Assembly (NCBI GenBank): GCA_945865675.1
Contig: CAMBFO010000013.1
Coordinates: 1-40,925, forward strand
Direction: 5' to 3'
Source: Comamonas sp. lk
Lineage (GTDB): Bacteria > Pseudomonadota > Gammaproteobacteria > Burkholderiales > Burkholderiaceae_C
DNA length: 40,925 bases
The position numbers were made by a program, and so were the translations under genes. The notes under the pieces were generated by a model. It was given only the letters and a program-made list of their open reading frames with translations. It did no database searches and was not told the DNA's origin. Shown here piece by piece: positions 1 to 40,925 of the stretch (positions are counted from its first letter, which is position 1; each line of letters opens with the position of its first letter).

Positions 1-338
1 CTATCGACCGGCAAGCCTGCCGCCCAAAAAGCCAATTCCAGGTTGTGCTGCACCGTCAAGGCGGCGCTCAAATACAGCTTTTGCGGCAAAAATCCGATGT
101 TGCGCGCGCGCCAGGCATCGGCACTGCGGCCGGACAAAGCCCGCAAGTCTTGCCCCGCCACCGTGAGCGCGCCATGCTGGGGTTTGACCAGTGCTGCCAG
201 CAATGCCAGCCAGGTGGATTTGCCGCTGCCCGAGGGACCACTCAGCAAAACCACGGCGCCTTGCGGCACCGCCACATCCGGGAATACCAAGGGCTGGCCC
301 GCACCATAAGCAAACTGCAATTGCTGCGTTTCAATCAT
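1..338 (-). CDS. ABC transporter ATP-binding protein, 3' end cut by window edge
   Basis: This is the first 112 codons of an ABC transporter ATPase; the rest lies left of the window. The start is the ATG ending at 338. The translation begins MIETQQLQFAYG and has a textbook Walker A loop, GPSGSGKST, at about residues 34-42, followed by a Q-loop region (IGFLPQKLYLS) near residue 87. The signature and Walker B motifs are not in the window. The short, compact N-terminus resembles the LolD/MacB/FtsE-like group of ATPases that pair with a separate permease; this is a guess from style, not a motif. The gene starts 28 bp after msrA on the same strand, so the two are probably co-transcribed. Substrate unknown. 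Confidence 0.85.
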   Translation of the reverse strand, partial: MIETQQLQFAYGAGQPLVFPDVAVPQGAVVLLSGPSGSGKSTWLALLAALVKPQHGALTVAGQDLRALSGRSADAWRARNIGFLPQKLYLSAALTVQHNLELAFWAAGLPVD

Positions 339-366
339 AGAAAACAGGCCATAGGGAAATGGCGTG

Positions 367-909
367 TCAGGGCTTGGCTAGCCGCGCAAACGTTTTTTTG
401 AACTTGGCCACTTTGGGCGCGGCCACCGCCAGACAGTAGCCCTGGCCGGGGTTTTTGGCAAAGTAGTTCTGGTGGTACTCCTCGGCGCGGGCGTAGTTGG
501 ACAACATCTGCACCTCGGTGACGATGGGTTTGCCAAAGTCGCCGGCCGCATCCAAAGCATGCACCATGGCCTTAGCCGCTTGTAATTGCTCGGGCGTGGT
601 GCAGTAAACAGCGCTGCGGTACTGGGTACCCACGTCATGGCCCTGGCGGTTGAGGGTCGTCGGGTCATGGATCAGAAAAAAGATCTCCAGCAACTCGGTC
701 AAACTGATCTGCTGCGGGTCAAACTCCAGCCGTACCACCTCGTTGTGGCCGCTGGTACCGGTACAAACCATCTCGTAAGTGGGCTGGGGCGCCTGCCCAT
801 TGCTGTAACCGGACTCTACCTGCGTGAGCCCACGCACCTGCAAAAACACCGATTCGGTGCACCAAAAACATCCTCCCCCCAGGACCAGGGTTTGTGTGGC
901 TATGCCCAT
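367..909 (-). CDS. msrA: Peptide-methionine (S)-S-oxide reductase MsrA
   Basis: MsrA reduces the S-epimer of methionine sulfoxide in oxidised proteins, using thioredoxin as electron donor, in the cytoplasm. The 180-residue product has the hallmark GGCFWCTE motif with catalytic Cys14, the HDPTT and GTQYRS blocks of the family, and a further Cys in the C-terminal QGYC segment that is the likely resolving residue. Length is normal for the short bacterial form without a fused MsrB. I chose the ATG at 909 because AGGAG at 919-923 lies 9 bases before it; a TTG two codons upstream would sit only 3 bases from that site. No signal peptide. The gene diverges from the TetR gene and leads into the ABC ATPase gene downstream. 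Confidence 0.95.
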   Translation of the reverse strand: MGIATQTLVLGGGCFWCTESVFLQVRGLTQVESGYSNGQAPQPTYEMVCTGTSGHNEVVRLEFDPQQISLTELLEIFFLIHDPTTLNRQGHDVGTQYRSAVYCTTPEQLQAAKAMVHALDAAGDFGKPIVTEVQMLSNYARAEEYHQNYFAKNPGQGYCLAVAAPKVAKFKKTFARLAKP

Positions 910-1012
910 GCGCAATTTCTCCTAGGTCAAGACCGAATGGTCAAAACCCCGAGCATAAGGCGCTTGCGTGTCCGCAAGGCGTAGACCAGCTTGCGTCGGG
1001 GGCAAAACGGCA

Positions 1013-1030
1013 TTGCCCTGCTCAGGGCAA
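1013..1030. other. 18-bp palindrome in the msrA/tetR divergent region
   Basis: TTGCCCTGCTCAGGGCAA forms an 8-bp perfect stem around a CT centre. It lies about 100 bp from the msrA start and 113 bp before the tetR start. It could be a second operator or a small hairpin; no T-run follows, so a simple terminator is unlikely. Function not shown. Confidence 0.3.
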
Positions 1031-1080
1031 TAAGCCTGCGCAGGAGCGCACAAGCGCCCGTACGCAGCCAGGCGTTACAC

Positions 1081-1100
1081 TACTAACCAACTGGTCAGTA
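1081..1100. promoter_or_regulatory. Probable TetR-family operator upstream of the efflux operon
   Basis: TACTAACCAACTGGTCAGTA is an imperfect 20-bp palindrome: 8 of 10 base pairs match, the mismatches being the central pair and pair 5. It ends 42 bp before the chosen tetR start. The length and position are typical of autoregulatory TetR-family sites that overlap the promoter of the regulator and its pump genes. A weak -35-like GTTACA (1074-1079) and A-rich -10-like TAAAAA (1099-1104) flank it, but I would not rely on them. Confidence 0.5.
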
Positions 1101-1142
1101 AAAATGCAGTTGATCAAAAACTTCTTCCAACCTACCTGCCCC

Positions 1143-1802
1143 ATGCCGGTCAAGCGCGAGCGTCGTAAGGAGGCGCGTCCCGGCGAACTGTTGCAGGCGG
1201 CGCTGGCCTTGTTCGTGGAGAAAGGCTTTGCCGCCACCAAGGTGGAAGACGTGGCCCGGATGGCTGGGGTATCCAAGGGCACTTTATTCCTTTATTTCAG
1301 CAGCAAGGAAGAGTTGTTCAAAGCCGTGGTACGGGACAAGATTGTGGGCCAGTTGTCGCAGTTTCATGCCGCGATTGACGCCTTTGAGGGCCCAACCGAC
1401 CGACTGATGCGCACGTTTTTACATGCCTGGTGGCAGCAGGCAGACGCCAGCCAAAGCAGCGGCATCGCCAAACTAATGCTCAGCGAGGGGCAGCAATTTC
1501 CTGAATTAGCCGCTTTTTACCGCGAAGAGGTCATTGATCCGGCGCGCGAGTTGATTGCACGTGTGCACGCGCGCGGCGTGAAGCGGGGCGAATTTCGGCC
1601 TATTGACCCTATGTATGGCCCCTTGACCCTGCTCTCGTCTATTCTATTTTTGGCCTTGTGGCGCCACGCGCCGGCCTTGAGCCCCTCGCAAATAAGTCCT
1701 TTGCAGCCGCTGGCCTATTTGGATGCTTTGATCGATACCTACCTTAGCGGGGTGTTGCTGCGCGAGCCGACGCACCCTGTACTTGATGAAAAAGCTTTAT
1801 GA
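1143..1802 (+). CDS. TetR/AcrR-family transcriptional repressor of the efflux locus
   Basis: A 219-residue TetR-family regulator, likely the local repressor of the RND pump encoded directly downstream. The N-terminal helix-turn-helix is clear: GELLQAALALFVEKGFAA followed by VEDVARMAGVSKGTLFLYF and SSKEELFKAVV, at about residues 14-65. The C-terminal ligand-binding part is helical and not conserved enough to predict an inducer. The ATG at 1143 (MPVKRERRKEARPGE) gives a normal N-terminus; an in-frame ATG at 1104 would add 13 residues and sits only 3 bases after the putative operator. Neither start has a good Shine-Dalgarno site. Its TGA overlaps the ATG of the adaptor gene by 4 bp (ATGA), so translation is probably coupled. 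Regulation of the whole operon by this protein is inference from position and the palindrome. Confidence 0.88.
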   Translation: MPVKRERRKEARPGELLQAALALFVEKGFAATKVEDVARMAGVSKGTLFLYFSSKEELFKAVVRDKIVGQLSQFHAAIDAFEGPTDRLMRTFLHAWWQQADASQSSGIAKLMLSEGQQFPELAAFYREEVIDPARELIARVHARGVKRGEFRPIDPMYGPLTLLSSILFLALWRHAPALSPSQISPLQPLAYLDALIDTYLSGVLLREPTHPVLDEKAL

Positions 1803-2962
1803 AATCGAAATTACCCTGGATATTTCTGGTGCTGGCGCTTGCCGCAGGCGGCGGCGCGTTGCAATGGCAACGGATGAAGAGCAACGCGACTGCGACCACC
1901 GCCGCTGGCGCTGGCGCTGCCGCCAATCCCACATCGGCTGCCAGCGCAGCTGCCAAACCCTTGCCCGTGGTGGCGCTGGCCGCCAGCGACTTGGTCAGTG
2001 TGCAAACTATCGCGCTGGTGCAGATGCTGCAAATCTCCGGACCGGTCAAAGCGGTGAATTCGGCTTTTGTGAAAGCCCGCGTATCCGGTGAATTGCATGA
2101 TCTGCTGGTGCGCGAGGGCGACTATGTCAAAGCCGGCCAGGTGATTGCGCGCGTGGACAGCACCGAATACCAGGCGCGCCTGCGCCAGGCACAGCAGCAA
2201 GCCCAATCGGCCAAGGCGCAGGTCGATATTGCGCAGCGCACCTATGACAACAACCGCTCGCTGGTGGACCAGGGCTTTATTTCCAAAACCGCGCTGGAGA
2301 TGTCCGCTTCCAACCTGGCGGCCAGCCAAGCCGTTTACCAAGCGGCGCAATCGGGTGTGGACGTGCTGCAAAAATCTTTGGACGACGCGGTCATGCGCGC
2401 ACCCATTACCGGCCAGGTATCCCAACGCCTGGCGCAAAACGGGGAGCGGGTTGCCGTGGATGCGCGTGTGGTGGAGATAGTGGACCTGGCGCAATTAGAA
2501 ATGGAAGCGAGCCTGAGCGCCGAAGATGCGGCACGGGTCCGCCTTGGCCAAGTGGCGCAGGTCAGCATCGACGGCAGCATTGACAGCGTGGCCGCCAGGG
2601 TGGCTCGGGTCAACCCGATTGCGACCGCTGGCAGCCGCGCGGTGGTGGTGTACCTGACGCTTTCGCCCCATGCACAACTGCGACAAGGGCTGTTCGTGCA
2701 AGGCCGTTTGTCCACCGGCAGCCGCACCGGCCCGGCGCTTCCCTTGAGTGCGGTACGCACAGACAAGCCGGTGACCTATGCCCAAACCATCGTGGACGGC
2801 AAAGTGGAGCATCAAGCCGTGGTAACCGGCTTGATCGGTGACTACCAGGGGCAAACCATGGTCGAAGTGATCGGCTTAGCGCCGGGCACGCGCGCGCTAC
2901 TGGGCAGCGTGGGCGCCTTGCTGGCAGGCACGCCTGTCACCGTGAACGAAGCGGGCAAATAA
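1799..2962 (+). CDS. RND efflux periplasmic adaptor (membrane fusion protein)
   Basis: The 387-residue adaptor that bridges an inner-membrane RND pump and an outer-membrane TolC-type channel. It begins with an N-terminal membrane anchor or signal (KLPWIFLVLALAAGGGAL, about residues 4-21), then an Ala-rich linker. A lipoyl/barrel-sandwich half follows (VKARVSGELHDLLVREGDYVKAGQVIARVD, about 95-125, quoted by ends only: VKARVSG ... GQVIARVD). A coiled-coil hairpin runs about 125-195, then the second lipoyl half (MRAPITGQVSQR) and a beta-barrel and membrane-proximal domain. This is the standard HlyD/AcrA order and length. The start overlaps the tetR stop by 4 bp and the pump gene begins 3 bp after its stop, so the three form one transcriptional unit. 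Substrate not predictable. Confidence 0.92.
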   Translation: MKSKLPWIFLVLALAAGGGALQWQRMKSNATATTAAGAGAAANPTSAASAAAKPLPVVALAASDLVSVQTIALVQMLQISGPVKAVNSAFVKARVSGELHDLLVREGDYVKAGQVIARVDSTEYQARLRQAQQQAQSAKAQVDIAQRTYDNNRSLVDQGFISKTALEMSASNLAASQAVYQAAQSGVDVLQKSLDDAVMRAPITGQVSQRLAQNGERVAVDARVVEIVDLAQLEMEASLSAEDAARVRLGQVAQVSIDGSIDSVAARVARVNPIATAGSRAVVVYLTLSPHAQLRQGLFVQGRLSTGSRTGPALPLSAVRTDKPVTYAQTIVDGKVEHQAVVTGLIGDYQGQTMVEVIGLAPGTRALLGSVGALLAGTPVTVNEAGK

Positions 2963-2965
2963 TTT

Positions 2966-5900
2966 ATGTGGTTTACCCGCGTCAGCCTGAACAACCCGGT
3001 GTTGGCCACCATGATGATGGTCGCGCTGGTGGTGTTGGGCCTGTTTTCCATGAATCGGCTCAAGGTCGATCAGTTTCCCGCCATCGACTTCCCCACGGTG
3101 GTGGTAATAACCGACTACCCAGGCGCCGCACCCGAGATTGTCGAGAGCGAAGTTTCCAAAAAGTTGGAAGAGGCGGTCAACTCGATTGCAGGAATTAGCT
3201 CTCTTACTTCGCGCAGCTACGAAGGCCAATCGGTGGTCATCATTAGCTTTGACCTGACCATGGACGGTCGCAAAGCGGCCGACGATGTGCGCGAGAAAGT
3301 TGCATCCGTCAAACCCTTTTTACGAACCGAAGTGAAAGAGCCACGGGTTCTGCGCTTTGACCCATCGGCCAAGGCGGTCTGGTCGGTAGCGGTCTTGCCC
3401 GATGGCAAAGGCCCCGCGCTCAGCGCCGTGGAGTTGACCAACTGGGCTGAGCAGGTATTCAAAAAACGTCTGGAAAATGTGCCCGGCGTGGGATCGGCCA
3501 GCGTGGTGGGCGGCACCAAACGCGAAATCAATATTTACCTCAATCCGCAGGCCATGGAGTCGCTGGGCATTACGCCTGACCAGGTCGTCTCGGCCGTGCG
3601 CAATGAGAACCAAGACCTGCCTCTGGGCAGCATCCGATCCTTGGAACAGGAGCGGGTGATTCAGGTCTCGGGCCGCGTGCCAAGGCCTGAGGACTTTGGC
3701 AACATCATCGTCGCCCGCAAAAATGGGGCACCGGTACGGGTCAGCCAAATTGCACAACTCAAAGATGGCGCGCAGGAAGTGGAAAACCTGGCCCTGTACA
3801 ACGGGCAACGCACCTTGCTGCTGTCGGTGCAAAAATCGCAAGACGAAAACACGATTAGCGTCGTTGACGGTCTGGAAAAAACGCTGCTCGAAGTGCGCAA
3901 ACAATTGCCGCCGGGCATCCGGCTGGAAACGATTACTGATGGGTCGCGTCAGATCCGGGTGTCGGTGGATAACGTCAATCGCACGCTGATTGAAGGCGCG
4001 GTGCTCACCGTATTGATTGTGTTTTTGTTTCTTAACTCCTGGCGCTCGACCATCATCACTGGCCTCACGCTGCCGATTGCCCTGATAGGTACGTTTTTAT
4101 TCATGTACATGCTGGGCTTTACCATCAATATGATCAGCATGATGGCGCTTAGCCTGTGCGTAGGTTTGCTGATTGACGATGCCATCGTCGTGCGCGAAAA
4201 CATTGTGCGCCATATTCAAATGGGTAAAACGCCGTTTCAAGCCGCTATGGATGGCACGCAAGAAATCGGGCTGGCGGTGCTGGCCACCACCCTGTCTATC
4301 GTGGCGGTGTTTTTACCCATTGGATTTATGGCCGGCATCATCGGCAAGTTTTTCCACGAATTTGGCCTGACGATTGTGGTGGCGGTGCTGATCTCCATGT
4401 TTGTGAGCTTCACGCTGGACCCTATGCTTTCTAGCGTCTGGCACGACCCTAGTGTCCAAAGCCATGGCAAACACAGCGGGCCCGCTAACTGGTACGACAA
4501 AACCATAGGCCGTGTCACCGGCTGGTTTGACCGGGGTACGAACTACCTGGTGGATGTGTACCAACGTATTTTGCGCTGGGCGCTGGGCCACAAACTGGCT
4601 ACCGTCTTGCTGGCGATTGGGATTTTTATCGCCAGCGTTTTCATGGTGCCGCTGCTGGGCACCGAGTTTGTGCCGAAGTCAGATTTTTCAGAAACCACGG
4701 TCAACTTTCATACCCCGGTAGGCTCCTCCTTGGAAGTGACTGAGGCGCGCGCCAAGCAAGTGGAAGCCATCGTGCGCGAATTTCCGGAGGTGCGCTACAC
4801 GCTAACCACCATCAATACCGGCAACGCGCAGGGCAAGATGTACGCCAGCATTTACATCCGCTTGGTGGACCGCAAAGCGCGCAAACGCGGCATCGAAGAA
4901 ATATCGACTATTTTGCGCGAACGCTTGGCCCATGTGCCGGGCATTACCGTCACCCATATCGGCTTATTCGATTCGGTGGGCGGTAGCAAACAAATCACCT
5001 TTTCGCTACTAGGCAGCGACATCCAGACGTTGGAACGCATCGCCCAAAGCGCCTTGCCCCAACTGCGCGCGATTCCTGGCTTGGTAGATCTGGACTCCAG
5101 CATGAAGCCCAATAAGCCCACGCTGGAATTAGAAGTCAACCGCGACGCGGCCTCCGACTTGGGCCTCTCCCTGGCCCAGATCGGCAACAGCCTGCGCACC
5201 TTAGTAGCCGGGCAAACCGTGGGCAACTGGCGCGCCAGCGACGACCAGACCTATGATGTCAATGTGCGTCTCAACCCGGCCGCGCGCGACAGCGCCACCG
5301 ACCTGGAACGCATGCCCTTGGCGATGGGCAGCAATGCCGACGGATCGGGGCGCATCGTGCGCTTGAACCAGGTCGCCAAACTGGTGGAGACCCGGACATC
5401 CAACCAAATCAATCGACGCGACTTGTTGCGCGAGGTGTCGATTAGCGCTAATGTCAGCGGCCGCTCGGCTGGCGAAGTTTCCAAGGACATCAAGAAAGTG
5501 ATGGACAGCATCAGCATGCCGCCGGGTTACAGCACGCAGTTCAGCGGATCGACCAAAGACATGGCCGACTCCTTTGGCTACGCCGTTTCGGCGCTGGCGC
5601 TGGGCATTGTGTTCATTTACATGATTCTCGCCAGCCAGTTCAAAAGCTTCTTACAACCGCTAGCACTGATGACGGCCTTGCCGCTGACCCTGATCGGCGT
5701 GGTGCTGGCGCTGATGGCCTTTCGCTCCACCCTGTCCATGTTCTCGGTCATCGGCGTCTTGATGCTGATGGGCCTGGTCACCAAAAACGCAATTTTGCTG
5801 GTGGACTTTGCCATCCGGGCGCGCGCAGGCACTTCGGACGCCCAGGGACGCGCGGTGCCCGGCTTGGACCGCAATGCGGCCTTGCTGATGGCCGCCAAAG

Positions 5901-6175
5901 TGCGCCTGCGCCCGATTTTGATGACGACGCTGGCCATGATTTTTGGCATGGTGCCGCTGGCCTTTGCGCTCTCCGAAGGCTCAGAAATGCGCGCGCCCAT
6001 GGGCCAGGCAGTGATCGGTGGGGTCATTACCTCGTCCCTGCTGACCTTGGTGGTAGTCCCGGTGGTGTATTGCTATTTGGACGATCTGGGTCAATGGATG
6101 CGCCGACTATTCGGGCTGCCGGCTGCCGCCTTGGATGCGTCGTCACAAGCCGCCGGTAAAATTGGGCCCGTCTGA
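2966..6175 (+). CDS. RND family efflux pump permease (HAE1-type)
   Basis: An inner-membrane proton-driven RND transporter of 1,069 residues, the usual length for HAE1 multidrug pumps of the AcrB/MdtBC type. Visible hallmarks are the N-terminal TM1 region ([20 protein letters not shown]), the TM4 motif [13 protein letters not shown] with proton-relay Asp404 and Asp405, and the TM10 motif [13 protein letters not shown] with Lys940, which matches the AcrB proton-relay lysine. Two large periplasmic loops (about 35-335 and 560-870) are present, the second preceded by [11 protein letters not shown]. The twin Asp and Lys place it with drug/hydrophobe pumps rather than heavy-metal pumps, where different charged residues occur in TM4. 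It is translated 3 bp after the adaptor stop. The matching outer-membrane channel lies about 1.1 kb downstream on the same strand. Confidence 0.95.
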
Positions 6176-6198
6176 GCTGCGCTCTCGAAAGTATTGTT

Positions 6199-6861
6199 AT
6201 GAACCTTGCCAACATCGCCCAAGCCCGCTTCAATATGATCGAGCAGCAAATCAGACCCTGGAATGTGCTTGATGCCGACGTTCTAGGTCTGCTGGCCGAT
6301 GTGCGGCGCGAAGAGTTTGTGCCCTTGGCGCAGCAGGCGCTGGCCTTTGCTGACCTGGAAGTGCCCCTGGGCCACGGCCAGTGCATGCTGGCACCGCGCC
6401 TGGAAGCACGCATGCTGCAAGACTTGCAAATCCAGCCCCATGAAAAAGCACTGGAGATCGGCACCGGCTCGGGCTATATGGCTGCGCTGCTGGGGCGCCG
6501 CGCACACAGCGTGCTGAGCCTGGAGCGCATCCCCGAACTGGCCGCCATAGCAGGCACCAAGCTACAAACAGCGGGCCTGCACAATGTCCAAGTACGGCTT
6601 GCCGATGGATCCCAAGCCGTAAGCGGCTTAGGCAAATTTGACGCCATCGTGCTCAGCGGCTCGGTGCCCCAGGTGCCGCAACATGTGCTGGACCTGCTGG
6701 CTGTGGGCGGTCGCCTGATCGCCATTGTGGGCGACGAGCCCATCATGTCGGCGCAGCTGATTACCCGCGTGAGCGAGACCGCACTGCGTAGCACCACACC
6801 CTGGGATGCCAACGCACCACGTCTGCACGGTTTTGCCGAACACTCGCAGTTCCACTTTTAA
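6199..6861 (+). CDS. pcm: Protein-L-isoaspartate O-methyltransferase family protein
   Basis: A 220-residue SAM-dependent methyltransferase of the PCMT family, which methylates L-isoaspartyl residues so that damaged proteins can be repaired. The N-terminal block MIEQQIRPWNVLD and REEFVPLAQQALAFADLEVPLG is typical of the proteobacterial family, and the SAM-binding motif I, EIGTGSGY, is at residues 86-93, followed by SLERIPELA (post-I). The substrate-specificity segment differs from the classic E. coli enzyme, so annotation as a PCMT-family protein is safer than a claim of proven repair activity. It lies between the pump gene (23 bp upstream) and the rhodanese gene (18 bp downstream), reading the same way, and is likely part of the same transcript. 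Confidence 0.85.
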   Translation: MNLANIAQARFNMIEQQIRPWNVLDADVLGLLADVRREEFVPLAQQALAFADLEVPLGHGQCMLAPRLEARMLQDLQIQPHEKALEIGTGSGYMAALLGRRAHSVLSLERIPELAAIAGTKLQTAGLHNVQVRLADGSQAVSGLGKFDAIVLSGSVPQVPQHVLDLLAVGGRLIAIVGDEPIMSAQLITRVSETALRSTTPWDANAPRLHGFAEHSQFHF

Positions 6862-6879
6862 AGCACCACCTATCCAAGC

Positions 6880-7233
6880 ATGATTGCTCAGGTCCGACCC
6901 GCTGATTTCGCCGCTTGGTTGGCCGCTGTCGCGATATCGCACCCCATGGACGCGCCGGTGTTGCTCGATGTGCGCGAAGCCTATGAACTGGGCTGGGCCC
7001 AGTTGGCACAGGGCGCTGATTTTCGCGTCCTCGCTATCCCTATGGCCCAACTACCAGCGCGCCTGGCCGAACTCGACCCCGACCAAGCCATTGCCTGCCT
7101 GTGCCACCATGGCATGCGCAGCATGCAAGTGGCCCGCTTTCTGGTGAGCAACGGTTTTGACCATGTGGTCAATATCGAAGGCGGTATCGACGCCTGGTCC
7201 GCGCAAGTCGATAGCTCTATTGCGCGTTATTGA
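6880..7233 (+). CDS. Rhodanese-like domain protein
   Basis: A stand-alone rhodanese domain of 117 residues. The active-site loop CHHGMR occupies residues 75-80 with the catalytic Cys75, followed by SMQVARFLVSNGF and the closing VVNIEGGIDAWS, all normal for single-domain thiosulfate:acceptor sulfurtransferases. The conserved early Asp-Val-Arg (LLDVREAYEL) is also there. The loop has six residues, as in sulfurtransferases rather than the seven of Cdc25-like phosphatases. No signal peptide, so it is cytoplasmic. It sits between pcm and the tolC-type gene; its physiological sulfur donor and acceptor are unknown. Nothing links it mechanistically to efflux apart from co-orientation and short spacing. 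Confidence 0.88.
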   Translation: MIAQVRPADFAAWLAAVAISHPMDAPVLLDVREAYELGWAQLAQGADFRVLAIPMAQLPARLAELDPDQAIACLCHHGMRSMQVARFLVSNGFDHVVNIEGGIDAWSAQVDSSIARY

Positions 7234-7305
7234 CGCAAAAACATTCTTCGTTGACGAACACTATCCGGCCCCAACAACATCAATTTAACGACCGAGAAAC
7301 CGCCC

Positions 7306-8619
7306 ATGAAAAAACCCATCCCTTCCTCGCGTTTGCCCTTTGTAGTTTTACTGATGGCGATCGGCATGGTACCGGCTGTGCAGGCCCAAAGCCTGGTGGA
7401 CTTGTATGCCGCTGCGCGCGACTTTGATGCGAGCTACCAATCGGCCAAGGCACAAAACGACGCCAACCTGTACAAAGCGGATCAGGCCATGGCCCTGGTC
7501 TTGCCCAAGGTCGGCATCAATGCCACCTGGAGCGCCGGCCTGGCGCAAGCAGACCGTACCTTTAATAACAACTCCATGACGCTGGACGCCAGCCAGGGCT
7601 TGTACCGGCCAGCGGACGACGCCAGCTATGCGCAAAGCCGCAAAGCGGTACAACAAGCCGCCAGCGCCTTGCAAACCGCCGAGCAGGAGCTGATCTTGCG
7701 CCTGAGTCAGGCCTACTTTGATGTACTGGCATCGACCGATAGCCTGGAATTTGTAAAAGCCCAAAAAGTGGCGGTGCAAGAACAACTGGCCGCTGCCAAG
7801 CGCAACTTTGAAGTCGGCACTTCCACGATCACCGATGCGCGCGAAGCGCAAGCGCGCTTTGACCTGGTGCTAGCCCAAGAGATCGCTGCAGAAAATGATT
7901 TGCGCGTCAAGACCTTGGCGCTGGCGCAGTTAGTGGGCAAGTCCGATGTCAAGCCACTGGCCGTTGCGCCGGATTTCAATCTTTCCCAGTTTTCGCCCGC
8001 CGACATGAACGAATGGCTGACCGTCGGTCAAACCGAGCACCCCGTTATCCGTCAGCTCAAGCTCGCGCTGGAAGTGGCCCGCCTGGAAACCCAGAAGGCC
8101 AATGCAGCCAATAGGCCTACCGTGGATCTGGTGGCCCGCTACCAGGCTACAACCAACAATGGCAGTGTGGCCTCGTCGCTGTTTGCGGGCTCCAACGCCT
8201 ACACGGTGGGTTTCAACATCAACATGCCCTTGTTTTCCGGCTACTCGATTCAAAATCGCGTCAAAGAAACCTTGTCTCTCGAAGACAAGGCGCGTGCGGA
8301 TCTGGAAGCAGCGCAGCGCAATGTGGCGCAGAGCACCCGTGCAGCGTTTATGGGCGTGGATTCGGCACTCGGACAGGTGCGGGCCTACCAAGCGGCGGCT
8401 ATTTCCAGCCAAAGCGCGCTCGATGCCAACAAGCTCGGTTACCAAGTGGGCGTGCGCATCAACATCGACGTGCTCAATTCCCAAAGCCAGCTGTACGACA
8501 CCAAAGCCAAGCTATCGAAAGCGCGCTATGACGTCTTGGTGGGCAACCTCAAACTGCGCCAGGCCAGCGGCATCCTCAAGGCGGCTGATCTACAAGCCAT
8601 TAATGCGCTGCTGCGTTAG
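7306..8619 (+). CDS. tolC: TolC-family outer membrane channel protein
   Basis: A 437-residue outer-membrane efflux protein that would form the exit duct for the RND pump upstream and possibly for type I secretion. A signal peptide is evident (MKKPIPSSRLPFVVLLMAIG ... VQAQS, cleavage after about residue 27). Two tandem OEP repeats follow, each with a beta-strand pair and long helices: LVDLYAAARDFDASYQSAKAQ opens the first repeat and the second contains NINMPLFSGYSIQNRVKETL, a classic TolC-family sequence. The length equals that of typical TolC. The gene is convergent with waaA, with only 26 bp between the stops and no obvious terminator hairpin there. The symbol tolC is used in the broad family sense. 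Confidence 0.92.
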   Translation: MKKPIPSSRLPFVVLLMAIGMVPAVQAQSLVDLYAAARDFDASYQSAKAQNDANLYKADQAMALVLPKVGINATWSAGLAQADRTFNNNSMTLDASQGLYRPADDASYAQSRKAVQQAASALQTAEQELILRLSQAYFDVLASTDSLEFVKAQKVAVQEQLAAAKRNFEVGTSTITDAREAQARFDLVLAQEIAAENDLRVKTLALAQLVGKSDVKPLAVAPDFNLSQFSPADMNEWLTVGQTEHPVIRQLKLALEVARLETQKANAANRPTVDLVARYQATTNNGSVASSLFAGSNAYTVGFNINMPLFSGYSIQNRVKETLSLEDKARADLEAAQRNVAQSTRAAFMGVDSALGQVRAYQAAAISSQSALDANKLGYQVGVRINIDVLNSQSQLYDTKAKLSKARYDVLVGNLKLRQASGILKAADLQAINALLR

Positions 8620-8645
8620 GCCTTAAGCGGCAAGGTCCGGGCGCC

Positions 8646-9977
8646 TTAGCCCTGACGCCACAGCGCATCCAAGGCCTGGCTTAAACGCAGTGCAGCACCC
8701 CTGTGGGTCTGCGCAAAAGCCCAGGCAGCGCTGCTCGCCGCTTCCAAGGCCACTTTGTCTTCCAGAAGTTGCAAAGCTGCTTGCATGGCCGATGCCATGT
8801 CTGGTCGCACCAAGGCGGCGCCCGCTTCCTGGGCCATCTCGGCCGCTTGCGCAAAATTAAAGGTATGCGGGCCCATAACCACCGGGCAACGGCAGGCGGC
8901 AGCCTCAATCAGGTTTTGCCCGCCTAGCGGCGCAAAACTGCCGCCCAGCAAGGCCACATCGGCCAGACCGTAATAAAACGCCATTTCGCCCAGCGTGTCG
9001 CCCAACCAAACGTCAGCCGCTGAAAACAGGCCTCCATCGACCGATCGGCGCGCCACCGACAAGCCCGCCGACTGCAGCAAATCGGCCACCGCATCAAAAC
9101 GCTGTGGATGGCGCGGCACGATCAAGCACTGCACCCGGTCCATACCCAGCCCGCTTGCTTGCGCGTGGCGCATCGCATCGAGCCACATCTGCTCTTCGCC
9201 TTCGCGGCTCACGGCCAGCATCAGTACCGGGCGCAGTTGCGCCTGGCGGGCCGCTTGGCCTTGGCTCCACAAAGCCAGGTCGGGCTCCATGTCAAATTTG
9301 ATATTGCCGGTCGGCGCATGGGGCTTGACCCCCAGCGCGCGAAAACGCATGGCCTGGTCCTCATCCTGCGGCCAAACACCGGCCAGGCTTTGGTAAGCCG
9401 GTTCGGCCAGCCAGTGCAGGCGCTGGGCACGCCGCAAAGAGTGCGCGCTCAGGCGCGCATTGACCAGGCACAGTGGCACCGCGGCCTGGGCACAGGTACG
9501 CACCAGGTTGGGCCAGATTTCGGTGTCCACCAACAAGCCCAGGCGAGGCCTGAAATGCTGCACAAAACTGCGCGTGGCGGCCGGCGTGTCCCAGGGCTGC
9601 CAAACCTGCAAATCGCCCGCTTGCAGCAAGTCAGCGCCCGCGTCCAGCCCGGTGGCCGTGCCATGGGTCAGCAATAAACGCATCCCGGGCCATTGCGCAC
9701 GCAATAAGGCAATCAATGCCCCGATAGCACGGGTCTCACCGAGCGACACCGAATGCACCCACAACACCGGACCCGCTTGCAAGGCCGGTGCGCCATAGTG
9801 CCCGAAACGTTGTTCCACATGCTGCGCATAGGCCGGTTCGCTGCGCGCCCGGCGGCGCAGCTTCCAGCGCAGCGCGGGCTGCAATAAGACCATCAGACCG
9901 CTGTACAGCAGGTGCACCAGACTTTGCAATGCAGAGACCGGACCCGGTGCCGGCAGCTTAGATCCCGAATTTTTCAT
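8646..9977 (-). CDS. waaA: 3-deoxy-D-manno-octulosonic acid (Kdo) transferase
   Basis: WaaA (KdtA) adds Kdo from CMP-Kdo to lipid IVA, the first step of the LPS inner core, at the cytoplasmic face of the inner membrane. The 443-residue protein has an N-terminal hydrophobic anchor (about 15-35), the catalytic-base region VSLGETRA with Glu81, the EIWPNL block, and the C-terminal signature GGQNLIEAA followed by GPHTFNF. The open frame extends 135 codons further upstream, but the ATG at 9977 is right because it gives a normal N-terminus and overlaps the waaC stop by 4 bp (ATGA), a sign of translational coupling. Last gene of the phosphomannomutase-waaC-waaA operon. I cannot tell whether it adds one or two Kdo residues. 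Confidence 0.94.
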   Translation of the reverse strand: MKNSGSKLPAPGPVSALQSLVHLLYSGLMVLLQPALRWKLRRRARSEPAYAQHVEQRFGHYGAPALQAGPVLWVHSVSLGETRAIGALIALLRAQWPGMRLLLTHGTATGLDAGADLLQAGDLQVWQPWDTPAATRSFVQHFRPRLGLLVDTEIWPNLVRTCAQAAVPLCLVNARLSAHSLRRAQRLHWLAEPAYQSLAGVWPQDEDQAMRFRALGVKPHAPTGNIKFDMEPDLALWSQGQAARQAQLRPVLMLAVSREGEEQMWLDAMRHAQASGLGMDRVQCLIVPRHPQRFDAVADLLQSAGLSVARRSVDGGLFSAADVWLGDTLGEMAFYYGLADVALLGGSFAPLGGQNLIEAAACRCPVVMGPHTFNFAQAAEMAQEAGAALVRPDMASAMQAALQLLEDKVALEAASSAAWAFAQTHRGAALRLSQALDALWRQG

Positions 9978-10984
9978 GGGTGCAGCAGGCCCCGATGGGA
10001 TGCGGCTAGGGCTGCTTGCCAGGCATCCCACACCTGGGCTACGTCGGGCGCCTGTGCACCGCCGGCAACACGTTGGTAGTCGCGTCCCAAGGGCCCGGCT
10101 CGCCAGGCACGGTCCTGGCTGAAGATCTGTACATGCGGCAAATCCAGGGCCACGGCCAAATGGCTGAGGCCCGAATCGACGCCAATCACGCCGGCACTGG
10201 CAGCCATCCGGCGGGCCAGCGCGTCCAGGCTTTGTGCCGGCCAAACGCAAGCCATCGGGCCCAACTGGCCCGCAAGCGCCTTTACCCGCGCCAACTCCCG
10301 CTCCCCGGCGTGCGGCAAGCCCACAGAAAACCCGGCAGCGATCAATTTTTGCGCTACAGCGAGCCAATGGACTTCTGGCCACTCGTTATCCGAACGCGTG
10401 GTGCCGTGCGCCAGCACCACTTCGGGCGCCGCCGTAGCCGGTTGGACCTGAGCCCCGATATCCCAGGCGTATCGCGCCGGCATTTGCAAGAGCGACAAAT
10501 GGCTATATGCCAAGGCCTTAGCCGCCAGCAGGCGGTAACGCTCCACCGCGTGGATGCGCTGGGGCATGGGCACACTGCGCTGCAGAAGGTAGCGCACTGG
10601 CCACTCATAGGAACAGGCATCACTGCCATTGGCATAGGTCACACTAAAACCGCGGGGCTCTAGGCGGGCTGCACGGGCTACCCAAGCTGATTTGACCAAT
10701 CCTTGAAAGTCAATTACCGCGTCATACGCATGCAGGCGCAATCGGGCGTGGAATGCGCGGCGTTCTGCGCGTGTCGCTGCGCTAAAAAAAGACTGACGCC
10801 AACGCCTTTGTCCCACCGGTATGACGGCGCGCAACCCGCTTACCAAAGCCGCCAAGGGCGCAAACGCCTCTTCTACGACCCAATCGATCTGTGCGTTTGG
10901 AATGGCCTCCAATAGGTCAGGCACCACCGCCATCGTCTGAATGACATCACCCAAGGAGGAAAGCTTAACGATCAAGATGCGCAT
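9974..10984 (-). CDS. waaC: Lipopolysaccharide heptosyltransferase I
   Basis: WaaC transfers the first L-glycero-D-manno-heptose from ADP-heptose to Kdo2-lipid A. The 336-residue GT9-family protein starts MRILIVKLSSLGDVIQT, the invariant N-terminal block of heptosyltransferases, and carries the DFQGLVKSA motif at residues 92-100, where the Asp is the family's catalytic base. The C-terminal nucleotide-sugar loop reads GVDSGLSHLA, with Ser where many homologues have Thr. Also present is FSVTYANGSDACSYEWPVR, a WaaC-type acceptor segment. No signal peptide; peripheral membrane enzyme. It follows the phosphomannomutase gene by 18 bp and is coupled to waaA by a 4-bp overlap. No convincing Shine-Dalgarno precedes the ATG. 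Confidence 0.93.
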   Translation of the reverse strand: MRILIVKLSSLGDVIQTMAVVPDLLEAIPNAQIDWVVEEAFAPLAALVSGLRAVIPVGQRRWRQSFFSAATRAERRAFHARLRLHAYDAVIDFQGLVKSAWVARAARLEPRGFSVTYANGSDACSYEWPVRYLLQRSVPMPQRIHAVERYRLLAAKALAYSHLSLLQMPARYAWDIGAQVQPATAAPEVVLAHGTTRSDNEWPEVHWLAVAQKLIAAGFSVGLPHAGERELARVKALAGQLGPMACVWPAQSLDALARRMAASAGVIGVDSGLSHLAVALDLPHVQIFSQDRAWRAGPLGRDYQRVAGGAQAPDVAQVWDAWQAALAASHRGLLHP

Positions 10985-11002
10985 GGGGCCAGGCGGAAGG
11001 TA

Positions 11003-12385
11003 TTAATGCGCAGCTGCTTCCACCCGTGCATCAGGCTTGACACTGCGCAACAAAACCATCATGGCCTCTTGAATACGCGCCAGCGCTTGCACGTCATGTC
11101 CCTCAAAGCGCAGCACCAGCACCGGGGTGGTGTTGGAGGCACGCACCAGGCCAAAACCATCAGGCCAATCTACGCGCAAACCATCGATCGTGGTACAGAC
11201 CGCTGGCGCTGAAAAATCACCGGCTGCGACAAGGCGCTCGACCACTGCCTGCGCTTCGCCTTCTTGGCAGGGTACGTTGAGCTCGGGCGTGGAAAAGCTG
11301 GTGGGCAAGGCGTGCAGCAAAGCATTGGAGTCGGCCACGCGGCTGACGATCTCCAGCAAACGGCATCCTGCGTAGGTGCCGTCATCAAAACCGAACCAGC
11401 GCTCTTTGAAAAAGATATGCCCGCTCATCTCGCCGCCCAGGGGTGAACCGATCTCGCGCATTTTGGCTTTGATCAAGGAGTGGCCGGTCTTGAACATCAA
11501 CGGCACGCCACCTGCCGCGGCTATGGCCGGAGCCAAGCGCTGGGAGCACTTCACATCAAACAAAATCGTCGCGCCGGGTACCCGCGAAAGCACGTCCTGC
11601 GCAAACAACATCATTTGCCGGTCCGGGTAAATATTGCTGCCATCGCGGGTCACGATGCCCAGGCGGTCGCCGTCGCCATCAAAAGCCAGGCCCAACTCGG
11701 CGTCCCCAGCCTGCAGGGCGGCGATCAAATCGCGCAGATTTTCGGGCTTGCTCGGGTCCGGGTGGTGGTTGGGAAAATTACCATCGACCTCGCTGTACAA
11801 CTCGGTCACTTCGCAGCCTATGGCGCGCAAAATGCCCGGCGCGCTGGCCCCGGCAATGCCATTTCCGGAGTCCACCACAATTTTGAGGGGCCGCGCCAAC
11901 TGGATGTCACCGACGATGCGTTCGCGGTAAGCGGGTAGCACATCGGTCTGGGTACAGCCACCACCGGCTTGCAAATCCCAGCTTTCGTCTTCCATGATGC
12001 GGCGCAGGGACTGGATTTCCTCGCCGTAAATCGCCTTACTGCCCAAGACCATTTTGAAGCCGTTGTAATCCCGCGGGTTGTGGCTTCCCGTCACCTGGAT
12101 GCCGCTATGGCACAAGGTGCAGGCGGCAAAGTACAGCATAGGCGTGGTGGCTGGGCCGATATCGATGACCTGCACGCCCGCATCCTGCAAGCCCTGCATC
12201 AAAGCGCCGGCCAGCAGCGGCCCGCTCAGGCGCCCGTCGCGCCCTACGGCCACGGTGTACTCGCCCTGGCGCATGGCCAGGGTGCCGAAGGCGCGGCCCA
12301 GAGCGCGTGCCATGTCGGCGTGTACCGTGGCAGGCACGATGCCTCGGATGTCGTAGGCTTTAAAAATACTGGGAGAAAGTTGCAT
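11003..12385 (-). CDS. Phosphomannomutase/phosphoglucomutase
   Basis: A 460-residue alpha-D-phosphohexomutase of the AlgC/ManB type, which interconverts the 6- and 1-phosphates of mannose and glucose and so feeds GDP-mannose and UDP-glucose for LPS or capsule. Domain 1 has the phosphoserine loop VTGSHNPRDYNG with catalytic Ser101. Domain 2 has the metal loop AFDGDGDRLG. Domain 3 has the sugar-specificity loop GGEMSGHIFF, the E-x-S form that accepts both mannose and glucose. Domain 4 ends with the phosphate-binding RASNTTPVLVLRFEG. All four domains are complete and length matches Pseudomonas AlgC. It is the first gene of an operon with waaC and waaA, in line with a role in LPS supply. I leave the symbol empty because manB, algC and pgm are used inconsistently. 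Confidence 0.93.
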   Translation of the reverse strand: MQLSPSIFKAYDIRGIVPATVHADMARALGRAFGTLAMRQGEYTVAVGRDGRLSGPLLAGALMQGLQDAGVQVIDIGPATTPMLYFAACTLCHSGIQVTGSHNPRDYNGFKMVLGSKAIYGEEIQSLRRIMEDESWDLQAGGGCTQTDVLPAYRERIVGDIQLARPLKIVVDSGNGIAGASAPGILRAIGCEVTELYSEVDGNFPNHHPDPSKPENLRDLIAALQAGDAELGLAFDGDGDRLGIVTRDGSNIYPDRQMMLFAQDVLSRVPGATILFDVKCSQRLAPAIAAAGGVPLMFKTGHSLIKAKMREIGSPLGGEMSGHIFFKERWFGFDDGTYAGCRLLEIVSRVADSNALLHALPTSFSTPELNVPCQEGEAQAVVERLVAAGDFSAPAVCTTIDGLRVDWPDGFGLVRASNTTPVLVLRFEGHDVQALARIQEAMMVLLRSVKPDARVEAAAH

Positions 12386-12729
12386 AGCGTGGCCGTGCTT
12401 AATTTTTATGGGTGCGCAGCAATCAGGCGCGCGCGTAGCGAGCGCATTGTAGAAGGGCTACCTGCCAGCCGCGGCGCAAGGCCTATAGCCGCAAACTGGA
12501 CTCCGCTTTGCGCACCATGGGGCATAAATGCGGTCGCCACCGATCGGGGCGGGTAATCAAGGCCGCAATCAACCCACAACCCCGCGCGGGTGACCCTGAA
12601 GGCGACCGAATTGCCACCCGCCATGGCAGCAAGGTAAGTTTTTATTATTTTTATTATTTTTTATATAATAATTATTATTTTTACAATAAAATTAGACCGC
12701 ACACTGCCGCCCACACGCAAAAGGACTAT
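12386..12729. other. Divergent intergenic region with no gene seen
   Basis: This 344-bp gap separates the minus-strand phosphomannomutase operon from the plus-strand SRPBCC gene. The left 250 bp are GC-rich and hold only short overlapping frames with no recognisable protein; they probably contain the promoter of the LPS operon, though I could not fix its boxes. The right end is a strongly A/T-rich tract described separately. Confidence 0.6.
12639..12694 (+). promoter_or_regulatory. 56-bp A/T tract, probable promoter/UP-element region
   Basis: These 56 bases contain one C and no G, in a surrounding of roughly 60% GC. A perfect TATAAT lies at 12664-12669; the matching -35 window (12641-12646, TTTATT) is poor. 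The tract ends 35 bp before the SRPBCC start codon. It is likely the promoter of that gene, possibly with a binding site for a nucleoid protein such as H-NS/MvaT-type silencers or IHF; the latter is inference. Confidence 0.5.
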
Positions 12730-13239
12730 ATGGAAAAATTCACCGTCTTAAAAAGAGCCATTGATATCAACATGCCAACCCACAAAGTTTGGCCCATCTT
12801 GGCAGATTTTGGCAACATCTGCCACGGCCATCCCGCCGTACGCAAATCGCGCGTCACTTCCGTACAAACCAGCGGCGTGGGTGCCACCCGGCATTGCGAC
12901 TTCACCATGATGGGCGGCAGCGCCGAAGAACGTGTCACTGAGTGGGTCGAGGGGCAAACTGTGACCGTCGAGGTCTACGAACTGCACAAAATGCCGGGCC
13001 TCAAAACCGTCAAACTCCGCTTGGACATCATGCCCAAAGGAAACGCTACGGTACTGACCGGTACCATGACTTACTCTATGCAAAATGCTTTTTTTGACCT
13101 CGTCAATACGCTGGTTATGAAATCAATGAACACCAAACTGCTCAACGGCATCTTGGCAGGCCACAAGATGTACATCGAAACTGGCGAACTGGTGACAGAC
13201 AAGACCTGGCTGGATTTAAGTCTGGTAAGTCCCGCTTAG
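12730..13239 (+). CDS. SRPBCC (START/Bet v 1-like) family protein
   Basis: A 169-residue protein with the helix-grip SRPBCC fold, a hydrophobic-ligand pocket used by polyketide cyclases, aromatase-like and lipid-binding proteins. Evidence is the pattern of an N-terminal strand (VLKRAIDINMPTHKVWPILADFGN), the GVGATRHCDF strand, VTEWVEGQTVTVEVYE, and the long C-terminal helix (about 120-150, LVNTLVMKSMNTKLLNGILAGHK), in the usual order. The ATG at 12730 was chosen because AAGGA (12721-12725) precedes it and the family's N-terminus begins there; the open frame runs further upstream without homology. Enzymatic function cannot be assigned. The gene stands alone between the LPS operon and ogt, with its own A/T-rich promoter region. 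Confidence 0.75.
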   Translation: MEKFTVLKRAIDINMPTHKVWPILADFGNICHGHPAVRKSRVTSVQTSGVGATRHCDFTMMGGSAEERVTEWVEGQTVTVEVYELHKMPGLKTVKLRLDIMPKGNATVLTGTMTYSMQNAFFDLVNTLVMKSMNTKLLNGILAGHKMYIETGELVTDKTWLDLSLVSPA

Positions 13240-13262
13240 CTACCGGTGTAAGCGTCCAAACT

Positions 13263-13286
13263 GCTGGCGGTGATTTCACCACCGGC
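13263..13286. other. Intergenic hairpin after the SRPBCC gene
   Basis: An inverted repeat of 24 bases pairs 10 of 11 positions (one G-T pair) around a TT loop; its core is GGTGATTTCACC at 13269-13280. It starts 23 bp after the SRPBCC stop. No T-run follows, so it may act as a Rho-assisted terminator, an mRNA-end hairpin or an operator for ogt. The same 12-base core recurs at 23498-23509. Confidence 0.35.
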
Positions 13287-13380
13287 AAAGGCCAGTCTCC
13301 CAATGCAGTCGGCGGGGTCGTGGAAAGGTGATGTCCGTTTTTGACGCATCGCGGCGCTGACCCTGCGTATCATCGGCACC

Positions 13381-13878
13381 ATGAAACCCTTTGATCTCCA
13401 AGCCGTGCAGTCGACTTACTTCAGCCCGCTGGGCCGGATTCACCTGCTCGCCAATGCAAACGCGCTGCTGGGCTTGTGGTTTGAGGGGCAGGACCACTTT
13501 CCCGCCCTCGATGCTTTCCCATCTGTCAATACGCATGCGATTCATGACCTGGCACATGCGCAATTACGCGCCTATTTTTTGCAACAAGGCCATGGCTTCT
13601 CCCTGCCGCTGGATTACCGCGTAGGCACCGACTTTCAACAAGCGGTGTGGCGCCAGTTAGGCAAGATCGCACCGGGGCAAACCCGCAGTTACGCTGCGAT
13701 TGCGCAAGCCATAGGGCGCCCTTTAGCGGTGCGGGCGGTCGGGGCAGCTATCGGTCGCAACCCCTTAAGCATCGTTGTTCCTTGCCACCGCGTGATCGGC
13801 AGCAATGGCCAATTGACCGGCTATGCCGGTGGCCTGCCACGAAAGATCGCCCTTCTGCAACTCGAAAGCGCGATTTGA
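13381..13878 (+). CDS. ogt: Methylated-DNA--protein-cysteine methyltransferase
   Basis: A 165-residue suicide repair protein that moves the methyl group from O6-methylguanine (and O4-methylthymine) to its own cysteine. The active site [10 protein letters not shown] has the acceptor Cys135. It is preceded by the helix-turn-helix DNA-binding part ([23 protein letters not shown]) with the Arg finger, and followed by [18 protein letters not shown], all typical of Ogt. The N-terminal ribonuclease-H-like domain is present, so the protein is full length. It lacks an Ada regulatory domain, so it is not itself a transcription factor. Its stop overlaps the presumed TTG start of the downstream permease gene, suggesting co-translation. 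Confidence 0.94.
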
Positions 13879-14801
13879 ATCTCCTTGTCAGCGACGCGCG
13901 CCCAGCACGCTGGGTACCTGATTTCATTGCCCTGGCAGCCATCTGGGGCGCTTCTTTTTTATTCACACGCCTGAGTATGGTCGGGTTTGGGCCAGTGGCC
14001 ACCGCCGCGCTGCGCGTGATCATCGCCAGCGCCGTGCTGCTGCCCTTGATGCTGCTGCGCGGGCACCGGGCCGACTTTGTACTGCATTGGAAAAAAGTCC
14101 TGCTGGTCGGGGTGATCAATTCGGCCATTCCCTTTGTCTGCATCGCCTTTGCGCTGCAAAATATTTCTATCGGCCAGTCCTCGGTGCTCAATGCCACCGT
14201 ACCCTTGTTTGGCGCGCTGATCGCCTGGTTCTGGCTGGGTGAGCGGCCATCGGGTTCGCGCGCGGTGGGCTTGCTCATCGGCTTTGCCGGCATTGCCTTA
14301 TTGGCCAGCGAGAACGCCAGCTTTGAAGCCAATCCCCTGGGCGGCTCCAGCGCCTGGGGCATTGCCGCCAGCCTACTGGCCTGCCTGTGCTACGGCATAG
14401 CCGCCAGCTATACGCGGCGCTTTTTGGGTGGCGTGCCCTCGTTGGTATCGGCGACCGGTAGCCAGTTGGGTGCCTCGATTTTTCTGCTGCCTTTTTGCCT
14501 GTGGTTTTGGCCGGCGCAGGCGCCCAGTACGCAAGCATGGCTCGCCGTGAGCGCCTTGGGCGTGCTGTGTACCGGTACCGCCTACATCCTGTATTTCCGG
14601 CTGATTGCCACCGCCGGCCCGGGCCGCGCATTGACGGTGACTTTTGCCATCCCGGTATTTGCCATTGCCTACGGCGTGGTCTTGCTGGGTGAAGGCGTGA
14701 CGCAATGGATGCTGGGTTGCGCTTTGGTCATCGTCTTGGGCACCAGCTTGTCTAGCGGTTTGTGGAGCCTGCCGTTTTTGAAGCCGCGCAGGGCCGACTA
14801 A
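13875..14801 (+). CDS. DMT-superfamily (EamA-type) permease
   Basis: An inner-membrane permease of the drug/metabolite transporter superfamily with about ten hydrophobic segments in two EamA repeats. The first repeat starts at [19 protein letters not shown], the standard EamA opening, and the second at [22 protein letters not shown]. The open frame begins far upstream inside ogt, but homology starts only at the ogt stop. The best available start is the TTG at 13875, which overlaps the ogt TGA as TTGA and gives 308 residues, the family norm. There is no ATG or GTG nearby and only a weak GAAAG upstream. Substrate unknown; family members export amino acids, metabolites or drugs. Convergent with xerD, 9 bp between the stops. 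Confidence 0.85.
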
Positions 14802-14810
14802 ACGCTGTGC

Positions 14811-15737
14811 TTATCCCCTGGGGTGGTGCTCTGCATGCAACTTGGCTAGGCGTTCGCGGGCGACATGGGTGTAGATCGTCGTGGTGGAAATATCGGCATG
14901 GCCCAGCAGCAGTTGCACCGTGCGCAAATCGGCGCCATGGTTGAGCAGATGGGTAGCAAATGCATGGCGCAAAGTGTGCGGCGACAAGGGCGCATGGATG
15001 CCTGCAAGCAGCGCATATTTTTTCACCAGCATCCAAAACATCACCCGCGTCATGGCGCTACCCGCTTCTGTTCCGCGGGTGGTCACGAACAAGGCCTCTG
15101 TCTGCTTGCCCCCAAGCAAGATTTCACGGGCACCGCCCAGGTAATCGCCCAGCCACTGGCTTGCTACTTCGCCATAGGGCACCAGGCGCTCTTTGGAGCC
15201 CTTGCCCATCACGCGCAAGACGTTGTCGTTGAGCCCAAGTTGAAACACTTTGAGTCCGACCAGTTCACTCACCCGCAGGCCGCTGGCGTACATCAGCTCC
15301 AACATGGTGCGGTCACGCACGCCAATAGCGCTGCCCACATCGGGCGCAGCCAACAAGGCTTCGACCTGGGCTTCGCTCAGGGTCTTGGGCACGCGCAAGG
15401 CCTGCTTGGCCGATTGCAGCTGTAGCGTTGGGTCTTGCTGCACCAGGCCATGGCGCAGCGCCCAGCGAAAGTAGCGCTTAAAGACCGTCAGACGGCGGTT
15501 GGCCGTGGTCGCTTTGCTGCCGTCGTGCTGCGCAGCAAAGTAATGCTGCAATTGCCATTGCGAACAGCTGGTCAGCGGCTCGCCTTGCAGATGGGCTTGC
15601 AGCTTGACCAGATCCCGCCGGTAGGCCTGCAAGCTGTTGAGCGCCAGGCCGTCCTCCAACCAAAGCGCATCGACAAATGCGTCAATGGAGGCATCACCCG
15701 CCGATGCAGACACGGTGCGCGCTGGCAGGCTGGGCAA
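14811..15737 (-). CDS. xerD: Site-specific tyrosine recombinase XerD
   Basis: XerD acts with XerC at the dif site to resolve chromosome dimers at cell division. The protein has the SAM-like N-terminal domain (FVDALWLEDGLALNSLQAYRR, close to E. coli XerD) and the catalytic domain with the full tyrosine-recombinase set: Arg155 in ASGLRVSEL, Lys179 in GKGSKERL, His254 and Arg257 in HTLRHAF, His280 in LLGHADI and nucleophile Tyr289 in IYTHV. Start choice is uncertain: TTG at 15737 (308 residues) lies 2 bp after the upstream gene's stop, while GTG at 15713 gives 300 residues, nearer to the usual length. Neither has a clear ribosome site. It is a housekeeping Xer protein, not a phage integrase, judging by the compact N-terminus. 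Confidence 0.93.
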   Translation of the reverse strand: MPSLPARTVSASAGDASIDAFVDALWLEDGLALNSLQAYRRDLVKLQAHLQGEPLTSCSQWQLQHYFAAQHDGSKATTANRRLTVFKRYFRWALRHGLVQQDPTLQLQSAKQALRVPKTLSEAQVEALLAAPDVGSAIGVRDRTMLELMYASGLRVSELVGLKVFQLGLNDNVLRVMGKGSKERLVPYGEVASQWLGDYLGGAREILLGGKQTEALFVTTRGTEAGSAMTRVMFWMLVKKYALLAGIHAPLSPHTLRHAFATHLLNHGADLRTVQLLLGHADISTTTIYTHVARERLAKLHAEHHPRG

Positions 15738-15739
15738 AC

Positions 15740-16714
15740 TTATTCGAGCTTGAGTTTGGCCGTATCCACCACTTGCTTATAGACCGCGAATTCGGCCTTC
15801 ATTTGCTCTGCAAATTGCTCGGGGGTGTTGCCAATGATGATCGAGCCAGTGTCCTCGATGCGCTTGCGAACTGAGGGGTCTTCCAAGGCCTTGCGTACTG
15901 CTGCATTGACTTTATCCACCACGTCTTTGGGCAAACCTTTAGGGCCGTAAATACCGTAAAACGCCATGCGGTTCACCGGCTCCAAGCCCACTTCTTTGAA
16001 GGTCGGCACTTGCGGCAATTGCGCCAGGCGTTGCGGGGCAGCCACTGCGATGGCGACCAGTTTGTTGGCCTGAATGAAAGGCAAAGCCGACGGCATATTG
16101 TCAAAAATAATCGGCACCTGGCCAGCTACGGTGTCGTTGAGGGCCGGGCCTGCGCCCCGGTACGGAATATGGGTCACGAAGACACCGGCCAGGTTTTTGT
16201 ACAACTCCATCTGCAGATGCCCGATGCCGCCCGTGCCCGAGGACGCGTAGGAATGCCGGCCGGGGTTTTTTTTCAGTTCGGCGACAAAGCCCTTGTAGTC
16301 CTTGGCGGGGAAACTCGGATGCACCGCAATCACATTGGGCGTGGCGGCCACGTTGATGATGGGTGTGAAATCGGTGAGCGCGTTGTACGGAATTTTGGGG
16401 TTGATAGCCGGGTTGGCCGCTACCGTGGACACGGTGGCCATGCCTAGCGAATAGCCATCGGGCGCGGACTTGGCGGTTTCGTTGGCGCCAATCACGCCGC
16501 CACCGCCGGCCTTGTTTTCCACCACCACGCTTTGGCCCAGGGCCTTGCCCATGGCATCGGAAATCACCCGGGCCACGATGTCGGTGGTGCCGCCGGGCGC
16601 AAACGGCACTTGCAATTTCACTGGCTTGTTGGGGTAGGCCTGGGCCCATACGCCACTGACCGCTACCAGGGCACTGAGGGCAAAAGTGGAAACGACTAAG
16701 GGGCGACGCTGCAT
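15740..16714 (-). CDS. Bug-family (TctC-like) periplasmic substrate-binding protein
   Basis: A 324-residue periplasmic solute-binding protein of the tripartite tricarboxylate transporter (Bug) family, greatly expanded in Burkholderiales. A signal peptide is clear ([20 protein letters not shown] ... WAQ, cleavage near residue 25), followed by the family signature [19 protein letters not shown], the [19 protein letters not shown] segment and [14 protein letters not shown] chose the ATG at 16714 rather than an in-frame start 11 codons upstream, since AGGAG at 16721-16725 sits 6 bases before it and the signal peptide starts there. No TctA or TctB membrane genes are nearby, which is common for orphan Bug genes. 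Ligand unknown; likely an organic acid. xerD follows within 2 bp. Confidence 0.93.
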
Positions 16715-16878
16715 AGGAAACTCCTGTGGATCAATGGCCGCTGCCAAGCGCAGCGACCTTCTTGGTAAGCGGCAATACTACACCGAAGCGGCCACACCCC
16801 GTGGGTCCATAGGCTCCCAACTGGTCTGCCACCGTCGGTGGCCCGACGCTGCGCGCTTGCGCTGGTATCCTCCTGCGG

Positions 16879-17799
16879 GTGAGCTACGCCCTACTCCTGC
16901 TGCCCGAGTTTTTCCTGATCTTGCTGGGCTACCTGATCTGCCGACATACCGCCCTCAACCGCAGCGTGTGGAGCCAGGTGGACGCGCTCGTGTACTACTT
17001 GCTGTTTCCAACCCTGTTGTTTCACTCCATCATCAAAAGCCCGCTGGACATGGGAGACGCCTCGCGCCTGCTGGCCGCTGGCTTGGGCGTATTGGGCAGC
17101 GGCGTCGCCCTGGCCTACAGCCTGCCCTTTTTACCGGGCCTCTCACGACATATCGACCGGCGCGAACATGCAGCGGCCGCGCAAGTGGGCTTTCGTTTCA
17201 ATTCATTTATCGGCCTGGCCCTGGCCGAAAGGCTGGGCGGGCCGGCGGGCTTGCTGTCCATCGCCGTTTTGATCGGTTTTTGCGTGCCTTTGGCCAATGT
17301 GGCGGCGGTCTGGCCCATGGCGCGCGCCAGTGAGCGCGGCTTTGGGCGTGAGTTGTTAAGCAACCCCTTGATCATCGCCACCACCAGCGGCTTGGCGGCA
17401 AACTTGCTGGGTTTGTCGCTGCCCCACTGGGTGGAACCCACGGTGGCCCGCATTGGCGCGGCGTCATTGGCGCTGGGCCTGATGGCTGCGGGCGCTGGCA
17501 TGCAATTGCAGTCGCTGGCCCGGGCCAAAACCCTGGGCATGGGGCTACTGAGCATCCGGCACCTGTTCTTGCCCCTGGCCGCGCTGGGCCTGGCCTTTGC
17601 ACTGAAGCTATCGCCAGCGCATGCCGCCATCTTGCTCACTTTCGCCGCCTTGCCCACCGCGGCCAGCGGCTATGTACTGTCCGCCAAAATGGGCTATGAC
17701 GGCGGCTATGTCGGCGCCCTGATCACCGCCTCCACCCTGCTGGGAATGGGCAGCCTGGGGCTTTCGCTGGGTATTTTGCTGCCGCTGTACGGCGCTTAG
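16879..17799 (+). CDS. AEC-family (auxin efflux carrier-like) transporter
   Basis: A 306-residue inner-membrane protein with about ten hydrophobic segments in two inverted halves, matching the bacterial AEC family (bile/arsenite/riboflavin superfamily fold). The N-terminal part reads LLLLPEFFLILLGYLICRH, then VDALVYYLLFPTLLFHSI with the F-P-x-L-L-F signature of the family. The middle RFNSFIGLALAERLGG and the end PTAASGYVLSAKMGYDGGYV are also family-typical. The start is a GTG at 16879; no ATG is near. The gene diverges from the Bug-family gene with a 164-bp gap that must hold both promoters, and converges with queG with 10 bp between the stops. Family members carry malonate, malate or other anions, but the substrate here is unknown. 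Confidence 0.88.
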   Translation: MSYALLLLPEFFLILLGYLICRHTALNRSVWSQVDALVYYLLFPTLLFHSIIKSPLDMGDASRLLAAGLGVLGSGVALAYSLPFLPGLSRHIDRREHAAAAQVGFRFNSFIGLALAERLGGPAGLLSIAVLIGFCVPLANVAAVWPMARASERGFGRELLSNPLIIATTSGLAANLLGLSLPHWVEPTVARIGAASLALGLMAAGAGMQLQSLARAKTLGMGLLSIRHLFLPLAALGLAFALKLSPAHAAILLTFAALPTAASGYVLSAKMGYDGGYVGALITASTLLGMGSLGLSLGILLPLYGA

Positions 17800-17809
17800 G
17801 GTGGGTAGG

Positions 17810-18937
17810 TCACCTGGCTTGGCTTGGCTTGCGTGGCGCTTGCGCCAAAGCCCATTGCACATGCTCGCGCACGACTTCGCTTTCGTGGTCCAAATGCGCC
17901 TGCAATGCCTGGCGCAAAGCGGGTGCGCATGCATCTCCCGCGCGCAAAGCATTGCCAGCGGCTACCGCTACGTTGCGCAGCCAGCGCACATGGCCTATGC
18001 GGCGGATGGCGCTGCCTTCGGTACCTTGCAAAAACGCTGCTTCACTCCAAGACAGTAAATCGGCCAGGGACTGCCCGTTGAGGCCCGCGCGTTCGTCAAA
18101 GTCGGGCAAACGGCTCACACGCGCATATTTGTTCCAGGGGCAGACGCTTTGGCAATCATCGCAGCCATAGATGCGGTTACCCATCAAAGGGCGCAGTTGC
18201 ACATCGATACTGCCCGCATGCTCAATAGTCAAGTACGAGATACAGCGCCGCGCATCGAGTTGGTAGGGCGCGACGATGGCCTGCGTGGGGCATACATCGA
18301 TACAGGCGCTGCAGCTGCCGCAATGCGGCTCCACCGGCGGGGTGGGTGTCAAGGCCACATCGACAAATATTTCGCCCAGAAAAAACATCGAGCCCGCTTC
18401 CCGGTGCAAGACCAAGGTGTGTTTGCCGCGCCAGCCCAGGCCGCTGCGCGTCGCCAATTCGGCTTCCAGCACCGGCGCCGAGTCGGTAAACACCCGGTGG
18501 CCCAGCGGCCCCAGATGTGCCGCCAAACGCTCTACCAAGCTTTGCAAGCGGCTACGTAAAACCTTGTGGTAGTCCCGCCCCCGCGCATACAAAGCCACGG
18601 TGCCGGTGGCAGTGCTTTGCAGGCGGTCCATCTCTTTGCTTTGCCAGCCCGGCGGGGTGCTGCGCGGCAGGTAGTCCATACGGGCGGTGATAACGCTCAA
18701 GGTGCCGGGAACCAGTTCGGCAGGCCGTGCGCGCTTGGCGCCATGGCGCTGCATGTAGTCCATGCTGCCGTGAAAGCCGGCCTCCAGCCAGGCCCATAAA
18801 CCAGGCTCGGCGCTGTGCAAATCCACACTGGCCACGCCGATTTGGGAGAATCCAAGCTCCTGCCCCCAGGTTTGCAATTGCGCCATGCTCAGCGCGGCCG
18901 CATCGGGGGTGCTAGTCTGGGCCTTTAGATTGTTCAC
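17810..18937 (-). CDS. queG: Epoxyqueuosine reductase QueG
   Basis: QueG reduces epoxyqueuosine to queuosine in the wobble position of tRNAs, using cobalamin and two [4Fe-4S] clusters. The 375-residue product shows the N-terminal WGQELGFSQIGVAS block, the catalytic-Asp segment TDSAPVLEAELA (Asp152), a ferredoxin-like set CGSCSACIDVCPTQAI (Cys206, 209, 212, 216) and the second set CDDCQSVCPWN (Cys259, 262, 266). A C-terminal HEAT-like helical repeat ends the protein. The open frame runs upstream to 19519, opposite tsaE, but this is not conserved. I favour the GTG at 18937 because homology to E. coli QueG reaches beyond the ATG at 18886. The start lies only 3 bp from the divergent tsaE start. 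Confidence 0.93.
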   Translation of the reverse strand: MNNLKAQTSTPDAAALSMAQLQTWGQELGFSQIGVASVDLHSAEPGLWAWLEAGFHGSMDYMQRHGAKRARPAELVPGTLSVITARMDYLPRSTPPGWQSKEMDRLQSTATGTVALYARGRDYHKVLRSRLQSLVERLAAHLGPLGHRVFTDSAPVLEAELATRSGLGWRGKHTLVLHREAGSMFFLGEIFVDVALTPTPPVEPHCGSCSACIDVCPTQAIVAPYQLDARRCISYLTIEHAGSIDVQLRPLMGNRIYGCDDCQSVCPWNKYARVSRLPDFDERAGLNGQSLADLLSWSEAAFLQGTEGSAIRRIGHVRWLRNVAVAAGNALRAGDACAPALRQALQAHLDHESEVVREHVQWALAQAPRKPSQAR

Positions 18938-18940
18938 CCT

Positions 18941-19450
18941 GTGATTGTAAAAACCCCGCCTTTGCTGCTGCACTGGCCTGACGAAAACGCCACGCAAGCC
19001 TTTGCGCAGCGATTGGCCGGCCAGGCGCTTTTGCGCAATGCCTTTGTCAGCCTGCAGGGCAATTTGGGCGCCGGCAAAACCACACTGGTACGCCATCTGC
19101 TGCATGCGCTGGGGGTGCAAGGGCGTATCAAAAGCCCCACCTATGCGGTGGTCGAACCCTACAGCCTGCACGGCCTGGATATCTGGCATTTCGACTTCTA
19201 CCGCTTTAGCAATCCGCGCGAGTGGGAAGACGCGGGCTTTCGGGATATTTTTGCCAGCCCCGGCCTTAAGCTGGCCGAATGGCCGGACAAAGCCTTTGGC
19301 GCGCTGCCGCTGCCCGACTTGGAAATTCGCTTGGAAGTCCACCTCGACCAAAGCCGCAACGCCGCCCTGCAAGCGCAAAGCGCTACCGGCCTTGCGCTGT
19401 TGCAAGCGCTGCCAGACACGCCCCCTCGTGGCGCCGGAGAAGACGCATGA
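18941..19450 (+). CDS. tsaE: tRNA threonylcarbamoyladenosine biosynthesis ATPase TsaE
   Basis: TsaE is the small P-loop ATPase that works with TsaB and TsaD to form N6-threonylcarbamoyladenosine at A37 of ANN-decoding tRNAs. The 169-residue protein has the Walker A loop GNLGAGKTT at residues 40-48, the conserved IKSPTYAVVEPY segment, and the HFDFYRF and EWPDK motifs of the family. The start is a GTG at 18941 (MIVKTPPLLL when initiated with Met). Its TGA overlaps the ATG of the amidase gene by 4 bp, so the two are probably translationally coupled; this tsaE-amidase pairing is common in proteobacteria. Divergent from queG, another tRNA-modification gene, with 3 bp between start codons. Confidence 0.93.
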   Translation: MIVKTPPLLLHWPDENATQAFAQRLAGQALLRNAFVSLQGNLGAGKTTLVRHLLHALGVQGRIKSPTYAVVEPYSLHGLDIWHFDFYRFSNPREWEDAGFRDIFASPGLKLAEWPDKAFGALPLPDLEIRLEVHLDQSRNAALQAQSATGLALLQALPDTPPRGAGEDA

Positions 19451-20823
19451 AACGGCGCGCTTTTGTGCAAAGCGGGGCGGTGGTCCTGTGCCTGGGCGCG
19501 GGCATGGTGCGCGGCGCAAGCATTGTGAACGTACGCATCTGGCCGGCGCAAGACTATTCGCGCGTCACCATCGAGTCAGACAGCCCGCTGCAAGCGACGC
19601 AAAGCCTGGTAAATAACCCGCCGCGCCTGGCCGTGGACATTGCCGGTATCACCCTGAACCCGGCGCTCAAAGAGCTGGTGGCCAAAGTGCGGCAGGACGA
19701 CCCCAACATCGCAGGCATCCGCGTGGGCCAATACACCGCCGATGTGGTGCGCCTGGTCATTGACCTCAAGAAAGGCGTGCGCCCGCAGGTCTTTAGCCTG
19801 ACGCCCATCGCCGCTTACCAACACCGTTTGGTTTTAGACCTCTACCCGCTGCAGGCAATAGACCCGCTGGACGCCTTGATTGCCCAGCATGTAAGCGCGC
19901 CTGCGGCCAGCAAGGTGGCCGACCCGCTGGCCGATTTACTGGCGCAACGAGGAAGCAAAAATGATTTGCCACCTGCCGTAGCGGGCAACACCGCTACACC
20001 AATTAGCCCGCCTGCCAAGCCAGCGTCGCAAAGCAAAGCCGCAGAGAACGCCAGCCCCGGCGCTTTTATAGGGCCCAGCCCGTCTATCACCGGTACCGAC
20101 CGCTTGATCATCATCGCGCTGGACCCCGGCCACGGTGGCGAAGACCCGGGCGCCATCGGGCCGGGCGGCACGCAGGAGAAAAACGTGGTGCTGCAGTTGG
20201 CTTTTTTGCTGCGCGACCGTATCAACGCTGCCAGCGTCAAAGGCAACCCCATGCGCGCCTACCTGACGCGCGATGGCGATTTTTTTGTCCCCTTGCATGT
20301 GCGCGTGCAAAAAGCCCGGCGGGTGCAGGCCGACCTGTTTGTCAGCCTGCATGCCGACGCGTTTTACACCCCGGCGCCGCAAGGCGCCAGCGTGTTTGCG
20401 CTGAGCCAGGGCGGCGCATCGAGCAGCGCGGCGCGTTGGATGGCGGCCAAAGAAAACAAAGCTGACTTGATCGGTGGCCTTAACGTCAAGGCCAAAGATG
20501 CGGTAGTGCAAAGCGCGCTGCTGGATATGAGCACCACGGCGCAAATCAGCGACAGCTTGAAACTGGGCGGCACGCTGCTGGGCGAAATGGGCCGCGTCGG
20601 CAAGCTGCACAAAGGCAGTGTGGAGCAGGCCTCTTTCGCCGTGCTCAAAGCACCGGATATTCCCAGCGTGTTGGTCGAGGCGGCATTTATCAGCAACCCT
20701 GAAGAAGAAAAAAAACTCATTACCGAGGACTACCAAAACCAGATCGCCGATGCCTTGATGCGCGGCATTAGCGCCTACTTTGGCAAAAACCCACCGCTGG
20801 CGCGTACGCGCACGGTAGGGTAG
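19447..20823 (+). CDS. amiC: N-acetylmuramoyl-L-alanine amidase, AmiC-type
   Basis: A periplasmic zinc amidase that splits the septal peptidoglycan so daughter cells can separate. The 458-residue protein starts with a likely twin-arginine signal (MKRRAFVQSG, then a short hydrophobic run), in keeping with Tat export of AmiA and AmiC in E. coli. An AMIN targeting domain follows (about 25-125, VNVRIWPAQDYSRVTIES), then a low-complexity linker and the Amidase_3 domain. The zinc ligands and catalytic residues are visible: His229 in DPGHGG, Glu244 in TQEKNV, His302 in SLHADAF and Glu411 in LVEAAFISNP. The ATG at 19447 was chosen over upstream in-frame codons because it gives the signal peptide and the 4-bp overlap with tsaE. 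Confidence 0.94.
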   Translation: MKRRAFVQSGAVVLCLGAGMVRGASIVNVRIWPAQDYSRVTIESDSPLQATQSLVNNPPRLAVDIAGITLNPALKELVAKVRQDDPNIAGIRVGQYTADVVRLVIDLKKGVRPQVFSLTPIAAYQHRLVLDLYPLQAIDPLDALIAQHVSAPAASKVADPLADLLAQRGSKNDLPPAVAGNTATPISPPAKPASQSKAAENASPGAFIGPSPSITGTDRLIIIALDPGHGGEDPGAIGPGGTQEKNVVLQLAFLLRDRINAASVKGNPMRAYLTRDGDFFVPLHVRVQKARRVQADLFVSLHADAFYTPAPQGASVFALSQGGASSSAARWMAAKENKADLIGGLNVKAKDAVVQSALLDMSTTAQISDSLKLGGTLLGEMGRVGKLHKGSVEQASFAVLKAPDIPSVLVEAAFISNPEEEKKLITEDYQNQIADALMRGISAYFGKNPPLARTRTVG

Positions 20824-20882
20824 CGGGAAAACCCCGACGCCTTGGCGACCGCAAGTAGGCTGCGCTGTGCGATAGTTACGCC

Positions 20883-21389
20883 ATGCAAAGAAGAACCTTA
20901 CTCAAACTTGGAATCGGCTCAGCCATCGTGCTGGCCGCAGCCGGAGGCACGGTGGCACTGCTGCAGCCCGGGCTGGTCAAAGGCAAACTCAGTGACCCGG
21001 CACGCCTGGTGCTCAGGCGCGTGGCCCAAGCCATACTGGCCGGTAGCTTGCCGACCGATCCAGCGGCCCAAGAGGCATCGCTGCTGGCTTACCTGGATCG
21101 GGTCGACAACTTCATCGCCGGCACACCGCAAGGGGTACAAGCCGAACTCTCGCAATTGTTTGCGCTTCTACCCACCATGGCCGGGCGGCGCGGCATAGTC
21201 GGTTTGTCCGCTTCCTGGGAAACGGCCACCGTGGCCGAAGTGGGCGCGGCATTGCAAGGCATGCGGGCCTCGGGCACCGAGCTCAAACAACAAGCCTATC
21301 TGGGCCTGCACGACCTGGTGTGTGCGCCGTATTTTTCGGGCGAAGAATCCTGGGCCGTGCTGGGCTATCCCGGACCTACTGCCGTCTAG
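20883..21389 (+). CDS. Tat-signal small subunit of a GMC-type dehydrogenase (putative)
   Basis: A 168-residue protein beginning MQRRTLLKLGIGSAIVLAAA, a clear twin-arginine signal sequence (R-R-T-L-L-K) with a hydrophobic core. The remainder is helical and lacks cofactor motifs. Its place just before a signal-less GMC oxidoreductase gene (60 bp gap) strongly suggests the small 'hitch-hiker' subunit known from gluconate 2-dehydrogenase and FAD-glucose dehydrogenase complexes, which carries the folded flavoprotein through the Tat pore. The assignment rests on signal type, size and context; sequence similarity to the gluconate dehydrogenase subunit 3 family is plausible but not certain. One cysteine (LVCAPYF) occurs near the C-terminus. 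Unlike such complexes, no cytochrome c subunit gene is adjacent here. Confidence 0.65.
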   Translation: MQRRTLLKLGIGSAIVLAAAGGTVALLQPGLVKGKLSDPARLVLRRVAQAILAGSLPTDPAAQEASLLAYLDRVDNFIAGTPQGVQAELSQLFALLPTMAGRRGIVGLSASWETATVAEVGAALQGMRASGTELKQQAYLGLHDLVCAPYFSGEESWAVLGYPGPTAV

Positions 21390-21449
21390 CCACCTGGCGC
21401 CCTGAGTGCGCCACTACCCTATCCTCTTTTTTCATTGAGTTAGCACGCC

Positions 21450-23069
21450 ATGAGCAATATTCCTGATCCCATCCTCCAAGGTCTGCAACGCGGCTGGAAA
21501 GTCTTGGGCGGCAAACACGGCGCGGTACCGGCCAGCCTGAGCTGCGACGTCGCCATCATCGGTTCGGGCGCAGGTGCGGGTATTACCGCCGAATTGCTGA
21601 CCAAAGCCGGCCTGTCGGTCATCATCATCGAAGAGGGCCAACTCAAAACCAGCACCGACTTCAAGCAGCGCGAGCCCGAGGCCTATGCCTCGCTGTACCA
21701 GGAATCGGCCGGGCGCAAAACCAAGGACAAAGGCATCACGATTTTGCAAGGCCGCAGCGTCGGCGGCACCACCACCGTCAACTGGACGAGTTCTTTCCGC
21801 ACCCCCACCGATACCCTGAACTTCTGGCGCGACAAATTCGCCCTGCCCGACTACACACCCGAAGCCCTGGAGCCCTACTTCGCCCAGGCCGAAGCCCGCC
21901 TGAACATCGCGCCCTGGACCGTGGCACCCAATGAGAACAATGAGCTATTGCGCCGTGGCGCAGAAAAGCTAGGCATCAAAGCCGAGGTGATGCAGCGCAA
22001 TGTGAAGGGCTGCTACAACCTGGGCTCTTGCGGCATGGGTTGCCCCACTAACGCCAAGCAGTCGATGCTGGTGACCACCATCCCCTACGCCTTGGACCAC
22101 GGCGCCACGCTCTTGGTGGAAACGCGCGTCGAACGCATGACGATCGACAAAGGCCGCATCAGCGATCTGCAATGCATTTCCGTCAAACCCAATGCGGCGC
22201 CGCTCGATAGCGCGCAAACGCCGACGCGCATCATCGCCAAACACTATGTGCTGGCCGGTGGCGCGATCAATTCGCCCGCCCTGCTCTTGCGCTCCAAGGC
22301 ACCAGACCCGCACAAGCGCCTGGGCGCGCGCACTTTTTTACATCCAGTCGCCATCACCACCGCCGTCATGAAAGACAGGGTGGACGGCTGGGCCGGTGCG
22401 CCACAAACCATTTATTCAGACCACTTTTTGTACACCCAGCCGGTGGACGGCCCCATCGGCTTCAAACTCGAAGTGGCGCCTTTGCACCCGGTGTTTTTTG
22501 GGGCCAACCTGCCCGGCTTTGGTGAAAAACAGGCGGCACTGTACCGCCAATTTCCCAAGGCCAATGTGATGCTGGCGCTGATGCGCGATGGCTTTCATGA
22601 AGGCGCCGTCGGGGGTAAGGTCGAGCTGCAAGGCGATGGCTCGCCCCTGCTGGACTACCCGCTCACCGACTATGTGCTCGAAGGCGCGCGCCGCTCTATG
22701 CTGGCCATGGCGCAAATCCAGTTTGAGGCCGGTGCCACCATGGTGTACCCGGGCCACGAACTGGCAGACGGCAGCAGCACCTGGGCGGCCACCAAAGCGG
22801 CGATTGAGGCCCTGCCGATGAAGCCACTACTCACCAAAATCGGCAGCGCCCACGTCATGGGCGGCTGCGGTCTGGCGGGCGATGAAAAACTCGGCGTCAC
22901 CCGGCCCGACGGCCAGCACTGGCAAATAGAAAACCTGTCTATCCACGATGGCTCACTCTTCCCCACCAGCATTGGCGCCAACCCCCAGCTCTCGATTTAC
23001 GGTAACGTGAATCGCTTGGCCCAAGGTCTGGCCAAGCGCTTGGGCGGTACGGCGGTGGCGCTGGCATAA
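21450..23069 (+). CDS. GMC-family FAD-dependent oxidoreductase
   Basis: A 539-residue flavoprotein of the glucose-methanol-choline oxidoreductase family. The FAD-binding Rossmann motif reads AIIGSGAGAGITAELL with the glycine cluster at residues 38-44, ending in the acidic IIIEEG. The segment LQGRSVGGTTTVNWTSSFRTP is the family's second signature, and the C-terminal part shows GSAHVMGGCGLAG and FPTSIGANPQLSIYGNVNRLA, which hold the active-site His and the Asn of the GMC pair. A Cys-rich segment, CYNLGSCGMGCPTNAK, near residue 190 is common in the long-chain alcohol/cholesterol-type branch. No signal peptide, so any export would depend on the Tat-signal protein encoded just upstream. Substrate unknown; an alcohol or sugar is likely. 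Confidence 0.9.
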   Translation: MSNIPDPILQGLQRGWKVLGGKHGAVPASLSCDVAIIGSGAGAGITAELLTKAGLSVIIIEEGQLKTSTDFKQREPEAYASLYQESAGRKTKDKGITILQGRSVGGTTTVNWTSSFRTPTDTLNFWRDKFALPDYTPEALEPYFAQAEARLNIAPWTVAPNENNELLRRGAEKLGIKAEVMQRNVKGCYNLGSCGMGCPTNAKQSMLVTTIPYALDHGATLLVETRVERMTIDKGRISDLQCISVKPNAAPLDSAQTPTRIIAKHYVLAGGAINSPALLLRSKAPDPHKRLGARTFLHPVAITTAVMKDRVDGWAGAPQTIYSDHFLYTQPVDGPIGFKLEVAPLHPVFFGANLPGFGEKQAALYRQFPKANVMLALMRDGFHEGAVGGKVELQGDGSPLLDYPLTDYVLEGARRSMLAMAQIQFEAGATMVYPGHELADGSSTWAATKAAIEALPMKPLLTKIGSAHVMGGCGLAGDEKLGVTRPDGQHWQIENLSIHDGSLFPTSIGANPQLSIYGNVNRLAQGLAKRLGGTAVALA

Positions 23070-23082
23070 ACGCAAAAACGCC

Positions 23083-23475
23083 ATGAAAAACCTAGGTTCA
23101 CTCACACACCTTATCGGCATCGCCACCCTGCTATTTGCCAGCGCTGCGCAAGCCGATTGGACGCCTGTCGGACCCACGAGTGGCGCACAATTTTTTATGG
23201 ACAAGGCCAGCCTCACGCGCAAATCGGGCATGGTGCAAGTGTGGGAACTGGTGAATATGGAGCAAGCCGATGGCGAGGGCGTGCGCTCTAGCCGCTTTCT
23301 GGTCGAGTACGACTGCAAAGGCAAGCGCAGCCGGGGCTTGGACATGCTGACCTATACCGAGCCCATGGGTGGCGGCAAACTGATACAACAACTCGGGCCA
23401 GACCCGGATGGCTGGGAAGCCTTGCCGCCGGACAGCATTTTCTCGCAGCGCATGGGCATGGCTTGCGGGAAATGA
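23083..23475 (+). CDS. Surface-adhesin E-like small secreted protein, copy 1
   Basis: A 130-residue exported protein with a clear signal peptide (MKNLGSLTHLIGIATLLFAS, cleavage likely after AQA at residue 24). The mature part is a small all-beta-looking domain starting DWTPVGPTSGAQFFMDKASL and ending in a Cys-containing tail. It resembles the surface-adhesin protein E family, whose members share a W-x-x-V opening, an 'R-x-G-x-V-x-V-W-E-L' strand (here KSGMVQVWELVN) and two cysteines (CKGKRS and MACGK) that probably form a disulfide. Function in this organism unknown; family proteins in Haemophilus bind host matrix proteins, but many environmental homologues are uncharacterised. It begins 13 bp after the GMC gene. 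A second, nearly identical copy of the mature part lies 2.8 kb downstream. Confidence 0.7.
   Translation: MKNLGSLTHLIGIATLLFASAAQADWTPVGPTSGAQFFMDKASLTRKSGMVQVWELVNMEQADGEGVRSSRFLVEYDCKGKRSRGLDMLTYTEPMGGGKLIQQLGPDPDGWEALPPDSIFSQRMGMACGK
23153..23474 (+). repeat. Direct repeat unit A (mature part of surface-adhesin E-like gene)
   Basis: Aligned without gaps to 25942-26263, this 322-bp unit differs at about 23 positions by hand count (about 93% identity). The first 150 bp differ at a single position, while differences cluster in the middle. Similarity ends abruptly at the predicted signal-peptide boundary on the left and just after the stop codon on the right. Confidence 0.9.
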
Positions 23476-23496
23476 TAGCTACCAGCATGGGGCAAT

Positions 23497-23510
23497 GGGT
23501 GATTTCACCC
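23497..23510. other. 14-bp palindrome GGGTGATTTCACCC
   Basis: A perfect 6-bp stem around a TT centre, 22 bp after the stop of the first surface-adhesin-like gene. Its 12-base core also occurs at 13269-13280, again just behind a gene. It may be a transcript-end hairpin or a protein-binding site. Confidence 0.35.
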
Positions 23511-23530
23511 CAAAGGTGGGTGCTCACCAT

Positions 23531-23559
23531 GGCCGCAAAAACCGTTTAGTTTTTAGGCC
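23531..23559. terminator. Possible bidirectional terminator between copy 1 and flagellin
   Basis: GGCC (23531-23534) and AAAAAC (23537-23542) pair with GTTTTT (23549-23554) and GGCC (23556-23559), around a six-base loop with a small bulge. It sits between two converging genes, where a shared terminator is expected. The stem is A/T-rich at its centre and thermodynamically weak, so the call is tentative. Confidence 0.3.
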
Positions 23560-23621
23560 GTTGGAAATTCGGGGTATCGCTAACTGCGATCGCAGCAGAT
23601 CGTGCAAATACTCGAAGCTAA

Positions 23622-25622
23622 TTACCCATTTTTCAGGAGTGCCATGACGGCTTGTGGTTGCTGATTTGCTTGGGCAAGCATTGCGGTGGCCGCTTGTTGG
23701 ATGATTTGATTTTTCGCCAAATTGGTAGTTTCAAGTGCATAGTCAGCGTCAATGATGCTGCTGCGTGACTGGGTGGCATTGGATGATATGTTGCTTACAT
23801 TATCCGCTGCGTAGGCAAGTCGGTTGATGTAACTTCCAAGTGTTGCTCGGGTACTGTTAATCGAGTCAATCGTATGGTCAAGTATTGTCAGCGAACGCAT
23901 TGCGTTGTCTCTATTTGAAATGTCCACGCTTAGGTTTGAGGACGCAATAGCTTGGCTCGGTTCGTCTGAAGCAGTTGACCCACTGATGCGGGTCCAAAGT
24001 TTTTCACCTGAAGGCGCGAATTTCGTAAGGTAAGTGTCACGACCTCCGATCGCGCTTTGTCCATCTAAAGTGGTATTCGTGTATCCAGTCATGTAAGCAG
24101 ATCCATCACCGGTAATGGTTAGTCCTCTAGCCCCAGTGGAAGTGCCCGCAGCCCCTTGCAAATTTTGCGTCCAAAGTTGATTTCCCGAGGAATCCAGCTT
24201 GGTCAAGAACGCGTTGTCGGCGCCTGACTGGCTTCCGGTTTCACCGGCAAGGTAGACGGCTCCATCAGACCCAGTCTTGATCATGTAACCTGCGTCTGTT
24301 CCCGCAGTACCCAACAATTTTGTCCACTGTTTTGTGCCATCTGACGAATACTTCATCACAAACGCATCATTACCCCCGTTAGAGGTTTGGCCATCCATGT
24401 CGCCTAATTTCGGGCCGGTAATATAAATCGATCCGTCGACGCTGGTAGCGACGCTATAAACTGCATTTCCTGGACTATTCAGCACACTGGGCACATTGAT
24501 TGCTTGCTGCCAAACCTTGGTTCCATCGGGAGCGTACTTGGTCAGCGAACCTTGATTGTTGGCGCGGCCCGCTACGTAATAGGCGCCATCCTGGCCAATC
24601 GAAACGCTATAACTCGCACCGGAACTTGTACTGCCTAGTATGCGTGTCCATTCCTTTGTGCCGTCTGCATTGAGTTTGATGACCACTCCGTCCTCTGGCG
24701 CGGACAATGTTTGTCCATCGAAGGAGGTGTCTGTCTGGCCGACTAGGACAATTGCGCCATCAGCATCGGTTGTTATAGCGCTGCCAACGTCCTGATCCGA
24801 ACCACCCATCAGTTGTGAATAGACTTTCTCGCCCTCTTGGGTGAACTGGGCTAGAAAAATGTCGCAATCACCTGAAACAGTATTTCCATCAAGATTGCCT
24901 GTCGTTCGACCAGTTACGAGGACCATCCCATCCGCAGATACCGTAACACCACCAATTTCATCGCTGGTTGATGTGCCAATTAATTTGGACCATTGTTTGG
25001 TTCCGTCTGCAGAATACTTTGTCAGGTACCCGTCATTGCTTCCCGCATTAGTAAGACCGTCATAGTCTCCAGCGGAATAGCCCGCTATATAAATTGAGCC
25101 GTCAGACGCTACACCCGCCACTGGGTCAAATTTCAAACCAGGAATTGATACATTCATATTTGTATCAATACCCCCGCCGATTTGTATCGGTTTAGAAAAA
25201 CTCCCATCGAGCAACTTTTGGTCGTTCCACATGGTGGTATCAACAACTTGTCCGACAGCAGTTTGCAGTTGCTGGCATTCTTTGTTGAGGTATCCGCGCT
25301 GAACGTCGCTGTAGGTTCCGTTAGCTGCTTGCACTGCCAGCTCTCTCATGCGCTGAAGCATCTCAGACACCGAGTTCAATCCACCCTCTGCGGTTTGAAC
25401 CAAATTGATTCCATCGTTGATATTGCGAACCGCTTGATTCAAGCCACGAATTTGGGTCGACATGTTCTGCCCGATTGCCAAGCCGGCAGCGTCGTCCTTG
25501 GCGCTGTTAACCCTAACGCCAGTAGACAGGCGCTCCATAGTGGTCGCCGTTGAACGGGCGTTGGTCTTTAAGGCATTTTGCGAATACAGCGCAGATGTAT
25601 TGGTAGTAACAACAAGGGACAT
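23622..25622 (-). CDS. Flagellin with a seven-bladed beta-propeller as variable domain
   Basis: A 666-residue flagellin. The N-terminal D0/D1 part (1-162) is classic: SLVVTTNTSALYSQNALKTN, MERLSTGVRVNSAKDDAAGLAI and GINLVQTAEGGLNSVSEML. The C-terminal D1/D0 part (about 556-666) is also classic, ending QANQQPQAVMALLKNG. Between them, residues about 163-555 hold seven SBBP-type propeller blades in place of the usual D2/D3 domain. Without this insert the protein would be about 274 residues, the size of short flagellins. Two cysteines (Cys116, Cys253) are unusual for a flagellin. AGAGG lies 6 bases before the ATG; I found no convincing sigma-28 promoter. No other flagellar gene is in the window. 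Base composition is clearly lower in GC than the genes to the left (about 50% against 65% in lines I counted). Exposed on the filament surface if assembled; ligand or function of the propeller unknown. Confidence 0.93.
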   Translation of the reverse strand: MSLVVTTNTSALYSQNALKTNARSTATTMERLSTGVRVNSAKDDAAGLAIGQNMSTQIRGLNQAVRNINDGINLVQTAEGGLNSVSEMLQRMRELAVQAANGTYSDVQRGYLNKECQQLQTAVGQVVDTTMWNDQKLLDGSFSKPIQIGGGIDTNMNVSIPGLKFDPVAGVASDGSIYIAGYSAGDYDGLTNAGSNDGYLTKYSADGTKQWSKLIGTSTSDEIGGVTVSADGMVLVTGRTTGNLDGNTVSGDCDIFLAQFTQEGEKVYSQLMGGSDQDVGSAITTDADGAIVLVGQTDTSFDGQTLSAPEDGVVIKLNADGTKEWTRILGSTSSGASYSVSIGQDGAYYVAGRANNQGSLTKYAPDGTKVWQQAINVPSVLNSPGNAVYSVATSVDGSIYITGPKLGDMDGQTSNGGNDAFVMKYSSDGTKQWTKLLGTAGTDAGYMIKTGSDGAVYLAGETGSQSGADNAFLTKLDSSGNQLWTQNLQGAAGTSTGARGLTITGDGSAYMTGYTNTTLDGQSAIGGRDTYLTKFAPSGEKLWTRISGSTASDEPSQAIASSNLSVDISNRDNAMRSLTILDHTIDSINSTRATLGSYINRLAYAADNVSNISSNATQSRSSIIDADYALETTNLAKNQIIQQAATAMLAQANQQPQAVMALLKNG
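23958..25136 (-). repeat. Seven SBBP-like propeller blades inside the flagellin
   Basis: Blades of 51-60 residues lie at about residues 163-222, 223-279, 280-335, 336-386, 387-444, 445-496 and 497-554. The consensus is a DG-[SA]-[IV]-Y-[IV]-[AT]-G strand, a D-[AGT]-[FY]-[LV]-x-K-[YF] strand, then a DGTKQW-[ST]-K-L-[LI]-G strand and a G-[ST]-x-x-D-E turn. Blade 4 is shortest and lacks the loop between the first two strands; blade 2 has Tyr instead of Trp. Several blades share a D-G-x-T-x-x-G-G-x-D loop that could bind calcium; this is inference. Confidence 0.85.
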
Positions 25623-25822
25623 GGACAGCCTCTGAAAGCGTTAGCCCTAAGTCGCTTGCAAACGATAAATCGATTCGAAATTACTCGTTCGCCCGGGCAA
25701 CTTATCACTAATTGATGGGAATTCCATGCGCTGTATGCACAATTTATGCCATATCGCCAAGTATGGCCCTTCTACTCAAAATTCATAGGAAAGGTCAGAG
25801 TAGGCACCGCTTGATGACCAAT

Positions 25823-25865
25823 ATGACGGCAAATCGACATTTCCATGGCAAACCCTTGCCGTCAT
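25823..25865. other. 10-bp perfect inverted repeat enclosing the start of copy 2
   Basis: ATGACGGCAA (25823-25832) and TTGCCGTCAT (25856-25865) are exact reverse complements with a 23-base spacer that contains the candidate ATG of the second surface-adhesin-like gene (25845). In RNA this would place the start codon in the loop of a strong hairpin. It lies about 200 bp upstream of the flagellin start on the other strand. Confidence 0.5.
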
Positions 25866-26264
25866 GGAAGCTACTATGGAGCCCAAAACGACACCGCCAA
25901 GGCCGCCATTGCCCCTTTGTTGCCTATCTTCGCCACGTCAACCGATTGGACGCCTGTCGGACCCACGAGTGGCGCACAATTTTTTATGGACAAGGCCAGC
26001 CTCACGCGCAAAGCGGGCATGGTGCAAGTGTGGGAACTGGTGAATATGGAGCAAGCCGATGGCGAGGGCGTGCGCTCTAGCCGCTTTTTGGTCGAGTACG
26101 ACTGCAAAGGAAAACGCAGCCGCGGTCTGGATATGCAAACCTACAAAGAGCCCATGGGGGCCGGCACAGTGTTGCAACAACTCGGGCCAGACCCCGATGG
26201 CTGGGAAACCGTGCCGCCGGACAGCATTTTCTCGCAGCGCATGGGCATGGCTTGCGGGAAATAA
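25845..26264 (+). CDS. Surface-adhesin E-like protein, copy 2 with altered N-terminus
   Basis: A 139-residue frame whose last 107 residues (from DWTPVGPTSGAQFFMDKASL) match the mature part of the gene at 23083-23475 almost exactly, including both cysteines and the end SQRMGMACGK. Its first 32 residues are unrelated to copy 1: MANPCRHGSYYGAQNDTAKA then a short hydrophobic run APLLPIFATST. That run is too short and too Pro-rich for a confident signal peptide. Copy 2 may therefore be a 5'-replaced or decaying duplicate, or use a divergent export signal. The reading frame of the mature domain is intact and substitutions are partly silent (for example a run of changes around 26110-26175 alters only some residues), which argues against old pseudogene status. 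Whether it is expressed is unknown. Confidence 0.5.
   Translation: MANPCRHGSYYGAQNDTAKAAIAPLLPIFATSTDWTPVGPTSGAQFFMDKASLTRKAGMVQVWELVNMEQADGEGVRSSRFLVEYDCKGKRSRGLDMQTYKEPMGAGTVLQQLGPDPDGWETVPPDSIFSQRMGMACGK
25942..26263 (+). repeat. Direct repeat unit B (copy of 23153-23474)
   Basis: This unit is in the same orientation as unit A, offset by 2,789 bp. Together the two copies bracket the flagellin gene. Recombination between them would delete or release a segment of about 2.8 kb carrying the flagellin and would leave one intact surface-adhesin-like gene. Confidence 0.9.
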
Positions 26265-26320
26265 TCAATCGCTTGGGCTAGGTTTGTTTACTTCAGTCGG
26301 CAATTGAAGCACGCGATCAG

Positions 26321-26358
26321 CCTAACAACGGCCATCCGGGTGCTTATCCAGTGTTAGG
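26321..26358. terminator. Inverted repeat between converging genes
   Basis: CCTAACA (26321-26327) pairs with TGTTAGG (26352-26358) across a 24-base spacer, followed by ATTTT on the plus strand. It lies between the stops of surface-adhesin copy 2 and the prolyl isomerase, so a plus-strand terminator is the simplest reading. The long spacer makes it weak. Confidence 0.3.
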
Positions 26359-26378
26359 ATTTTCGCTCCCTAAATGAT

Positions 26379-27206
26379 TCAATCCGCTAATTGAACCTTA
26401 GCAGTGGAAATGATTTGATTCACAAATTCATTGCGCAATTTCATTTGCAAAGCTTGACGGATTTGACCCTCGGCATCCTCAATCTTTGGCGCCACAAAAT
26501 TGCGAATATCGTCTACTTTAATGATATGCCAAGCATTTTGGACTTGAATGGGTGCAGCTGATACCGAGCCCTTAGACAAATTCACGACCACATTGGCTAT
26601 CAGCGGATTGATCTGCTCTGAAAGCAACCAGCCCAAGTCGCCACCCTGAGATTTGGATGGGTCAATGGATTTTTCTTTGGCGACTTTTTCGAAGGCCTCA
26701 CCCTTGCGCACATTGGCCAAAGCGGCTTTGGCGGCAGCTTCGTCTGGCAAAACGATGCCACGAATTTTGTACTCTTTGGCATCTTTCAAAACCGCAATCT
26801 GACGATCGTAATCGGCACGCACAGCGGCATCTGACACCGGGTTCTTGGTCAGATAGTCTGTGATGAGCATTTCTGCTAAAAAGTTTTGCTTGAGCAATTC
26901 CATTTGCGCCAAAGAACCTTCCTGCTTGTCCAATCCCAGCTTCATTGCCTCCTGGCTGAGAGCAGCACGACCAGCCAGTTCACGGCGCACCACATTGCGA
27001 AGCTCAGGACTGTCCTTAACACCTTGCGCTGCATTGTTTTTAAGAACCTGCTCCAAGAGGGCGTTCGACAAAGGCACAGCATTGACCACGGCGAAACTGC
27101 CCGTTGGTACTTTGGCAGGGGTTGACTGGGCTAACGCTGAAAAACTCTGAGTAAGCGCCACAGCGCAAAGCAAAGATACAACACCCAACTTCTTAGAAGA
27201 ATTCAT
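26379..27206 (-). CDS. Periplasmic parvulin-type peptidyl-prolyl isomerase
   Basis: A 275-residue exported PpiC/SurA-like isomerase, a folding helper for secreted or outer-membrane proteins. It has a signal peptide (MNSSKKLGVVSLLCAVALTQ, cleavage near ALAQ at residue 27), an N-terminal helical chaperone part (about 45-135) and a parvulin domain at about 145-235. That domain contains EYKIRGIVL, KGEAFEKVAKEKSIDPSKSQ, GGDLGWL and the final NAWHIIKVDD. A C-terminal helix completes the chaperone half, as in Par27-type proteins. The ATG at 27206 follows AGGA by 6 bases; a start 10 codons earlier has no such site. It lies 51 bp behind the giant repeat protein on the same strand, so co-transcription is likely and the giant protein is its probable client. 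Confidence 0.9.
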   Translation of the reverse strand: MNSSKKLGVVSLLCAVALTQSFSALAQSTPAKVPTGSFAVVNAVPLSNALLEQVLKNNAAQGVKDSPELRNVVRRELAGRAALSQEAMKLGLDKQEGSLAQMELLKQNFLAEMLITDYLTKNPVSDAAVRADYDRQIAVLKDAKEYKIRGIVLPDEAAAKAALANVRKGEAFEKVAKEKSIDPSKSQGGDLGWLLSEQINPLIANVVVNLSKGSVSAAPIQVQNAWHIIKVDDIRNFVAPKIEDAEGQIRQALQMKLRNEFVNQIISTAKVQLAD

Positions 27207-27257
27207 TTCATTTCCTGGTAAAAAAAACAAAGTCAAAACCGAGCTACTTTTAAGCGC

Positions 27258-30200
27258 TTAACGATAACTCACTTTGAGCCCTTGACCGGATATATCACCA
27301 GACCACCCGGGAACAGCAACATCGACCGACCAAACTGAACGCTCCACAATGGGGCTCAGCACCAAAGGAGCCGGTTTTTCCTGCTGCTCAGAGGTTTTTT
27401 GATCGTCCAAGTTAAATTCCACATTGGGCGCACTCAAAAACAAGGGCACGAAAGCAAGCACGGGCGCTTTAAACGTCACATAGCCCGCGAAACGCTCCAT
27501 ACCCGCAATCGCCATCGTCTTTGCAGCATCTGGGAGCATGGGAGCAATCGAGGCAGCAAAGCTCACCTGCCCTGGCAGTGAGTAGTTGGCCAGCGTTTGA
27601 GCGTTGCCTATCAAAGTCACACCACCGAAGGACACCGTTTTGTTGGTACCTACGCGAGCGTCATTGAAGGTAGGCGCATTGCTTGTGATTGAAAGGACAT
27701 CGCTGCCGAATAAACCATTGAGGACCAAACGACCTGACGCCGACACGGTGCCGTCATAAATTTTAGAATCCACCGCCGCCATCATAGTTGGCGAGCTAGG
27801 GACAGGACTTGTGCCTGGCGCAACAAACACAATTTGGTACGGGTTGATCACCAAATTGGCATTGCCAAAGGTGAAAGCATAGTTGCCAGCATCGGCACCC
27901 GACACAGCAATGCTCGAAGCATAGGTGCCCACGTTCACCCCGCTGGCTTGCGCATTGCTGACCGTGATCAGATCCCCGGCAAGGACACCCGTGATAGATG
28001 CAGCAGCTTGCGTTTGGCTTGCGCCGTTGTAGATTTTGCTGGTGGCTGAAGCCAACACAGACAAAGATTTGGGTGTTATCGCCCCTGTGAAGTTATTCAA
28101 GCCCACCAAGCTGTAGTTACTTGAATCAGCACCCGTCAACACATTGGAGGCGGCCACCACGCTCAGTGCTTTTCCTGAACCGACATTTTTGTTGTTATAG
28201 GCCGCTGTCAAGCCCGCGCTGTTGAACTTAACCACATCGGAGCCCAGCACACCACTAAGGGTGCCAGCACCCGTATTCAACACAGCCGCAGTGGTGCCGT
28301 CGTACACTTTGGTGGTGATGCCAGCACTTGCAATAGTCACAGGTGCCGGCGTGACGTTAGCGGTGGTTGTCACGGTACTGCCAATGCTGCCTAAGGTGTA
28401 GTTAGACATGGCGCTGCCCGATAGGGTGATCCCGCTGAAAGTCACGGTTTTACCCGTACCCACATTGACATCGGCAAAAGTAGGCGCATCACTGATAACG
28501 GTCAAGGTGTCGCCACCAAACAAACCGCTCAAGCGCAAGCTACCTACTGCCGCTGTTGTGGCGTTGTAGACCTTGTTGTTGGCCGTTGCTGTCAAGCTCA
28601 CCACGCCTGGTGTTGGCGTGGTGCTTGGGTCTGCGCCAGGCGCCAGCGGCACAATTTGATAAGGATTGATCACTAAATTGGCATTGCCAAGTGTCAATGC
28701 ATAGTTGCCAGCATCGGCGCCCGAGACCGAAATGTTGGATGTGTAAGTGCCAGCGTTGGTACCAGTCGTTTGCGCATTGCTAACGACGATGTCATCGCCA
28801 ACCACAAAACCAGAATTGACTGCAGCTGCCTGCGCTTGTGAAGTGCCGTTGTATGTTCTGGTGCTCGCAGTGGCCATCACTGAAGCTTGCGCTTTAGTGA
28901 CCAACATTTCACCGTTCACATTCACGGTATTTGCAAGGCCAGCACTGGTATTGACTGTCAAGTCACTCACTTGTAATGCGTAGTTGCCCACCGCTGTAAG
29001 GCCTGATGCAGATTGCACCGTCCCAGTGGGCGTTAACTTAAAGCTCACCGTATTGCCTGCGCCATCTGCATAGGTGTACAAACCACCGCTCACACTTTGC
29101 AAGCTGAGGTTGCGAATCACATTGCTGGTGTCTTCATATGCGACGCCGGCCACTGCCGCATTGTTGGTGCTGGTTCCATAGACTTGCTGGCCCCCATTGG
29201 CGATTTGAATCGCCACTTTGTTGGTGGGTGTGATGGTGTAGTTGCCAGGCACATACGTGACGGCGTAGTTACCCAACACGCTCGCACCAGTCGGCACCAA
29301 ACTACCTGCGTAGGTGGTACCAGCGGTCTCATTGGTGCCAACACCTAAGCGTGCCACACTGATGCCAGGAGAGTTGCCAAGGACCCCTGCAGTTTCACCG
29401 TTAACAAATCCTTGATAGTTCACGCCCGCGTAACCTACCGCGGTATCAATGACACCCGTGCTGTCTGCTTGGCCCACAAACTTGCCATTGCTATTGGCAA
29501 TGACTTGCAAGCTGGCCGGCGTAATGCTGGCGGTCGTCGTTACCCGGTTAGCCGAACTAGACAACACATAATTGCCCAAGGTAGTGGCATTGCCTAGCAA
29601 GCTCACACCATTGAAGCTGACCGTTTTGGCGCTGCCCACATTGGCATCTGCAAACGCAGGCGCTTGGCTAGTGGCACTCAAAACATCACCGGCAAACAAG
29701 TTAGTCACCGACAACAAGCCATTGACGGCTGAAGTGCCGTCATACACCTTGTCGCTGGCGGTGGCCGTCAGCACAGGTGTACCCGCTGGCGGAGTAACAC
29801 CAGGGGCAAGCGGTGAAATTTGGTAGGGGTTAATAACTAAATTGCTGTTGTTGTAAGTGATGCTGTAGTTGCTCGCGTCCATGCCGTTCACAGCCAAGCT
29901 AGACATGTAGGTTCCGGCATTTCGGCCAGAGGCAATTCCGCCAACAGTCAATACATCTGCCGCAATGAATCCTGCAAGGGTAGAGGCTTGGTATTGCACA
30001 GCACCGTTGTAGGTGCGCGTTGCGGGTGTAGCCGTGACGCTGGCGGCTTTGGGCGTGATGCTGCCGGTGAAGTTACTGATGTTCGTCAACACATAGTTCG
30101 CAAAATCTGCGCCGCTCAAGGCCAAGCTTGGCGCCGTCAAAGTCAAAGACTTGGTAGTGCCCACATTCTTGTCAGAAAACACTGCGGACAAGCCGGTACT

Positions 30201-33200
30201 GGGCAAATTGACGACGTCATTGCCCAAAACGCCTACCAATGCATTGGAGGCTAAGTTCAGGGTGAACGCCGTGTTGCCGTCGTACACCTTAGTGGGTGTA
30301 CCAACCCCGCTGAGCTGCAAGGATGCAGGGGTGATGTTGGCCGTGGCGGTCAGGGTAGTACTGGTATTGGCCAACACATAGTTGGCCAAGGTGCTGGCAT
30401 TGCCCGACAAGCTCACACCAGCGAAGCTGACGGTTTTAGCCACGCCTACGTTTTTACTGGCATAGGTTTGCGAGGTACTAGTGGCCGTCAAGACATCGCT
30501 GCCAAACAGCCCAGTCACCAAAAGCGAACCGGTGGCTGCGGTAGTGGCATCGTAGACTTTGCTGTTAGCCGTTGCCGTCAGCACTGGTGTGCCAGGAGCC
30601 ACAGTGACGCCTGAATTGCTGGCAGGAATCACATAGGGGGTGATCACCAAGTTGGCGTTTTGGGTGCTGATGCTGTAGTTACTCGCATCAACACCTGTCA
30701 CAACAATGCCCGAACTATAAGTACCCGCATTTTGGCCAAGCACCTGCGTGCCTGTCACCGTGATGGCGTCACCCGCAACAAAGCCTGTAACGACCGCATT
30801 GCTTTGCGACTGCTGCGCTCCGTTATAGACCACACTGGTTGGGGTTGCCCTGATGCTAGCCGCCTTGGGCGTGATGTTGGCCGTCGCGGTCAAGGTGCCG
30901 CCAAGGTTGCCCAAGGTGTAATTGCCCAAGGTGCTGGCGCTGCCAGCCAAAGTCACTCCCGCAAAGCTCACTGTTTTGGCCGTGCCCACATTTTTGTCGG
31001 CAAAGCTAGGCGCGTTGCTTGAGATGCTCAACACGTCGTTGCCAAACAAACCTGTCACTGCCAAGGCGCCGGTGGCTAAGCTGCTACCGTCGTACACCTT
31101 GCTGTTAGCTGCGGCTGTAATGACAGGAGTGCCAGGTGACACAGTGGCACTGGCTAGTGCCAATTGGTAAGGTTTGATGATGAGATCGGCGTTCGTCACA
31201 GCCACGCTGTAGTTGCCAAAGTCAATACCACCCACCAGGAGATTAGATGCATAAGTTCCGGCATTGATGCTGGATGCAGCACCCGTGACCGTGATCAGGT
31301 CGTTGGCCAAGAAACCTGCGCGTGCGGCCAATTGCGTTTGGCTCGCGCCGTTATAGGTCACCGTAGTGGCTGCGGCTATCACTGATGCATTGGCCTTGGT
31401 GACAATCAAATTGCCACTGACATCAGCGGTGCCCACCAAGTTATTGATGTTCGTGATGGTCAACCCACCTGACAGGGCCAGAGAATAATTGCCTACGACG
31501 GTATTGCCAGAGCTGGAGTTCACTATGCCAGTGGGTGCCAAGGTAAAACTAACGGTGCCGCCATTGGTATCCTGGTAGGTATACACGGTTGCGGCGCCTG
31601 AACCCGCCGCACTGCGAGGCGTCAAGGTTTGCACCACATTATTGGAGTCCAAGTAGGCCACTGTTGCAATACCAGGGCCGACACCCGTGCTGCCGTAAAC
31701 CTGCGTTGCGCCTCCAGCAATTTGCAAAGCCACTTTGTTTTGCGGCGTGATGGTGAAAGTACCTGGGGCATAGGTGAGCGCATAGTTGCCCAAGTTGGCG
31801 GGTCCTGTCGCTACCAATGCACCCGTATAGACACCGGCGGCTTCAATACTTCCCATGCCAGGACGCGTGAGGGTGATGGCGGGTGATGCGCCCAACGCAG
31901 ACACCGATTCACCGTTCACAAAGCCCAAATAACCCAAACCTGCATAGTTTGTGGGATCGGCCTGGGTGATGAACTTGCCATTGTTGTTAGCCGTTACCAG
32001 CAAGGGGGCAGGTGTAATGCTGCCCGTCAGCGCATTCAAACCCGTCAAGGTGTAGTTGCCCGCATCCGTGCCCGTTAATGCATTGTTAGCAAGGCCCACA
32101 CTCATGGCTTTTGCTGTACCCACATTGGCATTGGCATAGTTGGCCGTCAGGCCGACGCTGTTCAAGGCTAAGACATCACCCACAATGACACCATTCAATG
32201 TGGCCCCAGACAGGTTCAGGGTGGCAACGGTGCTGCCGTCATATACCTTGCTGGTGGTGCCAAGCATCACCAAGCTCACATCTTTAGGCGTGATGCTGCC
32301 CGTGATGCTGGTTAAACCTGTGAGGGTGTAGTTGTTTGCATCAGTGCCCGACAAGGCGCTGCCAGCCGCCACATTCAAGACTTTGGCTGTACCCACATTT
32401 TTATCGGCATAGCTAATGGTCAAGCCACTGGCATTCCAGGTCACTGCGTCGCCGGCAATCAAGCCCGATACCGATGTGCCTGTAGCACTCAGTGTTGCAG
32501 TGCTTGTGCCGTCATACACCTTGCTGGTGTTGCCAAGCACAGACAGCACCACCGCTTTGGGTGTAATGCTTCCGGTGTAATCACTCAGACCTGTGAGAGC
32601 GTAATTAGCTGCGTCAGCCCCGGACAACGCCGTCGTACCCACCGTGACGGTGAGCGCTTTGGAAGCGCCCACATTTTTGTCGGCAAAACTGGCGCTCAGT
32701 CCTGCTGAAGCAAAACTGACAGCATCCTGGCCCAAAACGCCCACCAAACTGGCACTGCCCGCGTTCAAAGTGACCGCGCTATTGGAATCGTAGACCTTGG
32801 TGGTCATGCCCACACCACTCAATGTAAGGGGTGCGGCTGAAATGGTGCCGGTGAAACTGTTCAAGTTGGTGAACACATAGTTGCCTGCGTCCACACCCCC
32901 TAAGGCACCAGCCCCACCGGCGACGCTGATCTGTTTGTTCAGGCCGACATTTTTGTCGGTGAAACTGGCCGACAAGACACTGGCGTTGTAGTTCACCGTA
33001 TCGCCCGCTATCACACCCGACAAGGAGCCGGCATTGAAATTCAAACCCGTTGCGGTTGTGGCGTCATAGACCTTGTTGGCCACACCTACACCTACCACCG
33101 TCAGCGCGGCAGGGGTGATGTTGGCCGTGGCAATCATGGCGGGGCCGACATTGTCCAACTTGTAATTGGCCAAAGTTGTGGGATCACCATTCAAAGTGAG

Positions 33201-36200
33201 GCCTGCAAATGTCACGGCCTTGGTATTGCCCACATTTTTATCAGCGAATGTGCTCGAGGTGCTGCTAACCGTGAGCACGTCACCAGCAAACAAACCACTC
33301 AAAGTCAGTGCGCCTGTTGCCTGCACATTGGCGTTATAAACCTTGTTGTTGGCTGTCGCTGTTAGCGTAGGAACGCCCACTGAAGCAGAGCCTATGGGAG
33401 CAATCTGCGCAGGATTGATGATCAGGTTGGCATTGGTCAGTGCCACCGTGTAGTTACCCACATCAGAACCACTCACCGCCAGGCTAGACGCATAGGTTCC
33501 CACGTTTTTACCAAGCGCTTGGGCGCCTGTGATGGTAATGGCATCAGCACTTAAAAAGCCCGAGGTGACTGCGGCCAACTGCGACTGGGTGGCGCCGTTG
33601 TAAGTCAGAGTGGTGGGCGTGGCCACGACCGATGCATTAGCTGGCGTGACTGTGAACAGACCGTTAACAGACAGTGCCGTACTCAGGTTACTAATGCCTG
33701 TCACAGACAAGTTGCTGCTGGTCAGCGTGTAGTTTCCAACGGGCACCTTCAAAGCGCCCGATTGCACACTGGTAAGTGGCGTCAAGGCAAAGCTCACCGT
33801 CGCGCCCGTGCCAGACTCCACAAAGGTGTACTGCGCTGAGCTCGCGTTACCCGTAACGCTTTGCTGCGTAAAGGTATGCACGGTGCCGTTGGTGTCGGCA
33901 TAGGACATGCTGGCAATGGTGGGCGCCACGCCCGCCGTGCCATACACCACGCTGTTGACCGAGCCGCTGGCCAATTGGACAGACAACTGGTTGCTTGCCG
34001 TGATGGTGTAATTTCCGGGCGCAAAACTGAGTGCGTAGTTGCCCAAAGTGGTCGGCCCAGAAACTGTCAACGCATTGACGTACACACCTGCGGCTTCAAC
34101 ACTGCCCTGCCCGGCACGCGCCACGCTGATGGAGGGGTTGCTGCCCAAAGCGGTTGTAGCTGTTTCGCCATTGACCCAACCCACATAGGTCACACCAGCG
34201 TAAGTTGCAGTGTCACTTTGACCTGCAAATTTGCCATTGCTGTTGGCAGTGACCAGCAAAGACGCTGGGGTGATACTGCCGGTGTAAGCATTCAAGCCTG
34301 TCAATGTGTAGTTGGCAGCATCAGCACCTGAAAGAGTGGTGTTGGCTGCAAGCACAGTGAGTGCTTTGTTAACGCCCACATTGGCGGTGTTGTAGGTGGC
34401 ACTTAAGCCGGTGGTACTGACCACCACGGCATCACCGGCAATCACGCCACTCACACTGGCGTTGCTCACATTCAACGCGGCCACCGTGCCGCCGTCATAG
34501 ACCTTGGTGGTCGTGCCCACATTGATCAAAGTCAACGGTGCAGGCGTGATGTTGCCGGTAAAAATACCCAAACCCGACAGCACGTAGTTACCGGCATCAG
34601 CGCCCGCCAAGGGGGTACTGCTCAAAGTGACGTTCAATGATTTGCCAACGCCAACATTCTTGTCCAAGAAAGAACTGGCCAAGCCATTGGCATTCAAGCT
34701 CACGGCATCGCCAGCCACAAGACCAGACAACGTAGCATCAGCCGTGTTCAACACCGCCGAAGTAGTGCCGTCATACACCTTGTTCACAGAACCAACATTG
34801 CTCAGCACCAAGGAGGCAGGTGTAATGCTGCCAGCTAAACCCGTGATGGCGCTTAAGGTGTAATTACCTGCGTCGATGCCGGTCAAGCTGCCTGCTCCTG
34901 TGCTTACCGTCACGCCTTTGTTGGCGCCCACATTTTTGTCTGCGTAATTCGCACTCAAAGCACTGGCGTTCACAGCAATGGAATCGCCCAACACAATGCC
35001 CGACAAAGCGGCAGAAGCCAAATTCAATGCAGCCAGTGTGTTGCCGTCATACACTTTGGAAGTGGCTCCCAAGCCTGTCAAATTTACGGTTTTGGGCGTG
35101 ATGTTGCCCGTGAGGCTGTTCAAATTGGCCAGGCTGTAATTGGACGCATCGATGCCCGTTAATGCGCTGGCCGTCGCGACGACTTGCAGCGCTTTGTTGT
35201 CGCCTACGTTCTTGTCTAAGTAGGCGGCTGTCAATTGTGTGGCTGACACATTCACCGCATCACTGCTCAAGACACCGGCCAGCCCAAGACCTGTACCCAT
35301 GGTGGCCGTTAAGTTGCCATCGTAAACTTTGCTGCTGGCACCAGAAACCGTCAAGCTCAAGGGTGCAGGTGTGATGCTACCGGTGTAACTGTTCAAGCCT
35401 GTGAGGGTGTAGTTGCTGGCATCAGCACCACCTAAGGCAACGCTACTGGCTGTCACGATCACGGACTTTGCCGACCCTACGTTTTTATTGGCATAGGCGG
35501 CCGTCAAACTTGACGCATTCAGGTCAACCGCATCGGAACCTATGACACCCAACAAACTGGCATTGCCCGCATTCACTGGTGCATTCAAGCTGGCGTCATA
35601 CACTTTGTTGAAACTGCCCATGCCGCTTAAGGTCAAAGGCGCAGGCGTGATGTTGCCGGTGAATGTGTTCAGACCCGTCAAGGTGTAGTTGCTAGCATCT
35701 GCACCACTCAAAACACCTGCGCCTGCTGTGACATTCAAGTTCTTGGCAGTGCCAACATTCTTGTCAGCAAAACTGCTGCTCAACACCGAGGCATCAAAAG
35801 TCACGGTATCACTACCGACGACACCACTCAAGCTTGCGCTGCCAAGGCTCAAAGTAGCGCTGATCGTGCCGTCATAAACTTTTGAAGTTGTACCGACACC
35901 CGACAAAGATACAGGTGCTGGCGTGATGGTTCCTGTTAAGGTATTGAGGCCGGTCAAGGTGTAGTTCTGCGCATCCGCACCGCTCAGTGCATTCGTGGAA
36001 GTGACGTTCATGGCTTTGCCAGTGCCCACATTTTTATCCGCAAAGGCAGCGCTCAAACCAGAAGCCGTCAAGGTCACGGTATCGCCTGGAATAACGCCCA
36101 CTACCGCTGCGTTGCTAGCAAGTAGCGTAGCGCTTGTCGTACGGTCATAGACCTTGGTGGCCGCTGAAATTCCTGAGATTGTCAACTGCGCAGGCGTGAT

Positions 36201-39200
36201 ACTGCCCGTCAAATTCGTCAAATTGGTAAAGCTGTAATTGCTAGCATCTGCGCCAGTCAATGCACCAGTCCCCGCACTGACCGTCAGCGCCTTTTGATTG
36301 CCGGCATTCTTGTCTGCAAAGGCAGCCGACATGGCTGCAGGCGTGAACGTGACGGTGTCGTTACCCAAAACACCCGAAATGGTACTGCTGGCATTCAAAG
36401 CGGCTGAAGTTGTGCCGTTGTAGGCACGGGTGATAAGGCCTGCGGTGTTGAGGGTCAATGGCGCAGGCGTAATGACCAAGTTCGCATTGGTCACCGTCAA
36501 GGTGTAGTTATCCAAGTCATTCTGCGGGTTGCCACTGCTCACAAGTACATTGGATGCATACGTTCCCGCGTTTCGGGCCGTCGCTTGGATGCCAGTCATG
36601 GTGATGGCATCACCCGCCACAAAGCCAGAGACAGTGGCCGCTGTTTGGGTTTGATTGCCGGCGTTGTAAACCACGCTGGTTTGTGTCGCACTGACCGATG
36701 CAGCAGCTTTGGTCACCACCAAATTGCCACTCACATCGGCGGTGGTCAATAAATTGGGGATGTTGGATACGGTCACAGCGCCCGACATGGCCAAGGCGTA
36801 GGTGCCCACTTTTACAGTGTTGGATGTGGACGCCGTGGTACCCGTTGGCACCAGAGTGAAGTTCACGGTGCCCGCCCCTTCCACGTAAGTGTAAGTTGTA
36901 GCGGCGCCCGAGCCCGACACACTTTGCTGAGTCAAAGTATGCAAGGTGTTGCTATTGTCCATGTATTGCACAGAAGCAATAGAAGGCGCTGTACCTGCTG
37001 TGCCATAGACCTGCGTCGCGCCGCTGCTCACTTGCAGCGCCATAGTGTTGTAACCCGTGATGGTGTAGGTACCAGGCGCATAGGTAATGGCGTAATTGCC
37101 CAAGTTGGCAGGACCCGCTGCAAGCAATGCCCCCACGTATACGGCAGGGGTATTGACTAAACTGTTGTTGCGCGTCACGGCAATGCCGGGGTTAACACCC
37201 AAGGCAGCTAAAGATTCACCGGCTACAAAACCGGCATAGGCCACACCGGCGTAACCGATGGTGTTGTCAATATAGCCGACGGTGTCGGCTTGACCAATAA
37301 ATTTACCGTTATTGTTGGCCGTGATGAGCAAGGGTGCTGGCGTGATGGTTCCGGTCAATCCAGAAGTTCCAGTCAACACATAGTTACCCGCATCGCTTCC
37401 ACTCAAAGCGCCGGCACCGCTTGCCACGCTCAAGGCTTTGCCTAGGCCTGCATCTTTAGTGTCATAAGTGGCCGTCAAACCCACGCTGTTGAGTTGAACT
37501 GCATCGCCTTGAACAGCACCTGTCAAGCTTGCAGTGCTCAAGTCAAGCGCCGCATTGGTGTTGCCGTCATAGACTTTGGTGGTGGCACCCAAATTGGCCA
37601 GCGTCAAGGTCGCAGGTGTGATGGCACCCGTGTAATTGCCCAAACCCGTCAGAACATAGTTGCCGCCATCGGTACCGCCCAACGCGGCATTGCCGGCAGT
37701 CACGGTCAAGGCTTTGCCTGAACCTACATTTTTATCGGCATAGATACTGCTCAGGCCGCTGGCTGCAAATGTCACCGTGTCACCGGTCAATACACCAGAC
37801 AGTGTGGCGCTACCGGCATTCAAGCTGGCCGTGGTGGTGCCGTCATAAACCTTAGTAGTCGAACCCACACCGGAGAGCGTCAATGCGGCGGGCGTGATAT
37901 TGCCCGTGACACCGGTCACGCCTTGCAGTGTGTAGTTGGCGGCATCGGTGCCGCCCAAAGCGCTGCTCGTAGCGGACACCGTAAGTGGCTTGTTGCTGCC
38001 CACGTTTTTGTCGGCATAGGTGGCCGACAAACCTGCAGAACTCAAACTAACGGTGTCTCCTGTGAAGACACCTGCCAAGGTCGCGCTACCCAAATTCAAG
38101 CTTGCGCTTGTGGTCGTGTCGTAAACTTTGCTCGCTTGACCAAGGCCGGAAAGGCTCAGTGGTGCCGGCGTGATGTCGGCACTGACGCCTGTAATTTGTT
38201 GCAATGCGTAGTTAGAGGCGTCCGCACCGCTCAAGGCGCTGGCGCCCGCCACAGTGATGGTCTTCGCAGTCCCCACATTCTTGTCTGCAAAAGTACCTGT
38301 AACACCGGTTGTGGCAATCGAAACGGCATCCCCTACCACCAGACCTGTCAATGTGACGTTAGTTGTAGTCAGTCCGGCTACATTGGTTGCGTTGTAGCTT
38401 CGACTGACACCGGCCAAGCCGGTCAACGTCAGGGGCGCAGGCGTGATGGCACCAGCGATGGACAAGGTGCCGGTCATTTCGTAGTTGCCAGCATCCGCGC
38501 CAGACAATGCGGATGGCGCCGCTGTGATGACGACCGCTTTGGAACTGCCTACATTTTTGGTGTCATAACTGGCCAACATGCCCGAGGCATTCAGGGTGAG
38601 GGCATCGCTGCCCAAAACGCCTGTAAGCGTCATCGCACTGGTGTTCACGGAGGCATTGGTGGTGCCGTCATACACCTTGGTGGTCGAACCCGAGCCCGCC
38701 AAAGCCAATGGTGCAGGCGTGATGGAGCCCGTAAAACTCGTCAAGTTTGAAATACTGTAATTGCTGGCCTCTGAGCCAGTCAACACGCCTGCCCCAGCCA
38801 CAACCGTCAAGGCTTTGCCAACGCCCACGTTTTTGGTGTCATAAGTGGCCGACATCGCCGCAGCATTGAAATTCACTACATCGCCAGGCAAAACGCCGCC
38901 CAAGACGGCGCTGCCTGCATTCAAGCTGGCTGAGGTGTTGGTGTCGTAGACCTTGGAGGTGGTGCCCACCCCAATGAGAGTCAGTGGTGCAGGCGTAATA
39001 GCGCCTGTGTAATTGGTCAAACCTGTCAAAACGTAGTTACCGGCATCGGTGCCCGTTAACGCGGCGGTGTCACCGCTCACAGTCAATGCCGAAGTCCCCA
39101 CGTTTTTGCTGGCGTATTGCGCTGACAAAGCACTGGCTACAAAGCTGACAGTGTCGGTACTCAAAACACCCGTAAGTGCGGCGCTGCCCATGTTCAACAA

Positions 39201-40925
39201 AGCCGCAGTGTTGCCGTTGTAGACCTTGCTCACAGCACCCACATTGGCCAATGTCAATGTAGCGGGATTGATGGTCAATGCTGCATTGTTGATGGCCACC
39301 GAGTAATTGACCAGGTCATTGTTGGCATTGCCACTGCTTAAGGCAATATTTGAGTTGTAAGTACCGGCGTTGCGACCGGTGGCTTGCGCAGCAGTAATAC
39401 CGATTGCGTCACCACTCAGGAATCCGCTGGCGGTATATGCAGTTTGTGACTGCATGCTGGCGTTGTAGGTCAGCGTTGTAGGCGTTGAAGACACCGTGGC
39501 GCTGGCCGGCGTTACGGTTGAACCCCCTGCAACCACCATACTGGTGCTTAGCTGCGCAATGGTGGAGCTCATCAAGCCAGACTGCACCACAACATAGTCG
39601 CCCACTTTGGCCTTGCCCGCCGTAGAGAGTGATGCGTTAGCCACCGAAGGTGCCACGGAAAAACTGACAGTGCCATTGGCCCCATCCGTGTAAACGTAGC
39701 TGCCCAATGAAGCTGTTCCCGTGGCGCTGGTGAGTGTCAACGTATGCAACACATTGCTGCTGTCTTTGTAGACGACTGAGGCCAACAAAGGTGCCGTGCC
39801 TGTTGCACCGTACACAGTACTGCCATTGGCCAGAACCGCCAGGGTATTGGTGGCCAAGGCGGTAATGGTGAAGGTGCCTGGCGCATAGGTCAGCGCATAG
39901 TTGCCAAGCGCGGCGGGGCCCGCTGCTGTCAGTACGTTGCTGTAAACACCCACGCTGTTGACTGAACTGTTGCTGCGCGTGACGGTGATACCTGAAGAGA
40001 CACCCAGAGATGCCGCTGCATCTCCGTTGACAAATCCGCTGTAAGACACACTGCGGAAACCCGTTGGATCGGGCATGCCTTCGTATTTGGTGGCGGTATT
40101 GGCCGTCACGGTCAAAGGTGCAGGTGTCACCGTTACTGTCGCGGTGTTGCTGGTGATGCTGTAATTGCTAGACGCACCCACTGCAAAAGTAATGTTGCCA
40201 GGGGTGACCTCATAGCTGCCCACATTGGCAGACGACGCGAAGCCCGATGAACTCAACGCAAAATTGGTGATCACATCATTGATCGTCACACCGTCGACGG
40301 TGACACCGTTGATGACACCTGTGGCTTGCGAAGCCGTGCCGGTGGGCGTGATGGACTGACCATAAACCTTGGTCAATGCAGTGGGCGTGAGGGTCAAGGG
40401 CGCGGGCGTTATTTCAAGGCCCAAGTAAGGCGCCTTGCTGCTATTGCCCGACAAGCTCAAGTCCACGCCAGCTGCCAGCAGCACACCATGTGCGCTAGTC
40501 AATGTGTAAGCATAGGGCGTGCTGGGCGAAGTCACTTGCTCACCCGCTAAGGTGCCGTACTGTGCGCGCGTTGCGGTGACGGTGTTCAAGAAATCGCTCA
40601 TGCGAAGCTTGAACTGCATGCCATTGACCAAGACCGCAAAGTACTCCACGCCGCCTTCCACACTGAAGCCGGGGTTGGCTGTGGTGGACTTGATGAGGTT
40701 TCTATTGAGCTGATATTCCAGCGAACCGGCCACATTCACCGAGTTGTAGGCGGTACTCGGATCGGCCGTACCGTACACCTTGGTGAAATTGTCGGTGAGA
40801 AGCATGTTGGCTTGCGCCACTGCACGGAACTGAATCACAGGGCCTTGTGTGCCACTGGTGGTCGTGTTGGTGGTGGGCAGCGCGCTAGCCAATGCCGACG
40901 TATTGATACCCGCCAAGGTGGTGAT
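27258..40925 (-). CDS. Giant YDG/MBG-repeat exoprotein (adhesin-like), 5' end outside window
   Basis: The frame is open to the right edge, so 4,555 codons here are only the C-terminal part of a larger protein. It is built from YDG repeats (theme: KVYDGTT-x-ASLNAG, then GVL-x-GD, YADKNVG, SGADAGNY-x-LTGL, ITPAPL) and MBG-type repeats (theme: TANNNGKF, YAGFVNGES, LGNYALTYAPGTYTI). I counted about 27 YDG units in five super-modules. Such arrays occur in filamentous-haemagglutinin-like and other very long surface proteins, where they act as stalks. I noticed no cysteine and very few tryptophans. The last 93 residues (from MLPDAAKTM) are non-repetitive, lack a membrane anchor or LPxTG-like signal, and end GQGLKVSYR. 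The export partner (TpsB-type or type I) is not in the window. A TTG at 40914-40916 is not a credible start. Role in attachment is inference from the family. Confidence 0.88.
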   Translation of the reverse strand: MTTLAGINTSALASALPTTNTTTSGTQGPVIQFRAVAQANMLLTDNFTKVYGTADPSTAYNSVNVAGSLEYQLNRNLIKSTTANPGFSVEGGVEYFAVLVNGMQFKLRMSDFLNTVTATRAQYGTLAGEQVTSPSTPYAYTLTSAHGVLLAAGVDLSLSGNSSKAPYLGLEITPAPLTLTPTALTKVYGQSITPTGTASQATGVINGVTVDGVTINDVITNFALSSSGFASSANVGSYEVTPGNITFAVGASSNYSITSNTATVTVTPAPLTVTANTATKYEGMPDPTGFRSVSYSGFVNGDAAASLGVSSGITVTRSNSSVNSVGVYSNVLTAAGPAALGNYALTYAPGTFTITALATNTLAVLANGSTVYGATGTAPLLASVVYKDSSNVLHTLTLTSATGTASLGSYVYTDGANGTVSFSVAPSVANASLSTAGKAKVGDYVVVQSGLMSSTIAQLSTSMVVAGGSTVTPASATVSSTPTTLTYNASMQSQTAYTASGFLSGDAIGITAAQATGRNAGTYNSNIALSSGNANNDLVNYSVAINNAALTINPATLTLANVGAVSKVYNGNTAALLNMGSAALTGVLSTDTVSFVASALSAQYASKNVGTSALTVSGDTAALTGTDAGNYVLTGLTNYTGAITPAPLTLIGVGTTSKVYDTNTSASLNAGSAVLGGVLPGDVVNFNAAAMSATYDTKNVGVGKALTVVAGAGVLTGSEASNYSISNLTSFTGSITPAPLALAGSGSTTKVYDGTTNASVNTSAMTLTGVLGSDALTLNASGMLASYDTKNVGSSKAVVITAAPSALSGADAGNYEMTGTLSIAGAITPAPLTLTGLAGVSRSYNATNVAGLTTTNVTLTGLVVGDAVSIATTGVTGTFADKNVGTAKTITVAGASALSGADASNYALQQITGVSADITPAPLSLSGLGQASKVYDTTTSASLNLGSATLAGVFTGDTVSLSSAGLSATYADKNVGSNKPLTVSATSSALGGTDAANYTLQGVTGVTGNITPAALTLSGVGSTTKVYDGTTTASLNAGSATLSGVLTGDTVTFAASGLSSIYADKNVGSGKALTVTAGNAALGGTDGGNYVLTGLGNYTGAITPATLTLANLGATTKVYDGNTNAALDLSTASLTGAVQGDAVQLNSVGLTATYDTKDAGLGKALSVASGAGALSGSDAGNYVLTGTSGLTGTITPAPLLITANNNGKFIGQADTVGYIDNTIGYAGVAYAGFVAGESLAALGVNPGIAVTRNNSLVNTPAVYVGALLAAGPANLGNYAITYAPGTYTITGYNTMALQVSSGATQVYGTAGTAPSIASVQYMDNSNTLHTLTQQSVSGSGAATTYTYVEGAGTVNFTLVPTGTTASTSNTVKVGTYALAMSGAVTVSNIPNLLTTADVSGNLVVTKAAASVSATQTSVVYNAGNQTQTAATVSGFVAGDAITMTGIQATARNAGTYASNVLVSSGNPQNDLDNYTLTVTNANLVITPAPLTLNTAGLITRAYNGTTSAALNASSTISGVLGNDTVTFTPAAMSAAFADKNAGNQKALTVSAGTGALTGADASNYSFTNLTNLTGSITPAQLTISGISAATKVYDRTTSATLLASNAAVVGVIPGDTVTLTASGLSAAFADKNVGTGKAMNVTSTNALSGADAQNYTLTGLNTLTGTITPAPVSLSGVGTTSKVYDGTISATLSLGSASLSGVVGSDTVTFDASVLSSSFADKNVGTAKNLNVTAGAGVLSGADASNYTLTGLNTFTGNITPAPLTLSGMGSFNKVYDASLNAPVNAGNASLLGVIGSDAVDLNASSLTAAYANKNVGSAKSVIVTASSVALGGADASNYTLTGLNSYTGSITPAPLSLTVSGASSKVYDGNLTATMGTGLGLAGVLSSDAVNVSATQLTAAYLDKNVGDNKALQVVATASALTGIDASNYSLANLNSLTGNITPKTVNLTGLGATSKVYDGNTLAALNLASAALSGIVLGDSIAVNASALSANYADKNVGANKGVTVSTGAGSLTGIDAGNYTLSAITGLAGSITPASLVLSNVGSVNKVYDGTTSAVLNTADATLSGLVAGDAVSLNANGLASSFLDKNVGVGKSLNVTLSSTPLAGADAGNYVLSGLGIFTGNITPAPLTLINVGTTTKVYDGGTVAALNVSNASVSGVIAGDAVVVSTTGLSATYNTANVGVNKALTVLAANTTLSGADAANYTLTGLNAYTGSITPASLLVTANSNGKFAGQSDTATYAGVTYVGWVNGETATTALGSNPSISVARAGQGSVEAAGVYVNALTVSGPTTLGNYALSFAPGNYTITASNQLSVQLASGSVNSVVYGTAGVAPTIASMSYADTNGTVHTFTQQSVTGNASSAQYTFVESGTGATVSFALTPLTSVQSGALKVPVGNYTLTSSNLSVTGISNLSTALSVNGLFTVTPANASVVATPTTLTYNGATQSQLAAVTSGFLSADAITITGAQALGKNVGTYASSLAVSGSDVGNYTVALTNANLIINPAQIAPIGSASVGVPTLTATANNKVYNANVQATGALTLSGLFAGDVLTVSSTSSTFADKNVGNTKAVTFAGLTLNGDPTTLANYKLDNVGPAMIATANITPAALTVVGVGVANKVYDATTATGLNFNAGSLSGVIAGDTVNYNASVLSASFTDKNVGLNKQISVAGGAGALGGVDAGNYVFTNLNSFTGTISAAPLTLSGVGMTTKVYDSNSAVTLNAGSASLVGVLGQDAVSFASAGLSASFADKNVGASKALTVTVGTTALSGADAANYALTGLSDYTGSITPKAVVLSVLGNTSKVYDGTSTATLSATGTSVSGLIAGDAVTWNASGLTISYADKNVGTAKVLNVAAGSALSGTDANNYTLTGLTSITGSITPKDVSLVMLGTTSKVYDGSTVATLNLSGATLNGVIVGDVLALNSVGLTANYANANVGTAKAMSVGLANNALTGTDAGNYTLTGLNALTGSITPAPLLVTANNNGKFITQADPTNYAGLGYLGFVNGESVSALGASPAITLTRPGMGSIEAAGVYTGALVATGPANLGNYALTYAPGTFTITPQNKVALQIAGGATQVYGSTGVGPGIATVAYLDSNNVVQTLTPRSAAGSGAATVYTYQDTNGGTVSFTLAPTGIVNSSSGNTVVGNYSLALSGGLTITNINNLVGTADVSGNLIVTKANASVIAAATTVTYNGASQTQLAARAGFLANDLITVTGAASSINAGTYASNLLVGGIDFGNYSVAVTNADLIIKPYQLALASATVSPGTPVITAAANSKVYDGSSLATGALAVTGLFGNDVLSISSNAPSFADKNVGTAKTVSFAGVTLAGSASTLGNYTLGNLGGTLTATANITPKAASIRATPTSVVYNGAQQSQSNAVVTGFVAGDAITVTGTQVLGQNAGTYSSGIVVTGVDASNYSISTQNANLVITPYVIPASNSGVTVAPGTPVLTATANSKVYDATTAATGSLLVTGLFGSDVLTATSTSQTYASKNVGVAKTVSFAGVSLSGNASTLANYVLANTSTTLTATANITPASLQLSGVGTPTKVYDGNTAFTLNLASNALVGVLGNDVVNLPSTGLSAVFSDKNVGTTKSLTLTAPSLALSGADFANYVLTNISNFTGSITPKAASVTATPATRTYNGAVQYQASTLAGFIAADVLTVGGIASGRNAGTYMSSLAVNGMDASNYSITYNNSNLVINPYQISPLAPGVTPPAGTPVLTATASDKVYDGTSAVNGLLSVTNLFAGDVLSATSQAPAFADANVGSAKTVSFNGVSLLGNATTLGNYVLSSSANRVTTTASITPASLQVIANSNGKFVGQADSTGVIDTAVGYAGVNYQGFVNGETAGVLGNSPGISVARLGVGTNETAGTTYAGSLVPTGASVLGNYAVTYVPGNYTITPTNKVAIQIANGGQQVYGTSTNNAAVAGVAYEDTSNVIRNLSLQSVSGGLYTYADGAGNTVSFKLTPTGTVQSASGLTAVGNYALQVSDLTVNTSAGLANTVNVNGEMLVTKAQASVMATASTRTYNGTSQAQAAAVNSGFVVGDDIVVSNAQTTGTNAGTYTSNISVSGADAGNYALTLGNANLVINPYQIVPLAPGADPSTTPTPGVVSLTATANNKVYNATTAAVGSLRLSGLFGGDTLTVISDAPTFADVNVGTGKTVTFSGITLSGSAMSNYTLGSIGSTVTTTANVTPAPVTIASAGITTKVYDGTTAAVLNTGAGTLSGVLGSDVVKFNSAGLTAAYNNKNVGSGKALSVVAASNVLTGADSSNYSLVGLNNFTGAITPKSLSVLASATSKIYNGASQTQAAASITGVLAGDLITVSNAQASGVNVGTYASSIAVSGADAGNYAFTFGNANLVINPYQIVFVAPGTSPVPSSPTMMAAVDSKIYDGTVSASGRLVLNGLFGSDVLSITSNAPTFNDARVGTNKTVSFGGVTLIGNAQTLANYSLPGQVSFAASIAPMLPDAAKTMAIAGMERFAGYVTFKAPVLAFVPLFLSAPNVEFNLDDQKTSEQQEKPAPLVLSPIVERSVWSVDVAVPGWSGDISGQGLKVSYR
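27541..29526 (-). repeat. Super-module 5 of the giant protein (MBG block + 3 YDG)
   Basis: It opens LQVIANSNGKFVGQADSTGV and has three YDG units, two of the long subtype, again alternating with 'NGASQTQAAA' MBG units. The final unit (SKIYDGTVSASGRL) runs into the unique C-terminal tail. Limits are approximate. Confidence 0.7.
29527..32019 (-). repeat. Super-module 4 of the giant protein (MBG block + 4 YDG)
   Basis: It opens LLVTANNNGKFITQADPTNY. Three of its four YDG units are of the long subtype ending in TLANY or TLGNY, and they alternate with 'TYNGA-x-Q-Q' MBG units, giving a different rhythm from modules 1 and 2. Limits are approximate. Confidence 0.7.
32020..34274 (-). repeat. Super-module 3 of the giant protein (MBG block + 5 YDG)
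   Basis: It opens LLVTANSNGKFAGQSDTATY and carries five YDG units. The first belongs to a longer subtype (KVYNANVQATGAL ... TLANYKLDNVG) that also appears in modules 4 and 5 and not in modules 1 and 2. Limits are approximate. Confidence 0.7.
34275..37345 (-). repeat. Super-module 2 of the giant protein (MBG block + 8 YDG)
   Basis: It opens LLITANNNGKFIGQADTVGY and has the longest YDG run, eight units. The first of these reads RAYNGTTSAAL rather than KVYDG. The block TQVYGTAGTAPSIASVQYMD is shared with the other modules. Limits are approximate. Confidence 0.7.
37346..40140 (-). repeat. Super-module 1 of the giant protein (MBG block + 7 YDG)
   Basis: It opens with LTVTANTATKYEGMPDPTGF, the most divergent of the five MBG openings, then a TVYGATGTAPLLASVVYKD block, a TLTYNASMQSQTAYTASGF block and seven YDG units. 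Unit 4 is degenerate (SRSYNATNVAGL). Limits are approximate. Confidence 0.7.

Follow-up and report, generated by a model that had tools for sequence, protein, structure and literature searches.

The DNA analysed here (the window) is one whole contig, C13, of 40,925 bases, belonging to a draft genome of 2.72 Mb (169 contigs, 88.9% complete). A single open reading frame on its reverse strand has flagellin sequence at both ends and a repeat of the SBBP type in between. The gene and its parts are as follows, the blade limits having been drawn by hand about nine residues ahead of each DG strand motif.

23622..25622, minus strand: propeller flagellin gene, open reading frame of 666 aa with ATG start and no internal stop
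25197..25610, minus strand: Flagellin_N (D0/D1), residues 5-142 (Pfam PF00669, E 3.1e-38)
23943..25130, minus strand: SBBP-type seven-unit propeller, about residues 165-560 (Pfam, self-comparison and blade profile; approximate limits)
24960..25130, minus strand: blade 1, residues 165-221 (this and the following blades from DG motifs and blade profile)
24789..24959, minus strand: blade 2, residues 222-278
24618..24788, minus strand: blade 3, residues 279-335
24465..24617, minus strand: blade 4, residues 336-386, short and irregular
24294..24464, minus strand: blade 5, residues 387-443
24132..24293, minus strand: blade 6, residues 444-497
23943..24131, minus strand: blade 7, residues 498-560, including a C-terminal part unit (residues 541-560)
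23634..23891, minus strand: Flagellin_C, residues 578-663 (Pfam PF00700, E 1.8e-21)

Flagellin ends and the propeller between them

The protein covers 138 of the 139 profile positions of Flagellin_N and all 86 of Flagellin_C, both above the Pfam cut-offs, and the complete N- and C-terminal helical regions that mark a bacterial flagellin thus lie on one polypeptide, which bears out the canonical flagellin ends described in an earlier sequence-only reading of this DNA. Against the NCBIfam flagellin models the protein scored below the cut-offs (best 241.9 versus 443 among the matches listed), and among PHROGs a family of unknown function, phrog_16088, matched residues 1-664 (E 4.4e-49). Flagellin_N matches elsewhere in the draft genome were confined to two genes on contig C75.

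In the middle of the protein the SBBP repeat model (PF06739) reached 27.0 bits in the Pfam search, above its curated cut-off of 20.5 and as expected of an SBBP beta-propeller (24.6 bits in the genome scan), and the DUF5122 beta-propeller model reached 28.4 bits against a cut-off of 27, with no single stretch passing alone. Self-comparison of this region gave a period of 57 aa (z 7.4 versus 100 shuffles) and the DG strand motifs were located at residues 174, 231, 288, 345, 396, 453 and 506, that is, at spacings of 57, 57, 57, 51, 57 and 53. A blade profile, seeded with the units of a second genome of the same genus (G036) and iterated over the fetched relatives including the window protein itself, found six full or near-full units and two complementary part units, the first with profile positions 20-57 and the last with positions 1-19 (a weak match, E 0.029), which add up to seven unit-equivalents of about 57 aa. 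Unit count and motif spacings are close to the seven consecutive blades of 51-60 residues that had been proposed.

The closest solved structures by sequence were those of CylK (PDB 7fh6, 7fh7, 7fh8 and 7ron; E 9.1e-36), the C-terminal domain of which is reported to be a propeller of seven blades that binds calcium at every junction between blades (eLife 2022, PMC8916777). Designed "Cake" chains of several lengths (6tji to 6tjb) also matched the insert (best E 3.8e-22), so that the size of the ring is not fixed by the similarity of the units alone. Among 55 propeller groups in the fetched relatives, counted on uncut reading frames with at least three units and gaps of at most 45 aa and with near-copies only removed so that related proteins count apart, seven units were found in 39, six in 7, three in 4, five in 3 and eight in 2. 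One of the two eight-unit groups is that of the window protein, whose part units were counted separately and whose summed cover is 6.7 units; all seven six-unit groups were proteins of 930-1010 aa without flagellin ends. The homology to CylK and the commonest count in the relatives support the idea that the insert folds as one closed seven-unit domain, and from this homology and the unit counting we infer a closed ring.

The 930-1010 aa proteins without flagellin ends match the window propeller at ten loci in 10 of 398 genomes of the phylum (L097-L100, L102-L104 and L106-L108). SBBP was reached in Pfam by two of the four that were scanned, and four of the loci (L103, L104, L106 and L108) have a flagellin C-terminus immediately upstream, encoded on the same strand. 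These proteins may resemble Caulobacter FlaEY. FlaEY is described within the flagellar cluster of Sphingomonas (PMC8921679), and if the likeness were true, propellers would meet flagella twice; SBBP gave no match in the Caulobacter vibrioides control genome, which counts against it. Two further relatives stood out: the propeller nearest to that of the window by bit score (L067:5941-8232) comes from a record titled Prochlorococcus sp. AG-321-E21 and reflects either a contaminant or a transfer, and a reading frame of 5160 aa, cut by a contig end (L026, G081:C29), contains 33 SBBP units, arranged in several groups that resemble propellers.

With the propeller left out of the alignment, the window protein tracks ordinary flagellins as far as residue 161 or so (MNVSIPG) and rejoins them near residue 563 (NLSVDIS). 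We take the insertion point to be the end of D1, the usual seat of D2. At this place the genome's short flagellin (282 aa from the listed TTG; 271 aa from the ATG that aligns with other flagellins) has only a linker. The short flagellin is encoded on contig C75 together with a rod/hook gene, flgH, flgI, the gene of a rod-binding protein, flgK, flgL, fliD and flaG, and the propeller flagellin gene is an orphan away from this flagellar operon. The flgK of this operon (L025:3408-7979) encodes 1523 aa, with about 1150 residues between FlgK_D1 and the C-terminal domain, in which the only match was to Flagellin_IN. Given a separate flagellar operon with a short flagellin of its own and an orphan propeller gene elsewhere, the propeller flagellin is more likely a minor or alternative subunit, and the earlier expectation that the propeller would project from every subunit was not supported. 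Two flagellins arranged in one filament have been described in Shewanella putrefaciens (PMC6299084).

Surroundings and putative control region of the gene

The gene is surrounded by the following features.

23115..23414, plus strand: direct repeat copy 1, inside an Adhesin_E-like gene (23083-23475)
25735..25752, minus strand: sigma54-like site ATGGCATAAATTGTGCAT, 130 nt ahead of the ATG (matrix score, shuffles)
25904..26203, plus strand: direct repeat copy 2, inside an Adhesin_E-like gene (25845-26264) on the opposite side of the flagellin gene
26379..27236, minus strand: PpiC-type peptidyl-prolyl isomerase (Pfam)
27258..40916, minus strand: giant protein of at least 4552 aa with 30 YDG and 6 MBG_2 stretches, reaching the contig end

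The two 300-nt copies of the direct repeat that flank the propeller flagellin are 87% identical. GC content was 0.54-0.65 in the 23 one-kilobase windows up to 23 kb (at least 0.56 in 22 of them) versus 0.50-0.57 in the 17 beyond. Of 103 genomes of the genus, 27 (that of the window included) carry the neighbouring GMC oxidoreductase, and for 15 of the remaining 26 the site could be compared, in 16 stretches altogether. The identity of the GMC protein was 99% in G036, 97% in G067, 96% in G019 and 95% in both G002 and G010, and in these five the GMC gene is followed by an Adhesin_E gene of at least 78% identity; in a sixth genome, G090, it is followed by one of 56%. No flagellin or propeller was found at E 1e-8 in any of the 16 stretches, among which that of G036 is uninformative, its contig ending 184 bases past the Adhesin_E gene; beyond this gene the DNA extends for about 11.7 kb in G067, 10.5 kb in G019, 5.6 kb in G002 and 2.7 kb in G010. 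In four of the five relatives the Adhesin_E gene is followed by tRNA-Ser(tga), 35-37 bases on in three and 669 in G019, and none was found in the stretch from G002. No tRNA was found in the window, and the best match of the draft to tRNA-Ser is weak (73% over 63 bases), which has little meaning at 89% completeness. We read the lower-GC stretch as a putative insert between the Adhesin_E gene and tRNA-Ser, with its far end outside the contig.

The giant YDG protein is probably an adhesin of the same insert, and its presence beside the gene makes attachment the first guess for what the propeller flagellin might do. The propeller could instead be a purely structural outer domain, in which neighbouring copies touch one another and texture or stiffen the filament, tuning swimming with no ligand involved. 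Contacts between outer domains that tune motility have been described in other bacteria (PMC8931119, PMC12445082); the propeller gene, however, is an orphan beside the YDG giant and not the flagellin of the operon, and we consider the structural explanation rather unlikely.

Upstream of the gene, the score of ATGGCATAAATTGTGCAT was reached by 8 of 1000 mononucleotide shuffles. The sigma54 matrix consisted of 17 strict sites, at -101 to -128, from 17 of 47 other flagellin upstream regions of the genus, the remaining 30 having no strict site. Upstream of the G036 gene a weaker sigma54-like match was located at -128 (96 of 1000 shuffles scored as high), and the leaders of both genes end with GAGGCTGTCC ahead of the ATG. 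A sigma28 pattern gave no matches in the window, and relaxing it produced a single match among 56 upstream sequences, a set that includes duplicates. A sigma54-type site fits better than a sigma28 one.

A second genome and the rarity of the architecture

In G036, flagellin N and two blades run off the end of contig C49 (372 aa), and seven blades and flagellin C run in from the end of contig C64 (12,172 bases; reading frame of 719 aa). These pieces adjoin genes for dnaK, dnaJ, UPF0176 and GST in one case and for acyl-CoA dehydrogenase and ETF in the other, a different place from the site in the window. Both contain a Flagellin_IN-like stretch that is absent from the window protein (24.2 and 20.2 bits versus a cut-off of 22.7). 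That the two pieces form one long gene was considered, and the similar stretch ahead of the blades in both may fit two paralogous genes better.

The sequence-only reading had named a frameshift or an assembly error joining two genes as what would overturn it. An artefact of assembly or binning has on its side the GC step at about 23 kb, the 87% repeat flanking the gene, the draft state of the genome in 169 contigs at 88.9% completeness and the fact that the G036 gene is also broken at contig ends. An artefact would, however, need two in-frame joins within one intact reading frame, and since the join of flagellin N to the blades and that of the blades to flagellin C both recur in G036, we regard this explanation as most improbable.

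The N-terminal regions of the window and G036 proteins grouped (support 96/97) in a 49-row tree in which the bootstrap was unsettled, the G036 branch long and the window row of unusual composition; by identity, the N-terminal region of the window protein was closest to a flagellin of another genome, G028 (71%), and not to that of G036. The C-terminal regions did not group in a tree of 45 rows, built on a redone alignment after an earlier poor one, and a constrained grouping was not rejected (p-AU 0.266). Furthermore, the window and G036 propellers do not start at the same position within the unit, so that a single origin of the two is not proven.

Pairwise comparison of the nine G036 blades, taken from both pieces, gave dN/dS of 0.27-0.83 in all 36 pairs, which indicates constraint on the G036 blades; the blades of the window protein are mostly saturated and too diverged for such an estimate. 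This bears on the possibility that the propeller is a decoy, a surface domain swapped in under selection by grazers or flagellum-binding phages and having no binding role. Variable regions of flagellins are reported to turn over by recombination (PMC7018530), but the integrity of the whole domain and the constraint on the G036 blades fit a functional domain somewhat better, and we think the decoy unlikely.

The propeller part was matched in 12 of 100 genomes of the genus at E 1e-3, 4 of 399 of the family at E 1e-15, 6 of 399 of the order, 11 of 369 of the class and 16 of 398 of the phylum (the last three at E 1e-8), each count including the genome of the window, in draws that overlap and of which the wider ones scored at most four to five first-look candidates per genome. 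Reading frames around every listed propeller match were tested with profiles of the flagellin ends, and at these loci only the window genome and G036 carried flagellin ends and propeller on one reading frame; within the genus the architecture was seen in 2 of 103 genomes. A full-length search of the 103 genomes, three of which were covered solely by it, gave no further span from a flagellin end into a propeller among the matches listed. A scan of 84,980 species, run with two short peptide patterns to which diverged cases would be invisible, turned up propeller relatives at 16 loci, and of these only the G036 contig had a flagellin end. In viral contigs, the scan with query P0001 found no relative and that with query A1 found one flagellin, without a propeller by the blade profile; matches in plasmids (217 records) and phages (14 records) included none covering 80% of the query. 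Within the draft genome itself SBBP at E 0.001 was found only in the propeller flagellin gene, and hence no other SBBP gene visible in the assembly was the source of the propeller.

Large frames of tandem flagellins, taken up as candidate fused double flagellins, were rejected as the DNA shows separate reading frames. In five genomes of the genus (L164-L168) flagellin genes are arranged in tandem, three to six to an array (276-328 aa where uncut).

The flagellin-propeller architecture is real and rare, its function putative. The orphan position of the gene, the lower GC content and the occurrence in 2 of 103 genomes are all compatible with a silent or decaying gene that was carried in with the insert. 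The frame is open, however, both flagellin ends are complete and a promoter-like site lies upstream, and a silent orphan is in our opinion distinctly unlikely.

Proposed role and comparison with known systems

We propose, with a probability of roughly 0.55, that the gene encodes an accessory flagellin in which a complete seven-bladed SBBP propeller takes the place of the outer (D2/D3) region and would be displayed as a binding platform. The propeller flagellin would be exported unfolded through the flagellar type III system, the propeller would fold outside, perhaps with calcium as at the blade junctions of CylK, and the subunit would co-assemble with the short flagellin, itself lacking an outer domain. 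The resulting filament would then display the propeller as a platform for binding surfaces, particles or glycans; binding of polysaccharide, as earlier suggested, is a guess. In a more elaborate form of the proposal, a mobile adhesion island provides a sigma54-controlled flagellin that studs a smooth filament with propellers, exported unfolded and closing outside with calcium, and turns the flagellum in part into an attachment organelle. This full chain of events is possible, on balance improbable.

If the protein is made and assembled, it would show that an entire propeller of seven blades and about 400 residues can pass the flagellar export channel and be displayed along the filament. This would extend the natural cargo of flagellin past the domains so far described. 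It would also provide a ring-shaped scaffold for display that occurs in nature, and a case, open to testing, of an acquired gene turning the flagellum into an attachment organelle.

The closest precedent is flagellinolysin (Eckhard et al. 2017, PMC5595980), which like the window protein has a foreign folded domain set into the variable region between flagellin N- and C-terminal ends. The insert of flagellinolysin is a gluzincin peptidase and its domain is reported on the flagellar surface, whereas the insert described here is an SBBP propeller in which no enzyme motif was found, in a protein known from its sequence. No peptidase family was present among the listed Pfam and NCBIfam matches and no HExxH motif in the window protein, which sets it apart from flagellinolysins. 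An enzyme presented on the filament is suggested by the existence of enzymatic flagellins (PMC5595980) and by CylK itself being an enzyme; catalysis by CylK, however, is reported to require both of its domains (PMC8916777) and only the propeller is present here, and no enzyme family was seen among the Pfam matches or the best 25 of 28 NCBIfam matches, making an enzymatic role very unlikely. CylK resembles the insert as its closest solved relative by sequence, a seven-bladed propeller (PMC8916777), and differs from the window protein in being an enzyme with an N-terminal calcium-binding domain and no flagellin parts.

The same repeat family occurs in the SBBP lipoproteins of the LipL53 family, whose NCBIfam model (NF047494) scored 145.8 bits over the insert, far under its equivalog cut-off of 400; those proteins are lipoproteins and not flagellins. 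The sialidase fold is a beta-propeller, and flagellins annotated with a sialidase domain would likewise carry a domain of the propeller class in the variable region. Such annotations rank tenth, with 10 sequences, in Table 1 of the survey that listed 61 domain types in the variable regions of 26,587 flagellins, metallopeptidase (86 sequences) among them (PMC5595980); they concern a different family from SBBP and appear in that table as database annotation. The supposed novelty of a propeller flagellin therefore needs qualifying. A literature search covering titles and the starts of abstracts showed no title on a propeller flagellin among the papers listed, an earlier mention of an SBBP flagellin being possible; on the other side stand the known foreign-domain flagellins, including the ten annotated with Sialidase (PMC5595980). 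Flagellins with foreign inserts are already known, and the SBBP propeller insert is a new variant of them.
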